Origin: Psychrobacter sp. Ps6
GTDB lineage: Bacteria; Pseudomonadota; Gammaproteobacteria; Pseudomonadales; Moraxellaceae
Length of the DNA stretch: 64,000 nucleotides
Reading direction: 5' to 3'
NCBI RefSeq assembly: GCF_022129235.1
Contig: NZ_JADQAI010000002.1
Location: forward strand, 1-64,000
The notes under the pieces were generated by a model. The model had not been told where the DNA came from, did not search any database, and saw only the letters and a list, made by a program, of their open reading frames with translations. Of this stretch, positions 1-64,000 are shown in pieces. A program made the translations under genes and the position numbers. Each line of letters starts with the position of its first letter. Within the stretch, counting starts at the first letter, position 1.

Positions 1-2
1 TT

Positions 3-3000
3 GAGGCCGCTGACATTGCTTCAATCAGCTACACCAATGCTGATGGGGTGGTGGTGACATTAGATAACCTCACTGACATCCAAGCCTTCCTTGACAATGG
101 TGACAGCATCACCATACCAGCAGGCAGCTTAAGTGCGCCTGCCATTACAGTCACTGTCATTGATGACAGCGTCTATGAGCAATCAGAGAGCCTCGTGCTT
201 AATGTTGCCGTTGATGCAAGCAGTCCAACAGCAGCCACTGTAGGTACAGGCACTGCCACTGGTGTAATTTTAGATGAAGACCAGCGTGTCAACACCAACA
301 ACCCGAACAATCCAGATGATGTGACTGATGAAGTTGATGGCGACAAACCTGTTGTTGGTATTACTGCCGCTGATGCTCAAGCAGTTGAGGGGGTAGACAA
401 TACCTTAGTATTTACTGTGGCTCAAAACAACCTCAGTAATTTTGATACTACTGTTAAGGTCAGTTTAAGCAATAGTACACTCATCGCTACTGATATTGAT
501 AGCATCAGCTATACCGATGCCACTGGTGCAGTGATCACGCTGAACAATACTATCGATATTCAAAACTTTCTCACAAATGGCGACAGTGTCAAGATACCAG
601 CAGGTAGCACGAGCGCCCCTGATATTACAGTCACCGTCGTCGATGATAATATTTATGAGCAATCAGAAAATATCGTACTTACGATCAGTAATGCGTCTAA
701 TGCCACTGTTGGCAGTAATGCTAGTGCCACAGGTATCGTACTTGATGAAGACAACGGGAACCCTAATGACGGTAGCACCACTGATGGTGACAAACCAGTG
801 GTCAGTATTACAGGTACAGTAAACCTAAGTGAAACCGCAGCCAATGGGTCGGCAAATACGGCTACTTATACGGTTAGCTTAAGTAATCCAAGCGCCCTGG
901 ATACCAGTGTGGTCGTCAGTATTGCTGCAGGATCTGCAACCGGTAATGGTACAGATTATATTGCTCCTGTTACCCAAATAGTCACTATTCCAGCCGGTCA
1001 AACGTCAGTCAATATTACTGTACCATTAGTTGATGATACAAATTTTGAAGGTCCTGAGAACTTTACTGTCAGTATTTCAAGTATTGCACCAGTATCGACA
1101 GGCAACGTGACTATTGATCCTGTAAACAATACTGTAAACACCACGATCTATGATGATGGTACGACTGATGGCACGACTCCAGGCGGTGTGAATGATAATA
1201 TCGTGCCAGTAGCAGTAGCAGACACCCTCACGCTAACCGAAAATGTGAGCGTTGGTTCAAATTCCGGTAACGTGTTAACCAATGATAATTTGGGCAACAC
1301 ACCGACTCAAAGCTTTACTTGGGGTACAGAGTTTGCAAGCTACGGTAGTATCACTAAAAACCCGGACGGCACTTACAACTACGCGCTCAGTAACGGCAAT
1401 ACGGACGTACAAGCACTGGCAATAGGTGAGACGTTGACCGAGACGTTTACCTATAGCTTTAGAGACCAAGATGGTGAGTTGGCAAACTCAACGCTGACTA
1501 TCACTATTACCGGTACCAATGACCAACCAAGAATCACCAATGGTGCTAGTCTAAATGGCGTCATAGACAGCAGACAAATCACAGAGCAGACAGATGATAC
1601 CTCTGTTATTACGCAAACAGGTACCATCAACTTTACTGACGTTGATACGAGCAATGAGTTAACACTCATTTATCTAAAAAATCAAAACATCTTTACCTTT
1701 GGTTCTAATACCGCATTGACGTCATTAACAGCTGATCAACAAGCGGCACTAGAAAATATATTTAGCGTGAATCAACCATTAACGTCTAACAATGAGGCGA
1801 GTTGGAATATCAACGCTTCCTCTGCTGCGCTTGACTTTATCCCGCCTGGTGAGACGGTAACGATTCGCTATGCCGTACAAGTCAATGATAATGAAGGGGT
1901 CACGACTGTCGCTAATGGCAATCAACCAAGTGCCAGTGATATTCGTTATGTCCAAGTCACGATCACAGGTACAAACGATGGCATTGCTCTAGTTAATGAT
2001 AGTAAAACAATGCTCGAAGACGGCACACTCACTGGCAATATCTTTACCAATGATAATGATGATCCTGATATTGGAGAGATGCTGACGATAGAGAGTTATA
2101 GTGTTAATGGCATAGTAGTACCTGTAACGACAGGTACAAACGTCGCAACGGCTGTGACTATAGATGGAAATACCGTGGGTCAAATCACTATGAATAGCGA
2201 CGGCAGCTATGTCTTTACGCCAACTGCCAATTATAGTGGCACTGTCCCTATCATTACGGCTAATGTGTCAAACGGCTTACCAGTTGGTAATGCTAACCGA
2301 TCATCAGGTTCTGAGACGCTTAGTATTACTGTGACGCCAGTCTCAGATGCGCCTACTTTATCAGCTGTATCAGTGATAACAAACGAAGATACTGCTGTGT
2401 TACTAGGGCTAAAAGCACCTATCATTAAAGATGCCACTGATCTCACGGCAAATACAGATGATAGCCCTGAACGTATCGGCTTGATTACCCTAACTGGCAT
2501 ACCTAGAGGTGTGACGTTAGATTATGGTAGCGGCAATATTACGACAGCCGCTGCCAATCAAACGATTAAGATTTTATTGAGTGATGGCCCCACTGTTGAT
2601 AACCCACCAGGGCAAGATGCGTCGACTATCACCATGACAAGAGCTGAATTTGAAGCGATGACGCTAACGCCACCTAGAGACAATGCTACTAATATCTCGT
2701 TTGGTATGTCAGTGACAGAGTATGAGGTTGATAGTACAGGTGCTATCGTTTCAGGAGTGGCAGGCGCTGCGTCTAGCACAACGATAAAGGTTGATGTGCA
2801 AGCAGTGACCGACAGCAGTAGTAATAATGCGGCTGGCGATGATGTCAGTACCTTTGGCTATACTACAGTGGTAGGTGATACAGGAGTTGTGTCTGGTAAT
2901 ACTTATACCGTGAGTGCCCAAGAAGGTGACTCTGTTGTCTTGCCAATTACCGCTGCCTTTGGTGATTTGGTAGGTAGTGGCACTAATCGCGAGACTTACG

Positions 3001-6000
3001 GATTTGTTATTAGCGGCTTACAGCCAGATGCGGTCATATCGTTTACTCCTGCGGGCAGCAATACAGTCACTGAATACACTGCTAACAGTAGCGGTCAGGT
3101 ATTGATCGGTGTGAATGCCGCCTCACCTACATTGACCACTTTGGCCGTGAGTAGCGGCTCAGAGCCGAAGATCAGTATCAAGTCAGCCATCTATAATTCA
3201 CTCGATATGAAAAATATCACCGTATCGTTATATACCCAAGACCACGATAGTGACTCTGATCTCAATCCGAATCTTGCAGGTAATCAGAGAGATGCTACTG
3301 TTGAACTCATCAGTACGGTGACAGTCGATATGACTGTAACACCTGTTGCTGGTCAAGTAGTAGCGAATGACGTTAGTACAATTGAAGACACAGCCTTCAC
3401 GCTTGATGAATTTAATTTTGCAGTACTTGATGACCAAGACGGCAGCTCTGCTATTGCCGAAACCATCACTGCAATTCGATTCACCTTGCCAGAAGGTTGG
3501 ACATATAACGATGGTACCACCGATATAGTAGGCGCGAGTGGTGGTACGGTGATTGTGATTACCGACACCTCTGATTTGGGTAGCTTGTCGCTTACGCCAC
3601 CTGCGCAATCTTCAACAGATACTGACATTGTTTTTGAAGTAACCAGTGCAGATTTGGATGATGACGGAGGTTTAGGTGCTGTCTCGATTAGTACAACAAC
3701 AGAATTGACCCAAACGGTCACGATTACACCAGTGGCTGAAAAGGTTGGTGAGGATATCGATGGTGATGGCATAGGCGACCTAACCATCAATCCAGACCAT
3801 GCATATACGAATGTTGCACAAGAAGAAGTGGCCTTTAACCTTGGTGTTGATGGTGCATTTACATTGCTCACTGGCTGGACTAACCAAGACGACACTGTGA
3901 ACTTTGGACAGGAAAGTTATACTACCGCTGCGAATGATTCTGAGCAGACTTATGCTCACCTAACGTTTGGTTATAAAAATGCTAGCGGCTTTGAAGCAGT
4001 TGAAGGCGCGGTCTTCACTTATAGTGATGGTACTAGCACTATTACTTTAACTGATAATGGTACTGGTGTTGATATTCCAGCTGCTTATCTTAATAGTGTG
4101 ACGGTCATCTCGCCAGAAGATTATAGCGACTTCAACCTTTTCAATATTTTAAACCTTGCCGCTGATACTAAGACAGCGGTCAAAGTAGAAGCCAAAACCA
4201 TCGATTATGATGAAGATACAGGACTTGAGGTTGAGGCCATCAGTGGTGAGAGCTATTTGACCTTTAAAGTGGTAGGTGTGGCTGATAGTGTCTCACTGGG
4301 CGTTGACCCCGCTTACGGTAATGAAGATCAAGCACTTGCTGGTGGCAATATGCGTGACGGGTCATCGTCTGCTGTCGTTAATCCAACGAATGGCATTGCG
4401 TTGCAAATTCGTCCAAGCTCACGTGATGATGATGGGTCTGAAACTTATAATGTAACCATTGCAGATATTCCAGTAGGCGCGAAGCTGTATGCCGATAACA
4501 ATGGCACCATTACTGAATTAGATACCAGTAGTGGGACGGTGACAATATCAGATTATACCAATGACGTGACCCGCCTTTATTTTGTTCCTGCTGAAAACTA
4601 CAGTGGCACTGTCAATTTGAAAGTATCTGCAGTGAGTGAAGAAAGTGATGGCGATATCAGTGCATCTAGTGCCATACTCAATTTGCCTGTTACCGTTATC
4701 GGCAAGGCGGATCTTATATTAAATGATACGCTAGCCACTCAAACCGCTACAGTCACAGCCGCTGACGGTCAAGCAACCACGAAGGATTATACCTACGTAG
4801 GTGCTGAAGATGCTGGTAATATCGCGTTATCAGCGTTTTTCTCTGATTCAGCTAATATTGCTGCTTACGATAACGATGTACCCACTGCCGAACAAGTCAC
4901 TTATAAAGTGACCGGTTTGCCAACAGGGTTTAATATCACTGGCGCCGTATTCTTAGGTGGTAGCGGGCTTACGCGTAGCTGGTCTGTATCTTTAGATGCA
5001 CTAAAAAATGGTACAGCGGAACTGGTAACGCCTAGCAACTTCGCTGGTGAAGTCGATTTTACTATCACTGGTACAACCACTGAAACCATCTCTGGTAATA
5101 GTGCCACGCATAATACTCAAAACGTATCTGTTCTAATAACGCCAGATGCGTCTGATAGTGTAGTGGCCAACCCACAAGTGCTAGCGACAGAGGATGTGTG
5201 GACGACTGTCAACTTCCTTTCTGCTTACAGCAGTACGGATACCACGGCACTAGCAAACATTGCGACTGGTTACGAGGCACTAGAAACCGTCATTTTAAAA
5301 GCTGATGACTTAATCAGTAGGGAAGTCGCATTGCGTGTTGATAACGTTGAAGTCACGTTGGTGGCAGGTGAGACATATGTCTATACGCCAGATCAACTCA
5401 TTGAGATTATGTACGATGATGACAAGCGTCATAGTGATGACAATGTCACCATACCTTTTGATTACACGTATACCGACACGGCTACATTAACAGATGGTTC
5501 AACCATCACCACAACGTCACCAGTCATTACTGGCAAAGCGGTAAATGTTACTTTCCAAGCCGTTACTGACCAGCCGACTCTAACATTGACGCCTATAACA
5601 TTGACAGGGGACACGGCTCCTAATAATACTATTGATAATAGTGGCTCAAATGATACAGCGTCGGTCACAGTTTCACTAACCTCACCTGATCAAGATGGCA
5701 CAGAAAGCTTTACCCGTCTAGAAATCAGCAATGTGCCGGATGGTATTTTGGTAGTAGGGGGTATATTGGCAGGTAGTATTTGGTATGTGGATGTGCCAGA
5801 TACTACGATAACAGCTTTAGCACCAACCCCAACGTATGAGTTGGTATTTATCAGAAATGAAGACATATTTAATATACCTGAAGGGGTGTTTGATATTACG
5901 GTCGTTGGGGTCACTCAAGATATTAACGGCGATGGTATTGACGGTAATGAAGTAAAAGTTTCAGAGAATTTCTCAATTACGCTAGCACGAGTTGATGGTA

Positions 6001-8429
6001 CTGGTATAAACCCTGTAGATCCGGACTTGATTAATACGCTTGAGGTAACCCCCTTATCTCAGTCAGAAGACGCCCCTATTGTATTGTCTACTTTAATCAA
6101 TGCGACGCTAAACTCTGACCCCACAAGTGCGGTGAGTGCTTACAGCTTCACATTGACTAACTTACCAGATGATACGGTATTGACCAGTAGTAACTCAGAT
6201 GTGCAGGTACAGAAAATTGCAGGTCAATGGATTATCAGTGTAGAGGCGAGCGCCAACTTAACGCCGAATGAAGCACTAGCAGCAGTGACACTGACACTGC
6301 CTGCTGACTTTAGTACCAATGAAGTCGGTCAAGAGCTGGTCTTCGATGTTGAGTTCACGGCATTGAACGATCAGGGTTTAGATGACAATCTCAAAATTGA
6401 GAATGTTAAAGTTGAAATCAGACCTATTACTGATGCTTTTGATAACGATGGTCAGACTTCAGCCGTTTCAACCAATGAAGACACGCCAATTGCGATTAAT
6501 ATCAACTTAACCAATACCGCAGACGGTAATTATGTTTCACTAGTTGATGGTAAGCTTTATCTACAATTAAATGAGGATGGTTTAACGGATGATAGAGGCA
6601 CCACTGGTGTATTGACTGATGACAATGGTGTTCCCTTAGTGTTAGTCACTTTAGCGGATGGTGAGGTTGGCGGTATTCCGGCTGGTGACTATTATGTAGT
6701 TAACGTGGCCGATACAGATGCCGCTATCAATGGTGTAAATCCTGCAGGTAGCATTACCGTCAACTATACACCTGCTGCTAATGAAGACGGCACAGCAATC
6801 ATTAATGTTTATGCTGCTCATGAAGAAGTTCATGATATCAGTGGTCATGACAGTGGCACATTAACTTATGAGCACAGCTATAACGTCACCGTTACGGCGC
6901 AACCAGATGCGCTTAGTATCGCTGGGGTCGGTAATGATGATCAAGATAATAACCCGTTAACAGTGACTGCTACGGGTGATGAAGATACTCTAATAGCCAT
7001 ACCGTATCAGATAGATCAAGTTGATGAGGGAGATGTGGCAGCCAGTATTACACTGGATGAAGTGCCTAATGGCTACTTGGTATATTATGTCAATGCGTCA
7101 GGAGATCTAGTTTTAGCCAGTAATAATGGTGTGTCAGCAACTAACGCTGACAATAACTCATGGTCAATCGATGCGAGTAAACTGCAAGCTGGCACGGATA
7201 ATATCTTTATTTCGGCGCCAGAAAATGAAAGCGGTGTCGTCACGGGTATTGAGATGAGTGTGGTTAGTAATAGTGGTATAGTGAGTGCTCCGCTTGCAGT
7301 GACGCTCGATGTGACACCAGTTGCTGATGCTATCGAGTTCAGTCCTAGCTCTGTGATTGGCTCTCAAGGCAGGTGGACAGCGCTTAATTTAAACGCGGCT
7401 ATGGTCGATATTGATGGCAGTGAAACGGTTAATGTGATACTGACGGGCACTAACCTGACTGGTAATGTGCTCGATGTGAAAACCAAAAGTGGCACTGCTA
7501 TAAACAATGTTACGTTTAATTTTGATAAAGTTACTGGCACTGGCACTTATACCATTATAGGTGTAACACCAGATCAGTTGAACGAATTGCTTGTGAAATC
7601 AGCCGTACCATATACAGGTACACTACAGATTAGCCTGCAGACGATTGAATCAGCCAATGACGATAGCCTGACTACAGCAGCAGCAGCTCTACCTGTTAAT
7701 GTTAGTTCGACGTTGTTTTTTAGTGGAACCACTGAGGATGATGTCTTGATTTCAGTTAATCAAACTGCTGCGCTTAAATACTCTGGTGGCAACGGTAATG
7801 ATACCTTTATCGGTGGTAGCGGTAACGATACCTTCAATGGCGATGCGGGAGATGATATTTTAACCGGTAATGCGGGTAACGATACGATCAACGGCGGTGC
7901 AGGTAATGACACTATTAGTGGTGGGGCTGGTAACGACACGATCGATGGTGGAGCAGGTGACGATATGATAGATGGTGGTACGGGAGCCGATACACTCAGA
8001 GGCGGTGCAGGCAATGATACAATTGTCTTTGCTGCGGACAATATCTTGATGGATGGTGGCACTGGTATCGACACCATACTCATCAATGAAAATAGCACCA
8101 CCATTGATTTTGGTACTTTTGATTCATCTAAGTTTGAAAGTATTGAAGTCATCGATATGACAGGTAATGGCGCTCAAGCGCTTACCAATCTGTCGACCAG
8201 TGACGTGCTTGATATTATCAATGATACAATACTCACTGATAAAGATTTGATCATCAAGGGTGATGGCGGTGTTAATGGTGATTCAGTGACATTGACCAAT
8301 GAATGGACGGATACAAATACTACGGTATCACAGGGTGGTATTAGCTACGATGTCTATAGTTTCTCGGATACCAATGGAACGCATGATCTGTTGATTCAGA
8401 CTGATATTACGACCAATATTATTATATAG
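3..8429 (+). CDS. Giant repeat adhesin with Calx-beta/VCBS/cadherin-like domains and C-terminal RTX repeats (5' end outside window)
   Basis: The frame is open from the first bases of the window, so the true start lies upstream; about 2,800 residues are visible. The order is: two Calx-beta-like modules with the shared core DITVTVVDD.YEQSE (about 160 residues apart), a third Calx-beta module, VCBS-type modules ending in TITGTND, a long run of cadherin-like modules with T.EDT starts, then RTX nonapeptides (GGAGNDTI type, about nine copies, nt 7785-8030), and a 130-residue C-terminal segment typical of type I secretion signals. The protein is very rich in Asp, Thr, Ser and Asn with almost no Cys, as in calcium-binding extracellular adhesins of the BapA/LapA/RTX class. 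Expected role: surface attachment or biofilm. The partner ABC exporter genes are not in the window. The many minus-strand ORFs here are shadows of the repeats. Confidence 0.9.
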   Translation, partial: EAADIASISYTNADGVVVTLDNLTDIQAFLDNGDSITIPAGSLSAPAITVTVIDDSVYEQSESLVLNVAVDASSPTAATVGTGTATGVILDEDQRVNTNNPNNPDDVTDEVDGDKPVVGITAADAQAVEGVDNTLVFTVAQNNLSNFDTTVKVSLSNSTLIATDIDSISYTDATGAVITLNNTIDIQNFLTNGDSVKIPAGSTSAPDITVTVVDDNIYEQSENIVLTISNASNATVGSNASATGIVLDEDNGNPNDGSTTDGDKPVVSITGTVNLSETAANGSANTATYTVSLSNPSALDTSVVVSIAAGSATGNGTDYIAPVTQIVTIPAGQTSVNITVPLVDDTNFEGPENFTVSISSIAPVSTGNVTIDPVNNTVNTTIYDDGTTDGTTPGGVNDNIVPVAVADTLTLTENVSVGSNSGNVLTNDNLGNTPTQSFTWGTEFASYGSITKNPDGTYNYALSNGNTDVQALAIGETLTETFTYSFRDQDGELANSTLTITITGTNDQPRITNGASLNGVIDSRQITEQTDDTSVITQTGTINFTDVDTSNELTLIYLKNQNIFTFGSNTALTSLTADQQAALENIFSVNQPLTSNNEASWNINASSAALDFIPPGETVTIRYAVQVNDNEGVTTVANGNQPSASDIRYVQVTITGTNDGIALVNDSKTMLEDGTLTGNIFTNDNDDPDIGEMLTIESYSVNGIVVPVTTGTNVATAVTIDGNTVGQITMNSDGSYVFTPTANYSGTVPIITANVSNGLPVGNANRSSGSETLSITVTPVSDAPTLSAVSVITNEDTAVLLGLKAPIIKDATDLTANTDDSPERIGLITLTGIPRGVTLDYGSGNITTAAANQTIKILLSDGPTVDNPPGQDASTITMTRAEFEAMTLTPPRDNATNISFGMSVTEYEVDSTGAIVSGVAGAASSTTIKVDVQAVTDSSSNNAAGDDVSTFGYTTVVGDTGVVSGNTYTVSAQEGDSVVLPITAAFGDLVGSGTNRETYGFVISGLQPDAVISFTPAGSNTVTEYTANSSGQVLIGVNAASPTLTTLAVSSGSEPKISIKSAIYNSLDMKNITVSLYTQDHDSDSDLNPNLAGNQRDATVELISTVTVDMTVTPVAGQVVANDVSTIEDTAFTLDEFNFAVLDDQDGSSAIAETITAIRFTLPEGWTYNDGTTDIVGASGGTVIVITDTSDLGSLSLTPPAQSSTDTDIVFEVTSADLDDDGGLGAVSISTTTELTQTVTITPVAEKVGEDIDGDGIGDLTINPDHAYTNVAQEEVAFNLGVDGAFTLLTGWTNQDDTVNFGQESYTTAANDSEQTYAHLTFGYKNASGFEAVEGAVFTYSDGTSTITLTDNGTGVDIPAAYLNSVTVISPEDYSDFNLFNILNLAADTKTAVKVEAKTIDYDEDTGLEVEAISGESYLTFKVVGVADSVSLGVDPAYGNEDQALAGGNMRDGSSSAVVNPTNGIALQIRPSSRDDDGSETYNVTIADIPVGAKLYADNNGTITELDTSSGTVTISDYTNDVTRLYFVPAENYSGTVNLKVSAVSEESDGDISASSAILNLPVTVIGKADLILNDTLATQTATVTAADGQATTKDYTYVGAEDAGNIALSAFFSDSANIAAYDNDVPTAEQVTYKVTGLPTGFNITGAVFLGGSGLTRSWSVSLDALKNGTAELVTPSNFAGEVDFTITGTTTETISGNSATHNTQNVSVLITPDASDSVVANPQVLATEDVWTTVNFLSAYSSTDTTALANIATGYEALETVILKADDLISREVALRVDNVEVTLVAGETYVYTPDQLIEIMYDDDKRHSDDNVTIPFDYTYTDTATLTDGSTITTTSPVITGKAVNVTFQAVTDQPTLTLTPITLTGDTAPNNTIDNSGSNDTASVTVSLTSPDQDGTESFTRLEISNVPDGILVVGGILAGSIWYVDVPDTTITALAPTPTYELVFIRNEDIFNIPEGVFDITVVGVTQDINGDGIDGNEVKVSENFSITLARVDGTGINPVDPDLINTLEVTPLSQSEDAPIVLSTLINATLNSDPTSAVSAYSFTLTNLPDDTVLTSSNSDVQVQKIAGQWIISVEASANLTPNEALAAVTLTLPADFSTNEVGQELVFDVEFTALNDQGLDDNLKIENVKVEIRPITDAFDNDGQTSAVSTNEDTPIAININLTNTADGNYVSLVDGKLYLQLNEDGLTDDRGTTGVLTDDNGVPLVLVTLADGEVGGIPAGDYYVVNVADTDAAINGVNPAGSITVNYTPAANEDGTAIINVYAAHEEVHDISGHDSGTLTYEHSYNVTVTAQPDALSIAGVGNDDQDNNPLTVTATGDEDTLIAIPYQIDQVDEGDVAASITLDEVPNGYLVYYVNASGDLVLASNNGVSATNADNNSWSIDASKLQAGTDNIFISAPENESGVVTGIEMSVVSNSGIVSAPLAVTLDVTPVADAIEFSPSSVIGSQGRWTALNLNAAMVDIDGSETVNVILTGTNLTGNVLDVKTKSGTAINNVTFNFDKVTGTGTYTIIGVTPDQLNELLVKSAVPYTGTLQISLQTIESANDDSLTTAAAALPVNVSSTLFFSGTTEDDVLISVNQTAALKYSGGNGNDTFIGGSGNDTFNGDAGDDILTGNAGNDTINGGAGNDTISGGAGNDTIDGGAGDDMIDGGTGADTLRGGAGNDTIVFAADNILMDGGTGIDTILINENSTTIDFGTFDSSKFESIEVIDMTGNGAQALTNLSTSDVLDIINDTILTDKDLIIKGDGGVNGDSVTLTNEWTDTNTTVSQGGISYDVYSFSDTNGTHDLLIQTDITTNIII
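7785..8032 (+). repeat. RTX calcium-binding nonapeptide block
   Basis: Tandem GGxGxDxUx repeats (for example GGAGNDTIS, GGAGNDTID, GGAGDDMID) in the C-terminal part of the adhesin. In RTX proteins these bind calcium and fold the protein after type I secretion. Confidence 0.93.
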
Positions 8430-8470
8430 GTCCATTTAGCTAGTACAGAATGTGACTTTTATCTTCTATA

Positions 8471-8505
8471 AAACGCCATTGGATCAAATCCAGTGGCGTT
8501 TTTTT
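8471..8505 (+). terminator. Rho-independent terminator of the adhesin gene
   Basis: Stem AACGCCATTGGA / TCCAGTGGCGTT with a 4-5 base loop and one G-T pair, followed by seven T. It starts about 40 bases after the adhesin stop codon. Confidence 0.88.
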
Positions 8506-8576
8506 GAGTGTCATCTACGAAATAGCATGCTTTAATAACTGGCCAGCCCTCCTTGCTCAGTTGCTTATTCAATTAC

Positions 8577-9278
8577 TTATTCGCTCGGGTCTGATCCTGG
8601 TGGAAAGTCATGGCGCAATTGTGCGACATTAGCAGTGGTAACCGTGTCAGTGAAATTGTTCAAATCATTGTGCACGTATTGTGTGACGGCGGCTATCTGC
8701 TCATCATTCATCATGCCATGGAACGATGGCATACCGCGCAGGCCATTGATTATTACGCTAATAATATAGTACTTTGATTCCATTTTGCTGTTGTTAGCTA
8801 GCGGTGGATAGTAACCAGCGCCTTGTGCGCCGGCGCCTGTCGGCATGTGACAACCTGCACAGGAGTCATCGTAGAGCTTTTTACCATTGGTCGTGAAAAA
8901 CCCCGTTTTGCCTTGTGTGCTGCCTTCAAATTTAGTGAGCCATTTCTGCATGCTAGCATCATCGCTCATTTTTGGTATTGAGCGTACATCGACGATATTG
9001 CTGGCGGGTTCAGCCAATTCTGCTTTGGACATATACACGCCGCCCCATGCGCCTTGATTGCGACTGGCCTGATTGTCAAAACTGCTGCCGAAACTGCTGT
9101 TAAATAGCATGGGCGCTGTCTGTGGATTGGCGATAGTGGCTACATCTTGTGTTCTATTCTGACTACAGCCTGACAATGTTGCCAATGTTAGCAACGCGAT
9201 CGATCCGCCAACTGTGAGCTTCATTATGGTCTTGTCTGAGCCGGACGATATATTTGGGTTTGCTGTCATTATATTCAT
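8577..9278 (-). CDS. Monoheme cytochrome c lipoprotein
   Basis: A 233-residue protein from the ATG at 9278, chosen because AGGA stands six bases upstream; a longer reading to 9344 has no such site. Residues 20-38 form a hydrophobic signal ending in the lipobox LSGC, so Cys38 is probably lipidated and the protein membrane-anchored facing the periplasm. One heme c site, CAGCH (140-144), is followed by a class I cytochrome fold with a GMPSFHGM stretch that could supply the Met ligand. It is the last gene of a minus-strand set with the Tat amine oxidase and a triheme cytochrome, so it probably carries electrons from one of these. The exact electron partner is inference. Confidence 0.82.
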   Translation of the reverse strand: MNIMTANPNISSGSDKTIMKLTVGGSIALLTLATLSGCSQNRTQDVATIANPQTAPMLFNSSFGSSFDNQASRNQGAWGGVYMSKAELAEPASNIVDVRSIPKMSDDASMQKWLTKFEGSTQGKTGFFTTNGKKLYDDSCAGCHMPTGAGAQGAGYYPPLANNSKMESKYYIISVIINGLRGMPSFHGMMNDEQIAAVTQYVHNDLNNFTDTVTTANVAQLRHDFPPGSDPSE

Positions 9279-9381
9279 GATTGTTCCTAATGTGCCTAGT
9301 CTCATTATTAACACCCTTGCTTCAACGCTAGATCTATCATACAAAGGCTTATGATCTAGATTCTTGTCGTTCTAAGGCTTG

Positions 9382-10983
9382 CTATCCAAGCTTTTTGGCC
9401 TTTTGATGCAAGCGTTTGGCGGCATCCATACCTGATAGGATTGCGCCTTCTTGCCACGCAGGAATGTGCGAACAGTGCTCACCTGCCAGTACGATGCGGT
9501 GGTCAATCTCGCAGAGGGTTTCGTAATATTGCTTGCGACTGGACTCGCTCCAGATACCGTAACAACCAAGCGACCAAGGGATTCGGTGCCATGCAACCGA
9601 AGTGCCCGAGCGGAACTCTTTGTTATATTGCGGATGAATCTGTTTGCCATAGGCAAGCGCCGCGTTGATACGCTCTTTGGGTGTTAACGAGTTAAACTTG
9701 TACGAAGTTTCGCCAAATCCATAAGCACCAAGCAGTACACCTGAGCCTGTGCTAAACATATCTTGTGACGGATAGGAGATTTGGGTAATCGGTAGATCAG
9801 TATAAGTGATGCCGCCATAGATCCATTCATCCTCTTCCCAAAACCGCCGTTTGAACTCCAAGCCTACTTTATACGAGCTATCATAAGGGACGGCTGCCAT
9901 CGCTTTCTTCATTGGAGCGGAGACGTTGATATCAATTTGAGTCAGTATGGATAAAGGAATCGTACAAATGCACCAATCTGCGCGCACCGTTTTGGTGGCA
10001 CTGTCAGGGCTGTTGCTATCGACATAAGCAACAGTGACGCCCGTCTCACCTTGATTGATTTTAGTGACTTTGGCATTAAAGGTAATCATATCGCGGCACT
10101 CACGCGTGAATGCATCACCGATTTTTCCCATGCCGCCGACAGGCTGAAACATCGTTGGTTGATGCACATGCACAGTATAGTTGCTATAAATGTCCGACCA
10201 CATGCCTGAGTCTAGTAGCTTATCCATCGGTATGGGCGTTGATGGCTTGGCATCAGGCATCAAGCCGCCACCCGGATACACACTATAGCCGCGATGCTTA
10301 CCCGTCTCATGGCTTTTGACATAGCGATAGTTATTATCCAGAACGCCCCAGCCCTTTAGCCCTTCGAGTAGTTTTTCTTTATCCTCCTTATTAACGGTAT
10401 TATCAAGACTGCCTTTATTCACCGCTTTGGATAATAACTCTGAGACATAACCACGAATATCGCTCTGTACTTCGCCCAAACGCTGCGGTGCACCATTGAA
10501 GTGATTGGTACGGTGTAGGTAAGCGCGATCATTGGTCTGGATAAAGGGTTGCAATGCCACACCAAACTTTTTGCAGTAATGAAAGACCGCGTAGTGATGG
10601 ATGGGCAATCGCCATGGCCCACCATTAAAATAATTGCCTTTTTTGAAGTCGCACGTGACCTCAGCACCGCCAAGCTCCGTATATTTATCGCCGCTATTCA
10701 GTGTCCAGCTACGTCCGCCGCCGCGGTTTTGATACTCAAGCACAGTCACTTTATAGCCTGCTTTGCGTAGCTCATAGGCGGCAGTTAGCCCGCTCAATCC
10801 CGCGCCTAAAACCACGATACTGGCGCCAGCAGGGGCGCCTTTCAGATTCATTTCTTCTTTAAAGCTCGATTCGGATGCAAACCCCAACGTGGTCATCGCT
10901 TGATACATCGCGGTCGCGCCTGCGGTCTTGCCTATCATGGAGAGCAGTTGCCGCCGTGTGGGAGATTGGAGCAGGTCATTCAT
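9382..10983 (-). CDS. Tat-exported FAD-dependent amine oxidase/dehydrogenase
   Basis: Flavin monoamine oxidase family, 534 residues from the ATG at 10983 (AAGGA seven bases upstream; a 20-residue longer frame has no ribosome site). The N-terminus has a twin-arginine signal (SPTRRQLLSMIG, residues 7-18) followed by a hydrophobic stretch, so it folds with FAD in the cytoplasm and is exported. The dinucleotide motif GAGLSG (60-65), the acidic residue ending the second strand (E83) and GGGRSWT follow; the C-terminal LAGEHCSHIPAWQEGAILSG matches the FAD-closing motif of amine oxidases. Substrate is not evident. It lies between two cytochrome c genes, which suggests a dehydrogenase passing electrons to cytochrome c as reported for NicA2, rather than a peroxide-forming oxidase. 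Confidence 0.85.
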   Translation of the reverse strand: MNDLLQSPTRRQLLSMIGKTAGATAMYQAMTTLGFASESSFKEEMNLKGAPAGASIVVLGAGLSGLTAAYELRKAGYKVTVLEYQNRGGGRSWTLNSGDKYTELGGAEVTCDFKKGNYFNGGPWRLPIHHYAVFHYCKKFGVALQPFIQTNDRAYLHRTNHFNGAPQRLGEVQSDIRGYVSELLSKAVNKGSLDNTVNKEDKEKLLEGLKGWGVLDNNYRYVKSHETGKHRGYSVYPGGGLMPDAKPSTPIPMDKLLDSGMWSDIYSNYTVHVHQPTMFQPVGGMGKIGDAFTRECRDMITFNAKVTKINQGETGVTVAYVDSNSPDSATKTVRADWCICTIPLSILTQIDINVSAPMKKAMAAVPYDSSYKVGLEFKRRFWEEDEWIYGGITYTDLPITQISYPSQDMFSTGSGVLLGAYGFGETSYKFNSLTPKERINAALAYGKQIHPQYNKEFRSGTSVAWHRIPWSLGCYGIWSESSRKQYYETLCEIDHRIVLAGEHCSHIPAWQEGAILSGMDAAKRLHQKAKKLG

Positions 10984-11077
10984 AGGATTATCCTTATCGT
11001 GCTGGTCTTTGCCATATGACAAAAGGCGAAGATTAGGGCACATTTTTTATCATTAGTTTTAATGCCAATTCTTAGGG

Positions 11078-12484
11078 TTAGCTTTTTTCTTTAATCACGC
11101 GCGTGACATCCGCCGCGCTGACATTGCTGTTTGGTAAACCACCAAAGGTGACTCGTACATAGTTAGTAATGCTTGCAATCTGTGTAGGGCTTAAATCTTT
11201 TGAAAAGCCGGGCATCTTTGGTGCTGTGTTAAAAGCTCCTTTTGCCCCAAAGGCAATCACCCCAACGAGTGCATCAGGTTTTACACGGCGAATACTACTC
11301 AGACCAACGATAGAAGCATAGCGGGCATCGGGCTGGGCGTAACCATCGACGCCATGACAGCTGGCGCAATTTGCTAGATATAAGTCTTTTGGCGAGTTGC
11401 TGTCCAAGTTATTATTGCTGCCGCTATTGTTGACACTGCTGACAGTATTCGTTTTGGCCTGCGCCAGATAGTCTTTTTGCTCAAGTAAGTTATAAGTAAT
11501 GGAGTTGCTGACTGGCTGCGGTAGGCGAGATACATTGACAGGTATCAAATAGTCATCGGTCTTAATGGCTGGGACGACTTTTAGATAAGATGCCATCGCG
11601 ATCAGGTCTTCGTCAGTGAGGTAGCGCGTACTATGTGCCACGGCTTCCGCCATTGGCCCGGCCGCATAAGCGCGCTTATCAAGCGTTCCTGTACGCAGAT
11701 AAGTTACGATGTCCATTTCGCTCCAAAGGCCGATACCTGTGTCGTTGTCAGGTGTGATATTTGGGGCAAACCATTTACCGAGTGGCGCCCCAGATAAATA
11801 ACGGTCTTTATCAAGGCCTTGGGTTAGGTTACGCGGCGTATGACAGGTGCCACAATGCTCTAAGTTATTGACCAGATATTCACCGCGTTGCTGGGTTGTA
11901 GTCAGCCCTGAGCGATTTTCGGTAGAGGGCACATTGATGACGTTCCATGCCAGCATTAAGCTACGAATATTTAACGGGAAAGGCAGGTGCGTGGTTTTTT
12001 CAGGGGGTTTGTCTACGATAGGTACGGTCTGAAAGTACGCGAACAAGGCACTGATATCATCATCCGTTAGACCATGATAGGACGGGTAAGGCATCGCAGG
12101 ATAGATCTGATGACCGGGTGCACGACCTTTGCGTAAGGCTTTTTTAAAATCTGCCTCAGTATAATTGCCAATACCATAGCGCGTCGATGGTGTGATATTG
12201 GTCGAGTAGATATTGCCAATCGGCGTCTCAATCGGCACGCCGCCACTATAGTCCTCACGGTGGCAGGCCATACAGTCGGCGCTGCGTGCCACGTAAGCGC
12301 CTCGATTGGCAAGCGCACTATTAGCGGGGCTGACATTTGGTAGGGTTATTCTGCTAGGCAAAGTGTCCATTGGCAAACTGACCGTGTCTGCCATCACTAC
12401 GGTAGACACTAAGCTAAATCCCAGTCCCAATGCTACTGCCAATGAAAACGACAATGTTGGCATGACGGCAGAAAGTGGTTTCAT
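11078..12484 (-). CDS. Triheme cytochrome c
   Basis: A 468-residue secreted cytochrome from the ATG at 12484 (AAGGA seven bases upstream). Signal peptide at residues 1-32 (ending VMADT). Three heme c sites: CMACH 71-75, CGTCH 211-215, CASCH 373-377, each in its own cytochrome domain; the segment before the third domain is a low-complexity Ser/Asn linker. The arrangement is that of the cytochrome subunit of membrane alcohol or gluconate dehydrogenases, which takes electrons from a periplasmic dehydrogenase and passes them to quinone or a terminal oxidase. Here the neighbouring dehydrogenase is the Tat amine oxidase 94 bases downstream, so the two likely work together. No C-terminal membrane helix is obvious. 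Confidence 0.85.
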   Translation of the reverse strand: MKPLSAVMPTLSFSLAVALGLGFSLVSTVVMADTVSLPMDTLPSRITLPNVSPANSALANRGAYVARSADCMACHREDYSGGVPIETPIGNIYSTNITPSTRYGIGNYTEADFKKALRKGRAPGHQIYPAMPYPSYHGLTDDDISALFAYFQTVPIVDKPPEKTTHLPFPLNIRSLMLAWNVINVPSTENRSGLTTTQQRGEYLVNNLEHCGTCHTPRNLTQGLDKDRYLSGAPLGKWFAPNITPDNDTGIGLWSEMDIVTYLRTGTLDKRAYAAGPMAEAVAHSTRYLTDEDLIAMASYLKVVPAIKTDDYLIPVNVSRLPQPVSNSITYNLLEQKDYLAQAKTNTVSSVNNSGSNNNLDSNSPKDLYLANCASCHGVDGYAQPDARYASIVGLSSIRRVKPDALVGVIAFGAKGAFNTAPKMPGFSKDLSPTQIASITNYVRVTFGGLPNSNVSAADVTRVIKEKS

Positions 12485-12618
12485 AACGTCCTTATAGTGC
12501 TGATAAATCATCCTTAATCCCTCATCCTAATATGCCTGCAATTCGCCAGTCGTGTCTAGCAAAATAAAGCAACGTGATATCTATACACATTCAAAAAGCA
12601 CTGCCGTAAGACTAAAGC

Positions 12619-13233
12619 TTACTGTCTGGCAGCTTCCACCTTAATATTTAAGTTAAGATTTTTGGTCAGTCCAAACCAGACAAATTTGTTTATATTCCAT
12701 TTTGTGCGATCAATCGTCGCAGTGAAGTCGCCACCGCAAACGTCCTTCTTAAGTCTTGGGCTTATAGAGCAATTGAATGTGGCAGCCGTGAGACTAATGG
12801 GATGTGTCACGCCATGTAGAGTCAACTTGCCATCGATACGTGTTACCTTCGGACTTTTCTTATTTTGATCAAAATGCCACTTCGTCGACTTAAATTGCGC
12901 CGAGGGAAATTTTTTTGCATCAAAAAAATCTGGTCCCGTCAGGCTACTATTAAAAGAGGGGTTACCCGTATTGAGGGAGTCTATCGGTATGATTAATGAG
13001 ATGTCGCCTGTTTGTCGACTTGGGTCGTATTGCAATTGACCTTTGATATCATAAAAGCCACCAGTAGTGGCAGAGGTCTTGAAGCGTTCAATGGCAAATC
13101 GTATGTGCGTATTGGTAGGGTTGATGGAGTAACTGGCGGCATGACTGTCATCGATAGTGCTGATGAGTAGTAATGGAACAATCAACAAGGCGTAGATGTG
13201 CGAGATTTTTTGTCCAATGCATAAGAGGTGCAT
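12619..13233 (-). CDS. YceI-like periplasmic protein
   Basis: A 204-residue protein with a signal peptide (residues about 10-32, ending SHAAS) and a YceI-type lipocalin-like barrel: S.NP.NTHIRFAIERF near the N-terminus, DFFDAKKFPSAQFKS in the middle and KLTLHGVTHPISL later, all family hallmarks. YceI proteins bind polyprenyl or other lipophilic molecules such as isoprenoid quinones in the periplasm. Start supported by AAGGA eight bases upstream. It is the first gene of the minus-strand set leading to the cytochromes and amine oxidase; a role in handling a quinone or hydrophobic substrate is only a guess. Confidence 0.85.
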   Translation of the reverse strand: MHLLCIGQKISHIYALLIVPLLLISTIDDSHAASYSINPTNTHIRFAIERFKTSATTGGFYDIKGQLQYDPSRQTGDISLIIPIDSLNTGNPSFNSSLTGPDFFDAKKFPSAQFKSTKWHFDQNKKSPKVTRIDGKLTLHGVTHPISLTAATFNCSISPRLKKDVCGGDFTATIDRTKWNINKFVWFGLTKNLNLNIKVEAARQ

Positions 13234-13414
13234 GGCTACATTCCTTTGTGGGCTATCGATATATATAGCGTTTTATTAACGAGCGCCATCCATGGTTTTG
13301 CTCAATACTAAGCCAGTTCTCACTTATTATTTATACATTGTTTTTCAAATGGTTAGTAGTGTTATTTTAGTAAATATATAACCGCTGGTTTCAGTTATAT
13401 CTAAACATTCATAT

Positions 13415-14209
13415 CTAAATGTTGGGTGTCTGAGTGTTAGACAGCTTTATATCAGTACGGTTTTTATGATTGTCGGTATTTTTAGTTTTATTTGCTATCG
13501 AGTGTTTGAAGAAAAGAGTGGCAAGCGCACACGCTATCGTCAGTGACAGCAGCATCGAGACCAAAGTATGGCTAAAGAAATGATCGCCAAACAGCATTTT
13601 ATATAGCCCCATTGTCCATCCCAAGACTGTGACTGTGGTAAATATTTGATAGCGGTATTTTTTTAACGTTGGCAAAAAAGCCAATCCATATAAGGAAAAC
13701 CCTGCGCTGGCGTGAGCCGCTGGGAAGCATCTGGCGGGCGTAGCTGCTACGATATTTTGCCACAGGTTAAGGTAGGGCAAATCACCGTTAAAAATAACCA
13801 AGTCATTTGGGCAGCTCACATGGGTGACGCCTTTGAGCGTGGCAATGCTAGCCGGTACAATCGCGATTATAATCAGTAGATAGCCAATCTCTCGAATTGG
13901 TAAAGGAGGCAAAAATCTATCAAATTTACGGCGATGCTGCGAGGCGGCGTCAGGCAAAGGTTGTCGGTACTTTATGATTAACACTGCTATGAGGTAGACC
14001 GCCAGTAGGATCAGTAGGGCTTTGGGCAAATCATAAAAGATAAACGCATAAGGCTGCGCGCCTTTTTCTAGTAACCAGTGTCCATTGCTATAAAAAAGCG
14101 CACTGATACGTATGTCCAACTGGCTATGCTCAAAAACCAAGGTGGCAATGATGGTCACGCACAGTAATTTTAGCCAGTCCCAAGCCATTGAGTGGTTTTC
14201 TAAAGTCAT
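13415..14209 (-). CDS. PAP2-family membrane phosphatase
   Basis: A 264-residue integral membrane protein with about six hydrophobic segments. The PAP2 active-site pieces are recognisable: CFPAAHASAG (in place of the usual PSGH) in a loop and GDHFFSHTLVS as the last histidine motif. Such enzymes remove phosphate from lipids (phosphatidate, lipid A 1-phosphate or undecaprenyl pyrophosphate). It lies 49 bases downstream of dgkA and in the same set as eptA and a PmrAB-like pair, so a role in lipid A remodelling or in recycling the diacylglycerol by-product of EptA fits. The substrate cannot be told from the sequence. Confidence 0.78.
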   Translation of the reverse strand: MTLENHSMAWDWLKLLCVTIIATLVFEHSQLDIRISALFYSNGHWLLEKGAQPYAFIFYDLPKALLILLAVYLIAVLIIKYRQPLPDAASQHRRKFDRFLPPLPIREIGYLLIIIAIVPASIATLKGVTHVSCPNDLVIFNGDLPYLNLWQNIVAATPARCFPAAHASAGFSLYGLAFLPTLKKYRYQIFTTVTVLGWTMGLYKMLFGDHFFSHTLVSMLLSLTIACALATLFFKHSIANKTKNTDNHKNRTDIKLSNTQTPNI

Positions 14210-14258
14210 GGATACACCTGATAACGTATATTAAGTGATGATAGATTCCAGCATGTTG

Positions 14259-14729
14259 CTATAAAAAGACAGACAGCGCCATTAACCATAAGACGGTTAA
14301 GAGAAACAACGACAAAAACTGCGCAGCAGAGCCGACATCTTTTGCTATTTTTGCGAGTGGGTGCTTGGCGGTTGAGGTATGATCGACGCAAGCTTCAATA
14401 CCCGTGTTAATCAGCTCAACAATCAAAGATAAAAAAGACGCGATGACTAGCATCATTTTTATACTCATTGCAAAAGGCATAAAAGCGATAGCCACAAACA
14501 GGGCAAAGTTGAGCCACACGACTTGTCTAAAAGCTGCCTCAAACTTGTATGCTGCCTTAAATCCGTCTATTGAATAGCCAGCAGCTTTTATAATTCGGTA
14601 AAAGCCCGTTTTGCCTTTGGCGCTCTCTGCAAAGCTATCAGGCGTGAGCGCACTGTTATGTGCTACCTGCTTGATAGGGCTGTGACTGGCTGGCTTGTTT
14701 TCAAGATTAATAGGGGTAATTTTATTCAT
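14259..14729 (-). CDS. dgkA: Diacylglycerol kinase
   Basis: A 156-residue inner-membrane protein with three transmembrane helices and the DgkA signature ELINTGIEACVDHTS...AKDVGSAAQF (residues about 110-140), which contains the catalytic Glu and the ATP/Mg-binding residues. It has about 35 extra residues at the N-terminus compared with the 122-residue E. coli enzyme. It phosphorylates diacylglycerol to phosphatidic acid. EptA-type transfer of phosphoethanolamine from phosphatidylethanolamine releases diacylglycerol, which explains its place beside eptA and the PmrAB-like pair. A PmrA-box-like site lies about 105 bases upstream of the start, so the gene probably has its own regulated promoter. 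Confidence 0.92.
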   Translation of the reverse strand: MNKITPINLENKPASHSPIKQVAHNSALTPDSFAESAKGKTGFYRIIKAAGYSIDGFKAAYKFEAAFRQVVWLNFALFVAIAFMPFAMSIKMMLVIASFLSLIVELINTGIEACVDHTSTAKHPLAKIAKDVGSAAQFLSLFLLTVLWLMALSVFL

Positions 14730-14834
14730 ATAGAATTCTTAATCGTCTATTAATATCAAGGTACGCGCTCGGCTTTGTATGACCAAAAAAACAGTCAGGC
14801 AAAGTCGATATCGCTTGAGTATAAGACGAGAGAG

Positions 14835-14851
14835 ATTAAGAAAATGTTAAG
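14835..14851 (-). promoter_or_regulatory. PmrA-box-like site upstream of dgkA
   Basis: Read on the minus strand: CTTAAC, five bases, CTTAAT. This matches the known PmrA direct repeat (TTAA cores 11 bases apart). It lies 106 bases upstream of the dgkA start and matches the site in front of eptA in this window. Confidence 0.65.
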
Positions 14852-14968
14852 AGCGTAAGCAGAAAGGAAAATAAAGAATGATTCGGACAAATGGCATAAA
14901 TGGCATTGCCCGCCAGTTCAGTGGGCAATGGTTAAATAGAAATTGTGGTGATAGTAAGCGAAGTACGG

Positions 14969-16315
14969 TTATTTATAATAAATAATAAAAGTGCTGCCGC
15001 CAGACGGATTGGCTTGATGGGTCAGCTGCCAGCCCATATGAGACATGATGCGTTGTACGATACTCAGCCCCAAACCTGAGCCTTCAACCTTGTGATTGAT
15101 ATCGTGCTCTGGTGACAAGGCTGTGCCGGTACCCTCGTCTTGATAGTCATGAGTCAATCGCTCAAATCGTTCATATAGCAGCGGCATCATCGCCTCAGGA
15201 ATACCAAGACCCGTATCAGTGACCATGATTTTTTCGTCATCGATAGTGATGGTCACATCGCCATCATCGGTATATTGAAACGCGTTTTTTATCAAATTGC
15301 CCAATGCCATTTTTAATAGCTCAGGACGCACATAGGTGCTATATTCTTGCTCAGCGACTACCTGACACGTGACGGTCTTGTAGCGCAGCAAATAGGTCAA
15401 TCGCTGTACCTCGGCTAGAGCAGTGTTATTAATGGATGTTTGCGGTGCATCGAGCTTTTCAGGAGCGCGCGAAAGTAAGAGCAGGGCGGTGATAATCTCG
15501 GAGGTCTCACGGGCTGTATTACTGATACGATTGGTAAATTCGTTCAGGTAGCTGTCTTCTGCTAACTGTGATGCCAATACCTCAGAAGCACCCATGATGA
15601 TGGTTAAGGGCGTGCGCAGCTCATGGCTGACGTCACCGGTAAACAGTTGCTCGCGCTTGAGATATTGCTCTAGCTTATGGTTTTTTTCATCAATAGCACG
15701 TGCCAACACCCCAACCTCAGATGGCATGTGCGTGAGTTCTGTGAGGTTTTTATGATCCGTTTCGACGGCTTTTTTTAAATCGAGTAAAGGCTTGATGATT
15801 TGTTTGGAGGACAAATGAGAGAATATGGCGGCAATAAGCAAACTTAAAATGACCGCTACTCTCAGGGTATCTGCAAATATATCTTCTAAGTTTTCAAAGA
15901 TCTCTAAAACAGGGTAGTGACTCATCACCATCTCAACCCCTTCCAAGTACGTCAAAATGTAAGTCTGATTGCCTTGTTGATAGGCGAAAAAATGAAGGTT
16001 GCCGTGGGCTTTGCCAGACTCACCGTCTATAGTGACAGACTTCTCTTGCACCGTTGCCGTTGCTGTGGTTTGCAGGTTAGTAGGGGCACTGTCGTAGCGA
16101 TAGATCTTGATGCCTGGATCGGCAGTATAAATAGAGCGATCGCCATACTTTTCTTGGCTGATATCAAGCTGCTGCAACAGCCGACCCTTGACCAATTCCT
16201 GTTCTATTCTACTTTCCGCGTATAGAAAAATACTGACAAAAGCCCCGCATAGCAACAGCGCGAATATAAAGTAGGATAATCGAAACTTATTGGCTATCGA
16301 GTCTATATTGAACAT
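14969..16315 (-). CDS. pmrB: PmrB-like sensor histidine kinase
   Basis: A sensor kinase of about 448 residues. N-terminal transmembrane helix (residues about 11-35), a periplasmic sensor of about 110 residues, second helix (VILSLLIAAIFSHL), a HAMP-like linker, the phosphoacceptor box SHELRTPL, then an HATPase domain with N box NLIKNAFQ, G1 box VTDTGLGIP and G2 box GSGLGLSIV. It follows the response regulator by about 80 bases. A TTG start at 16345 would add ten residues; I prefer the ATG at 16315, though neither has a clear ribosome site. The setting (eptA, regulator, kinase, dgkA) supports a PmrB role sensing envelope stress, cations or low pH; the actual signal is unknown. Confidence 0.82.
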   Translation of the reverse strand: MFNIDSIANKFRLSYFIFALLLCGAFVSIFLYAESRIEQELVKGRLLQQLDISQEKYGDRSIYTADPGIKIYRYDSAPTNLQTTATATVQEKSVTIDGESGKAHGNLHFFAYQQGNQTYILTYLEGVEMVMSHYPVLEIFENLEDIFADTLRVAVILSLLIAAIFSHLSSKQIIKPLLDLKKAVETDHKNLTELTHMPSEVGVLARAIDEKNHKLEQYLKREQLFTGDVSHELRTPLTIIMGASEVLASQLAEDSYLNEFTNRISNTARETSEIITALLLLSRAPEKLDAPQTSINNTALAEVQRLTYLLRYKTVTCQVVAEQEYSTYVRPELLKMALGNLIKNAFQYTDDGDVTITIDDEKIMVTDTGLGIPEAMMPLLYERFERLTHDYQDEGTGTALSPEHDINHKVEGSGLGLSIVQRIMSHMGWQLTHQANPSGGSTFIIYYK

Positions 16316-16392
16316 AGTAAAGAGGTACTTAATCGAAAGAGGCAATTGATATAGTGAGCGATGGTAGACCGTATGAGGTGCTGCTCTCTCAG

Positions 16393-17094
16393 CTATACTA
16401 CCGCGTTTTCTGATTTATTGGGATCGATGATTTGGTAACCCACACCAGGCACTGTCACTATCATGGTTTTGTCAAAAGGCTTGTCGACCTGCGCCCGCAC
16501 GCTATGCATATGAGTACGTAGCGCATCACTGCTCGGTATATCCAGACCCCAAACCTTTTCTTCAAGTTCTGTCTTGCTGACGACTCGCGGTGCGGCACTC
16601 ATTAGGATATGTAATATCTTAAATCCAGTTGGGGTGAGCTTAATGGATTTGCCCTCGCGCATAATAGTATGTTCGCTGTTGTTCAACGATAGCGCGCCCA
16701 CAGCGATACTGTGCACAAAATGATCATCCTCATGACGACGTATAAGTGCTTTGATACGGCACTCTAACTCAATCAACGAAAAAGGCTTGACCAAATAGTC
16801 ATCAGCGCCGCTATCAAAGCCTGCCACTTTATCCAAAATCGTATCGCGAGCAGTGAGCATTAATACAGGCGTTTTGTCGTGCAATTCTTCTCTGAGTTTC
16901 TTACACAGCTTGGTGCCATCCATACCTGGTAGCATCACATCGAGCAATATCACGTCATAATGATTGCTTGCGGCGAGCGTTAACCCACTGTAGCCATTAT
17001 GTGCGTTGTCCAGCTCAAAGCCTTTTGGCTCAAAAAACGCGTAAATATTGGCCACGATATCGGGGTTGTCTTCAATAACGAGTATCTTATACAT
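16393..17094 (-). CDS. pmrA: PmrA-like OmpR-family response regulator
   Basis: A 233-residue regulator: receiver domain with acidic pocket EDN (8-10), phosphoacceptor Asp52 in VILLDVMLPGMDG, Thr81 and Lys103 in LVKPF, then an OmpR-type winged helix (residues about 130-225) with the recognition helix region SDALRTHMHSVRAQVDK. It sits between eptA and the histidine kinase, an order like pmrCAB of Acinetobacter. Two PmrA-box-like repeats in front of eptA and dgkA are probable targets. The promoter-proximal side carries an unusual 18-base tandem repeat. Confidence 0.85.
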   Translation of the reverse strand: MYKILVIEDNPDIVANIYAFFEPKGFELDNAHNGYSGLTLAASNHYDVILLDVMLPGMDGTKLCKKLREELHDKTPVLMLTARDTILDKVAGFDSGADDYLVKPFSLIELECRIKALIRRHEDDHFVHSIAVGALSLNNSEHTIMREGKSIKLTPTGFKILHILMSAAPRVVSKTELEEKVWGLDIPSSDALRTHMHSVRAQVDKPFDKTMIVTVPGVGYQIIDPNKSENAVV

Positions 17095-17102
17095 GATGTT
17101 GA

Positions 17103-17150
17103 CCTAAAAAATAGTGGCTACCTAAAAGATAGTGATGGCCTAAAAGATGG
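17103..17150. repeat. 18-base tandem repeat (2.7 copies)
   Basis: Units start at 17103, 17121 and 17139, each CCTAAAAGATAGTGATGG or a close variant; the third is partial. It fills most of the 74-base gap between eptA and the response regulator, just upstream of the regulator's ribosome site. Confidence 0.8.
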
Positions 17151-17168
17151 AGCAATATAAAAACAGAT

Positions 17169-18857
17169 TTAGTTATTTACTTTAAAAAAGGTTGGTGCTG
17201 CCTTGACTTCATCAGTCGTGATGCCAAAAAAGCTAAGCAATGTCGGCGTAATAAAATCGTGTGATACGGGCTGACTGCTCATACTAGAGAGGCTGTCTGC
17301 ATCGATGTTATTACTATCTGGTGACCAAATGACCGCAGGCACATGTTTTTGGGTATCTGGTGCAAATTTATATGGCAGACCATGCAAGTAAATATTATTT
17401 TCACCCAGACTCTCGCCATGATCGCTCATATATACCATGACTACATCATAATCTTGTTCGTAAGTTTTTAGGGTATCGATCACGTTATCCAAAAAGTAAT
17501 CGGTGTACAGAATCGCATTATCATAGCCGTTGATCACAGACTGGGCATCACATTTGGACAGCTCATTGGTCATACAGACAGGTTTATACGCCTCAAATTC
17601 TTTAGGATAGCGCTGGTAATAAGCGGGGCCATGATTACCCATTTGGTGTAACAAAATAAGCGTATTTTTAGGCGTCTCTTTCTCTGAGCTGCCTGACTTA
17701 ACCAGTTTATCAAAACCATCAAGCATACCAATATCTCGGCATTCAACATCGCAGTTCGGGTTGGTATCAGCCGTTTTGTAGTCCTCAAAAGCAACACGAT
17801 CAGCCACGCCTTTAGAGCTAGAGTTGTTGTCTCGCCACACGACATTGACCCCTTGCTTGCTCAGCGTATCGAGTACGTTTTCATTGTACTTGGCGGTATC
17901 GATATCATAGTTCTCTCGATTGGCATAACTGAACATACACGGTACTGAGTAGGCAGTCGAGGTGCCACAAGAGACGGCATCTTTAAAGCTATAAAGGTTT
18001 GATTGTTTTGAGAGCAGCGGCGTGGTGTTGCGTGTATAGCCATTTAAACCAAAGTGATCCGCTCGAGCGGTTTCGCCAACGACGAACACCATTAACTTGG
18101 GTTTTGCAGTGCTATTAGTAGGGGCTACGTGCTTTGCATCTGTCGCATGTAGCGTGAAAGTATCAGGACGGCGCAGCTCATTGACATAATTTTCGCCAAG
18201 TTTGATCGTAGAGTAAATAGGTGTGATCGGGTTGGCATAAGAGCGCACCTCTTTATGCTGACGAAAGAAGCTGGCGTATTGGTCACCAAAGGGTAAAAGA
18301 CACGCCGCGATGACTGCGATAGACAATATCAAGGTAATTGCTTTTTGTAGAATACTGCGTTGCCAAGTAAAGCGTTTTAGACGAATTTTGCTAATGATAA
18401 ATGCTGGCAACACGCCTAGTATCAGCACCCGAATGACCATGCTAGGGGCAAACAATCCCATCGCCTCTGCTTGATCGGTCTCCAGACTATTGACCAGCAT
18501 ATTGGTATCAAATATTGTCCCGTAAGCATCGGTAAAATAACCACAGATGGCGGCAGTGATCAGCAGTGCAATTAGTACTGGTTTAGCAATCGGACGATAG
18601 CAAAGCAGCTGCAAAACCAGCCACATCAGTCCAAACAACAAGCCAGTAATAGACAGTATAAAGCCGACGTTTTTGCTAAATGGATAGACGTTTAGCACCT
18701 GCTCAAAAAATCCAATATTGGCAGTCGCCACCAAATATAAGGCAACGATGATAATAAGATAACTGAGATTTATCTCACGATTGTAGAGTTTACTCAGATA
18801 GTTGTTTTTTTTATTGGCTTTAGGCGTGTCGATTTTGGCGGTTTGAGATATTGACAT
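17169..18857 (-). CDS. eptA: Lipid A phosphoethanolamine transferase EptA
   Basis: A 562-residue inner-membrane enzyme from the ATG at 18857 (GAGAAG nine bases upstream; the longer frame to 18893 would put its ribosome site directly against the start). The N-terminal half has five transmembrane segments; the C-terminal sulfatase-like periplasmic domain carries FVVGETARADHFGLNGY, the catalytic Thr motif CGTSTAYSVPCMFS, HQMGNHGPAYY and MSDHGESLGE, with the zinc ligands and paired cysteines of the family. It moves phosphoethanolamine from phosphatidylethanolamine to lipid A phosphate, lowering negative charge and giving polymyxin resistance in relatives. First gene of the minus-strand group with a two-component system; a PmrA-box-like repeat lies 60 bases upstream. 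Confidence 0.93.
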   Translation of the reverse strand: MSISQTAKIDTPKANKKNNYLSKLYNREINLSYLIIIVALYLVATANIGFFEQVLNVYPFSKNVGFILSITGLLFGLMWLVLQLLCYRPIAKPVLIALLITAAICGYFTDAYGTIFDTNMLVNSLETDQAEAMGLFAPSMVIRVLILGVLPAFIISKIRLKRFTWQRSILQKAITLILSIAVIAACLLPFGDQYASFFRQHKEVRSYANPITPIYSTIKLGENYVNELRRPDTFTLHATDAKHVAPTNSTAKPKLMVFVVGETARADHFGLNGYTRNTTPLLSKQSNLYSFKDAVSCGTSTAYSVPCMFSYANRENYDIDTAKYNENVLDTLSKQGVNVVWRDNNSSSKGVADRVAFEDYKTADTNPNCDVECRDIGMLDGFDKLVKSGSSEKETPKNTLILLHQMGNHGPAYYQRYPKEFEAYKPVCMTNELSKCDAQSVINGYDNAILYTDYFLDNVIDTLKTYEQDYDVVMVYMSDHGESLGENNIYLHGLPYKFAPDTQKHVPAVIWSPDSNNIDADSLSSMSSQPVSHDFITPTLLSFFGITTDEVKAAPTFFKVNN

Positions 18858-18915
18858 ATAAATACTTCTCAACAGAATGATAGGAAACGTCATTCCTTAC
18901 CATAACAAGTGTGCT

Positions 18916-18932
18916 GTTAAGAAGATGTTAAG
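18916..18932 (-). promoter_or_regulatory. PmrA-box-like site upstream of eptA
   Basis: On the minus strand: CTTAAC, five bases, CTTAAC, a perfect hexamer repeat with 11-base period, as in PmrA boxes. It is about 60 bases upstream of the eptA start and matches the dgkA site in 11 of 12 repeat positions. Confidence 0.7.
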
Positions 18933-19023
18933 GTGGCAGCTTCGATGCTAATGCTTATGATATTTTGCGAGGTGTTGAGTGGTTTATAGAAAATTTTACG
19001 GAAAGATTTTGCAGCTATTCAAA

Positions 19024-19722
19024 TTATTCAGAATTCATCATTGCTTTTAATTCAGACTGATTCTTTATGGTAATAAAACCATAGTGCATATCGATTATGG
19101 CCTTTTTTTGCCAAGACTGAATGATTTTATTGACGGTTTGTCTGGTGGTACCAAGCATAAAGCCAAGCTCTTCTTGCGATAAGCGTAAGTCTATTTTGAT
19201 ATTGCCATTCACTTGCTTACCATAAGTAGCGATGAGTCCCATGAGCATGCTCGCCAGTCGCGCCGATGTATTGAGTGAGGTGGCATCATCAATCCAGTCA
19301 AATGCCCTACGAATTCGCGCGCAAGTGATAAGCGCGAGATGTTTGTATAAAATTGGATACTGTTGCGCCGTTTGAATCACTACCTTTCTAGGGATAGAAA
19401 TCAACGTAACCTTATTGATTGTCCATGCATCGTGGGTGCGAGGATTGTCATCTATGATAGATATCTCACCAAACCACTCGCCACTAGATAGATGCGCCAA
19501 CGTCATGGCATGGCCACTAGCGCTCACATTGCATACCCTAATCGTACCCGACACGACAAAGTGTAGCGCCGCATCATCGTTGTCACCGATGGCATGAATC
19601 ATTTGGCCTTTTTGGTATACCTTTAGCACCGCATCGCCTGCCAGTAGTGGCTGCACAATGGCTGGTAATTGACTAAACCATGGGTCGTTACTTAAATAAT
19701 GATTGATATTCATAAGTGTCAT
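19024..19722 (-). CDS. Crp/Fnr-family transcriptional regulator
   Basis: About 232 residues from the ATG at 19722. An N-terminal cyclic-nucleotide-binding-like barrel (HFVVSGTIRV, LSSGEWFGEISIID) is followed by a Crp-type winged helix with recognition region LSQEELGFMLGTTRQTVNKII. No cysteine cluster of the Fnr type is present, so it is unlikely to bind an iron-sulfur centre. A longer frame reaches 19800 but would overlap the start codon of the divergent aldolase gene and has no ribosome site, so I trimmed it. It faces the aldolase/hydrolase pair and may regulate it; the effector is unknown. Confidence 0.8.
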   Translation of the reverse strand: MTLMNINHYLSNDPWFSQLPAIVQPLLAGDAVLKVYQKGQMIHAIGDNDDAALHFVVSGTIRVCNVSASGHAMTLAHLSSGEWFGEISIIDDNPRTHDAWTINKVTLISIPRKVVIQTAQQYPILYKHLALITCARIRRAFDWIDDATSLNTSARLASMLMGLIATYGKQVNGNIKIDLRLSQEELGFMLGTTRQTVNKIIQSWQKKAIIDMHYGFITIKNQSELKAMMNSE

Positions 19723-19798
19723 GTTTTTGACAGATTTGGTTTTATGAAATGGTGTAAAGTAATCATTCAGGATATCTAACACAGTAAAGGAGTACACC

Positions 19799-20590
19799 AT
19801 GCAAACAACTATGCAAACCGCGACATCGACCGATTCAACCTCGAGTGTACACCATAATATGAGCGAACAAGAGTGGCAGATGCGAGTAAATCTTGCTGCT
19901 TGTTATCGCTTAGTCGCTTCTTATGGTTGGGATGATCTGGTATTTACTCATATCTCCGCCCGCGTTCCAGGCACAGAAGATGAGTTTTTAATCAATCCTT
20001 ATGGCATGCTATTTGAAGAGATCACCGCCTCCAGCCTAGTCAAAGTCAACAAAGCGGGCGAAAAAGTAGCGCCATCGGAATACAACGTTAATCCAGCTGG
20101 ATTCATCATTCACAGCGCCGTGCATGAAGCTCGCGACGATGCACATTGCGTGATTCATTTGCACACCAGCGATGGGGTGGCAGTCTCAGCGCAAGAGCAA
20201 GGCTTATTGCCCATCTCGCAGCAGTCATTATTTCCTTTATCTAACTTGGCGTATCACGATTACGAGGGCGTTGCGCTCAACCCCGAAGAAAAAGTACGCT
20301 TGGTTGCTGATTTAGGTGACGCTCACTTTATGATTTTACGTAATCATGGTCTGCTAACTTGTGCTGATACAGTCGCTGATGCATTTTTGAATATGTATAT
20401 TTTACAAAACGCCTGCGAGATTCAAATCAAGGCGCAGAGCGGTGGCAGCGCATTGACGCCGATACCAGCACAAATATTGGCTGGTATTCAAGCGGCATCT
20501 GAGCAGGTGACCAGAGGGGCGAATGGTGATATCGCATGGCCTGCTTTATTAAGAAAGCTGCGCCGTACTGACCCATCGTTTGAGGAGTAA
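19799..20590 (+). CDS. Class II aldolase/adducin-family protein
   Basis: A 263-residue protein of the class II aldolase/adducin head family. Visible hallmarks: WDDLVFTHISARVP, the active-site region INPYGMLFEEITASSLVKV, zinc-binding HLHTSDGVAVSA, and RNHGLLTCADTVADAF with a third histidine. Family members are zinc-dependent aldolases or epimerases of sugar phosphates, or related decarboxylases; the substrate is not clear here. The start has AAAGGAG eight bases upstream. The alpha/beta hydrolase gene starts eight bases after the stop, so the two are co-transcribed. The divergent Crp/Fnr gene is the likely regulator. Confidence 0.85.
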   Translation: MQTTMQTATSTDSTSSVHHNMSEQEWQMRVNLAACYRLVASYGWDDLVFTHISARVPGTEDEFLINPYGMLFEEITASSLVKVNKAGEKVAPSEYNVNPAGFIIHSAVHEARDDAHCVIHLHTSDGVAVSAQEQGLLPISQQSLFPLSNLAYHDYEGVALNPEEKVRLVADLGDAHFMILRNHGLLTCADTVADAFLNMYILQNACEIQIKAQSGGSALTPIPAQILAGIQAASEQVTRGANGDIAWPALLRKLRRTDPSFEE

Positions 20591-20597
20591 GCCAATA

Positions 20598-21470
20598 ATG
20601 ATAACCTTGGACGAATGGCGACGACAGGGAGAGTATTTTACTGTTGATGATCAGCAGATTTTTACGCGGCATGCCGGAGACAAAAGTGCACCAGCATTGT
20701 TACTGATTCACGGCTATCCTAGTGCTAGTTGGGATTGGGAGGGTATGTGGCAGGTACTCACTGAGCATTATTATGTTATTACTCTTGATATGCTGGGGTT
20801 TGGGTTATCAGACAAACCCAAGAATGCTCGTTATTTAATCAGTGAGCAGGCAAATCTTTGTCAGGCTGTGTTGCGACAATTGGGTGTCAGCGACTATCAT
20901 ATATTGGCGCATGATTATGGTGATACAGTGGCTCAGGAACTGCTGGCAAGGCAGGTTAATACTAATAGTGAGTTTTATATCGGTAGTGTTTGCTTTCTAA
21001 ATGGAGGGCTTTTTCCTGAAACGCATAAACCTATTTTGATTCAAAAACTATTGATATCACGATTAGGTCCTTTGGTGTCCAAACTCATCAATAAGCAGAA
21101 GTTCGCCAGCAATTTACAACGAATATTTGGCCCTAACACGCAACCTAAACCTGACGTTGTCGATACGCTATGGCAGCTGTTAACACATAATAATGGTTTG
21201 GCAGTGATGCACAAACTGATTAACTATATACCGCAACGTCAGCAGTATCGTGAACGGTGGGTAGGCGCTATTATCAACAGTACCGTTCCTATTAAGCTGA
21301 TAGCTGGTGCTAAAGATCCGATCTCAGGTCAGCATATGATCGATCATTATCGTAAGTTGATTCCCCATGCTGATGCGACCGAAATTCCTATGTTGGGGCA
21401 TTATCCGCAGATCGAAGATGCGGAAGCAATAACAGCAGTCTACCTACAGTTTAGGACCAGTATTCTTTAA
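20598..21470 (+). CDS. Alpha/beta hydrolase with Asp nucleophile (epoxide hydrolase/haloalkane dehalogenase-like)
   Basis: A 290-residue protein from the ATG at 20598 (GAGGAG upstream, inside the end of the previous gene; a TTG at 20580 would add six residues). The triad is visible as Asp106 in HDYGD, Asp240 in GAKDP and His268 in LGHYPQIE; HGYPSASWDW (38-47) forms the oxyanion region. An aspartate nucleophile is typical of epoxide hydrolases and haloalkane dehalogenases, not of serine esterases. It is coupled to the class II aldolase gene, with a terminator right after it. The substrate is unknown. Confidence 0.83.
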   Translation: MITLDEWRRQGEYFTVDDQQIFTRHAGDKSAPALLLIHGYPSASWDWEGMWQVLTEHYYVITLDMLGFGLSDKPKNARYLISEQANLCQAVLRQLGVSDYHILAHDYGDTVAQELLARQVNTNSEFYIGSVCFLNGGLFPETHKPILIQKLLISRLGPLVSKLINKQKFASNLQRIFGPNTQPKPDVVDTLWQLLTHNNGLAVMHKLINYIPQRQQYRERWVGAIINSTVPIKLIAGAKDPISGQHMIDHYRKLIPHADATEIPMLGHYPQIEDAEAITAVYLQFRTSIL

Positions 21471-21485
21471 TAACATCAAATGTAA

Positions 21486-21525
21486 TAAAAAACGCAGGGT
21501 ATCAAAAGATGCGCTGCGTTTTTTT
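21486..21525 (+). terminator. Rho-independent terminator after the hydrolase gene
   Basis: Stem AAAACGCAG / CTGCGTTTT with a 16-base loop, followed by T-rich sequence; A-rich on the other side, so it may also act on the opposite strand after the TauE-like gene. Confidence 0.82.
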
Positions 21526-21582
21526 GTAATAAGTGCCTATCTATTTTTATATGTAAACTGACCCTATCGAATGATAGGCTTA

Positions 21583-22356
21583 TTAAAACAATACGTTTAT
21601 GTTTCTTATGATCATTATTAAACCACTAATCACCATTAGTATCAGCAGCATTATTCTAAACTGACTAATACTGATGCCAGCCAAAAAGCGTTTGCCAATG
21701 ACATTGCCAATAACCGCACCCAGTCCTAATACCAGACCATACACACAGATCTTGACAGTGAGTATGCCAAAAAAGGCGTAGCTGACGACTTGTACAATAC
21801 CGACAAAAAAAGAATTCGCCGTTTTGGTCGCAATAAGATTTTCTTTTTCTAGACCTGCATTCATATAAAAAGGGTTAAGAATAGGGCCGAGGCCACCCAC
21901 CAATGTGCTCATAAAGGCAATGAAAAATCCCACAGGTACAAAACCGACTTTTGGCATATCAAACGTTTTACTTACTTTACCGAACTTGTATTGGAAAATG
22001 GTAGAAACCAAAAATGCACCAACCAATAACTGAATCCAGCCGGCATCCAAACGGCTAAAGACCAATGCCGCTAACCACGCTCCTACGATAGCGCTTGGCA
22101 CATAGTATTTGGTCAATGACCAATCAATATCATGCCAAAATAAATAGAGCCGCGAGGCATTACTCATAAAGGTAGCCACGTTGATCACAGGTGGCGCAAC
22201 CGCAGTCCCTATCATCGAAGAAGTGACTGGTATCAGCAGCATCGCACCGCCACCACCAGATACCGTAGAGATAATAAAAGCGATCATACCAGCACTAAAT
22301 AGTCCTACTAAGTGCCACGTTGGAATGGTTTGCAATAAATCTAAAACAAGGGGCAC
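21583..22356 (-). CDS. TauE/SafE-family membrane permease
   Basis: A 257-residue protein with about eight transmembrane segments and the family's two repeated halves: an N-terminal STVSGGGGAMLLIP loop and a second STLVGGLGPILNPF loop. Members export or import small anions such as sulfite, sulfoacetate or other organosulfonates and carboxylates. GTG start supported by AGGA eight bases upstream. It stands alone, downstream of the tct operon and separated by that operon's terminator, so it has its own promoter. The transported anion cannot be inferred, although nearby carboxylate transporters suggest an organic acid. Confidence 0.85.
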   Translation of the reverse strand: MPLVLDLLQTIPTWHLVGLFSAGMIAFIISTVSGGGGAMLLIPVTSSMIGTAVAPPVINVATFMSNASRLYLFWHDIDWSLTKYYVPSAIVGAWLAALVFSRLDAGWIQLLVGAFLVSTIFQYKFGKVSKTFDMPKVGFVPVGFFIAFMSTLVGGLGPILNPFYMNAGLEKENLIATKTANSFFVGIVQVVSYAFFGILTVKICVYGLVLGLGAVIGNVIGKRFLAGISISQFRIMLLILMVISGLIMIIRNINVLF

Positions 22357-22484
22357 TATAAAATCCTATTTCATGAGTGACATCAAGTAGTGATGTTTTG
22401 CTAATGTTGGACAGCTGACAAAAAAGTGAAGAGTGTTAAGGGCTTGTCCCTAATAACGGTTGAAAGTAGAGTAAAAGTATCTCT

Positions 22485-22519
22485 AAAAAAACGGTGGTCA
22501 TACCTGAGTATAACCACCG
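22485..22519 (-). terminator. Terminator of the tctCBA operon
   Basis: Read on the minus strand: stem CGGTGGTTATA / TATGACCACCG followed by seven T, 35 bases after the tctA stop. Confidence 0.85.
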
Positions 22520-22553
22520 CCGGAGAGACATTTAGAGACGAACTAGCAAAAAC

Positions 22554-24059
22554 TTATGCAGCAGTTTTCTTAAAACGTTTACGATACATTTTACGAATGA
22601 TTGGCATGAAGATCATGACCACGACCAGACCCCATAATGATACGGTGATTGGGCTGCTCCATAGAATAGACATCTCGCCTTGAGAGATAGAGAGCGCACG
22701 ACGTAGGTTAGACTCCATAAGCTCACCTAGTACATAACCTAGGATAAGGGCTGATAGTGGGAAGTGCAGTTTACGTAAGAAATAACCAAAGATACCAAGT
22801 CCTACCATGAACACCATATCAAACGTTGTGCTGTTGATAGAGTAGACACCAACGAAGCTGATAGCAGCGATTGATGGGATTAGGATGTAGTTTGGTACGT
22901 TCAATAGCTTAGAGAAAAAACCAACCAACGGGATGTTCATGACAAGCAAGATAACGTTACAGATGAACAATGAGGCAATAAGACCCCAAACGATATCTGG
23001 CTGCTCAGTAAATAGCTGTGGACCTGGCGTGATGTTATACAACGTCAACGCACCCATCATAACTGCTGTGGTACCAGAACCAGGGACACCTAGGGTCAAC
23101 ATTGGTACAAATGAACCACACGCTGATGCGTTATTAGCCGCTTCTGGTGATGCTAGGCCACGAAGGTCACCTTCACCAAATTTGCCATCATCACCAGCAA
23201 TTTTACGTTCACTTGCATAGGTCATTGCACTGGCAATCGTCGCACCTGCACCCGGTAGGATACCAACGAAGAAACCCATTGCACCACTACGTAACATAGC
23301 ACCGATGGTGAAGAGGAACTCTTTCATATTAAATAAGCTACGCTTACCTTGCGCGACTATTTTACCACCCGTACTGGTTCTTTCGAGCAAAATCAAGATT
23401 TCACTGACACTAAAGAAACCAATAACGATCGTTGTAAATTGGATACCATCAGATAGATTGACAGAATCAAAAGTATAGCGATAAATACCCGTCACCGCAT
23501 CGACACCGACAGTCGCTAGACCCAAGCCAATCAAGGCTGATACTGCGGTCTTAATCGGCTGATCACCGACCAAACCACTCAAGCAGCAAATCGCGAATAC
23601 CATCAATACGAAGTATTCAGCAGGGCCAAAAGACACCGCCCATTTAGCCAATAGAGGGGCAAACAAGACCACGCCAAGGGTCGCAATCGTCGAACCAATA
23701 AACGAGGCGACCGCAGAGATGGACAACGCAATACCTGCCTTACCTTGCAGCGCTAGCGGATTACCATCCAATGAGGTCATCACCGCCGCAGCAGACCCTG
23801 GCACGTTGAGTAGAATGGCAGAAATACGACCGCCATATTCACAACCAAGATATACGGCTGCTAGCAAGATCAGCGCACTCTCTGGTGGCAGACCAAGGGC
23901 AAAAGCAAATGGTAGTAGGATTGCTACACCATTAATCGGGCCAAGGCCAGGCAACATACCCACAATCGTACCAATAAAAGCACCGATAAGCGCAATCAGT
24001 AAGTTTTTGGGCAACATCGCTACGCCGAAACCGTGCATCAAAAAGTCAAAAGTTTCCAT
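22554..24059 (-). CDS. tctA: Tripartite tricarboxylate transporter, large membrane subunit TctA
   Basis: A 501-residue protein with about eleven to twelve transmembrane segments and the TctA family pattern: GTIVGMLPGLGPINGVAILLP (residues about 30-50, a conserved signature), GCEYGGRISAILLNVPG and a mirrored GILPGAGATIASAM with LGVPGSGTTAVMMGAL. It is the channel subunit that uses the sodium gradient to bring in the carboxylate captured by TctC. The gene starts five bases after the tctB stop. The ligand cannot be assigned; the family handles citrate, tartrate, terephthalate and other carboxylates. Confidence 0.95.
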   Translation of the reverse strand: METFDFLMHGFGVAMLPKNLLIALIGAFIGTIVGMLPGLGPINGVAILLPFAFALGLPPESALILLAAVYLGCEYGGRISAILLNVPGSAAAVMTSLDGNPLALQGKAGIALSISAVASFIGSTIATLGVVLFAPLLAKWAVSFGPAEYFVLMVFAICCLSGLVGDQPIKTAVSALIGLGLATVGVDAVTGIYRYTFDSVNLSDGIQFTTIVIGFFSVSEILILLERTSTGGKIVAQGKRSLFNMKEFLFTIGAMLRSGAMGFFVGILPGAGATIASAMTYASERKIAGDDGKFGEGDLRGLASPEAANNASACGSFVPMLTLGVPGSGTTAVMMGALTLYNITPGPQLFTEQPDIVWGLIASLFICNVILLVMNIPLVGFFSKLLNVPNYILIPSIAAISFVGVYSINSTTFDMVFMVGLGIFGYFLRKLHFPLSALILGYVLGELMESNLRRALSISQGEMSILWSSPITVSLWGLVVVMIFMPIIRKMYRKRFKKTAA

Positions 24060-24064
24060 AATAG

Positions 24065-24520
24065 CTATCCCATTATTCCTGATAATATTCCAAGTGGCAG
24101 AATGACGTCCAAAGCCATGTCAAATAAGACATACAGGGCGATACTGATCACAACTGAAAAGACAAGGCTTTTAACAGGATTGCCTGCAAACAGTAGACCA
24201 ACCGCAAAACACATCAGGGTGGTAGCAACAACAAAACCTAAAGGCTCAAAAATCAAACTATAAATCAATAATGCACTGACACACAGAACCAGATTTCTAA
24301 GCACAACCTTGTTATAGCCTAAATCAATGACTTTGGTAAATCGTGCTGGACGAAAGGCAATAACCAAGGTCAAAAGTGCCATCAGTGAGAAAATTAAAAT
24401 AGGATAGGGCCGAGGGCCGATAGGATCATAAGCAATGGGAGCAACGTAACCAATAGCTAAGTAGACCAAAAATAAGCTAAATAGTCCCATTAATCCGGAG
24501 AACGCACGTTCCATCGTCAT
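24065..24520 (-). CDS. tctB: Tripartite tricarboxylate transporter, small membrane subunit TctB
   Basis: A 151-residue protein with four hydrophobic segments, low sequence conservation but typical size, start (GLMGLFSLFLVYLAIGY) and place between the binding protein and TctA. The family's GPRPYPI loop is present (residues about 36-42). It forms the membrane complex with TctA. An AAGGA lies about nine bases upstream of the start. The tctC-tctB gap holds a hairpin that could lower expression relative to tctC. Confidence 0.92.
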   Translation of the reverse strand: MTMERAFSGLMGLFSLFLVYLAIGYVAPIAYDPIGPRPYPILIFSLMALLTLVIAFRPARFTKVIDLGYNKVVLRNLVLCVSALLIYSLIFEPLGFVVATTLMCFAVGLLFAGNPVKSLVFSVVISIALYVLFDMALDVILPLGILSGIMG

Positions 24521-24547
24521 AGAGGTATTCCTTAAATTTTAAATAAA

Positions 24548-24579
24548 AAGGTTGAGAGATGTCTCATCTTTCAACCTTC
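24548..24579 (-). terminator. Intra-operon hairpin between tctC and tctB (probable attenuator)
   Basis: On the minus strand AAGGTTGAAAGAT / ATCTCTCAACCTT with a short loop, followed by TTTTTATTT. It lies after the binding-protein gene, where partial termination commonly raises the binding protein relative to the permease. Confidence 0.7.
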
Positions 24580-24635
24580 GATGAATACTAAACAATTTAG
24601 TATTCAATCATTAAGGGGATATGGTCCGAGTAATG

Positions 24636-25655
24636 CTACTGTGCGGCAGCATCAACAAGACCGTACTCAGCAGACAACTCACGTAGCTCACCAGTACGCT
24701 TATAGACATACTGCTCAAGCTCATCGCCAGTCATAGAGAATGGTAGTAACTCTTGTTGTTCACGCAATTCGGCAAATTTTGGATCAGCAAGCATTTTATC
24801 AAATGAGGCTTTCCACCAGTCGTAAGCGGCAGGGCTAACATCTGGCCCCATGTAGTAACCACGAACGACAGGCCAAGTCACATCATAGCCTTGCTCTACT
24901 GCAGTAGGGATATCGGCCATAGAGCCACCCAGTCTTTCATCTGCAAATACGGCTAACACACGTAATTTGCCAGCAGTAGCTTGTGGCATGATCTCAGCGA
25001 TACCAGCACTCACAACAGTGACATGGTTACCCATTACTGCCGTAATTGCCTCACCGCCGCCTTCCATCGCAACATAAGTCATGTCGCTAGGGCTGACGCC
25101 AACGGCTTTGGCCAAAATAGCGGTTTGCATCCAATCCTGACCACCAACACTACCACCAGCGGCGAAACTGATTGCTTTTGGATTTGATTTAAGCTCAGCG
25201 ACCAATCCTGCTAGATCTTTGATTGGCGAGTCCGCATTGACAGCGATAGCACCATAATCAGTACCAACGGCTGCTAGCCATTTCACGTCTTTTTCAGTGA
25301 ATTTACCAAATTTACCTTGTGATAAGTTCAGGATTGATCCTGTTGAAAACGCGATGATAGCGTCTTCGTTGCTGCGGTCATTGGCGACAATTTTGTTATA
25401 TGCAACGGCACCTACGCCACCTGGCATATAAGTGACGCGCATTGGATCTGTCAATATTCCCGTGTCTTTTAAACCTGACTGAGCAAGCTTACAAGTCAAA
25501 TCAAAGCCGCCGCCTGGTTTTGCTGGAGCGATACATTCTGGACGTGAAGGACCTGCAAACTCATCTGCACCTGCGCTCGCAGTTTCGTTAGCATTGTTAC
25601 AAGCTGTCAAGGTAAGTACAGATAGACCAAGCGCTAGATAGGATAGTTTTTTCAC
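24636..25655 (-). CDS. tctC: Tripartite tricarboxylate transporter, substrate-binding lipoprotein TctC
   Basis: A 339-residue TctC/Bug-type binding protein. GTG start with AAGGAG six bases upstream. The signal ends in the lipobox LTAC (16-19), so the mature protein is probably a lipoprotein anchored in the membrane rather than free in the periplasm. Family features: PAKPGGGFDLTCKL (ligand-loop start), MTYMPGGVGAVAYN-like stretch, SFAAGGSVGGQDW and the later PTAVEQGYDVTWPVVRGYYM. It captures a carboxylate and delivers it to TctAB. It is the first gene of the operon; the 600-base region upstream carries its promoter. Confidence 0.93.
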   Translation of the reverse strand: MKKLSYLALGLSVLTLTACNNANETASAGADEFAGPSRPECIAPAKPGGGFDLTCKLAQSGLKDTGILTDPMRVTYMPGGVGAVAYNKIVANDRSNEDAIIAFSTGSILNLSQGKFGKFTEKDVKWLAAVGTDYGAIAVNADSPIKDLAGLVAELKSNPKAISFAAGGSVGGQDWMQTAILAKAVGVSPSDMTYVAMEGGGEAITAVMGNHVTVVSAGIAEIMPQATAGKLRVLAVFADERLGGSMADIPTAVEQGYDVTWPVVRGYYMGPDVSPAAYDWWKASFDKMLADPKFAELREQQELLPFSMTGDELEQYVYKRTGELRELSAEYGLVDAAAQ

Positions 25656-26268
25656 ACGACACTCCTTGTGTGTATTTTTTCAGTAAAAATCAATAAAGTT
25701 TTGATTGAAAGGATAGGGCGACTATACAAAAAGTTGGAAGCAGACCAATAATGTTACCAACCTTTACAACAGTAGTCTTTTTGTTCACTTTGCAAAAGTA
25801 ACAGAATAATTTAGAAATAACAAGAAACATATGTATGTATGTATGAATTTTTTCTAAGTAGCAGTATTAACTATCTGACGAGTCGCACAAATGGCTATTT
25901 CAATGTGAAGTCACAAAGAAACCAGTTTGGGTCTGTAGATGAAATTTTATAATACCAACAATAACAAAAGGTTATGATTTGTCGTAAATGGCGCATATCG
26001 TCGATTAGTATAAAGATGATTTTGATTTTAAAATGGTCAGCTTGATAATAGGGGCAGGATAAATGAGGTGAGCGACGAAGCTTACGCTGTATTTTGACTA
26101 CAAAGACTATCTGACAGACATAAAAGTAGACGCATTCTAAGGGGGTTTTTGCTGAATGAATACGTCTTTTACTGTGATTTGTTTGTCGTCATCTGTTTGT
26201 TGTCATTTGTCTGGATCGTATGCAATGGCATACATATGATCCCTATTGCTGTCTTTTTTCAATAAAAA
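25656..26268. other. Long intergenic region upstream of tctC, no gene seen
   Basis: 613 bases between two minus-strand genes. It should hold the tctC promoter and the end of the MatC-like transcript. I see a short ATGT tandem (about 25828-25845) and an inverted repeat GTATGC / GCATAC near 26218-26233. No ORF with a credible start or codon pattern. Confidence 0.6.
25826..25848. repeat. ATGT tetranucleotide repeat upstream of tctC
   Basis: ACATATGTATGTATGTATG, about four ATGT units, 175-190 bases upstream of tctC. A related ACATACATATATATGT stands upstream of the MatC-like gene, so it could be a regulator site rather than a simple microsatellite. Confidence 0.5.
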
Positions 26269-27558
26269 TTAGAACATCATTTGGATAAAGAAAATTGCTA
26301 TTAGGCCAACGAAGATATCCAAAGGCACTGCCTTGAATAATAACGTATGCAACAGCTTGTTTTTATCTATATGCACTTGAGCGGCTCCCAGTATCAGACT
26401 GCCTCCTGACGAAAAAGGAGAGATAGATGAGCTTTGGGCACCGATGACAATACAGATAAACAAGAAAAAAGGACTCAAACCAGAAGCTACAGCCAAGGCA
26501 GGTACCATCGGAAATAAAGTCGGTGCAACGACGCCAAGCGTGCTGGCAAATATCGACATAATTGCACTAATAATGAATACCAAAAATGGTATCATCCAAA
26601 TAGGAACGTTGGTACTGAGCCACTCTGTCAGCTCATAAATAACGCCCACTTCCACACCGAGGCTAATCAACATACCTACGCCGCAAATCATAATAAGCGT
26701 ATTCCACGGTATCAAAGCAATCACGGTTTTTTCATCACCCAGCTTCAAAAATAAGCTCATCAAAGCGAAGAAAATGGCGATAAAACCAATATCAATCCGA
26801 GCATTCAAAAACTCAATGGCGTCTACGTTCGGTATGAGTAGGTTTGAGATGGGTACGATAAGTACCGTCGCCATCATGATAAAAATCAGCATGATGGACT
26901 TTTTCTGTTTGCTGTCAAACGGCTGTGGCACAATAGTCTGAATGGCTATTTTACTGGTCTTAGCATTAATAAAGCTATAAGTGCCTAATAAAACCACAGG
27001 CATCAAAAAGGTCGCGGCAAATATACCCAAACCATATGTAAAGGTATTGTCATTGGCCACACCAGCGCCGCTCATAAGCTCTCTAAAAATAACGCCACTC
27101 TGTGAGGTAATAAAATTGGCACCCGCAAGCGCTCCATAGTTCACAGATAAGGTTGCAATAATAATGTTTAAGTTGGTTCTTTTAGATAACAACAAAATCA
27201 TCGGTGCCATCGTGGCAAGAACCGTGTAATAACCGGCTCCTAAAGCTGCTACAATTGTCGCAGCAAAGAAAATAGCCAGCGGCAAAAACGCTGGAAAATG
27301 TCGACACTTGTATATCAAATGCTCACACAGTTTTTCTAATGCGCCATTCGCCAAGGAAAAATTATAGAAGAGCGTAACGGCAAAAATCACAAAGAAAATC
27401 TTCAGAGGCCATAGCTTAATAACCTCATAAGCGCTTAGCTGCATACCAAAACAGCCGATAAGGTATGAAAACACAATCGCAAACAAGCCAATATTGATTT
27501 TAGTGGTGTAACCCAATGCAATAGAAATTACTATGGCCGCTATAAGATATAGGGTCAT
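26269..27558 (-). CDS. MatC-like SLC13/dicarboxylate permease
   Basis: A 429-residue membrane protein with ten to twelve transmembrane segments, from the ATG at 27558 (AAGGAG six bases upstream; the frame extends ten more residues without a ribosome site). The N-terminal third (TTKINIGLFAIVFSYLIG, FFVIFAVTLFYNFSLANGALE) resembles the MatC N-terminal domain of malonate/dicarboxylate carriers, and the paired loops ANFITSQSGVIF and VIGAQSSSISPFSSGGSL resemble ion-transporter re-entrant loops. Substrate is probably a small dicarboxylate. A GntR/UTRA regulator is encoded divergently, 330 bases away, and is the likely controller. Confidence 0.78.
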   Translation of the reverse strand: MTLYLIAAIVISIALGYTTKINIGLFAIVFSYLIGCFGMQLSAYEVIKLWPLKIFFVIFAVTLFYNFSLANGALEKLCEHLIYKCRHFPAFLPLAIFFAATIVAALGAGYYTVLATMAPMILLLSKRTNLNIIIATLSVNYGALAGANFITSQSGVIFRELMSGAGVANDNTFTYGLGIFAATFLMPVVLLGTYSFINAKTSKIAIQTIVPQPFDSKQKKSIMLIFIMMATVLIVPISNLLIPNVDAIEFLNARIDIGFIAIFFALMSLFLKLGDEKTVIALIPWNTLIMICGVGMLISLGVEVGVIYELTEWLSTNVPIWMIPFLVFIISAIMSIFASTLGVVAPTLFPMVPALAVASGLSPFFLFICIVIGAQSSSISPFSSGGSLILGAAQVHIDKNKLLHTLLFKAVPLDIFVGLIAIFFIQMMF

Positions 27559-27600
27559 ATTCGCTCCTTGGTATTGACTGTATGACATCTAAATATCTAC

Positions 27601-27616
27601 ATACATATATATGTTT
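27601..27616. promoter_or_regulatory. ACATA...TATGT dyad upstream of the MatC-like gene
   Basis: ACATACATATATATGT lies about 45 bases upstream of the permease start in the divergent GntR-permease region. It is a candidate regulator site; not confirmed. Confidence 0.35.
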
Positions 27617-27888
27617 TAGATTAAAGAGCATTGTGATAATGTTGACAAACAGCTTTTTAAGCCAGCAAATCTTATCAGCTTTTTAAGTGTATATAACTCA
27701 ATAGAATAATAGCAAAAAAGGAGCCGTTAATTAGGTGAGATTGACCAAAAAATCTAGATAGACTTTAATATCGATGAGATGTGCATAGAGTTTGGTAAGG
27801 GCTTAAGATAGAGTGTCAGAGATACTCTACTTCTTATGAACATGATTGGACTTAGAAAGATTGGGCGTATTAATAAAATCTTCCTATT

Positions 27889-28626
27889 GTGGTGAAAAAA
27901 ATTATGGATAATTTTAAAAAATTTAACATGCCACGGTACGAGCAAGTGCGGTGGCATATTCAAACGTTACTGACAGAAAATAAGTGGGATGAAAAAACCC
28001 CCTTACCGACAGAACAGGAGTTTGCAGACAAGTACCAAGTATCGGTGGGCACCGTACGCAAAGCGGTCGAGAAGCTAGTAGATGACGGCGTCTTGATAAA
28101 GCAGCAAGGTCGCGGTACTTTTTTAAAAAGGCCAAACTTTGAGGGCTCGTTACTAAGGTTTTTCAAATACCGTGATAAAGACGCTTCTTATGTCATACCG
28201 ACTGGCGTCATCAAAAAGGTCATGTTGATAGAGCCTGTTGAGGCAATCAATAAAGAATTAAACATTCATGAAAAGGAAGGTTTAATTTATATAGAACGTG
28301 TGCGCATTGTCGAAGACAGAGTGATTTTGAGTGAAAGAATTTGGTTACCCGAAAGCCGTTACCAAGACTTTATCGGTCTTGAACCTGAAGACTTTGAAAA
28401 TCTACTTTATCCTTTTTATTACAAAAAGTGCGGTCAGTTTGTCTCATCTGCCGTAGAAATGCTATTTTTTATCTCTAATCATATAGACCCTTATCTGGAC
28501 AATACCAAGCAAGAAAACTTAGTGAAAGTATGCCGCGTTGCTAAAAATCTAGAAGGGGACCCTATCGAGTATAGAGAATCTTATGGATTGGCAGAAAAAT
28601 TCAGTTATGAGGTCAATATCATTTAG
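27889..28626 (+). CDS. GntR-family regulator with UTRA domain
   Basis: A 245-residue regulator of the HutC/FarR type. N-terminal winged helix (residues about 15-80: PLPTEQEFADKYQVSVGTVRKAVEKLVDDGVLIKQQGRGTFL) and a C-terminal UTRA ligand domain with YIERVRIVEDRVILSERIWLP and GDPIEYRESYGLAEKFSYEV. Several in-frame starts (27889, 27904, 27928) lack a clear ribosome site; the most upstream is given. It is divergent from the MatC-like permease and is followed by a strong terminator. It probably senses the transported acid or a product. Confidence 0.85.
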   Translation: MVKKIMDNFKKFNMPRYEQVRWHIQTLLTENKWDEKTPLPTEQEFADKYQVSVGTVRKAVEKLVDDGVLIKQQGRGTFLKRPNFEGSLLRFFKYRDKDASYVIPTGVIKKVMLIEPVEAINKELNIHEKEGLIYIERVRIVEDRVILSERIWLPESRYQDFIGLEPEDFENLLYPFYYKKCGQFVSSAVEMLFFISNHIDPYLDNTKQENLVKVCRVAKNLEGDPIEYRESYGLAEKFSYEVNII

Positions 28627-28683
28627 CTATTGGCCATTTCACCATTGGCGAGGGCAGTGGTTAAGTTATGGTCGATAAGTTAT

Positions 28684-28716
28684 AAAAAAGGAGCCGATGA
28701 CTCGGCTCCTTTTTTA
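28684..28716 (+). terminator. Rho-independent terminator after the GntR gene
   Basis: Perfect stem AAAAAAGGAGCCGA / TCGGCTCCTTTTTT with a four-base loop. Its A-rich 5' side makes it bidirectional, serving also the minus-strand lipoprotein gene. Confidence 0.92.
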
Positions 28717-28794
28717 TGTCAGTTTTATTTTTATTTCGAATCTAGAATCTATGAATGACCGATTAAAGAAATGGCTTATTCATCATTGAGCAGC

Positions 28795-29490
28795 TTACTT
28801 GCTGTTAAACGTAATCGTCTGTCCGCCATTACCAGCTGGCGGTGCGATAGTGACTTTGCTCGCAAGTATGTCGCCTTTGGCATTGATTTTGTAGCATTCT
28901 TTTGAGCTGCCTTCAGAGGTGCCACCAGCAAGCATATTGTCTGAGGTTTCGATACAGAACCATGCGGTCTGATTGCTATCTCGCGTTAGAGACCAGTTTT
29001 GGTTATAGGTTCCTATTTTTTTGCGCATGCTGCTATCGCTATAGACATTTTCAGTAATCAATTTGTTTGAGTCGCCCACTGTCGCCATTTTTGGGATAGT
29101 GGTCGTTTGGTTTGAGACCGAATATTTGCCTGTGCTGTCCGTAAAGCCGTGAAATACCAGAGGGTTCAAGGTGAAGTAATTGATAGCGACTGACTGATTA
29201 GTGATTTGATTGTTCACTTTGTTGATCGTGTTGATCTCAGTACCTTGTACCTTTTTATTATTGAAGACCATATTGCCTTTAGGCGTGACTTGAATATCTG
29301 CTGAGGCCGTTTGATTGCCGATATTAGCAACCAAATTTTCACTACGTTGTTTGGTATAGATATTGAGCATAGCAGTCTCAATAGAGTACTCGGTCACTAT
29401 GTTGTTTGGGTTGGTGTTACCCATCGTTCCACCGCTCGCACAAGCGCTTAAGCCCAGTCCTGCGGCAATACATAATCCTAGTGTTTTCAT
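28795..29490 (-). CDS. Putative lipoprotein of unknown function
   Basis: A 231-residue protein with a short signal and the lipobox LSAC (14-17), followed by a Gly/Asn-rich linker and a beta-rich, Asn/Thr-rich body without recognisable motifs. Two cysteines near the C-terminus (FCIETS and KECYKI) could form a disulfide, fitting a periplasmic or outer-membrane location. The ribosome site GAGGGA is eight bases upstream. It stands alone between the GntR gene and a permease remnant. I do not recognise the family. Confidence 0.75.
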   Translation of the reverse strand: MKTLGLCIAAGLGLSACASGGTMGNTNPNNIVTEYSIETAMLNIYTKQRSENLVANIGNQTASADIQVTPKGNMVFNNKKVQGTEINTINKVNNQITNQSVAINYFTLNPLVFHGFTDSTGKYSVSNQTTTIPKMATVGDSNKLITENVYSDSSMRKKIGTYNQNWSLTRDSNQTAWFCIETSDNMLAGGTSEGSSKECYKINAKGDILASKVTIAPPAGNGGQTITFNSK

Positions 29491-29657
29491 GATTTAATCC
29501 CTCAGTCTATTTAGATGAATGCTATTAGTAGCTACTGTAAGTAGCAGTTATTATAAGGAATATCTACTATAATCGAATTTTTTAGCAATGACATCTGCTA
29601 ACCATCCTAGACCTTCTATCATTACATCACTATAACAACCAGTAATTTTCTAGTGCG

Positions 29658-29930
29658 TTAAGAATTGCGGGCGATGCTATAGGCGTAACCAGAGTTTTCC
29701 ATGAATTTGCCAAAAATATCCCCTAAGATAAATAGGGGGAAATATTTGACAGAAAATCTACCAAGACCTTGCATAAATACTTCAGTATAAATGCCCATTG
29801 TTTGGTGGCTTTGTCCACTTAACACAACGGCTAAAATAGCTAGTAAGGGCGCTAAAACTAAGACGCTCACGCCTCTATAGGCAAAATACATTAAGAGGGA
29901 CAAAGACAACAAAATGGCAAAAATACTCAT
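29658..29930 (-). pseudogene. Truncated GntP-family permease (N-terminal remnant)
   Basis: The 90 residues match the start of GntP-type permeases (MSIFAILLSLSLLMYFAYRG, VSVLVLAPLLAILAVVLSG, RFSVKYFPLFILGDIFGKFMENSG), but the family is about 440 residues long. The frame stops shortly after the first three segments, and the following 170 bases carry no further permease sequence, so most of the gene has been deleted. The ribosome site AAGGA is still present. It is divergent from a LysR gene, which may once have controlled it. Confidence 0.8.
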
Positions 29931-30180
29931 GATTTTGATTTCCTTCCATGGAAAAAATAGGCGGTGAACTATACTTTGTGAAGCGGATCGTTTCTTATAA
30001 ATAGGATTTAGGTGGTTTACCGTCCAATAAAATTCTATGGACTGTTTTTATTATTTTTTATTTAAGTGGTAGGATAATGCTTTTAAGTGTCAATGCTTCC
30101 TGCCAGATCAGTACTTGAGAGATACTAGCCACTTTGAAATAAATTAGATCGTATTCAAATGTCAGGCATAACTTATAAGT

Positions 30181-31056
30181 GTGGTGATATCAGTGATAAG
30201 AGAGCTTAAAACCTTCGTTGCCGTTTGCGAGTTAGACAGCTTTGCCGCAGCAGCTCGACATATCAACCTGACTCAGTCTGCGGTCAGCGCACAAATCAAA
30301 ACGCTTGAAGACAACCTGGGGTTGTCGTTATTTACCCGCTCTGCTCGTGCTATTACGCTTAATCCGCAAGGCACGCGCGTATTACCGATTGCCAAAGAGA
30401 TTTTGGCGCTTTACTCCACAATGCAGCTGTCTTCAGATACTGACATTGCCAGCTATTACGGGCAGCTTAGGATTGGCTCGATCAACTCCGTGCAAGTGGG
30501 TATCTTACCAGAGGCGCTAAAGGCGATTACGTTGCTTGCCCCATTAATGCAGACAGAAATTGTCCCCGGGCGTGCTATAGAGTTATTTGAGAAACTAGAA
30601 GTCGGGGAGATAGATGCGGCGATCACCATTCAGCCAGCGTTTGCACTGCCAAAAGACATCGTTACCCAGTCTATTATGACCGAGCCTTACGTGCTCATCA
30701 GTCCCAAAAAATGGCCATTTCATAGCCTCAGGCAGATGCTTGAGCAGCATCCTTTTATTCATTACACCTTACAGTCCTCAGCGGGTGTGAAGTTAAATAA
30801 ATTCTTTAAACAACAAGACATCAAGGTCAATACGATCATGGAGATCAATGACCTTGATGCTATCGTTAGGATGGTGGAGTCGGGTCTAGGCGTGGCGTTG
30901 ATTCCATATGCAGGATTATGGATTAGAAGTACGCCGCCCGTACAAATTCACCATTTAGGGGATAACAGTTTGGTGCGTGAGGTTGTACTGGCATATCGTT
31001 ATACGGATCGTCAGCAACCACAGATCAATGCCTTAAAGCAAGCATTGGGACTGTAA
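30181..31056 (+). CDS. LysR-family transcriptional regulator
   Basis: A 291-residue LysR-type regulator: N-terminal winged helix-turn-helix (RELKTFVAVCELDSFAAAARHINLTQSAVSAQIKTLE) and a C-terminal periplasmic-binding-like co-inducer domain. GTG starts at 30181, 30184 and 30193 are possible; none has a convincing ribosome site. It is divergent from the truncated GntP permease, the usual arrangement for a LysR regulator and its target, so its natural target may be lost. It may now control other genes. Confidence 0.87.
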   Translation: MVISVIRELKTFVAVCELDSFAAAARHINLTQSAVSAQIKTLEDNLGLSLFTRSARAITLNPQGTRVLPIAKEILALYSTMQLSSDTDIASYYGQLRIGSINSVQVGILPEALKAITLLAPLMQTEIVPGRAIELFEKLEVGEIDAAITIQPAFALPKDIVTQSIMTEPYVLISPKKWPFHSLRQMLEQHPFIHYTLQSSAGVKLNKFFKQQDIKVNTIMEINDLDAIVRMVESGLGVALIPYAGLWIRSTPPVQIHHLGDNSLVREVVLAYRYTDRQQPQINALKQALGL

Positions 31057-31437
31057 GTGAGTCAAGAGTCTTATAAACCTTGCTCACTGAGGCTAGGCGT
31101 TTGCTTGTGGCACGGATAATTAGCGATTAATCCATTGTTTCAATCAGCCAAACTCCTTATAAAAAATTCTCATAAGATACTTCCTACCACATAAATTTTT
31201 TCCAAAAATACTACTGTAAAAGCGCTCATTCTTTCTTATAGAACAACCTTATCTATCATACTTTTTATCAAGCATCAAAATTTTTGGGGCTGAGAACGAA
31301 ATATTTGCGTTTTTCTTGTGCTTAATTCTCGGTTACGATGGCGCTAATCTTTAGTAGCACTAAGACAATGCACCTAAATAACAAAGTATTGTCTGTCTAC
31401 TGCTTCAACCTTCCATACTTTAAGAAACCATAAAAAT
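31057..31437. other. 381-base leader region of aspA, no gene seen
   Basis: AT-rich stretch between the LysR gene and aspA. It should hold the aspA promoter; I see no clear terminator for the LysR gene and no strong regulatory motif. Confidence 0.5.
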
Positions 31438-32862
31438 ATGACACATACAGATAACCTTATCGATAATAAAGCCCAAACTCGCATTGAAAAAGACTTACTC
31501 GGTGAGCAAGCCGTTCCTGCCACTGCCTTATATGGTATTCAAACGCAGCGCGCCGCACAAAATTTTGATATTACCGGCATGCCAATCAGCCATTTTCCTG
31601 ATTTGATCAAAGCACTGGCAATGGTAAAAGCCGCCGCTGCAAAAGCCAATTATCAGCACGGTCTACTCAGTGAAGAGAAGCTCAGCGCCATTACTGAGGC
31701 ATGTACCGATCTGATACAAGGCGAGCATCATGAGCAGTTTATTGTTGATCTCATACAAGGCGGGGCGGGCACGTCAACCAATATGAATGCCAATGAGGTG
31801 ATTGCCAATATTGGCTTAAAAAAGATGGGCTTTGAGTACGGTCAATATAGCCAATTACATCCTAACAATGATGTCAATCGCTCTCAGTCGACCAATGATG
31901 TCTATCCGAGCGCGGCACGTTTGGCAATGGTGTTTGCGGCAAAACCACTGCAAGAGGCTATTATCAAGCTACAAAATAGCTTAGCTACCAAAGGCAAAGA
32001 GTTTAGCGGCATTCTAAAAATGGGTCGTACTCAATTGCAAGACGCGGTACCGATGACGCTGGGGCAAGAGTTCAACGCCTTCGCCAGTGATCTAGGCAGT
32101 GAAACGGCGCGAATCGAACAGGCTTGTCTACAGTTATGTGAATTGAACTTGGGCGGTACGGCGATTGGTACGGGCATCAATGCGCCCAAAGGTTACGCCA
32201 GCTTAGCGATTAGTGAGCTCGCCGATATCAGTGGTCTGCCAGTGTCACTTGCTGAAGATTTGATCGCCGCTAGTGCCGACATGGGTGCCTTTATTACTTT
32301 CTCTAGTGTGCTCAAACGCCTCGCCATTAAGTTGTCTAAATTGAGCAACGATTTGCGCTTACTATCGAGCGGGCCACGCACAGGTCTGGGTGAGATCAAT
32401 TTACCAGCGATGCAACCTGGCTCGTCGATTATGCCCGGTAAAGTCAACCCTGTGATTCCTGAGGCCATGACTCAAGCTGCCTTTCAGGTAATGGGTACGG
32501 ATATGACGATTACCATGGCGGCAGAAGCAGGGCAGTTGCAGCTCAACGCGATGGAACCACTGATTGTTTATAACCTGCTCAATAATGCGCGTCTGTTAGA
32601 AAAATCGATTCGTATGCTTGATGAGCGATGCATTCAAGGCATAACTGCCAATGAAGCTCGCTGCGCGCAACATGTCGAAAATAGCATTGGTATTGTGACG
32701 GCACTGGTACCACATATTGGTTACGAAAACGCCAGTCGTATTGCAGGAAATGCTTTGCTGAGTGGGTCAGGCGTGGCGGATTTGGTCAAGCAAGAGAAAC
32801 TGCTCAGTGATGAGGAACTCGCGGCAATTTTATCACCTGATAAAATGGTCAGCAGTATATAG
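31438..32862 (+). CDS. aspA: Aspartate ammonia-lyase
   Basis: A 474-residue member of the fumarase/aspartase family. The N-terminal EKDLLGEQAVPATALYGIQTQRA, the GTSTNMNANEVIANI segment, and the signature GSSIMPGKVNPVIPE (328-342), which holds the catalytic serine loop, are all present. HPNNDVNRSQSTNDVYPSA is the second active-site region. The N-terminal layout favours aspartase (aspartate to fumarate and ammonia) over class II fumarase, though Gly replaces the more usual Ala in the MPxKVNP motif. A separate transcription unit; it shares a bidirectional terminator with the convergent rluF. Confidence 0.85.
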   Translation: MTHTDNLIDNKAQTRIEKDLLGEQAVPATALYGIQTQRAAQNFDITGMPISHFPDLIKALAMVKAAAAKANYQHGLLSEEKLSAITEACTDLIQGEHHEQFIVDLIQGGAGTSTNMNANEVIANIGLKKMGFEYGQYSQLHPNNDVNRSQSTNDVYPSAARLAMVFAAKPLQEAIIKLQNSLATKGKEFSGILKMGRTQLQDAVPMTLGQEFNAFASDLGSETARIEQACLQLCELNLGGTAIGTGINAPKGYASLAISELADISGLPVSLAEDLIAASADMGAFITFSSVLKRLAIKLSKLSNDLRLLSSGPRTGLGEINLPAMQPGSSIMPGKVNPVIPEAMTQAAFQVMGTDMTITMAAEAGQLQLNAMEPLIVYNLLNNARLLEKSIRMLDERCIQGITANEARCAQHVENSIGIVTALVPHIGYENASRIAGNALLSGSGVADLVKQEKLLSDEELAAILSPDKMVSSI

Positions 32863-32892
32863 ATATGTGCATATAAGCTGGATTAGAGAAAG

Positions 32893-32935
32893 CAAAAAAA
32901 GGGCGGTATCTATCAACGGATATCGCCCTAATTAT
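32893..32935. terminator. Bidirectional terminator between aspA and rluF
   Basis: Stem AGGGCGGTATC / GATATCGCCCT with an eight-base loop. Seven A on the left become a T-run for the minus-strand rluF; T-rich sequence follows on the right for aspA. Confidence 0.85.
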
Positions 32936-33003
32936 TTTAAAGTGTCTTATCTTCATCGTCTTGATCAGCATGATAGCGATGTGATGAAATTAGACAATTA
33001 CTA

Positions 33004-33987
33004 TCACTTAGAACCTCGACCTTTTGAGGGGCGTCTGCCATTTGTAGCAGGTCTACCATTGCCTGCAGAATTCTTGCCACGACCGGCAGGACGCCCATCT
33101 CTACCTTTAGAACCTGCTGGTTTTCTGGCATCATCCTTGGCATACTTGTTGCGTCCCTTTGCAGCACCCGCTGATTTTGCAGAGGGTTTTGACTTTGATT
33201 GAGCATCAGTACGCGGTTTTTTGCGTGGCGCATTGCGCGATTTTTTGCCCGAATGATTGTCTTGCGACGAGGATTTTTCTACCGCCTTTAGCAGGGTCGA
33301 TAACTCTGTTGGTGTCAGGTCTCGCCAGTCGCCGACAGGAAGCCCCTTAAGGCTTACATTCATAATCCGCGTACGCTCAAGCTTGACGACGTCATAACCG
33401 AAATGCTCGCACATACGGCGAATTTGACGGTTCAAACCTTGAATAAGTGTGATGTTAAAGACGTTGGGTGCCACCTTGGTGACGGGACATTTTTTTGTCA
33501 TTTTACCCAGCATTGGTACGCCACTCGCCATACCCTCAATAAAGCTATCTGTAATTGGCTTATTTACCGTCACGAGATATTCTTTTTCGTGGTTATTGCC
33601 AGCACGCAATACTTTATTGACCAGATCGCCATTGTTGGTCAAAAAGATCAATCCTTGAGAGTCTTTGTCCAAACGTCCAATCGGAAAAATACGTACTGAA
33701 TGTCTCACAAAATCGACAATGTTGTTTTTCTCAGAGCTTTCCGTGGTGCTGACGATGCCCACTGGCTTATTCAAGGCAATAAAAATAAAATCATCAGGCT
33801 CGCGTGGCTCAATCAGCTGTCCGTTGACTTTTACTACGTCTCCAGCAGCCACTTGATCACCCACCGATGCACGCTTGCCATTGATGTATACATTACCTTG
33901 TTCAACAAAGCGGTCAGCATCGCGTCTGGAACAAATCCCACTTTCGCTGATGTATTTATTGAGACGAGTCGAGGAATTGTTATACAT
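33004..33987 (-). CDS. rluF: 23S rRNA pseudouridine synthase RluF
   Basis: A 327-residue RsuA-family pseudouridine synthase: S4 RNA-binding domain (residues 6-65, [31 protein letters not shown]), then the catalytic domain with [15 protein letters not shown] and the catalytic Asp in [19 protein letters not shown], and [17 protein letters not shown]. These match RluF, which modifies U2604 of 23S rRNA. The last 90 residues are a Lys/Arg/Gly/Ser-rich disordered tail (repeated GRPA, KGR) like those of many proteobacterial paralogs, probably adding RNA affinity. Confidence 0.92.
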
Positions 33988-34098
33988 AAAGCACCGTTTT
34001 ACCTGATGAAAAGCTTTTTTGCTAAGAAAAAAGCCTAAATTGAATGGTTCAGTCGTCTTGTCATTGAAGCTGCGACTTGTATTTTTACAGTCTAACGC

Positions 34099-34377
34099 TT
34101 ACGTTCTGTAAAGCACTTTAACCACATGCCAGCCAAATTTGGTTTTTACCAAATGAGGGGTAAAAAGTTCGCCGTTAAAGCAGATTTTATCAAAGGGTCC
34201 TACCATTTGGCCTTTTTTGAACTCACCTAAATGACCACCTTTTTTGCCTGATGGACAGGTTGAGTGTCGTTTGGCCAGCACATCAAATGCCACGCCTTTT
34301 TTGAGCTTGGCAATGATATCTTCTGCCAATTCTTTTTGTTTGACTAAAATGTGCAATGCGCTAGCGGTACAAGCCAT
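34099..34377 (-). CDS. ppiC: Parvulin-type peptidyl-prolyl isomerase PpiC
   Basis: A 92-residue single-domain cytoplasmic parvulin: ALHILVK at the N-terminus, DVLAKRHSTCPSGKKGGHLGEFKKGQMV in the middle and LVKTKFGWHVVKV at the end, the standard parvulin motifs with both histidines. No signal peptide. AAAGG lies eight bases upstream of the start. It catalyses cis-trans isomerisation of proline peptide bonds. Monocistronic between rluF and the patatin gene. Confidence 0.93.
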   Translation of the reverse strand: MACTASALHILVKQKELAEDIIAKLKKGVAFDVLAKRHSTCPSGKKGGHLGEFKKGQMVGPFDKICFNGELFTPHLVKTKFGWHVVKVLYRT

Positions 34378-34455
34378 CGTATAAACCTTTCATAGAGTAT
34401 CAATTATCGGGTCATTATATCATTACTTATCTTATCTTATTTTAGCTTAGTTACT

Positions 34456-34476
34456 AACCTTTGTGATTCAAAGGTT
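34456..34476. repeat. Hairpin AACCTTTG/CAAAGGTT
   Basis: Perfect 8-base inverted repeat with a five-base loop, about 85 bases beyond the patatin stop on the minus strand. It lacks a T-run, so a terminator role is uncertain. Confidence 0.5.
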
Positions 34477-34559
34477 ATCTGAGGCAAGGTTTAAGCCAAT
34501 TTCTTATATTCGAAGCCCGTGTTTTCTCTTTAATATCTCTTCTTTACAAGATAAGGAGG

Positions 34560-35414
34560 TTAAAGCTGGTACCAATCCTCAATCGCCTTGTGTCCAACTT
34601 CTAATCCCACATCATAGCTATAACGGATTTTGGCCTTATTTTTGGACAATCGACTCGCCATGTTTTTTAAGTCGGGTGGACAAATCTCTAAAATTTTCTG
34701 TGATGATGGCGTCTGTAAAAATTGTACCGAGTCGTTATAGCGTTGGGTTCGCGTCAACAAGCTTTGGGCAAAACCATGTCGTTGCTTAGTATAATATTTA
34801 GCCAATAACTGATCGCCTTTACTGCTTGCTTTAGCGTAGTTTTGCGGGCGAGTACGTATGACCATGAGCTTATCAATACTCTCTTGCCCAGCTGCCCACT
34901 GTACGGGCAAAGCATCTGCCACACCACCATCAAAATAAGGCTCACCAAATATCTCGACCGCTTGGCGGGTTAGCACTGGGATAGAGCTGGATGCCCTTAA
35001 TCCATCCAAAATATTGTCTTTAGCCGCTTTGATGTAGATCGCTTCTCCTGAAATAGCATGTGTTAATACCATGTAAAACTCAGCATGATTGGCAAATAAC
35101 TGTGCCTGATCCAGTGGGTATTCTTGCTCCACCATATCCCACATCCACTTTAGATCCAGTAAGTCACCGCCTCTAAGGAAACGACCATAATGGATAAATT
35201 CAGATCGAAGGGAATGATCCAAGTAAATATGCAGGGTGCGGCCTTGTTGAGCGGCCAAATAGTTAGCAACGTTAGTTGAACCTGAAGAGACACCCACACA
35301 CAGATCAAAAGGATTGAATTGTTGTTGTAAAAAGGCGTCTAAGACACCACTGCTAAATGCGCCACGCATGCCGCCGCCTTCAACCACTAGTGCTTGTCGA
35401 TGTTGTTTAAGCAT
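34560..35414 (-). CDS. Patatin-like phospholipase
   Basis: A 284-residue cytoplasmic patatin-domain protein (YjjU-like). The oxyanion loop VEGGGMRGAF (11-20), the nucleophile elbow GVSSGS (Ser43) and the catalytic Asp162 in FDGGVADALPV complete the Ser-Asp dyad, so the enzyme should be active on lipids or other acyl esters. No signal peptide, membrane segment or secretion domain. GAGG lies six bases upstream of the start. A single-gene unit; the substrate is unknown. Confidence 0.88.
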   Translation of the reverse strand: MLKQHRQALVVEGGGMRGAFSSGVLDAFLQQQFNPFDLCVGVSSGSTNVANYLAAQQGRTLHIYLDHSLRSEFIHYGRFLRGGDLLDLKWMWDMVEQEYPLDQAQLFANHAEFYMVLTHAISGEAIYIKAAKDNILDGLRASSSIPVLTRQAVEIFGEPYFDGGVADALPVQWAAGQESIDKLMVIRTRPQNYAKASSKGDQLLAKYYTKQRHGFAQSLLTRTQRYNDSVQFLQTPSSQKILEICPPDLKNMASRLSKNKAKIRYSYDVGLEVGHKAIEDWYQL

Positions 35415-35550
35415 TGAAAACCTCGAATGACGCTCGAAAAGTATACCTACAAGTACACGAAACGAGGGGATAAAAAGTGTTTATAAATATAGTCGATACT
35501 AGGGAATTATATTTTTAAGCCGTTCTAAACCTATTTCTTGGATATAGACA

Positions 35551-35982
35551 TTATAAGCTCGACAGCAGAACACTCGTTTCGCTATTCAAAATGCCGTCAA
35601 TCTCTCTTACTTGACGCAGTACTTCATCAAATTCTCTTAAACTCGTCGTGTGTATTTCTGCCACCAAGTCCCATGCGCCATTGGTCGTATGTAGCTTAAT
35701 CAGTTGCGGGATGCCGCGCAGCTTCCTAATCACTTGTGACGTAGATTTGCCTGTCACCTCGATCATCATCATCGCTTTGACCGTTTCTTTATCTAGGGCC
35801 TCATGCACTCGAATCGTAAATCCTAAAATAGCGCCATTATGAATCAATCTGTCCAATCTATTTTGGACAGTGGCACGTGAAACTTTGAGTTTTTTTGCAA
35901 GAATTGAGATGGTTGCGCGGCCATCTTGCCGAAGCTCAGATATCAGCTCGCTATCTAAAGAGTCATAAGTATAGTACGCCAT
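35551..35982 (-). CDS. Lrp/AsnC-family regulator
   Basis: A 143-residue Lrp-type regulator from the ATG at 35982 (AAGGA nine bases upstream; ten more codons are open but without a ribosome site). N-terminal helix-turn-helix (LDSELISELRQDGRATISILAKKLKVSRATVQNRLDRL) and a C-terminal RAM ligand domain (MMMIEVTGKSTSQVIRKLRGIPQL). It is divergent from ornithine cyclodeaminase, arginase and a membrane protein, so it probably controls arginine or ornithine breakdown in answer to one of these amino acids. Confidence 0.88.
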   Translation of the reverse strand: MAYYTYDSLDSELISELRQDGRATISILAKKLKVSRATVQNRLDRLIHNGAILGFTIRVHEALDKETVKAMMMIEVTGKSTSQVIRKLRGIPQLIKLHTTNGAWDLVAEIHTTSLREFDEVLRQVREIDGILNSETSVLLSSL

Positions 35983-36150
35983 AAAAGTGCTTCCTTCATC
36001 AAGTTTTGACATTATGCTAAGTAGAGATTATCAATATGTCAAAAATACATCAATATTTAATAAATTATTGACATTTTAACTGACATTTATAGTTGGTAGG
36101 ATATTGATTGTCGGTTCAACAAATAATATTCATGGAAGGGAGCAACATTA

Positions 36151-37245
36151 ATGTCTAAATTTATCGTATCACAAAAGCAAGGTGTGCCATTTGTTAGCGT
36201 ACAGGCGATGGCTGAAATCATCAGTAATTATGGTATCGAACAGACCATAAAAGAATTGGTAGATGCGTTAGAGCAGGATTATCTTCGTTGGGATCAATTT
36301 GAAAAATCCAGTCGTTTTGCTTCTCATTCCAAAGACGGTGTCATAGAGCTCATGCCTGTCAGCGATGGTGACATGTTTGCGTGTAAGTATGTCAATGGCC
36401 ATCCTATTAATACCAAGCGCGATTTGCAGACGGTCGCAGCTTTTGGTGTATTGTCTGATGTTGATACAGGCTATCCAATTTTATTGACAGAGATGTGTAT
36501 TTTAACCGCACTACGCACGGCGGCGACCTCGGCATTGGTCGCCAAACACTGTGCGCCTAAAAACGCTGAAACGTTGGCGCTCATTGGTAATGGTGCGCAA
36601 GGAGAGTTTCAGGCGATGGGTATGAAAGCAGTGATTGGTATCTCAAAAGTGCGTTTATATGATGTCGACCCAGCTGCGTCTGAAAAAGTAGCGCATAACC
36701 TTGCCGATTCAGGCCTAGATATTATTATTTGCAAAACCGTAGAAGAAGCGGTTGAAGGGGCAGATATCATCACCACCTGTACCGCTGATAAGAAAAACGC
36801 CACGATTTTACGTGACGACATGATCAAAAAAGGCGTCTATCTCAATGCCATTGGTGGCGATTGCCCTGGCAAAACAGAACTTGATGCTGACATTCTGCTA
36901 AGAGCCGATCATGTCATTGTAGAATTTGAACCACAAACCCGTATCGAAGGCGATATCCAACAGCTCTCTCCAGACTTTCCTGTAACGGAATTTCACCGCA
37001 TCGTAAAAGGTGAGAAAGACATACGCACCAACGACAATAATTTAGTGGTATTTGATGGTGTCGGTTTTGCCTCAGAAGACTTTACGGCTCTAGTATTTTT
37101 GCGTGATTTGATCAAAAAACAGGACGCCTATGAGCTGCTTGATTTGATCCCTCATCAACAAGATCCTAAAAACCTCTATTCGGTAGTGAAAGCTCACAGT
37201 AAAAATCATAGTACGGTAACGCATGAAGCTGAATCTATGGCGTAA
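36151..37245 (+). CDS. ocd: Ornithine cyclodeaminase
   Basis: A 364-residue member of the ornithine cyclodeaminase/mu-crystallin family. The N-terminal substrate domain (ASHSKDGVIELMPVSDGDMFACKYVNGHP), the basic pocket KRDLQTVAAFGVL, and the NAD-binding GNGAQGEFQAMGM with the following acidic strand end YDVD are all visible; the closing stretch YLNAIGGDCPGKTELD fits the long OCD type. It converts ornithine to proline and ammonia. Followed by arginase, giving arginine to ornithine to proline. The ribosome site GGGAG is eight bases upstream. Confidence 0.9.
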   Translation: MSKFIVSQKQGVPFVSVQAMAEIISNYGIEQTIKELVDALEQDYLRWDQFEKSSRFASHSKDGVIELMPVSDGDMFACKYVNGHPINTKRDLQTVAAFGVLSDVDTGYPILLTEMCILTALRTAATSALVAKHCAPKNAETLALIGNGAQGEFQAMGMKAVIGISKVRLYDVDPAASEKVAHNLADSGLDIIICKTVEEAVEGADIITTCTADKKNATILRDDMIKKGVYLNAIGGDCPGKTELDADILLRADHVIVEFEPQTRIEGDIQQLSPDFPVTEFHRIVKGEKDIRTNDNNLVVFDGVGFASEDFTALVFLRDLIKKQDAYELLDLIPHQQDPKNLYSVVKAHSKNHSTVTHEAESMA

Positions 37246-37304
37246 GTGGGGGCTGTAGGTTTGAGCCGTTATAAAGTGTTTGATCCACTATAAAGTAAAT
37301 AGGC

Positions 37305-37376
37305 GCTGCTGAAATAAATTTTGCGCCGCCTCTGTCTGCGAAGGCACAGCAAGCCAGAAAAATTTGTTTCAGTAGC
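37305..37376. repeat. 72-base element with terminal inverted repeats (possible MITE/REP)
   Basis: The ends GCTGCTGAAATAAATTTT and AAAAATTTGTTTCAGTAGC are imperfect inverted repeats of about 18 bases around a GC-richer core (CTGTCTGCGAAGGCACAG, itself partly symmetric). It sits in the gap between ocd and arginase with GC content unlike its AT-rich flanks. I recognise no transposase; a small non-autonomous repeat is plausible. Confidence 0.6.
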
Positions 37377-37484
37377 ATGTGATACCGGATATATCTTTCT
37401 TATTTAGGACTGACTATAGCTAAGTAGTGAGAAAAAAATAAATTCAAATGATAAAAAATTGTTTTATTTAATGGAGACAAAATA

Positions 37485-38444
37485 ATGAATGATCTAATGA
37501 AAAACGTGCGAATAGTAGAAGTGTATTCAGATGTCGCAGGGCATAAAAAAGGCGCGTCACTAGGCATTGATGCATTGCGCGCGTCATCAAAAGAGATGAA
37601 TGCAGACTACTATGAAAAACTGCAACTTGACAGTATCAAAAATGAATATATCCATGAAGAAGAATCGCCATTTAAACATGCAAAATACGCTGATGTGATT
37701 GAGCCAGTTATCTCTAAACTAGCACACAAAATAAAAGAGATCAGAGAAGAGAATCAATTTCCTATCGTGATCGCAGGCGATCATTCTAGCTGTGCAGGTA
37801 CGATGCATGGTCTCAAAATGGCGCACCCTGATGCTGAGATCGGTGTGGTGTATATAGACGCGCATGCTGATTTTCATTCACCATACACCAGTGGATCAGG
37901 GAATATGCATGGCATGCCTTTGGCAATGGCCTGTGCAATCGATAACTTGGAATGTAAACGCAACGAGCTCTCTGACACAGAAAAAGAGTATTGGGAGCGA
38001 CTAAAATTTATGGCGTCCAACGAGCCATCAATTAAGCCAGAAAACGTGGTGTTTTGTGCGGTTAGAGATTATCAAGAAGAGGAAATGGAATTAATCAAAA
38101 GACATAAAATTCCTTTATATAGCGTGGCTGAAATAACCAAAAAAGGCATCAGTGCCACAGTAGCCGAAATCTTTAAAAAGCTAGAATATTGCGATCATAT
38201 TTATGTGTCGTTTGATGTCGATAGTGTTGATCCTTTATACGTTCCAGGAACAGGTACGCCTGCAATGAATGGTCTGTCTTATGAGCAAGCCATGCAGCTC
38301 AATATAGAGCTCATTAAAAATGAAAAAGTATGTTGCTGGGAAATGGCAGAAATCAATCCCTTATATAACAATTCAAAAGATGACTCAACGAGAATATTTA
38401 AAATTTTAGAAGAGGTTACACATTCTCTTTTAAATAATTACTAG
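37485..38444 (+). CDS. rocF: Arginase
   Basis: A 319-residue ureohydrolase. Metal-binding motifs: GDHSS (the first His, where agmatinases also have GDHS), DAHADFHSP (Asp/His cluster) and SFDVDSVDP, giving the binuclear manganese site. The spacing and ends are closer to arginase than to agmatinase or formimidoylglutamase, but the exact substrate is inferred from the neighbouring ornithine cyclodeaminase. It hydrolyses arginine to ornithine and urea. GGAGA lies eight bases upstream of the start. In one direction with ocd and a YjiH-type membrane protein. Confidence 0.85.
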   Translation: MNDLMKNVRIVEVYSDVAGHKKGASLGIDALRASSKEMNADYYEKLQLDSIKNEYIHEEESPFKHAKYADVIEPVISKLAHKIKEIREENQFPIVIAGDHSSCAGTMHGLKMAHPDAEIGVVYIDAHADFHSPYTSGSGNMHGMPLAMACAIDNLECKRNELSDTEKEYWERLKFMASNEPSIKPENVVFCAVRDYQEEEMELIKRHKIPLYSVAEITKKGISATVAEIFKKLEYCDHIYVSFDVDSVDPLYVPGTGTPAMNGLSYEQAMQLNIELIKNEKVCCWEMAEINPLYNNSKDDSTRIFKILEEVTHSLLNNY

Positions 38445-38477
38445 TATGAAATATCAAGAATGAGTTAAAGGGTATTT

Positions 38478-38509
38478 AACCTAAAAAATATTACCTAAAT
38501 TTTTAGGTT
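38478..38509. repeat. AT-rich hairpin between arginase and the YjiH-type gene
   Basis: Perfect inverted repeat AACCTAAAAA / TTTTTAGGTT with a 12-base loop in the 95-base gap. It may reduce read-through into the membrane-protein gene. Confidence 0.5.
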
Positions 38510-38539
38510 AGTTAAAAAGGGACGAAAGGTAAAAATAAT

Positions 38540-39955
38540 ATGGACATTATTAAAGCCAGCACTGCAAATCAAGATGCTAGCAGTGCTAATACCAGTATCA
38601 ATATCAAACAGTTTTTAAAGTTTTTTATACCCTCTATGATAGGGTTGATTGTCTTCGTATTTCCCATTCCCTATGTAGATGGTAAGTTTGTCAGCTATGC
38701 AGACGGATTCACCATTCCTATCGCTGTGTTAAAGGATTATATACAGGGTTATATGAGCGACTTTTTGCCATTGCTCGTTGTTACCTCAATTATGATTACA
38801 TTGGTTGGTAGCTTATATACCAAAATCATGAAACCTGCATTGATTTTAAACAATCACTTTTTGAATAACTTACTGAACGTCAAAACATCTTGGCTAATGC
38901 TTAGAATACTTGGTGCGTTTTTTGCTGTCGTGACCTATTTTCAATTTGGGTTTGAGACCATATATTCAGACAGTATTGGTGGTCTATTATTATATGAGCT
39001 CATGCCCATACTGTTTATTGTGTTCTTTTTAGCAGGATTATTACTGCCGTTATTGCTTGATTTTGGCTTACTAGAATTTGTTGGGGTTTTATGTACCAAA
39101 GTCATGAGACCGTTGTTTGGTTTACCGGGCAGATCCTCTGTCGACTGCTTGGCATCATGGTTAGGTGACGGCACTATTGGCGTATTACTAACGGATAAGC
39201 AATTGCAAAGTGGGTTTTATACCAAAAGAGAAGCAGCCGTGATTGCGACCAGCTTTTCAGCGGTTTCGGTTACCTTTTGCTTGGTGGTGATTTCTCAGGT
39301 CAAATTAGAAAGTTACTTTATCAACATGATTGGCGTGGTTGCGTTATGCGGTATTGTTTGTGCGCTCGTCGTACCAAAGTTATTCCCATTGTCTAAAATT
39401 GAAGATACGTATATCACAAAGAACGATGAGGTAGATTGCGAAGCGATTCCCGAAGGAAAAACGTTATTCAACTATGGCCTACACAAAGCCGTTCAAAAAG
39501 CAGACAAGAGCCCCAGTTTTTTGACTTTTTTAAACGATGGGTTAAAAAATATCTTGGATATGTGGATAGGAATTCTGCCTATCGTCATGGCAATCGGTAC
39601 TTTAGGGTTGATTGTGGCAGAAAAAACGCCTGTATTTGATTATTTAGGTATGCCATTTATTCCATTCTTAGAGCTGTTGAATATCCCATTCGCCGCAGAA
39701 ATGTCAAAAACGATCATGGTGGGTTTTGCAGATATGTTCTTGCCGGCTATTATTGGCTCTTCAATAGAATCAGAGTTAACGCGATTTGTCATCGCTTGCT
39801 TATCGGTCTCTCAATTGATTTATATGTCGGAAGTCGGCGGATTAATCTTAGGAACAAAAATCCCCGTTAGTTTCTTCCAGCTATTGGTGATTTTCCTATT
39901 AAGAACGGTTATCTCATTACCGATTATTGCGTTATGTGCTCATATGATCTTTTAA
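38540..39955 (+). CDS. YjiH-type membrane protein with nucleoside-recognition (Gate) domain
   Basis: A 471-residue protein with about ten transmembrane segments. The SVDCLASWLGDGTIGVLLTDKQLQSGFYTKREAAVIATSFS segment is the Gate-domain core seen in YjiH family proteins, and AEMSKTIMVGFADMFLPAIIG with LSQLIYMSEVGGLILGTKIP is the second conserved half. YjiH homologs are often encoded with amino-acid or purine catabolic enzymes; here the companions are arginase and ornithine cyclodeaminase, so transport of arginine or ornithine or export of a product is plausible. A terminator follows about 100 bases downstream. Confidence 0.78.
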   Translation: MDIIKASTANQDASSANTSINIKQFLKFFIPSMIGLIVFVFPIPYVDGKFVSYADGFTIPIAVLKDYIQGYMSDFLPLLVVTSIMITLVGSLYTKIMKPALILNNHFLNNLLNVKTSWLMLRILGAFFAVVTYFQFGFETIYSDSIGGLLLYELMPILFIVFFLAGLLLPLLLDFGLLEFVGVLCTKVMRPLFGLPGRSSVDCLASWLGDGTIGVLLTDKQLQSGFYTKREAAVIATSFSAVSVTFCLVVISQVKLESYFINMIGVVALCGIVCALVVPKLFPLSKIEDTYITKNDEVDCEAIPEGKTLFNYGLHKAVQKADKSPSFLTFLNDGLKNILDMWIGILPIVMAIGTLGLIVAEKTPVFDYLGMPFIPFLELLNIPFAAEMSKTIMVGFADMFLPAIIGSSIESELTRFVIACLSVSQLIYMSEVGGLILGTKIPVSFFQLLVIFLLRTVISLPIIALCAHMIF

Positions 39956-40053
39956 TGATATTCCACTGTAAATCTGGCCTTGAAAGAGAAGATTGTAAAT
40001 AGAGCCTGCTGAACACTCATTGCCGTATGACTGAATAAAAATTAGCAAATAAG

Positions 40054-40080
40054 AAACCACCTATCAAGGTGGTTTTTTAC
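40054..40080 (+). terminator. Terminator of the ocd-arginase-yjiH set
   Basis: Stem AAACCACC / GGTGGTTT with a six-base loop and six T, about 100 bases after the YjiH-type gene. Confidence 0.87.
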
Positions 40081-40203
40081 TATTAACATCGACCTATAGT
40101 TTTAGTGAGAAAACTGCTACGACGACCTATAACTTAGAAGTGCAACCTACACGAAACATCGCGTAGCACGTGTTTTATGCGCCTGACCATTAGCGTGTCA
40201 ACC

Positions 40204-41853
40204 TCAACTCTTTTCCTCCACTAAATCTACCGTATCGACTTCAGGATGTGTGGTGTCATAGAGAACCGCTTTTATAAGGGCTATTCCCATGAGTACCATG
40301 ACGAAACTAAAAGGCAGTGCACCAATCACCATTGCCGTTTTGATTGCGCCCAATCCACCACTGATCAGTAGAACCCCAACAACCAATGCTAATATAACAC
40401 CCCAAAAGATAATGTGTGGACGACCTTTTGGACCTTCGTTACCACCTGAGTTGATGGTGTTGATAACCAAAATGGCCGAATCTAGCGTGGTGACTAAGTA
40501 AGTCAATAGTAAGACCAGAACTAAAATAGCCATTGCCCAAGCGGCATTAGGAGATAGCATCACATCCAGCATCGCCAGCAACTGGGACTCTTGACCGACG
40601 CTTGAGATAGCATCAGTACCACCTAATGTTAAATCGATTGCGGTACCGCCCACGACTGAGAACCAAATAAAACACATCAGTGCAGGTAGGATGACCGTAC
40701 CGAATAGATAAACACGAATGCTACGACCACGTGAAATACGGGCAAAGAACACCCCGACGAAAGGACCAAAGGCGATCCACCACGCCCAATAGAACACAGA
40801 CCAATCTTTTTGCCATGTGGACAACGTATCACCGACAGTCGTACCATCTGGCTGCCAAATCGTTGTTAGCAGGGCAGGAAGTGCAACCACATAGTCAAAC
40901 AAACCTAAGAAGAAAGATTGCAAACCAAAGAATGTCGAACCAAAGATTAAGAAAAAGGTAAACAGAATAAAGCTGAGCCACATGTTGAGATTAGACAGCC
41001 ATTTGACCCCTTTGCCAAGCCCTGACAATGCAGAGACGGTAGCGACCCCAACGATGACAATCAATGCAACGATAATCGCGGCCGCGGATGATTTTCCTTC
41101 AGCGTTGAGGAGCCAGTCGCCCATGCCAACACGGTACATGCTAGAAACAAATTGCTCAACACCAAACCCTAGTGTTTGTGCCACGCCCAAAAGCGTTGCA
41201 ATGACAGCGACAATGTCAATAGCATCACCGAGTCTACCAGACAGTTTTTTGCCAAAGATTGGCGCAAGCCCTGAGCGAATAGTAAGGGGTAGTTTACGGC
41301 GGAAAGAGAAATAGGCCATCGAAAGACCGACTAAAGAATAGCAAATCCATGCACTAAATCCCCAATGGAGAAAGGCCCATTTATACGCGTATCGCACGTT
41401 ATCAGCACCATAGCCTGTTGCCATACCTTGAATAACTTCAGGGTTATTGCCAAAGTGATACATTGGCTCTGCGGTGGCAAAGGTCAGCATGCCCACACCG
41501 ATACCGGCACCAAAAATCATCGCAAACCATGAGAAATTAGAAAACTCAGGTTTGTCCCCTTTGTCTCCTAAGACAAGCTTGCCATAACGCGGAATGAAGG
41601 CTAGGAACATGGCGACAAGTAAGAAAAAGGTGACCGATAAGATATACCATGTCGAGAAGTTACTGAGCAAGAAACTATTGATAGTGCCTAGTATGGCAAG
41701 CGAGCTTTCAGGGAAAATGACTGCCCAGAGAATGAGCAAGCCGAGTAAAATTTTTGCAGTAATCGTAACGTCTTTATTAAACCCTTCATAAAAGCCTTTT
41801 GTGGCGACTTTGATGGGTAATTTGGTTAAAGGTTTTCTACGGTTAAATTTCAT
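40204..41853 (-). CDS. dddT: BCCT-family transporter, probable DMSP/betaine uptake DddT
   Basis: A 549-residue member of the betaine/carnitine/choline transporter family with twelve transmembrane segments, from the ATG at 41853 (AAGGA seven bases upstream). Family signatures: GAGIGVGMLTFATAEPMYHFGNNP (the glycine-rich helix) and the substrate-box tryptophans in FYWAWWIAFGPFVGVFFARISRGRSIR. BCCT proteins import quaternary or sulfonium osmolytes with sodium or protons. It is encoded 183 bases downstream of dddD, in the same direction, the arrangement of known DMSP loci in which DddT imports DMSP. Assignment rests on context; glycine betaine uptake is an alternative. Confidence 0.85.
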   Translation of the reverse strand: MKFNRRKPLTKLPIKVATKGFYEGFNKDVTITAKILLGLLILWAVIFPESSLAILGTINSFLLSNFSTWYILSVTFFLLVAMFLAFIPRYGKLVLGDKGDKPEFSNFSWFAMIFGAGIGVGMLTFATAEPMYHFGNNPEVIQGMATGYGADNVRYAYKWAFLHWGFSAWICYSLVGLSMAYFSFRRKLPLTIRSGLAPIFGKKLSGRLGDAIDIVAVIATLLGVAQTLGFGVEQFVSSMYRVGMGDWLLNAEGKSSAAAIIVALIVIVGVATVSALSGLGKGVKWLSNLNMWLSFILFTFFLIFGSTFFGLQSFFLGLFDYVVALPALLTTIWQPDGTTVGDTLSTWQKDWSVFYWAWWIAFGPFVGVFFARISRGRSIRVYLFGTVILPALMCFIWFSVVGGTAIDLTLGGTDAISSVGQESQLLAMLDVMLSPNAAWAMAILVLVLLLTYLVTTLDSAILVINTINSGGNEGPKGRPHIIFWGVILALVVGVLLISGGLGAIKTAMVIGALPFSFVMVLMGIALIKAVLYDTTHPEVDTVDLVEEKS

Positions 41854-42035
41854 ATCTAATCCTTTAGATAGTATGCTTCTCGTTGAAATGAGTCTTAGGT
41901 GCCGCAATCCTTCCGGTCGCCTAATCCATATTATTCAAAGAAGGTCATTGTTTGGCCTATGCACAAACCTAACGGCGCTAAACGCGGCATCAAGCAATGA
42001 CACTTCCTGATTTAAATGGTTCATTAAATTTGAGG

Positions 42036-44549
42036 TTAACTTGGTAAGTATTCTTGACTCCAGCTATCGCTTACATAACCGCTTGCGATACTTTCCTCAA
42101 TTTGTGACTCGCTATAACCAAGCTCTTTCATGATTTGACGCGTTGAATGACCGAACTTTTCGGGCCGAGAAAGCGCGTATATCTTGCTATGCGTGGGACG
42201 AATGGCATAGGGGTCAAGTTGGGTGACTTTGTGACCACTTGGATGGTCTTCATAGGTCGAGAATGAGTAACTGCCACGATCAATACCTGGCGTGTCATCT
42301 GCTAGTCGGCTATATTCTGCGCGTAGCGCATTGATATCAGCACAAATAACGGCAGCAATATCCGCGGCTTGCAAACGATCTACCCATTCGTGAGCAGGTA
42401 TTTTTTGGAATGCGTTAGACAAGAATGAGGCACGGTCACTTTTTGCCAATTGGCTAAAACCTTCTAAGCCCTCGACTCTCTCGAAGTTGTCTACGTCAAC
42501 TTCATGCGCGTTTAACAATACATAGTTACCTGAGGAGGTGTAGTAAAAGCGCGTTAATTCATCATGACCATTGGTTTCGCGGCCTGATGGCTCATCAAAC
42601 AGTCCACGTTTTGCAAAGTCATAGCAATAAGGAATTTGTAGCAAAGCACTATTGGCAACGAGTGATGTCCGTCCGCGCCCGATACGTCCAGTACGGAATT
42701 TTTGATAAAGCGCCACACCAATACTCATCGCACCGCCAAAACCGCACATGACGTCGATGGTACCCACATGCGCATGCTCTTCAGGTGTATCCATTGCACC
42801 GCCGCAGCGCAGCATAATACCCGTGCAGGCCTGTACCACGTCATCGTAGCCAATAAAGTCGCTACATGGGCCTTTACGTACACCACTGAAGCAGTCCAAC
42901 TTACAGAAGATGGCTTCAGGATTTAAGGCTTTTAAACCTTCAGCATCTAATCCCATTTTCTTAATTTGCGTGTCGGTGGCATTCCAGACGATCACATCAA
43001 CCGACTTGACCAATTTTTCAAACAGCTCGCGGCCTTCGCCTTTGCCAATATCAGCAAGAATAGAGCGTTTGCCCGTCATTTGAGAAAGACCATAAATAAC
43101 AGTGTTCCAGCTGTCATAGAGCGGAGTGGCAGAATCAAGTTTGATGACCTCTGCGCCAAATCGTGCCAAGTAAGCGGCCGAATGTGGCCCTGCAATCACG
43201 TTACAAAGATCAAGGACGCGAACGCCGTCTAACCAACCACGTTTTTCACTGCTCTCATTAACTGAAGGCAATTTGGTTCTAAAGTTCTGGAACTTTGCTA
43301 AGGCTTCATCAAAGGTACTCGGCTTAGGCGGCTTGGGTTCTAACATAAGCTCGCCACATTCTTCTAGCCACACAATTGGGCCTGGCTGAATCATCTTGCC
43401 ATAAGTAGGGTCATCGACCTCGATCATCAAACCTGCCGTTTCTGCATGATCATCACGGATCCACTCTTGTAGCCAACGCTGCGGCGCGCCAGGGATACCA
43501 CGTTTACCAAAGATTTTTTGCCATTCTTTAGAGGTACGTAGTAAAAAGGCGTCTTTCATTTTTGCAGCGATATGATCTGCCCAGTACTTTGGCATGGGGT
43601 AAACACCAAGAGAGGTATCGGACGTCCACTCACTAGACGGTAGATACGTGTCATCTTCCTCCGTCAGTCCTTCCGCCACCAATTCATCGTACAATCCAAG
43701 TACTTCTAAGCAGCGCTTGGCATGATGTTTGTGGCTTGGGCATACCACATAAAACATACGACCATCTTTACACATATAGCTGCGGTAAAAAGGATCGAGC
43801 AGTTCTTGCAGATCTTCATAGTTCATATTCATTGGGATGCCTTCAACGCGGCGGCGTTGAATTTCAACTTCGCGCTGAGTTAAATAACGCTCAGGCATGT
43901 CTTCAACTTCTATGGAGTTGTAGCAGAGTCCTTCCATAACAGCAGCGGCAAGCGGCACTTCAATCGCGTCACCAAGGCCAGTATTTTCACGGGCTTGTAG
44001 GGCAAACACCACAGAAGAACCAGCTAACATGGCACCATAAGCTGAAGGTAGTGGTAGGGGTGAGAACGATGGGTTAATCCCCATGAGGACACGGTTCAAA
44101 CCCATGTCGGTAAATACGCCCGAGCTTGCTGAAACGATACTTTCGTAAGCACGTAGCTCACGGCGTCGCTCATCATTTGACGCAAATCCAGGGATGGACA
44201 AGGTGATCAGCTGCGGACGTTCTGCACGTAACGCGACCAAATCGAGTCCCATCTCTGCCATTTTGCCTGGGCGGAAACCTTCGATGACGATGTCGCTTTT
44301 CAAAATGAGTTGGCGGGCCTGTGCTAAGCCTTCCTCTGTTTTGAGATCGAGTTTGAGCATCAATTTATTGCGATTTAATATGGCGTTGGCAGGGCTTTGC
44401 CATTTTGGACCTGACGGTGGGTCTATATGAACCACGGTGGCGCCTAGGTCACCAAGCATCATACCTACAGCAGGACCAGCAATATATTGACCAAAATCGA
44501 TTACTTTGACACCTTTGAGTGGCAATTCACGAGTTTCTTGCATAGTCAT
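42036..44549 (-). CDS. dddD: DMSP CoA-transferase/lyase DddD
   Basis: An 837-residue fusion of two class III CoA-transferase (CaiB) domains, the length and architecture of DddD. The first domain (about 10-420) has Ser169 (LPSAYGAML) where CaiB enzymes carry the catalytic Asp, so it should be inactive; the second (about 440-830) keeps Asp599 in GTIDVMCGFGGAMS, near the position reported as essential in Marinomonas DddD (Asp602). The enzyme joins DMSP to CoA and cleaves it, releasing dimethyl sulfide and 3-hydroxypropionate or its CoA ester. Neighbours are the matching dddB, dddC and a BCCT transporter. An internal ATG at 44543 with a better spaced ribosome site is an alternative start. Confidence 0.92.
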   Translation of the reverse strand: MTMQETRELPLKGVKVIDFGQYIAGPAVGMMLGDLGATVVHIDPPSGPKWQSPANAILNRNKLMLKLDLKTEEGLAQARQLILKSDIVIEGFRPGKMAEMGLDLVALRAERPQLITLSIPGFASNDERRRELRAYESIVSASSGVFTDMGLNRVLMGINPSFSPLPLPSAYGAMLAGSSVVFALQARENTGLGDAIEVPLAAAVMEGLCYNSIEVEDMPERYLTQREVEIQRRRVEGIPMNMNYEDLQELLDPFYRSYMCKDGRMFYVVCPSHKHHAKRCLEVLGLYDELVAEGLTEEDDTYLPSSEWTSDTSLGVYPMPKYWADHIAAKMKDAFLLRTSKEWQKIFGKRGIPGAPQRWLQEWIRDDHAETAGLMIEVDDPTYGKMIQPGPIVWLEECGELMLEPKPPKPSTFDEALAKFQNFRTKLPSVNESSEKRGWLDGVRVLDLCNVIAGPHSAAYLARFGAEVIKLDSATPLYDSWNTVIYGLSQMTGKRSILADIGKGEGRELFEKLVKSVDVIVWNATDTQIKKMGLDAEGLKALNPEAIFCKLDCFSGVRKGPCSDFIGYDDVVQACTGIMLRCGGAMDTPEEHAHVGTIDVMCGFGGAMSIGVALYQKFRTGRIGRGRTSLVANSALLQIPYCYDFAKRGLFDEPSGRETNGHDELTRFYYTSSGNYVLLNAHEVDVDNFERVEGLEGFSQLAKSDRASFLSNAFQKIPAHEWVDRLQAADIAAVICADINALRAEYSRLADDTPGIDRGSYSFSTYEDHPSGHKVTQLDPYAIRPTHSKIYALSRPEKFGHSTRQIMKELGYSESQIEESIASGYVSDSWSQEYLPS

Positions 44550-44678
44550 CCATCCTTAGAATTTTGTTATGCGATTGCTATTAAAAATTAGAGCTAGTAA
44601 AAATGAGAACGATAAAAATAAGTGTTTGCTTAGCGGCGATAGCATAGAGATGAGCGGCCGCCAAACTGTATCGCTAAA

Positions 44679-44723
44679 GTGCTCGCTATCTATCCACCGG
44701 TGAGGTAGATAAAAAGCAAGCAC
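44679..44723. repeat. Imperfect 45-base hairpin between dddC and dddD
   Basis: Arms read GTGCTCGCTATCTATCCACC and, inverted, GTGCTTGCTTTTTATCTACC, with few mismatches. It lies in the 241-base gap between dddC and dddD. No T-run follows, so an mRNA-processing or attenuation role is possible but unproven. Confidence 0.55.
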
Positions 44724-44790
44724 CAGTGATTTACAAATTATTTGCTATTTTTGAGGACACCAATAACCCAGCACTCAAAAGACAATAGGA

Positions 44791-46281
44791 TTAAGTTGGC
44801 ATAGAGAACTGTTTCTCATCTCTCACTGCCGTGCTAGGCCAGCGCTGAGTGATGGTTTTGCGGCGAGTGAAGAATCTAACGCCGTCTGGTCCGTACATCG
44901 CCAAATCGCCAAACAATGAACGCTTCCAACCACCAAAGCTCTGTGATGCTACGGGTACTGGTAGCGGGATATTGACGCCAACCATACCGACTTCAATGTT
45001 GTCGATAAAGTGACGAGCCGCTTCACCATCGCGAGTATAGATACACGTACCATTACCATATTCATGGTCATTGATAAGTTGCAGTGCTTCAGCCATGGTT
45101 TCTACGCGCATGACTTGCAGTACTGGACCAAAAATCTCGGATTTGTAGCTGTCCATGTCTTTAGTAACATGGTCAATCAATGTTGGACCAACAAAGAACC
45201 CTTCTTCATAACCTTCTGGCTGAACGTTAGAGCCATCCGTAACTAGGGTTGCACCTTGATCAGCAGCACTCTGAATGTGCCCGACAACTTTAGATTTGTG
45301 CGCTTTGGTAATGACAGGGCCAAAATCGTTGTTTTTCTCTGAATGCACACCGAACTTGAGCTCTTCGATAGCAGGCTTTAGCGCCGCAATCATCTTGTCA
45401 GCGGTTTCATCACCGACGGCGACGGCAACAGACAACGCCATGCAACGCTCACCTGATGAACCAAACGCTGCGCCTAGCAGTGAAGTGACCACATTGTCCA
45501 AATCTGCATCTGGCATAACGATTGCGTGGTTTTTTGCGCCGCCTAGTGCTTGGCAACGTTTGCCTTGCGCCGCTGCGGTCGTGTAGATGTATTCAGCGAT
45601 AGGAGTTGAGCCAACAAAGCTGACTGCTTTAACATCTGGATGATGCAAAATGGCATCAACAGCATCTTTGCCGCCATTGACGACGTTGATAACCCCTTCT
45701 GGAAGCCCTGCTTCATGTAGTAGCTGTGCAATAAATAGGGTAGAGCTTGGGTCGCGCTCAGATGGCTTTAGGATAAAGGTGTTACCACAAACGATCGCCA
45801 TCGGGAACATCCATAGTGGCACCATCGCAGGGAAGTTAAATGGGGTGATACCAGCGACAACACCTAGTGGGTGAAATTCACTCCAAGAGTCGATATTGGT
45901 GCTGACATTACGGCTGTGCTCACCTTTTAGGAGCTCAGGTGCAGCGCACGCATATTCGACGTTTTCGATACCACGTTGTAGCTCACCTGTCGCATCGTGT
46001 ACGATCTTGCCGTGCTCTTCGCCAATGAGGCGGCAAATCTCGTCTGCATTTTGCTCAAGCAATTCTTTGAACTTGAACATGACGCGCGCACGTTTTAGTG
46101 GCGAGGTTTTGCTCCATGCTGGAAATGCTGCTTTAGCCGCAGCGACTGCTTCATCGATGGTTTTTTCGCCACCTAACGCAACTTTTTTACTGACTTCACC
46201 CGTTGATGGGTTGTAGACGTCTTGGGTTTGGCTGTCATTATTGACTAAGCTACCGTTAATAAAGTGTCCGATAGTTTGCAT
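44791..46281 (-). CDS. dddC: Malonate-semialdehyde dehydrogenase (CoA-acylating) DddC
   Basis: A 496-residue aldehyde dehydrogenase of the methylmalonate-semialdehyde dehydrogenase class: PFNFPAMVPLWMFPMAIVCGNTFILKPSE (cofactor binding), FVGSTPIAEYIY, GGAKNHAIVMPDAD and the catalytic Cys in GSSGERCMALS. These motifs (particularly GAKNH and SGERCMA) separate the CoA-dependent class from ordinary aldehyde dehydrogenases. In the DMSP pathway it turns malonate semialdehyde plus CoA into acetyl-CoA and CO2. The ribosome site AAAGGA is nine bases upstream. It follows dddB by 75 bases in the same direction, so the two are co-transcribed. A valine-pathway role alone is possible, but the context favours DddC. 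Confidence 0.9.
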   Translation of the reverse strand: MQTIGHFINGSLVNNDSQTQDVYNPSTGEVSKKVALGGEKTIDEAVAAAKAAFPAWSKTSPLKRARVMFKFKELLEQNADEICRLIGEEHGKIVHDATGELQRGIENVEYACAAPELLKGEHSRNVSTNIDSWSEFHPLGVVAGITPFNFPAMVPLWMFPMAIVCGNTFILKPSERDPSSTLFIAQLLHEAGLPEGVINVVNGGKDAVDAILHHPDVKAVSFVGSTPIAEYIYTTAAAQGKRCQALGGAKNHAIVMPDADLDNVVTSLLGAAFGSSGERCMALSVAVAVGDETADKMIAALKPAIEELKFGVHSEKNNDFGPVITKAHKSKVVGHIQSAADQGATLVTDGSNVQPEGYEEGFFVGPTLIDHVTKDMDSYKSEIFGPVLQVMRVETMAEALQLINDHEYGNGTCIYTRDGEAARHFIDNIEVGMVGVNIPLPVPVASQSFGGWKRSLFGDLAMYGPDGVRFFTRRKTITQRWPSTAVRDEKQFSMPT

Positions 46282-46356
46282 AGTTTATGTCCTTTAAACA
46301 TGTTTGTTATTGGTAGGTTGATAAGTAAATGAAGGCGACTTTGATACTACAGAGCG

Positions 46357-47538
46357 CTATGCGTGAGCCGTACTATTGTCATCCCACAGCATGGTATAAA
46401 GCTGAATCATTTCTTCAAGATTGGGTATGCGAGGGTTATTGTTAGGGGAGCCCGATGCAAATGCTTGCTCACACATCGTGTTAACAAGTTTGTCAAAGTC
46501 GGCGCGCTGCACACCGAATTCTGCCAGCGTAGGCACATGCAACTCTTTATTTAGGTCTTTTAAAAAGCGCACTAAATTGGTGTTGGCTTGATCGTCGGTG
46601 TCGCTAGTATCCGCGATACCTAGGGCACGCGCGCAGTCAGCATAACGGTCAGGCGCGCTTGAGATGCCAAATTCAGTAATGGTTGGCAGCAGCATGGCAT
46701 TTGAGAGGCCGTGCGGTACATGGAAAAAAGCACCAATCGGACGACTCATACCGTGTACAAGCGCAACTGATGAGTTACAAAAAGCGATACCAGCTAAGGT
46801 AGAGCCAAGCATCATTGCCTCGCGAGCCGCTTCGTCTTTACCATTGCGATAAGCCGTTTGGATATTAGGTCCAATCAGACGCAGCGCAGCCAATGCTTGC
46901 TGATCGCTATAGGCATTGCGTTTAGGGCTAATGTACGCTTCGATAGCATGCGTCATCGCGTCAATGCCTGTATCTGCGGTAGTACGCGGCGGTACACTGA
47001 GCGTCAGGCTAAAATCGATAATCGCTGCTATAGGCATGAATCCCATACCCACGCACAATAGTTTTTCGTTGTTGAGATCATCTGTAATGATGGTAAAGCG
47101 AGTAACTTCTGAACCAGTACCAGCCGTGGTTGGTATGGCAATGATGGGCAAACCCGTTTCATCGACTTGACGCGGGAATTTATAGTCACGCATATCGCCA
47201 CCAAATCTACCTAAGATAGAAATGGCCTTAGCGCTATCGATAGGGCTGCCACCGCCTAGCGCGATAAGACCATCATAGTCTTTCGCTTTGACTTGAGAGA
47301 CGCCAGCGCTGATAGACATTTCAGTAGGCTCTGGCACAGTGTCCGAGAACACATCTGCACTGATCTGCGCTTCTTTTAAAATGCCTTGAATATTATCGAC
47401 ATAGCCAAGCTTGACCATCATATCGTCAGTGATAATCAGGGGTTTTTTGATACCCAAACTTTTTAATATCTGCGGTAGCTTTTGGCAAGCATCGCGGCCA
47501 ATTTCCATCGTTCTTGGCAGAAGGATACTGTGCGACAT
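46357..47538 (-). CDS. dddB: Iron-containing alcohol dehydrogenase DddB (3-hydroxypropionate dehydrogenase)
   Basis: A 393-residue group III iron-dependent alcohol dehydrogenase. The NAD-binding GGGSPIDSAKA (about 96-106), TTAGTGSEVTRF, metal-ligand Asp and His in GIDAMTHAIEAYIS and further His in VALVHGMSRPIGAFFHVPHG are all present. In DMSP loci DddB oxidises 3-hydroxypropionate to malonate semialdehyde, the substrate of DddC, which is encoded just downstream. It is the first gene of the minus-strand dddB-C-D-T set and starts 101 bases from a perfect palindrome shared with the divergent IclR gene, the likely control site. Confidence 0.9.
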   Translation of the reverse strand: MSHSILLPRTMEIGRDACQKLPQILKSLGIKKPLIITDDMMVKLGYVDNIQGILKEAQISADVFSDTVPEPTEMSISAGVSQVKAKDYDGLIALGGGSPIDSAKAISILGRFGGDMRDYKFPRQVDETGLPIIAIPTTAGTGSEVTRFTIITDDLNNEKLLCVGMGFMPIAAIIDFSLTLSVPPRTTADTGIDAMTHAIEAYISPKRNAYSDQQALAALRLIGPNIQTAYRNGKDEAAREAMMLGSTLAGIAFCNSSVALVHGMSRPIGAFFHVPHGLSNAMLLPTITEFGISSAPDRYADCARALGIADTSDTDDQANTNLVRFLKDLNKELHVPTLAEFGVQRADFDKLVNTMCEQAFASGSPNNNPRIPNLEEMIQLYTMLWDDNSTAHA

Positions 47539-47638
47539 AGTTACTCATCCTTGTATTAATAACTTCCATTATTAGCTTGATAGGCCGTTTATTCGTCGTA
47601 AGAAGGACTGACAAAATGAATCATACCTAACAATAAAA

Positions 47639-47675
47639 TTTCACATAACGATAAATATTTTATCGTTATGTGAAA
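47639..47675. promoter_or_regulatory. Perfect palindrome (17-base arms) between dddB and the IclR gene
   Basis: TTTCACATAACGATAAA and its exact reverse complement separated by three bases, about 100 bases from both start codons. The position and symmetry fit an operator for the IclR-type regulator encoded divergently. The core half-site CATAACGATAA recurs once upstream of acuI. Confidence 0.8.
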
Positions 47676-47779
47676 GGTAACAGAATATGTTTATGATGAC
47701 AAGACGCAAAAGCATAAATTTTATCGCTATAATGAATAAATTTATTTGCTGAGCGTCAGCTAAAGGTTTGGAGTAATTA

Positions 47780-48556
47780 ATGAGTGAGGCTAAGAAGAGG
47801 AAAGGATCAAGCGTGGAGCGTGTTTTGCAGATCGTAGAAGTGCTGGCAAGCTCCCAAAGACCGATGAGTGTCAGTGATTTATCAGAAACATTAGAGGTAC
47901 CCGTACCCAGTATGTATCGATTGCTGGATCAGCTGCAGAGCCTTGGGTTTATTCAATTAGATTTGCCAGGGAAAGTCACCTGTGGAAAGCGCACTTATAA
48001 GCTTGCGATGAACTTATTACAAAATAGTGATTTCAAAAATGAGAGGCTGGCGATACTAAATGAGCTATCAGCGAAAATAGGGGAGACAGTTGGCATTGCG
48101 ATTTTGCAAGACTTAGATGTGGTGTATGTCGACCGCGTTATGTCGGATTGGCCACTACAAATATTTTTACCGTCGGGCTCTCATGTACCTGTATGGGCCA
48201 GTGCCAGTGGTAAGTTATTACTTGCACAGCTGTCGGATGATAAATGTGAGCGTATCGTTGAGAAGATGTCGATACATGCGCTCACGACCAATACTCAGAC
48301 AGATAAACAGCAACTGATGCAAACGATTATAAAAACACGCGAGACCAAAGTGGGTATAGACAACGAGGAGTTTATTCCAGGAATGGTAGCTTGTGCGGTC
48401 ATGATTCCTAATGGCGAGCAACAAGCATTTGCCACGCTGTTTACCCATGGTCCCACCGTCAGAAAAAGTATGGATGAATTACTCAGTTATTTGCCGCTGA
48501 TGCAAGAGGCTGCTGATGAGTTGTCCATCATTTTTAATCAAAATTATGAATTATGA
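47780..48556 (+). CDS. IclR-family regulator of the DMSP genes
   Basis: A 258-residue IclR-type regulator: N-terminal winged helix (SSVERVLQIVEVLASSQRPMSVSDLSETLEVPVPSMYRLLDQLQSLGFIQL) and a C-terminal effector domain with ETVGIAILQDLDVVYVDRV and HVPVWASASGKLLLAQL. IclR proteins respond to small aromatic or carboxylic acids. It is divergent from dddB, and acuI follows about 350 bases downstream in the same direction after a terminator. The natural inducer is probably DMSP, 3-hydroxypropionate or acrylate, as inferred from context. Confidence 0.88.
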   Translation: MSEAKKRKGSSVERVLQIVEVLASSQRPMSVSDLSETLEVPVPSMYRLLDQLQSLGFIQLDLPGKVTCGKRTYKLAMNLLQNSDFKNERLAILNELSAKIGETVGIAILQDLDVVYVDRVMSDWPLQIFLPSGSHVPVWASASGKLLLAQLSDDKCERIVEKMSIHALTTNTQTDKQQLMQTIIKTRETKVGIDNEEFIPGMVACAVMIPNGEQQAFATLFTHGPTVRKSMDELLSYLPLMQEAADELSIIFNQNYEL

Positions 48557-48636
48557 ATAGAGAAGTAATTTGTAAAATACAGCAGTGTATTAACTCTCAA
48601 TCAAGACATCATCGCTTCTATAACGCATAGAATAAT

Positions 48637-48684
48637 AAAAAAGGTTGGCAGTACCATACGCAATATGGTGCTCCCAACCTTTTA
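48637..48684 (+). terminator. Terminator of the IclR gene
   Basis: Long stem AAAAGGTTGG...ACCAT / ATGGT...CCAACCTTTT, about 20 base pairs with two mismatches, seven-base loop, T-run after it. Confidence 0.88.
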
Positions 48685-48750
48685 TTGTTGAAGCGATTTA
48701 AAGGCTTGTACACACATATCTTGTTATCATAAATCGATTATGTTATTTTT

Positions 48751-48779
48751 CATAACGATAATTTTTATATCGATATATG
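48751..48779. promoter_or_regulatory. Second operator-like site upstream of acuI
   Basis: The half-site CATAACGATAA (48751-48761), identical to the core of the dddB/IclR palindrome, is followed by the imperfect opposite arm TATCGATATATG. It lies about 140 bases upstream of acuI, suggesting that the IclR protein controls acuI as well. Confidence 0.6.
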
Positions 48780-48902
48780 AAGCTATATTAAATTTGAAAC
48801 ATACTATTGAAATGCTAATACATAACTGAGGTAACTAAAGGCAAAGAATCTCCTTGCCAAAAATACTGAGGTTATAACTCTAAGCATGTACAAGGAGTGA
48901 AT

Positions 48903-49883
48903 ATGAAAGCCTTTTTAGTAGAGAAAGTAGCTGATAGAGAATTTTCTGGCGCGATACAAGAAGTTCCTGTCCCAGAATGCAATAAAGATGAAGTCGTCAT
49001 AAAGACAACTTATTCTTCATTAAATTATAAAGATGCTTTAAGCTCCATCGGTAATCCTGGAGTAACTAGAAAATTTCCTCATATCACTGGCATTGATGTA
49101 GCCGGCGTGGTGCACGAAACGACATCCGATATCTTCGCCGTTGGAGATAAGGTACTGGTTACAGGCTATGACTTAGGTATGAATACGGATGGTGGACATT
49201 CAGAATTTGTTAAAGTCCCAACTTCATGGGTTGCAAGAATCCCAGATACGATCACTGACAAAGAAATCATGACTTTTGGTACTGCGGGATTAACGGCAGC
49301 TTTAAGTATTAATGAGTTATTAGATAATGGTCTAAAGCCAGAAGACGGTGAGATTTTAGTCACTGGTGCGACTGGTGGCGTAGGCTCTATAGCGGTTTCT
49401 ATACTGAAAAAAATTGGCTTTACCGTTGTTGCCGTATCAGGGAAAGAGGAACAAATTGATTATCTTAAACAGATTGGTGCGTCAGAAGTTATTCTCAGAG
49501 ACACTTTTAATGAGAATGCTAAAAAGCCTATGATGGCTGAGAGATATGTAGGGGTTGTCGATACGGTAGGCGGTGATATTTTAGCCAATGCCTTGAAATA
49601 TATAAAATACGATGGGGTTGCTACTTGCTGCGGCCTCACAGCATCACATGAACTCAATACCAATGTATTTCCATTTATTTTGAGGGGAGTAAGACTAATC
49701 GGTATCGATTCGGTTGAATGTAAGCTTGAGAAGAAGCAAGCAGCATGGGACAAGCTGGCTGGTGAGTTTAAAATAGCGACGTTAGATAGTATCACTAGTG
49801 AGATTGGTCTAGAAGATATTACAACCACTTACGCATTGATGTTAGAAGGAAAATCCGTAGGCCGATATGTAGTAAAAATATAA
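48903..49883 (+). CDS. acuI: Acryloyl-CoA reductase AcuI/YhdH-type
   Basis: A 326-residue medium-chain reductase from the ATG at 48903 (AAGGAG five bases upstream; a GTG at 48897 is less likely). YhdH/AcuI features: TYSSLNYKDALSSIGN at the N-terminus, HITGIDVAGVV, TFGTAGLTAALSINEL, and the NADPH site VTGATGGVGSIAVSILKK. No catalytic-zinc cysteine set, as expected. AcuI reduces acryloyl-CoA to propionyl-CoA with NADPH and protects cells from acrylyl-CoA in DMSP users. It stands at the end of the ddd region with an operator-like site of the same type as dddB. Confidence 0.85.
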   Translation: MKAFLVEKVADREFSGAIQEVPVPECNKDEVVIKTTYSSLNYKDALSSIGNPGVTRKFPHITGIDVAGVVHETTSDIFAVGDKVLVTGYDLGMNTDGGHSEFVKVPTSWVARIPDTITDKEIMTFGTAGLTAALSINELLDNGLKPEDGEILVTGATGGVGSIAVSILKKIGFTVVAVSGKEEQIDYLKQIGASEVILRDTFNENAKKPMMAERYVGVVDTVGGDILANALKYIKYDGVATCCGLTASHELNTNVFPFILRGVRLIGIDSVECKLEKKQAAWDKLAGEFKIATLDSITSEIGLEDITTTYALMLEGKSVGRYVVKI

Positions 49884-49937
49884 GAAGCGTCTATCTTATT
49901 GTCTTTATGGTACCTCTCAAAGAGAGTCTTAATTTTT

Positions 49938-50173
49938 GGGGCTATATCATATTCAAGCAGGTAGTATCCGTGATGATAGTAAATGACCGATGCAAATAAT
50001 GTCTGGTGGGTATGGGCATGAGTAAGTTCATTTTGTTGCCCCGATTGCGGGTCGGTTGCCAGATCAGTTAGACACATTGTTATTGTGGTTCAACACCTCA
50101 TCAAATGAGCAAGACGATATAGATTTGGTCATAAAAGCAGGTATTGCTCATTTATGGCTCATGACTTTGCATC
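49938..50173 (+). pseudogene. Decayed internal fragment of a Fic-family gene
   Basis: The sequence matches the middle part (nt 57125-57358) of the intact Fic gene at 56720-57841, including a 35-base exact run (50108-50142 versus 57294-57328). It carries an in-frame TGA where the intact gene has GGA (within AGT AAA TGA) and a one-base insertion, and it ends just before the catalytic HPFDDGNGR motif. It has no start region. It is a remnant of a duplicated or displaced Fic gene. The short minus-strand ORF over this region is a shadow. Confidence 0.85.
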
Positions 50174-50522
50174 AATAAGTGAGCCAGTCATTTCCTTAGA
50201 GCGATTCATCTGGTTTCTTGTGTCATTTGGCTGAATTGATGACACGCCTTAGCTAACTGAAATTCTAAAAATCTGTGGCCAAAAATTTACCAATAGCTAT
50301 ATTCATAAGATAATCATGACACTAAAATAAAAATGATAATAGGAATGATTATTGTTTGTATTAATTCTATAATATTGCTAAAGTGTGTTCGCTTTATTGC
50401 CAATAGCTCATTAGTCATCCCGATTCTATGTCCTAAAGCAGAATGTTTACCTACTGCTAGGTGAATACCTGCCTAATGATTGGCTAAAGCTAAAATATAC
50501 TGAAAAACAAGTATCATTAGGA
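50174..50522. other. Upstream region of the FepA-like gene with no gene
   Basis: About 350 AT-rich bases between the Fic remnant and the receptor gene. It contains the Fur-like box at 50331-50354 and should hold the receptor promoter. Nothing else recognised. Confidence 0.55.
50331..50354 (+). promoter_or_regulatory. Fur-like box upstream of the siderophore receptor
   Basis: AATGATAATAGGAATGATTATT resembles the GATAATGATAATCATTATC Fur consensus (GATAAT and GATTATT parts). About 170 bases upstream of a FepA-like gene. Confidence 0.55.
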
Positions 50523-52862
50523 TTGCGATCTATGCCAACATCACCAAGCTCTGCCGCTACGCCCTTCTTTTATTTTCAAAAATTGCCATGTTTAACGACC
50601 AAAAGAGCTTTACTAAGCATTACTGTCGCCTCTATTTTGAGTACAACTGCATTCGCCGCTGAGAGTGATGACCTTACTGTACAACAAATAGAAGCGCAAG
50701 AAGCTGCAGAACAGAGCATGCCATCTGTTGAGCTCGATACCATTGTCGTTAAGGCTGCTCGAAAAGAGCTTGAACAGGCAGCTGGGCTGTCAGTAATTAG
50801 TGAAGAGGCTATTGAAAAGGCCTCTGTTTCTAATGATATTGCAGAAATCGTTCGAAAAATGCCTGGCGTTAATCTTACCGGTTCCTCTACTTCTGGTCAG
50901 CGCGGTAACCAGCGTCAAATTGACCTACGCGGCATGGGCCCAAACAACACTCTCATTTTAATTGACGGCCGCCCCGTTACCTCTCGCAATGTGGTCCGCC
51001 CTGGACGTTCTAGTGAGCAAGATACCCGAGGAGACTCGCAATGGGTGCCACCGAGCGCTATTGAGCGAATTGAAGTATTGCGTGGCCCAGCTGCGGCTCG
51101 ATATGGCTCTGGCAGCATGGGCGGGGTAGTCAATATCATTACTAAAGCCCCGACCGAAAAAGAGTTTTCAGTCTCCGGTCATTATGAGTCGCCAGAGAGT
51201 GATTTGGAAGGTAAAGACTGGCGTACTAATATTAATATGGCAGGTTCTCTAAACGACAAACTGTCTTTTCGTACTACTATTGGTTACCATGACAGTGAAG
51301 GTGATGACCCTTATATCAATGCAGAAGACGCAAAAATTGTTGATGGCAATAGCGGTCCGACTGCTTCAGTTGCAGCAGGTATTGAGGGTGTAGAGAATAT
51401 AGACGTCCGTCAGCTGTTTGAATATGCTATGGACGCTATGAATACAGTAGGCTTTGAAGTTAATTACAGTGCGCAAGAAAACCGCTGGGTAGGAGATTCA
51501 CAGTTTCAAATAGTTAAAGACGAGCTGCTAGAGACGCTAGCTGACGAGTCTACTAATAAAATGCGCCGATATGGTGCTGCAATCACGCACCGTGGTGACT
51601 ATGAGAATACCAGTAGCAACAGCTATTTGGAATTTAACCGTACCAACAATGAGCGCTTGGCGGAAGGTACTGCTGGCAGCGGAGAAGGTCAAATTCAGCT
51701 GCCAGAAGAAGATGAAGGTAAGCAGTGGAAAAAAGCCACCTATGATACGTTGAACGCCAAATCAGAGTGGGACATTTTCTTTGATCGTCACACACTAACA
51801 GCGGGTGCAGAGTTTCGCGGTGAAAAACTTACGAATCCCTTAGTGTCTGACTTAGTATTTGATGAAGGCTTTGAGTTTGGTGATGTCGAAACTGACCCTG
51901 CCAAGCGTGATCCAAAATCAGACGCTTATCTCGTCGGTGCTTATGTAGAAGATAACTATCAAATCACGCCTGATTGGTATGTAACCCCAGGATTGCGCTT
52001 TGATTATCACAGTGAAGCCGGTAGTAATTGGTCACCAAGCGTCAATACCACTTGGGATTTTAGCCCAAATTGGTCAGTGAAAACAGGGATCAGCCGCGCT
52101 TTTAAAGCACCTGATCTTTATCGTTTAGACCCCAATTATATCTATTACACTAGAGGTAATGGTTGTCCTTCTTGGGTGCCTGTTGACCAACAAGGATGTC
52201 AAGTATTAGGCAACCCTGACCTTGAACATGAAACCTCTTGGAACAAAGAGCTGACCTTTACCTATGACGATGGCACAGGACTCAATGCAGGCTTAACTTA
52301 CTACCATAATGCTTATGACAATCGTATTGGGGCAGGCATAAACCGAGTGGCAGTAGACGCGGCGACTAATCGCTCTATCTTCCAGTGGGAAAATCAAGGT
52401 GAAGCTGTCATCGAAGGTCTTGAAGGCTTTGTGCAAGTGCCAGTGACAGAGGCTGTTTCTTGGTCTACTAACGTTACTGGTAATCTTCGCTCAGAACGTA
52501 AAGATACTGGTGAAGCGCTGTCATTAATCCCTAAATTTACTGTCAACTCTAACGTCAACTGGGACATTACTCCGCGTTGGAACGCTGACTTAGGCGTCAG
52601 CTATTATGGCACTATCGAAGCGCCTGAAGTTTCTGATACGACTGGTGATGAGCTAAGCACCTTGAAATTAGATCGCAAGCCTTATGCCCTTGCCAATGTC
52701 AGTACTCGCTATAGCGTAACCGATAATATCCATGTTGGTGCTGGCATCAAAAACTTATTTGATAAACAAATTAAACGCGAAGGCACTGGCACCAATGCAG
52801 GTGCTAGAACGTTTAATGAGCCAGGCCGTGCTTATGTATTTGATGTTAAGTTTGATTTCTAA
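50523..52862 (+). CDS. FepA-like TonB-dependent catecholate siderophore receptor
   Basis: A 779-residue outer-membrane receptor. A long N-terminus (residues 1-45, ending TTAFAAE) acts as signal, followed by the TonB box region (LDTIVVKAA), the plug domain with PGVNLTG, RQIDLRGMGPNNTLILIDGRPV and ERIEVLRGPAAARYGSGSMGGVVNIITK, then a 22-strand barrel ending in YVFDVKFDF. The loop NPNYIYYTRGNGCPSW...GCQVLGNPDLEHETS is typical of FepA/PfeA/IroN catecholate receptors. It would import ferric enterobactin-like siderophores. Probably Fur-regulated from a box upstream. A lipoprotein esterase follows 185 bases downstream. In-frame ATG at 50532 is an alternative start. Confidence 0.9.
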   Translation: MRSMPTSPSSAATPFFYFQKLPCLTTKRALLSITVASILSTTAFAAESDDLTVQQIEAQEAAEQSMPSVELDTIVVKAARKELEQAAGLSVISEEAIEKASVSNDIAEIVRKMPGVNLTGSSTSGQRGNQRQIDLRGMGPNNTLILIDGRPVTSRNVVRPGRSSEQDTRGDSQWVPPSAIERIEVLRGPAAARYGSGSMGGVVNIITKAPTEKEFSVSGHYESPESDLEGKDWRTNINMAGSLNDKLSFRTTIGYHDSEGDDPYINAEDAKIVDGNSGPTASVAAGIEGVENIDVRQLFEYAMDAMNTVGFEVNYSAQENRWVGDSQFQIVKDELLETLADESTNKMRRYGAAITHRGDYENTSSNSYLEFNRTNNERLAEGTAGSGEGQIQLPEEDEGKQWKKATYDTLNAKSEWDIFFDRHTLTAGAEFRGEKLTNPLVSDLVFDEGFEFGDVETDPAKRDPKSDAYLVGAYVEDNYQITPDWYVTPGLRFDYHSEAGSNWSPSVNTTWDFSPNWSVKTGISRAFKAPDLYRLDPNYIYYTRGNGCPSWVPVDQQGCQVLGNPDLEHETSWNKELTFTYDDGTGLNAGLTYYHNAYDNRIGAGINRVAVDAATNRSIFQWENQGEAVIEGLEGFVQVPVTEAVSWSTNVTGNLRSERKDTGEALSLIPKFTVNSNVNWDITPRWNADLGVSYYGTIEAPEVSDTTGDELSTLKLDRKPYALANVSTRYSVTDNIHVGAGIKNLFDKQIKREGTGTNAGARTFNEPGRAYVFDVKFDF

Positions 52863-53047
52863 CCTTTAAAAGCGATGAGTAAGGTCTAAGCTGACTTTTA
52901 TAAATACGTTATATTTTATGGGATCAGCTCATTAGACTGCTGACAAAATTAAGCACATCAGTATCTACTAATCAGTAGAATTAAGACACTTAGACAGCGT
53001 TTTATTTATAAAAAATATTATCCACACATTATAGGAAAAACTTATTT

Positions 53048-54052
53048 ATGTCACATTATCAAAAAAAAGCCCTGCTCACTGGCGTACTGACTTTAAATTT
53101 GTTATTAGTAGCGGCATGTTCTTCTACGACGTCTACTCCAGATTATCCGGTGGTAAATGATATGCCGCAAAAAAAACAAGAATCACGTCGAAATGACAGT
53201 GCAGCAACTTCAGAGACCCTAAAAGCTATAGAAGCAATTTCTGAGAGTCAATTAGACGTACCATATAAAACGATAGGTAATAAAGACTTAGCGATGGATA
53301 TTTATCTACCAAAGTCTGATACGAGTGCCAATACCGCAAAAGGTCATCCGCTTGCTATTTGGGTTCATGGTGGTGCGTGGAAACGTGGTGACAAAGCCGA
53401 TTTCCCTGCCAAAAATCCAAACCTTGCTAAAGCCTTGCTAGAAGAAGGCTATGCGTTGGCGTCTATTAACTATCGTCTCTCAAGTGAGGCACAGTTCCCT
53501 GCGCCACTCGAAGACTCTAAAGATGCCGTAAAATTTTTACTGGATAATGCTAAGAGCTATGGTATAGATTCTGAACGTATGGTTATTATGGGACGCTCGG
53601 CCGGAGGTCATTTAGCAACGCTAACCGCTACTGAACTTACCGCATCTAAGCAAACCACATCGCAACCGATGCCAAAAGCTATCATAAGCTTTTTTGGCTT
53701 ATATGATCTATTAGCACTGGAGGAGCAAAAATCCACTCGAACTCCAGCCAGTTCACAAACGCCTGAAGGACTATTTTTAGGAAATACACCGAGTGCCGTT
53801 CCAGAATTGGCTAAAATGGCATCACCTGTCACTTTTGTAACGCCAAACACACCTCCCACATTACTGATGCACGGTAATATGGATAAACAAGCCCCTGTTC
53901 AGCAAAGCTTAGATTTTGCTGTGGCGCTAGAGAAGAATAACGTGCCTCATAAGATAATTGTTGAAGACAACGCTCGTCATGGTGATCCAATTTTTGATAG
54001 TAAGGCATATGTTGATCAAGTACTGGCCTTTCTAAAAGTTCATAATCCATAA
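53048..54052 (+). CDS. Lipoprotein alpha/beta hydrolase (esterase)
   Basis: A 334-residue protein with a signal ending in the lipobox VAAC (21-24), so it should be anchored outside the cytoplasm. The hydrolase domain shows HGGAW (oxyanion, 107-111), the nucleophile Ser184 in GRSAGGH, Asp279 in HGNMDK and His311 in ARHGDP, a complete triad of the hormone-sensitive-lipase/BD-FAE type. Behind a FepA-like receptor it could trim a ferri-siderophore in the periplasm, as IroE does, but the fold group also includes plain esterases. An independent promoter is possible, since the gap upstream is 185 bases. Confidence 0.82.
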   Translation: MSHYQKKALLTGVLTLNLLLVAACSSTTSTPDYPVVNDMPQKKQESRRNDSAATSETLKAIEAISESQLDVPYKTIGNKDLAMDIYLPKSDTSANTAKGHPLAIWVHGGAWKRGDKADFPAKNPNLAKALLEEGYALASINYRLSSEAQFPAPLEDSKDAVKFLLDNAKSYGIDSERMVIMGRSAGGHLATLTATELTASKQTTSQPMPKAIISFFGLYDLLALEEQKSTRTPASSQTPEGLFLGNTPSAVPELAKMASPVTFVTPNTPPTLLMHGNMDKQAPVQQSLDFAVALEKNNVPHKIIVEDNARHGDPIFDSKAYVDQVLAFLKVHNP

Positions 54053-54157
54053 GATAATGTGGATTATTCGGAGATACTTTTAAAATAGTGACATTGCGAC
54101 AGCTCCCACTAGCATACCTGTCCTATCAAATTACTATAATCAATATATGATATAGCC

Positions 54158-54205
54158 GATTCATTAACTACGGTATGTAGCTAATGAGTCGTTTTCGTTG
54201 TTTTA
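54158..54205 (+). terminator. Probable terminator after the esterase gene
   Basis: Stem GATTCATTAACTAC / GTAGCTAATGAGTC with a five-base loop and one or two mismatches, followed by GTTTTCGTTGTTTT. Confidence 0.7.
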
Positions 54206-54420
54206 TAATTTAGTCTCGATGAGAATTGAATATTTATAATAGAAAGAGTCCATAGTTGAGTTTTTAGGAGGTGTTTCTTGTTGTTATGAGAGGGATGATC
54301 TTAACTCGACATTTTATCCAAATAAGAAGTCTGCAGATACGATAGTTATGAACCCCTCTATAAGATAAATTTTCGAAGCGTTATTAATTTGGCACAGATT
54401 AAAATATCTGCAGACAAGAG
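54206..54420. other. Leader region of the AT-rich hydrolase
   Basis: 215 AT-rich bases with no recognisable gene; expected to hold the promoter of the downstream hydrolase. Confidence 0.4.
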
Positions 54421-55527
54421 ATGAAAGGTTTATTTTATATGATAAAAAATATATCTAGTTTAAAATCAGTTGTTAAGTCAAAACCTGAATTACCGATGCT
54501 TTATTATAAAAAAGATGGGGTGTTCAATGATACGGTTGTAGCTCTAGAGCAGTTGCAACAAGGGTACAGTCCAACACCATGGCTTCGTAATAATCATATA
54601 CATCTTATGTTCTTTGATATCATTAAAAAGAAGCTCGCTCATTTAGAGTACGATTACATTGAACAATTAACTATGGTTGATGGTGGGACTACAGCCATCG
54701 CTTGGTTTGGACTGGATCTGTCTGAAGGTACACCAACTATTGTTCTTTTACATACAGTCACCGGTACCTTTAATTCAATGCGAGAAATAGTTCATGATTT
54801 GAATTTCTATACAGGATGGCGCGTAGCTTTATGTATGCGTCGTGGACATGATCGTCTACCCCTAACAGTTCCTAAAATTAACCTATTTGGTTCAACTCAA
54901 GACCTCAAAGAGCAAATTGTTTGTATCCAAGAAAAATTTCCAGATTCTGATTTGTATGCAGTGGGTTCTTCTGCTGGAACAGGCCTATTAATACGGTATT
55001 TAGGAGAAGAAGCGGAAAAAACACCGATCAAAGCTGCTTTTGCATTATGTCCCGGTTATGACACTGAAATAGGGTTTAATAATATCCATCCTATTTACAG
55101 TAAAATTATGACTAAAAAACTTATTCGAAAATTTATTTTGGCTCATCAGGAAACATGGCAACAGATACCGCAATGGGAAGACATTCTGGGTACTAAGTCT
55201 TTAGCTGAATTTGAAAAAGCGTACTTTAAGATGGCTGGGTTTTCTGACTATGGAAGCTATGCCGAAGCAACCAATCCAATTTATACGTTCAAAAACATTA
55301 AAATACCTTTGATGATTTTGAACTCAGAAGATGATCCTATTTGCCATATTAAAAACTTTGAGCCATATAAAAAAATTATCGTAAAGATGCCTAACATTAT
55401 TGTAGTGACTACAAAAAAAGGCAGTCATTGCGGATTTTATGAGGGATTGTTTAAGACAAAATCTTGGGCAACGCGTCTAATGTCTGAATTTTTACTTCAT
55501 CAAGAGAAAAGTTATAACAATAATTAG
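54421..55527 (+). CDS. YheT-like alpha/beta hydrolase
   Basis: A 368-residue hydrolase of the YheT/ABHD1-3 class: TPTIVLLHTVTGTFNSM (oxyanion region), VALCMRRGHDR, the nucleophile in AVGSSAGTGLL, the acid in NSEDDPICH and the base in KGSHCGFYEG. The N-terminal 80 residues (PWLRNNHIHLMF) also match the family. Members act on medium- or long-chain acyl esters. The gene is notably AT-rich compared with its neighbours, which suggests recent acquisition. ATG at 54421 or 54439; the spacing of upstream purines decides neither. Confidence 0.75.
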   Translation: MKGLFYMIKNISSLKSVVKSKPELPMLYYKKDGVFNDTVVALEQLQQGYSPTPWLRNNHIHLMFFDIIKKKLAHLEYDYIEQLTMVDGGTTAIAWFGLDLSEGTPTIVLLHTVTGTFNSMREIVHDLNFYTGWRVALCMRRGHDRLPLTVPKINLFGSTQDLKEQIVCIQEKFPDSDLYAVGSSAGTGLLIRYLGEEAEKTPIKAAFALCPGYDTEIGFNNIHPIYSKIMTKKLIRKFILAHQETWQQIPQWEDILGTKSLAEFEKAYFKMAGFSDYGSYAEATNPIYTFKNIKIPLMILNSEDDPICHIKNFEPYKKIIVKMPNIIVVTTKKGSHCGFYEGLFKTKSWATRLMSEFLLHQEKSYNNN

Positions 55528-55726
55528 AAGGTTATATTCTTTACTTTGAAAAACTGTGATCAACTGCTCATGAAAAATAATAAGTTATATAGTTAGTGAT
55601 AACTCATATTGAAACAATGGCAAAACCGAACTTAGTAAATTAAAGACACGGTTAAGCGTTTACCATAACGAAAAAAATTGGAACTATAGTGTAGCTTTCA
55701 AATAAAGAAGCTTTAATACAAAAAAC

Positions 55727-56290
55727 TTAACTCACAATAGATAGTTTTTCATCTGTGATTAGCATAATATGCATAAAAGATCGTAGTAGCGGTGAGTATT
55801 GCCATTTGTTCGTTTGCTTTCTATGGTCTTGACTAGCAATACCGATATGGAGAGCATTTTTCGAATCATTAGAGTGCTGTTTAATATCTTGATAGTCAGT
55901 AGATAACATAGTTTTCATCAATAAAGCTTCGTTGCTACTCACCAGCCAACGTTTCAAAGGCAGCAGTTGTTCAGCAATATCAATGAAACGCTTCAACTCT
56001 TTCTCATCTCCTTTTCTAAATGGTAGGTATGCTCTGCTATTAGACAGTTTTTGACTACATATCTCAATAAACCAAGTCCAGTCAGCCCCTGAATTTTCTC
56101 GTAGACGATAGGCATTACTTAATAAAAGCGATAGCAATCTTAAATCACTTTGGTATTGAATATTCAGTGGACTTAGTACGGAATTCTTTGAGTCTGATGG
56201 CTTAACAAAGCGAGGTTTGCCGCGTTTGGTAGTGATAGCGGCAACCTCGCTCGCACGTTCTACTGTAGAAATATTTGCAAAATTTTTCCC
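55727..56290 (-). pseudogene. Start-less ORF remnant of unknown family
   Basis: The minus-strand frame is open for 188 codons from a TAG at 56291 to 55727 but has no ATG or GTG with a ribosome site; the first usable start is a TTG at 56137 deep inside. The upstream part reads as protein-like (VERASEVAAITTKRGKPRFV). It ends next to a tRNA fragment, so it is probably a gene cut by recombination. I do not recognise the family; a real 136-residue gene from the TTG is the alternative. Confidence 0.5.
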
Positions 56291-56312
56291 CTACAGCCCA
56301 TATTCCACAGAC

Positions 56313-56344
56313 AAAAAAAGCCCCAATCGCGAGATTGGGGCTTT
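56313..56344 (-). terminator. Terminator behind the tRNA fragment
   Basis: On the minus strand: perfect stem AAAGCCCCAATC / GATTGGGGCTTT with loop TCGC, followed by seven T. It is of the form often found after tRNA genes. Confidence 0.88.
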
Positions 56345-56352
56345 CTAAATTT

Positions 56353-56403
56353 GGTAGGCATAAGCAGATTCGAACTGCTGACCTCTACCATGTCAAGGTA
56401 GGT
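56353..56403 (-). other. 3'-half of a tRNA-Val(GAC) gene (attachment-site scar)
   Basis: On the minus strand: anticodon stem-loop CTACC TTGACAT GGTAG (anticodon GAC), variable loop AGGTC, T-arm AGCAG TTCGAAT CTGCT, 3' acceptor strand TATGCCT, A and CCA. The sequence upstream (TTCGTTGAC...) does not continue into a D-arm or 5' acceptor strand, so this is half a tRNA, not a gene. Such 3' halves are the classic attR left when an integrative element enters a tRNA gene. Confidence 0.8.
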
Positions 56404-56719
56404 CAACGAACGTGTAAAAAATGATATTATCTTACATACACTGATATTCATAGCCTGTATATATTATACGATTTAATAATCACAATGTAAATTGTAATAA
56501 AATAAAATTTAACTCGTAATTGGGCACTGTATTTTTATAGTATTTTTACCTCTACTCAAGCCCTTACCAGAATAAAAGAATATGTGTGTTTGTTGAGAAT
56601 CTACTCTTATTGCATCTACTATTGTCATTTTTGAGTTTTTGCGTATTGCCTCTACTACTTATTCTCTGCATAATATAAGGAGATTACTGTCCTAATCTCT
56701 GCATATTTCTGAGGAACAT

Positions 56720-57841
56720 ATGAAGCATGTTACTTATATTCATGAACATCCAAACTGGACTGAATGGCAATGGTCGGACAAAAAGCTATTGCCACTCGTC
56801 AGTCGTGTGCGGATATTACAAGGCCATTTACTAGGAAAGCTGCTAACACTAGGGTTCGATCTGAATGTTGAGGCACAATTAGATGCGGTGACCTTAGAGA
56901 TTATCAAAACTTCTGAGATAGAAGGTGAGACACTAAATGATGAGCAAGTTCGTTCTTCAGTTGCGCGGCACTTAGGGCTGGATAATGCCAGTATGCTAAC
57001 CACTACTCGTGAGATAGATGCAGTGGTAGAGATGATGCTAAGTGCCACCTATCGTTATCAACAACCGTTATTATTAGATGATCTACTCGGATGGCATCGA
57101 GCATTATTTCCAAATGGATATAGTGGGCTTTATCGTATTCAAGCAGGCAGTATCCGTGATGATAGTAAAGGACCAATGCAAGTAGTGTCTGGTGGGTATG
57201 GTCGTGAGCAGGTCCATTTTATTGCCCCAAGTGCAGATAGGTTACCAGATGAGCTAGATAAATTTTTATCATGGTTTAATACTTCGTCAAATAAGCAAGA
57301 CGATATAGATTTGGTCATAAAAGCAGGTGTTGCTCATCTATGGTTTGTGACTCTGCATCCATTTGATGATGGAAACGGTCGACTAACACGAGCACTCACA
57401 GAACGAATGCTGGCAAAAAGCGATAACAGCGCCCAACGCTTTTATAGTATGTCAGCGCAAATTCTTAAACAGCGTAACGACTATTACAAAATACTAGAAC
57501 GTACGCAAAAAGGTGATAAAGATATCACGGATTGGCTGGTGTGGTTTTTGCAAACGCTAGAGCAATCCCTCATTATAGCTCAAGAAACCACGGATAAAAT
57601 TATCAATAAGGCAGGCTTTTGGCAGACGCATCGACAGCATGCTTTAAATGATAGGCAAGTGAAGATGTTAAATATTTTGCTGACTGATTTTTATGGCAAA
57701 CTCACCACTAAAAAATGGGCGACCATGACCAAGTGCTCTATAGATACTGCACTACGAGACATTAATGATTTAGTAGAGAAGGGTATGATGAAAAAATCTG
57801 TAGCATCAGGACGCAGTACGAGTTATGAGTTGGTTTTATGA
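56720..57841 (+). CDS. Fic-family AMP-transferase with N-terminal inhibitory motif
   Basis: A 373-residue protein. An N-terminal helical domain carries the inhibitory motif TSEIEG (64-69; the S/T-x-x-x-E-G type with Glu68), so this is a self-inhibited class II Fic protein with its own antitoxin-like helix. The catalytic motif HPFDDGNGRLTR (213-224) is intact, including His213, and the flap region SGGYGREQVHF precedes it. A C-terminal winged-helix-like segment (TMTKCSIDTALRDINDLVEKGMM) follows. It would transfer AMP to a hydroxyl of a target protein. GAGGAA lies just upstream of the start. A decayed partial copy is 7 kb upstream. Confidence 0.92.
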   Translation: MKHVTYIHEHPNWTEWQWSDKKLLPLVSRVRILQGHLLGKLLTLGFDLNVEAQLDAVTLEIIKTSEIEGETLNDEQVRSSVARHLGLDNASMLTTTREIDAVVEMMLSATYRYQQPLLLDDLLGWHRALFPNGYSGLYRIQAGSIRDDSKGPMQVVSGGYGREQVHFIAPSADRLPDELDKFLSWFNTSSNKQDDIDLVIKAGVAHLWFVTLHPFDDGNGRLTRALTERMLAKSDNSAQRFYSMSAQILKQRNDYYKILERTQKGDKDITDWLVWFLQTLEQSLIIAQETTDKIINKAGFWQTHRQHALNDRQVKMLNILLTDFYGKLTTKKWATMTKCSIDTALRDINDLVEKGMMKKSVASGRSTSYELVL

Positions 57842-58285
57842 TAAAAACTATATTGTTCAAGTCTGCTATGGCAGCAAGAAAGGATTCTAATAAGCGGCAA
57901 CAGATGCAACCAATTCAGTGACCTAATATAAGTGGTTCCATTATGAAGGTCTAAAATATTCGATACGATAAGGAAGTCTTAACTTTATGAGAGGGTTGTA
58001 TCTACAAGATCTTCTTTGTATGTACAGGGGACCAACATAGAGCCCAAGCTGATTGTTCAAGATGATAAAAGCGCCTAGACTTTGTTATACATCTACTGTG
58101 CAGTTATTGGTTGTAGAAAATAAAGCAAGATGTCTTATTCCTGTGTGATAAATGTGCATTATCATTTTAATGTTGATTTATGAATGATCACAAACAGCTT
58201 TTCTAATCTTATTTAATATCGATAACTTACTAGCAGACATCAATCTCATTAATTTATTGGGGGATGACAAAAGGTTTGATGAAGA
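57842..58285. other. Gene-free region between the Fic gene and nirD
   Basis: About 440 AT-rich bases. No ORF with a credible start or codon pattern, and I recognise no insertion sequence. It may be the decayed edge of the accessory segment. Confidence 0.5.
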
Positions 58286-58319
58286 ATAAAACGGCCTTCG
58301 ACTCTTAAAGTCAAAGGCT
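58286..58319 (-). terminator. Terminator of nirBD
   Basis: On the minus strand: stem GCCTTTGACT / AGTCGAAGGC with one mismatch, followed by CGTTTTATT. About 45 bases after the nirD stop. Confidence 0.75.
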
Positions 58320-58363
58320 GCTTCAATAGTCTAGAAGGTAGTATGTACTAGACACACAAGTAC

Positions 58364-58714
58364 CTAGTTATATTTTACGATGACATCGCTCCCCTCAAGC
58401 TCGACTTTATACGTGTCGAGTATAATGCTTTTGTCATCTAAACATTGACCTGTGACCAGATTAAAGCGTTGCTTATAAATAGGTGAGGCGACATATAGTA
58501 CATTTTCATCAGAGCCATCCTCGTTAGTAATAGTGGTGCCGCCAATCAGACCTCTAGACAAGACGTTGGCTTGACTGAACGGGTCATAATTATCAAGCGC
58601 AAATAACTGTGTTTGCTTGGTGCAAAAAATAGCCACTTGTTTGCCGTTTACGAGCGCACAGACACCTGTCTCGGGAATAATATCATTGATTTTGCACACA
58701 GTGAGCTGAGTCAT
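58364..58714 (-). CDS. nirD: Nitrite reductase small subunit NirD
   Basis: A 116-residue NirD with a Rieske-like fold but without the usual Rieske Cys/His ligands, as in NirD of the NADH-nitrite reductase (ALVNGKQVAIF, LFALDNYDPFSQANVLSRGLIG, VLYVASPIYKQRFNLVTGQCLDD). It is the small subunit of the cytoplasmic NirBD enzyme that reduces nitrite to ammonium. It follows nirB by 90 bases in the same direction; both are under the upstream nitrogen-control region. Confidence 0.93.
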   Translation of the reverse strand: MTQLTVCKINDIIPETGVCALVNGKQVAIFCTKQTQLFALDNYDPFSQANVLSRGLIGGTTITNEDGSDENVLYVASPIYKQRFNLVTGQCLDDKSIILDTYKVELEGSDVIVKYN

Positions 58715-58804
58715 CAGAAGATCCTTAATAGTAAAATATAAATGAGACCAACAACAAAAAATGCTTTTTAGCGTCTAATATTAATAGACGCTGACACGTT
58801 AAGA

Positions 58805-61390
58805 TTACGCCAATTCGGTCACTTTTATTTGCGTCTTTTCGATATCGGTTGCAGGGCGAATCTGCTCTCGCTCAGTGACGAATACCACATTGTCATCGCC
58901 TTGCTCACTATTAACAAAATGCCGGAAACGTTTGAGTTTTTCGCTATCAGTAATGGTGGCTTTCCATTCACAAACATAGTTGTCGATGAGTAATTGCATC
59001 TGTGACTCTAGATCCTCAGCGATACCTAAACTGTCCTCAATAATGACTGCCTGTAGATACTCAAGTCCACCTTCAAGGCTCTCGCGCCATTTGGATGTAC
59101 GCTGAAGCTTATCTGCGGTCTTGATATAAAACATGATAATACGGTCGATATATTTGACAACTGTATCCGTATCAAGATCCGTTGCGAATAGTTCACCATG
59201 ACGCGGGGTCATGCCACCATTACCGCAGACAAAGAGATTCCAGCCATTTTCAGTAGCAATAATCCCAAAATCCTTGCTTTGTGCTTCAGCGCACTCACGG
59301 GTACATCCAGATACGCCCATTTTTATTTTGTGCGGTGAGCGCACGCCTTTGTAGCGGTCTTCTAATCTAAGGGCTAAGCCAACACTGTCATCGACACCGT
59401 AGCGACACCAATTGTTACCCACACAAGATTTTACCGTACGCAGAGATTTACCATAAGCATGACCCGTCTCAAACCCAGCATCGACCAGTTGTGTCCAAAT
59501 ATCAGGCAGTTGCTCTAAACGGGCACCAAATAAGTCGACGCGCTGACCGCCAGTGATTTTGGTATAAAGATTGAACTCTTTTGCGACTTGTCCGAGGATG
59601 ATGAGTTTATCTGCAGTAATTTCACCACCAGGCACACGCGGCACGACCGAATAGGTACCGTCTTTTTGAATATTGCCCAGATAGTAATCATTGCTGTCTT
59701 GCAGTGGCGTGAGTTCAGGTTTGAGTACATAATCATTCCAGCAAGACGCCAAAATAGAGGCGACGGTTGGTTTACAAATCTCGCAGCCATGACCACTACC
59801 GTGCTTGTCCAGTAGCGCATCAAATGTCTTAATGCCTTGTACTCGAATCAAGCTATACAACTCCTGACGTGAGTGAGCAAAATGCTCACACAGATCATTG
59901 TTGACTTCAAAACCAAGCGCGGTTAGTTGATAGCCTAATGTGTCTTTTACCATGGGTGCACAGCCACCACAGCCTGTACCAGCACTGGTACATGATTTTA
60001 CCTCTGCCATGGTATAAGCACCGTCTTCAACGGCGGCGCAAATAGCACCTTTGGTAACGTTATAACAAGAGCAAATCGTGGCGCTATCGGGCAGGTTCTC
60101 GATGCCCATGGTGGGCTTTTCTACGTTGGGTAGGATCAGGCTTTCAGGATGGGCAGGCAGGTCAATATCGTTTAGAAATAGCTGCAAGAGATTGTTGTAA
60201 TCTTCAGTGTCACCTACCAATACAGCGCCCAGTAGCCGCTTATTGTCCGCTGTGGTTACCAGTTTTTTATAGATACCCTCAGCAGGGTTTTGATATAAGT
60301 AGCTCAAACTGTTTTCTGTTGCACCGTGCGCATCACCGATACTGCCCACATCGACGCCCATTAATTTGAGCTTGGTGCTCATGTCAGCGCCTGTAAAGGT
60401 CTGAGCGTGATCGCCTGCGATTTGAGCGGCGCAAATACTGGCCATGCTATAACCTGGCGCGACCAAGCCAAAAACGGTGTTGTCCCATACGGCGCATTCT
60501 CCAATGGCATATACATTCGAAGCATTGGTACGGCAGGCTTCATCAATCAGAATACCGCCACGGGTGCCGATTTCAATACCGCATTCAGGGTTGCTTTTGA
60601 TAATGCCATCTTGCGGACGAATACCCGCACTAAAGACGATCATGTCGGTATCCAACGACGTATCATCAGCGAACTGCATGGTTAGATGACATGATGCTTC
60701 ATCCGACAGGGTATTGTCGATAATGGCCTTAGTATTTTTACCTGTTAGTACTTTGACGCCAAGGGCTTCAATTTTACGCTTTAAAATATCACCGCCAGCA
60801 GCATCAAGCTGTACGCCCATCAGTTGAGGCGCAAACTCTACTACGTGAGTATCTAATCCTAGTGTGACTAGGGCTTTGGCAGCTTCAAGACCCAGCAGAC
60901 CACCACCGACCACGACACCTTTTTTGACTTTTGGCTGCTGAGCAGTACTGAGGATATCATCCAAATCTTTAATCGTACGATAGACATGACAGTGCGGATG
61001 CTCGCGCCCTGGAATCGGCGGCACAAACGGATAGGAGCCTGTTGCTAGTACCAATTCAGCATAGTCTATCTGGGTACCGTCTTCCGTGCTGATACATTGA
61101 TTGGCGGCATCGATGTTTGTGATTCGCTGATTAAGATGCAACTGAATCTGAGCATCCTCATACCTGCTCAAGTCCACTAAGTTTAGTTTACTCACATCTT
61201 TATGTTCAAAATAGCTCGATAGATACACCCGGTCATAAGCTGGGCGATCCTCTTCAGCAAATACGTGAATCTCAAACTGATCGTGTAAGCCTTTCTCTAT
61301 GGCTCTCTCGATAAAGTGATGTCCCACCATACCGTTACCAATCACCACTAATTTAGCTTTATTCATCGTACTTACTATAGTGCTACTCAT
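58805..61390 (-). CDS. nirB: NADH-dependent assimilatory nitrite reductase large subunit NirB
   Basis: An 861-residue enzyme. Domains: FAD/NAD-binding oxidoreductase (1-300, starting LVVIGNGMVGHHF), a [2Fe-2S] BFD-like domain with CSCYNVTKGAIC and GTGCGGC (about 437-478), a second BFD-like segment (about 500-560), then the sirohaem domain with SCVGNNWCRYG and GVSGCTRECAEAQ (about 655-705), the four Cys that hold the 4Fe-4S/sirohaem centre. It takes electrons from NADH through FAD and reduces nitrite to ammonium. The start has GAGGA seven bases upstream. Divergent from narK, with a sigma-54 promoter in front. Confidence 0.96.
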   Translation of the reverse strand: MSSTIVSTMNKAKLVVIGNGMVGHHFIERAIEKGLHDQFEIHVFAEEDRPAYDRVYLSSYFEHKDVSKLNLVDLSRYEDAQIQLHLNQRITNIDAANQCISTEDGTQIDYAELVLATGSYPFVPPIPGREHPHCHVYRTIKDLDDILSTAQQPKVKKGVVVGGGLLGLEAAKALVTLGLDTHVVEFAPQLMGVQLDAAGGDILKRKIEALGVKVLTGKNTKAIIDNTLSDEASCHLTMQFADDTSLDTDMIVFSAGIRPQDGIIKSNPECGIEIGTRGGILIDEACRTNASNVYAIGECAVWDNTVFGLVAPGYSMASICAAQIAGDHAQTFTGADMSTKLKLMGVDVGSIGDAHGATENSLSYLYQNPAEGIYKKLVTTADNKRLLGAVLVGDTEDYNNLLQLFLNDIDLPAHPESLILPNVEKPTMGIENLPDSATICSCYNVTKGAICAAVEDGAYTMAEVKSCTSAGTGCGGCAPMVKDTLGYQLTALGFEVNNDLCEHFAHSRQELYSLIRVQGIKTFDALLDKHGSGHGCEICKPTVASILASCWNDYVLKPELTPLQDSNDYYLGNIQKDGTYSVVPRVPGGEITADKLIILGQVAKEFNLYTKITGGQRVDLFGARLEQLPDIWTQLVDAGFETGHAYGKSLRTVKSCVGNNWCRYGVDDSVGLALRLEDRYKGVRSPHKIKMGVSGCTRECAEAQSKDFGIIATENGWNLFVCGNGGMTPRHGELFATDLDTDTVVKYIDRIIMFYIKTADKLQRTSKWRESLEGGLEYLQAVIIEDSLGIAEDLESQMQLLIDNYVCEWKATITDSEKLKRFRHFVNSEQGDDNVVFVTEREQIRPATDIEKTQIKVTELA

Positions 61391-61521
61391 ATGCCTATCC
61401 TCAGTAATGGGTTTGCTTAAATACTTTCATCTAATGTCCCATCCAAAAGTCGCAAGTTAATTTTTAGATGGTTCAATGATAGATAGTCGTTAATGCTTAG
61501 ATGCCTATAACTATTAAGCTC

Positions 61522-61536
61522 TCAATAATCGTGCCA
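61522..61536 (-). promoter_or_regulatory. Sigma-54 promoter of nirB
   Basis: On the minus strand TGGCACGATTATTGA fits the -24/-12 consensus TGGCAC-N5-TTGC with one mismatch (A for C). About 130 bases upstream of nirB. Confidence 0.72.
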
Positions 61537-61694
61537 AACACAATTAATGACATTCAATTATCGAACCCTTATATAGTTAAAAGATATGTAGCATTACCAG
61601 TTTATAAGGTCATGCCAGTACTTTTGGTGATGCTATTTTCTGTTGTAAGTAGTTGCTTAATACAATCTTTTTAACAATTGTTATTTATATCCTA

Positions 61695-61754
61695 TGCACC
61701 AAAATAGTTACAAAAATGCACCAATTTGGTTTTGATTGTTACTTTAAAGGTGCA
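61695..61754. promoter_or_regulatory. NtrC-type enhancer sites between nirB and narK
   Basis: Three sites resembling the TGCACC-N5-GGTGCA consensus: TGCACC at 61695, TGCACC-AATTT-GGTTTT at 61717, and a GGTGCA half at 61749. They lie about 150-200 bases from the sigma-54 promoters on both sides, the right distance for NtrC-type activators. Confidence 0.72.
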
Positions 61755-61900
61755 TCGCTTACTTTAATTAACCGAGGGGTAACTTATTTTTATCTAAGTA
61801 ATATTATTTAATTGGGATGCCTTTAGAGCCATTTGGCACAAAGCGTAGCCCTATTAAAAAAGATGACGTTTCATATCTATATCAATTTTATATCTGTAGC

Positions 61901-61916
61901 TGGCACATCCATTGCA
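61901..61916 (+). promoter_or_regulatory. Sigma-54 promoter of narK
   Basis: TGGCACATCCATTGCA matches the -24/-12 consensus TGGCAC-N5-TTGC exactly. It is about 85 bases upstream of the narK start. Confidence 0.82.
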
Positions 61917-62000
61917 CTCTCTTAATGGTCGCAACTGATAAGTTTTTGACTCATAACGTGTTTTTATAACTTTAATGTTAGCCATTTGAGGAAATCGTCT

Positions 62001-63503
62001 ATGCCTTCATCGAAAACTGATGTGTCAAATAAAAACAAACTGAATATCTTTTCTTTTAGCGGTAAAAACAAAATTCTCCATCTTGGGTGGATGGCGTTTT
62101 TTTTCACCTTTTTTGTATGGTTTAACCATGCACCATTCTTATCTGCGATAGGGGAGAGCTTGAACCTCACCAAAGACCAGGTAAAAACCTTATTGATATT
62201 AAATGTTGCCTTGACTATTCCAGCCCGAGTCATCATCGGTATGTTGACCGATCGCTTTGGTCCGCGGCTTGTTTACACTGCAATTTTAGCCATTGGCGCT
62301 ATTCCTTGTTTCACCTTCGCTTTTGCGCAAGATTACAACACGTTAGCGCTATCACGCTTTTTATTAGGTTTCGTTGGTGCAGGGTTTGTGGTCGGTATTC
62401 GTCTCATGAGTGACTGGTTTCCTGCCAATGAGCTGGGTACAGCTGAAGGTATCTATGGGGGCTGGGGAAATTTCGGCTCTGCCGCCGCGGCACTGCTACT
62501 ACCGACAGTCGCTATTGCGGCCGCTGCCATTTTCGGCGGTGAGGAAGGTTGGCGTTATGCAACGGCTACTTCAGGGTTGGTTATGATGCTCTATAGTGTG
62601 ATTTTTTATAAGATGGTACGTGATACCCCTAAGGGTGCCACATATTTCAAACCTAAAAAATCTGGTGCCATGATGGTGACTTCATCAGGTGACTTTTGGC
62701 TCATGATGATATTTAAACTGCCTATGTATTTGGCATTGGCCTTATTAGCGTGGAAATTATCACCAGCTGGCGTAAGTTTGCTGAGTCAGGCAAGTGTCAA
62801 CATCGTTTATATTGCGTTGGTGGTGTTATATGTTTATGAATTTATCAGTAGTTATCGTTTTAATAAAGAAGTATTCACCACGCCTGTGCCAAAAGCTCAC
62901 CGATATGACTTTAAGCAAGTCGGTATTTTGAATATTTTATACTTTGCTACTTTTGGCTCAGAGTTAGCTGTGGTGTCTATGCTGCCACTCTTCTATCAAG
63001 AAACCTTCAACTTATCGATTGTTATGGCAGGTGTCTTGGCATCAAGCTACGCCTTTATGAATCTGATGTCACGTCCAGGCGGCGGCTGGTTGAGTGATAA
63101 ATTTGGTCGCAAAATTACACTTTTGATTCTCACTGCAGGTTTGGCCGTTGGTTATCTGTTGATGGGTATCGTTGACTCTTCATGGCCGATCGCACTTGCG
63201 CTGTTGATTACCATGTTCTGCTCTTTCTTTGTACAGGCGGGTGAGGGAGCAGTGTTTGCTGTGATTCCTTTGATTAAACGTAGTATGACAGGTCAGTTTG
63301 CAGGAATGACAGGTGCCTACGGTAATGTCGGGTCAGTGATCTATTTGACCGTACTGAGTCTGGTATCGTATCAGGTATTCTTCTTTGTGATTGCCGCAAC
63401 GGCTGTGGTTGGCTTCTTTGCGCTGTTTTTACTAAAAGAGCCTGAAGGCGTTATTATTGAAGAGATGCCAGATGGCAGCTTTGCTCAAATACAAGTGAGC
63501 TAA
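62001..63503 (+). CDS. narK: NarK/NasA-type nitrate/nitrite transporter
   Basis: A 500-residue major facilitator of the nitrate/nitrite porter group with twelve segments, from the ATG at 62001 (GAGGA nine bases upstream; a TTG at 61986 is less likely). Both nitrate signatures are visible: GGWGNFGSAAAALLLP (about 152-167) and GAYGNVGSVIYL (about 428-439), along with the conserved arginines in TIPARVIIGMLTDRFGPR and MSRPGGGWLSDKFGRK. It imports nitrate and feeds nirBD, which sits divergently. A PP2C-type phosphatase gene starts three bases after its stop. A sigma-54 promoter and NtrC sites lie upstream, so it is nitrogen-regulated. Confidence 0.94.
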   Translation: MPSSKTDVSNKNKLNIFSFSGKNKILHLGWMAFFFTFFVWFNHAPFLSAIGESLNLTKDQVKTLLILNVALTIPARVIIGMLTDRFGPRLVYTAILAIGAIPCFTFAFAQDYNTLALSRFLLGFVGAGFVVGIRLMSDWFPANELGTAEGIYGGWGNFGSAAAALLLPTVAIAAAAIFGGEEGWRYATATSGLVMMLYSVIFYKMVRDTPKGATYFKPKKSGAMMVTSSGDFWLMMIFKLPMYLALALLAWKLSPAGVSLLSQASVNIVYIALVVLYVYEFISSYRFNKEVFTTPVPKAHRYDFKQVGILNILYFATFGSELAVVSMLPLFYQETFNLSIVMAGVLASSYAFMNLMSRPGGGWLSDKFGRKITLLILTAGLAVGYLLMGIVDSSWPIALALLITMFCSFFVQAGEGAVFAVIPLIKRSMTGQFAGMTGAYGNVGSVIYLTVLSLVSYQVFFFVIAATAVVGFFALFLLKEPEGVIIEEMPDGSFAQIQVS

Positions 63504-63506
63504 ATT

Positions 63507-64000
63507 ATGCATGAGAGCGACAAACAAGCTCCTAAAGTGACAAATCAAGTAAGCAGCCATGATGCGGACGTTGCATTGTGGCTGCCTGATTTTTGTACGA
63601 TGGCAGGTCGCAAAGCTGAGAACCAAGATAGCCTACTCATGACGACCTGTTTGCCTTATGGGTTTCCATCGTCATCGCATAGTGGCAATCATCGCTCTTT
63701 TACAGCGCCTTTACTGGTGTTGATGGCTGATGGGGTCAGTGCTTGCCAGTTCCCCAAACAAGCCAGTCAGTCAGTGATAAACACGGTGGCACACCATATC
63801 ACCTCAAAGCTTGCAGAGATGGTACAGACAGATCGGATGCAAGCAAATGAGGCATCAAGCGAATCGCAAAGGCACTCTGCAATCGAAGCGCAAGAGCCAA
63901 ACCCACTGTACAGCCTTGATGACGATCAAGTTGCCATCGTGATTAAGGAGGCGGTGCACCAAGCCAATGATGCGCTTTATTTCCCGCAAGCGTATGAGCG
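63507..64000 (+). CDS. PP2C-type protein phosphatase, 5' part (runs off window)
   Basis: Open frame from the ATG at 63507 to the window end (164 codons). The translation shows MAGRKAENQDS, the usual PP2C N-terminal motif, then LLVLMADGVSAC (metal-binding Asp-Gly) and KQASQSVINTV; no membrane segment so far. In related genomes an homologous bifunctional phosphatase/kinase gene sits next to nasA/narK. It begins three bases after the narK stop and is in the same transcription unit. The rest of the gene, and probably nitrate reductase genes, lie outside. Confidence 0.75.
   Translation, partial: MHESDKQAPKVTNQVSSHDADVALWLPDFCTMAGRKAENQDSLLMTTCLPYGFPSSSHSGNHRSFTAPLLVLMADGVSACQFPKQASQSVINTVAHHITSKLAEMVQTDRMQANEASSESQRHSAIEAQEPNPLYSLDDDQVAIVIKEAVHQANDALYFPQAYE

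Follow-up and report, generated by a model that had tools for sequence, protein, structure and literature searches.

A shared palindrome may tie the DddD-type DMSP cluster and an acuI gene of a Psychrobacter genome to one predicted IclR regulon

The locus analysed here raises the question of which regulator governs DMSP breakdown in Psychrobacter sp. Ps6, and whether the acuI gene beside the ddd genes shares that control. In the window, a 64,000-nucleotide stretch of the genome, dddT, dddD, dddC and dddB on the minus strand lie together with iclR and acuI on the plus strand at 40204-49883. The six genes called by the first-pass annotation were all open and their coordinates held. Each matched its own family in profile searches, and these matches bore out the description of a cluster of the DddD type that has an IclR gene of its own and a reductase of the AcuI type. 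The GTG at 48897 had been proposed for acuI, but the ATG at 48903 behind AAGGAG is more likely, and the closest database relatives are mostly 326 amino acids long.

The enzymes of the cluster look ordinary; the new part is the regulation. The BCCT transporter DddT (40204-41907, minus strand, likely true start ATG 41853; PF02028, 476 bits) is 84-99% identical to its counterparts in the nine other dddD Psychrobacter loci. Its best solved relative was a trimethylamine transporter (290 bits), while solved DddT entries reached at most 204 bits. It belongs to the BCCT family, and a DMSP substrate is predicted from linkage only. DddD (42036-44549, minus strand), a predicted two-domain class III CoA-transferase and DMSP lyase of about 837 residues, carries two fused CoA-transferase III domains (PF02515 twice) and is 86% identical over its length to DddD of Psychrobacter sp. 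J466 (D0U568). When it was aligned with nine homologues (69-86% identity), D599 in the C-terminal half was invariant and matched the aspartate of CoA-transferases, which we take to be catalytic. In the N-terminal half, the aspartate of simple CoA-transferases was absent and S169 occupied the aligned position. Of the earlier statement that all domains and catalytic motifs were present, the part on domains stood and the part on motifs did not; S169 weakens that statement only.

The other two enzymes of the minus strand are DddC (44791-46281), a predicted malonate-semialdehyde dehydrogenase (MMSDH) with 668.5 bits against a TIGR01722 cut-off of 448.5, and DddB (46357-47538), an iron-containing alcohol dehydrogenase (PF00465/PF25137) with 3-hydroxypropionate as its predicted substrate. 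On the plus strand, iclR (47780-48556) encodes both the N-terminal HTH_IclR domain (PF09339) and the C-terminal IclR_C domain (PF01614) in profile search; from these domains, synteny and a tree, it is the predicted repressor of a 3-hydroxypropionate/DMSP regulon. The YhdH/AcuI-type acrylyl-CoA reductase (48903-49883, plus strand) scored above the cut-off of family TIGR02823 (419 vs 297.25 bits) and below that of the curated AcuI equivalog NF051456 (332.3 vs 440 bits), so that we call it AcuI only in the sense of working like one. Within the best 120 matches listed, its nearest named relatives from other genera were Arcobacteraceae proteins (78-80%).

The same kind of palindrome occurs in the dddB/iclR gap and at the acuI promoter. 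Motif scans placed operator 1, with 17-bp arms, at 47639-47675, and operator 2, of the same motif, at 48746-48782 over the predicted acuI -10/+1; neither has a strand. In operator 2 the 25-bp core is exact and 20 of 37 positions are self-matching. Across the 3.48 Mb of the genome, the core pattern, ATAWCGATA-N7-TATCGWTAT, matched exactly at these two places only, and the next best match had two mismatches. A position matrix trained on 15 sites from other genomes scored the two window sites at 58.2 and 35.9. The next score was -6.9, and the best among 40 resampled windows was 3.3.

A promoter-like element, TTGNNA-N17-TAnnnT, lies beside the operators. The predicted dddB promoter (TTGTCA-N17-TACCTT; 47674-47703, minus strand) runs into operator 1, and the predicted acuI promoter (TTGTTA-N17-TATTTT) is located at 48720-48749 on the plus strand; both have a TG before the -10. 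Over 17 dddB/gntP and four acuI promoters, the operator core began 2-4 bp behind the predicted -10, a position that suggests repression. A generic promoter scan gave no excess of sites (19 vs 22.7 expected in shuffles), and most shuffle tests of individual promoters fell short of significance, with an equal-scoring alternative for acuI in genome G013. The acuI promoter lies 1-2 bp closer to the core, so that a promoter-part matrix kept to one register failed to pick it up; a free register was used instead. The same block also stands before a TctC gene that has no operator and is thus no hallmark of the IclR regulon. A terminator-type hairpin follows iclR (48639-48683, plus strand; -25.9 kcal/mol, z -6.98, none of 200 shuffles as good), and it was missing from the list of a simple scan. 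Because of this strong hairpin, acuI is probably transcribed alone as its own unit.

As the same kind of palindrome precedes the ddd operon and acuI, the one neighbouring IclR would likely switch both, and the shared operator would place dddB, iclR and acuI in a common predicted regulon. We favour, with moderate confidence, a single IclR that represses dddB-dddC-dddD-dddT and acuI through one palindrome and is released by 3-hydroxypropionate or a close C3 derivative. IclR would occupy the palindrome over each predicted promoter and keep the dddB operon and acuI off, and it would let go at both when the C3 compound accumulates. From known enzymology, DddT would import DMSP, DddD would convert it to DMS and 3-hydroxypropionate (free or CoA-bound), the C3 product would pass through DddB and DddC to acetyl-CoA, and AcuI would clear acryloyl-CoA leaking from 3-hydroxypropionyl-CoA. 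The sequence shows the gene set, both operators and their place relative to the promoter-like element, the hairpin between iclR and acuI, and the co-occurrence of operator and IclR across genomes; the binding of IclR to the operators, its repressor role and its signal are what we infer. A detoxification or propionyl-CoA branch through AcuI is likewise what we infer; the genome contains a PrpD-type gene.

The comparison of gene order that had been proposed as a check gave a uniform result: ten of 105 Psychrobacter genomes carried dddD, and dddT-D-C-B faced iclR in every one. An operator site with at most one mismatch was found upstream of iclR in all 19 genomes with the IclR clade (76-100% identity). 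Nine loci examined for a paralogue of 68-75% identity had none, even with three mismatches allowed. Exact sites in the 105 genomes numbered 19, of which 16 lay beside window-type iclR or window-type acuI; the other three were a second site in G028 and sites in G038 and G064. With one mismatch allowed, there were 52 sites, 22 of them beside those genes, and the motif is subject to background at this level. The reversed pattern gave 17 sites at the same setting. The gene dddB was present in 20 of the 105 genomes (E<=1e-110). G064 has a site by dddB without an IclR of at least 76% identity. Of the three dddB genomes without window-type IclR, G006 had no site with two or fewer mismatches near dddB and G026 had a two-mismatch site only.

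The iclR/dddB-dddC module was located beside dddD in ten genomes, a GntP-type permease in four, ECH and HIBCH genes in two and a dddX-like gene in one. Since the module recurs with varied partners, the common substrate is that of DddB and DddC, and since it also occurs without dddD, the signal is probably 3-hydroxypropionate and not DMSP. The same IclR at the same sites might instead be a DMSP-sensing activator or a dual regulator, as the LysR protein DddR is reported to be in Marinomonas; we consider this reading unlikely. Several IclR-family proteins are activators. A DMSP signal would nevertheless make little sense where the module stands beside GntP-type permease or hydratase genes and the genome has neither a dddD nor a dddX-like match, and the operator covers the predicted -10/+1 and does not sit upstream of the -35. 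Precedents speak for the activator reading, namely that known ddd clusters are DMSP-induced, with SAR92 dddD, dddC and dddB rising with DMSP in the accessible part of one study (PMC10746254), and that DddR is described as an activator in the accessible part of another (PMC13104084).

The place of acuI in the proposed repressor regulon was more variable. The first-pass annotation had spoken of a DddD-AcuI set; that acuI is a fixed part of such a set was rejected on its linkage in just two of ten dddD Psychrobacter genomes, two very close ones, and acuI is accessory to the cluster. Window-type acuI was found in five of the 105 genomes, three of them without dddD. An accidental neighbour with its own function and history, leaving detoxification to a second YhdH/AcuI-type protein (49% identical) encoded elsewhere in the genome, would fit this rare linkage, the wide spread of the second type in the genus, and the GC content of acuI (40%, like the flanks, vs 45-49% for dddT, dddD, dddC and dddB). 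We consider it improbable, as the operator stands at acuI in four of the five genomes, including two without dddD, and no site was found within 200 bp upstream of the second gene. The four genomes with the operator have the IclR clade, and the one without the clade has none. In G000, G013 and G089, conservation ahead of acuI was mainly confined to the promoter plus operator; since the sites of G000 and G088 nearly duplicate each other, only about three acuI cases count as independent. The neighbours of acuI are iclR and a TonB receptor, with no TetR (AcuR) gene beside it.

LysR had been named as the usual partner of dddD, and our survey agreed: a LysR-family gene, counted as any LysR-family match above 30 bits within the examined locus, was near dddD in 86 of 98 loci. 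The survey comprised 100 loci, from which L227 and L276 were dropped as incomplete, leaving the 98 with full-length dddD. Eighty dddD loci were the best 80 of a longer list; of 22 non-own dddD matches, 20 were examined, and the incomplete matches G327 and G379 were left out. G379 is SAR92-like, so six of seven SAR92-like genomes were covered. Profile searches found no ddd-linked LysR among the open reading frames at 36151-54052. We also considered a ddd-type LysR of the SAR92 kind at another place in the genome and rejected it for the one query used, a SAR92-like ddd-linked LysR, which had no match at E<=1e-20. In the nine further dddD genomes of the genus, this query gave best matches of at most 37%, with none in G019. 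An unrelated-looking LysR gene occupies 30181-31056 in the window, about 11 kb away from dddD.

The pairing of IclR with DddD had been marked as worth checking. It is the rule in Psychrobacter, but it was already published for the SAR92 clade, where the accessible part of the study describes a dddTBC-iclR-lysR cluster with IclR and LysR beside dddD (PMC10746254). As in the window, iclR there adjoins dddB/dddC. In all six SAR92-like dddD loci with IclR, the best match of the locus to the operator lay in the dddD/dddT-or-B gap (2, 2, 2, 2, 3 and 4 mismatches). Ten of 13 LysR-only loci, with the gap from dddD to the nearest ddd gene set by hand, served as control; their best gap matches had 5-7 mismatches, and in L258 the five-mismatch gap site equalled the top match of the locus. 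Whole-locus scans of the remaining three (L267, L269 and L275) gave no site with two or fewer mismatches. Unlike the window cluster, SAR92 keeps LysR and showed no acuI in the six loci examined. The two IclR proteins were rejected as close orthologues, with 39-41% identity and starred tree branches separating them.

A site related to the operator precedes mmsA-type genes. This came from an upstream test of 11 MMSDH genes that was partly biased, since sites were known beforehand for G038, for G064 and for the C4 copy of the window. That the palindrome is bound by another regulator and iclR is a mere passenger is very improbable: the mmsA cluster of the window genome has another IclR, so that a different paralogue could bind, yet site and IclR co-occur in 19/19 Psychrobacter genomes and 6/6 IclR-bearing SAR92-like loci, while the ten LysR-only loci have no comparable gap site. 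A wider reading, plausible but held tentatively as a whole, is that an IclR subfamily with an ancestral operator of about AACGATAc-N5-gTATCGTT governs semialdehyde-dehydrogenase modules for short 3-hydroxy acids. It would cover the module for 3-hydroxyisobutyrate, the valine mms cluster, as well as dddB-dddC, the module for 3-hydroxypropionate, on which dddD, dddX-like genes, the permease and hydratases would be interchangeable front ends, and acuI would join through gain of an operator. If so, DMS release would be commanded by an intermediate that arises also without DMSP.

Several known systems resemble this one in part. Halomonas sp. D47 and HTNK1 likewise have a DddD cluster with acuI nearby; there, in the accessible part of the report, the LysR protein AcuZ controls the ddd operons, the TetR protein AcuR controls acuI, and control is built on 3-hydroxypropionate, acrylate and DMSP (PMC13104084). 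The Psychrobacter cluster differs in having one operator motif at both promoters. Psychrobacter sp. J466, of the same genus and with a DddD 86% identical, may already contain the same IclR in its ddd cluster. Psychrobacter sp. D2 uses DddX where the window cluster has DddD, with dddB and dddC as partners, as far as the accessible text describes it (PMC8163506). In G054, DddX-like and BCCT genes occur with the same iclR and operator, the DddX-like label being given without comparison to the D2 sequence. The acuI of Arcobacter nitrofigilis (Arnit_0112) adjoins dddY, a different lyase, and relieves a yhdH mutant of E. coli of its sensitivity to acrylate in the accessible part of that paper (PMC3338564); the likeness to the window AcuI is drawn through Arcobacteraceae relatives. 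Our literature search returned nothing joining Psychrobacter, DMSP and IclR, with an earlier mention for J466 possible, and for dddD, IclR, acuI and DMSP together it returned the SAR92 study alone, judged on its accessible part (PMC10746254).

Climate-active DMS arises in part from the cleavage of DMSP by bacteria. For the IclR described in SAR92 clusters, the analysis supplies a precise predicted binding site. If one IclR reads 3-hydroxypropionate, the DMS output of these Psychrobacter would be set by a downstream metabolite and not by DMSP, and breakdown and detoxification would be opened by one regulator, unlike the two-regulator scheme of Halomonas.

Six genes had been claimed for window positions 40204-49883 as a DddD-type DMSP island with its own IclR regulator and an AcuI. 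All six open reading frames were present there, with dddT, dddD, dddC and dddB on the reverse strand and iclR and acuI on the forward strand, and family searches agreed. Over its full length, the DddD shared 86% identity with that on record for Psychrobacter sp. J466. For DddD, the claim that all catalytic motifs are present held in the C-terminal half, where alignment placed the CoA-transferase aspartate at D599, but not for the N-terminal half, which has S169 at the aligned place. In profile searches, AcuI was a member of the acrylyl-CoA reductase family TIGR02823 but fell below the stricter cut-off for AcuI equivalogs. Outside Psychrobacter, its nearest named relatives in the top 120 listed were Arcobacteraceae proteins (78-80% identity). 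According to an excerpt of PMC3338564, the acuI of Arcobacter nitrofigilis (Arnit_0112), which adjoins dddY, corrects the sensitivity to acrylate shown by an E. coli yhdH mutant. The enzymes of the cluster look like an ordinary DddD pathway. GC content was 45-49% in dddT, dddD, dddC and dddB, 43.9% in iclR and 40% in acuI, with flanks at about 41-42%. The left neighbour (35551-39955), with ornithine cyclodeaminase, arginase-like, Gate-domain transporter and, by eye, Lrp-type regulator genes, looks like an arginine/ornithine catabolic set. Elsewhere, the window holds a Fic-domain protein with DUF4172 (56720-57841) and, at its left end, a 2793-aa open frame (48-8429).

A palindrome, TTTCACATAACGATAAATATTTTATCGTTATGTGAAA, occupies the dddB-iclR gap (operator 1, 47639-47675) and is conserved in all 10 Psychrobacter genomes with dddD, the G092 copy being the most diverged. 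The same motif precedes acuI (operator 2, 48746-48782). These two sites were the only exact matches to the core pattern ATAWCGATA-N7-TATCGWTAT in the 3.48-Mb genome; the next best had two mismatches. Because the pattern was derived from such sites, an independent matrix was built from 15 sites, all in genomes other than the window's. It scored 58.2 at the dddB-iclR site, 35.9 at the acuI site and -6.9 at the next place in the 64-kb window, with a best score of 3.3 over 40 resampled windows. The promoter and operator were the main conserved block upstream of acuI in the window genome, G013 and G089, apart from the stretch adjoining the start codon. Folding predicted a strong terminator-type hairpin between iclR and acuI (-25.9 kcal/mol, z -6.98), so acuI is probably under its own promoter.

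At 17 dddB/gntP and four acuI promoters, the predicted element TTGNNA-N17-TAnnnT, with TG before the -10, ended 2-4 bp before the 25-bp operator core. This spacing puts the operator over the predicted -10 and the start region, and a protein bound there would block transcription. An equal-scoring alternative element was found at the G013 acuI promoter. Individual promoters were mostly no better than shuffled sequence in single-promoter tests, and a generic scan gave no excess of promoter-like elements. Nearly the same block as the dddB promoter, lacking the operator, lies at 25799-25824 before a TctC solute-binding protein gene, which argues for an ordinary promoter with the operator placed onto it.

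The site followed one IclR clade. All 19 Psychrobacter genomes with an IclR 76-100% identical to that of the window had a site with at most one mismatch upstream of iclR. No site with up to three mismatches occurred in nine fetched loci (one just 5.6 kb) of the 68-75% identical paralogue. In these loci (L105-L113), the paralogue mostly faces about seven ORFs, matched across loci by length alone. Over 105 genomes there were 19 exact sites, 16 adjoining a clade iclR or a window-type acuI; the others were a second G028 site, one before an MMSDH gene in G038 and one between dddB and a GntP-type permease gene in G064. At up to one mismatch, 52 sites were found, 22 of them beside a clade iclR or acuI, versus 17 for the reversed pattern, so that chance matches are a genuine background at this stringency. 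Three genomes with dddB had no clade IclR: G064 carried the exact site, G026 a two-mismatch site and G006 none. In G064 and G006 (loci L149 and L150), dddB faces the GntP-type permease and MMSDH genes, without a ddd-type IclR. The second G028 site (L152:9354, 0 mismatches) precedes a gene for a BenE-type transporter, which may also belong to the regulon; in G027 (L154:8650), a one-mismatch site neighbours a gene matching the G028 gene by length only.

Homology searches found dddD in 10 of the 105 genomes. The gene-order comparison proposed by the first-pass annotation gave one layout, dddT-dddD-dddC-dddB facing iclR, in all 10 (the window and L047-L055). Inclusion of acuI in this set held for just two of them, the window genome and the closely related G088, and in both acuI follows iclR. 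Window-type acuI (at least 85% identity) was present in five genomes, of which G013, G089 and G046 lack dddD. From this distribution, iclR is core to the cluster in Psychrobacter and acuI is not. The operator preceded acuI in all four acuI genomes with the IclR clade, about three independent cases since the window genome and G088 are near copies; the fifth, G046, had neither clade nor operator. G089 holds a decayed module that has kept acuI under the predicted operator, with iclR and a dddC remnant also left. The truncated remnant (L057, 14425-15045; 76%, residues 303-496) adjoins iclR with its operator. A different YhdH/AcuI-type protein, at about 45-50% identity, occurs widely in Psychrobacter, including the window genome.

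Across the same order (390 genomes searched), dddD was found in 20 genomes besides the window's, and 20 of 22 non-own matches were fetched. Six loci of a single family had iclR and lysR behind dddB-dddC, as already published for SAR92 (PMC10746254, in excerpt); a seventh genome of that family, whose dddD match was incomplete and lay at the end of a contig, was left out. The SAR92-like IclR was just 39-41% identical to that of the window. The best match of the whole locus to the Psychrobacter operator fell in the dddD-dddT/B gap in 6/6 loci (2, 2, 2, 2, 3 and 4 mismatches). Among 10 LysR-only loci, this gap gave at best 5-7 mismatches, and in L258 a five-mismatch gap site tied with the best of its locus. 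No site with up to two mismatches occurred anywhere in 74 other non-Psychrobacter dddD loci, two of which had a three-mismatch site. The operator thus follows the IclR across families. In line with LysR being the regulator in the best-known DddD loci, a LysR-family gene of some kind was present in 86 of 98 dddD loci; IclR occurred in 13 (six Psychrobacter, six SAR92-like and one unrelated and low-scoring), and acuI in eight.

The iclR-dddB-dddC module with its operator also occurs in Psychrobacter genomes without dddD. A GntP-type permease sits between iclR and dddB in G040, G020, G069 and G015; G027 and G028 add enoyl-CoA hydratase and hydroxyisobutyryl-CoA hydrolase-type genes. G054 adds a BCCT gene and an acyl-CoA synthetase gene, the only dddX-like one in 105 genomes (E<=1e-100). 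Since the DddB/DddC pathway is common to most modules, the signal would likely be 3-hydroxypropionate or a near derivative. In Halomonas D47, an excerpt of PMC13104084 describes two regulators: AcuZ, a LysR protein that binds 3-hydroxypropionate and acrylate, controls the ddd genes, while acuI is controlled by AcuR, a TetR protein that binds DMSP and acrylate. In contrast, one operator motif stands at both in the Psychrobacter window. In keeping with a joint response, an E. coli yhdH mutant is hypersensitive to acrylate and, to a lesser degree, to 3-hydroxypropionate (PMC3338564, in excerpt). The window genome held no relative of one SAR92-like ddd-linked LysR query (E<=1e-20). The window does contain a LysR-family gene (30181-31056), some 11 kb from dddD and with a fumarase-type lyase gene next on its strand (at 31438), but it looks unrelated.

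The window genome also has a valine-pathway-type cluster (L285, 7831-14836, from G000:C4:115000-134000) of mmsA, acyl-CoA dehydrogenase, two hydratase-type genes, mmsB and an IclR paralogue. Its mmsB product was above the profile cut-off for 3-hydroxyisobutyrate dehydrogenase, and its IclR was 39% identical. An operator-like site with three mismatches lies about 145 bp before mmsA; the whole 3.48-Mb genome has 48 sites with up to three mismatches. Related sites (0-3 mismatches) stood 105-159 bp before 9 of 11 MMSDH genes from ten genomes, three of these genes being known beforehand to have sites. Chemically, 3-hydroxyisobutyrate is 3-hydroxypropionate carrying an extra methyl group. The related sites, the mms-cluster IclR and the homologous substrates suggest that the ddd regulator and operator may derive from a valine-mms-type system.

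A literature search, which did not reach the paper on the J466 cluster, found none joining Psychrobacter, DMSP and IclR. Binding, repression and ligand of the IclR are putative. What is probably new is the predicted regulon, in which a single IclR would control both dddBCDT and acuI and whose operator recurs in more than one genus.
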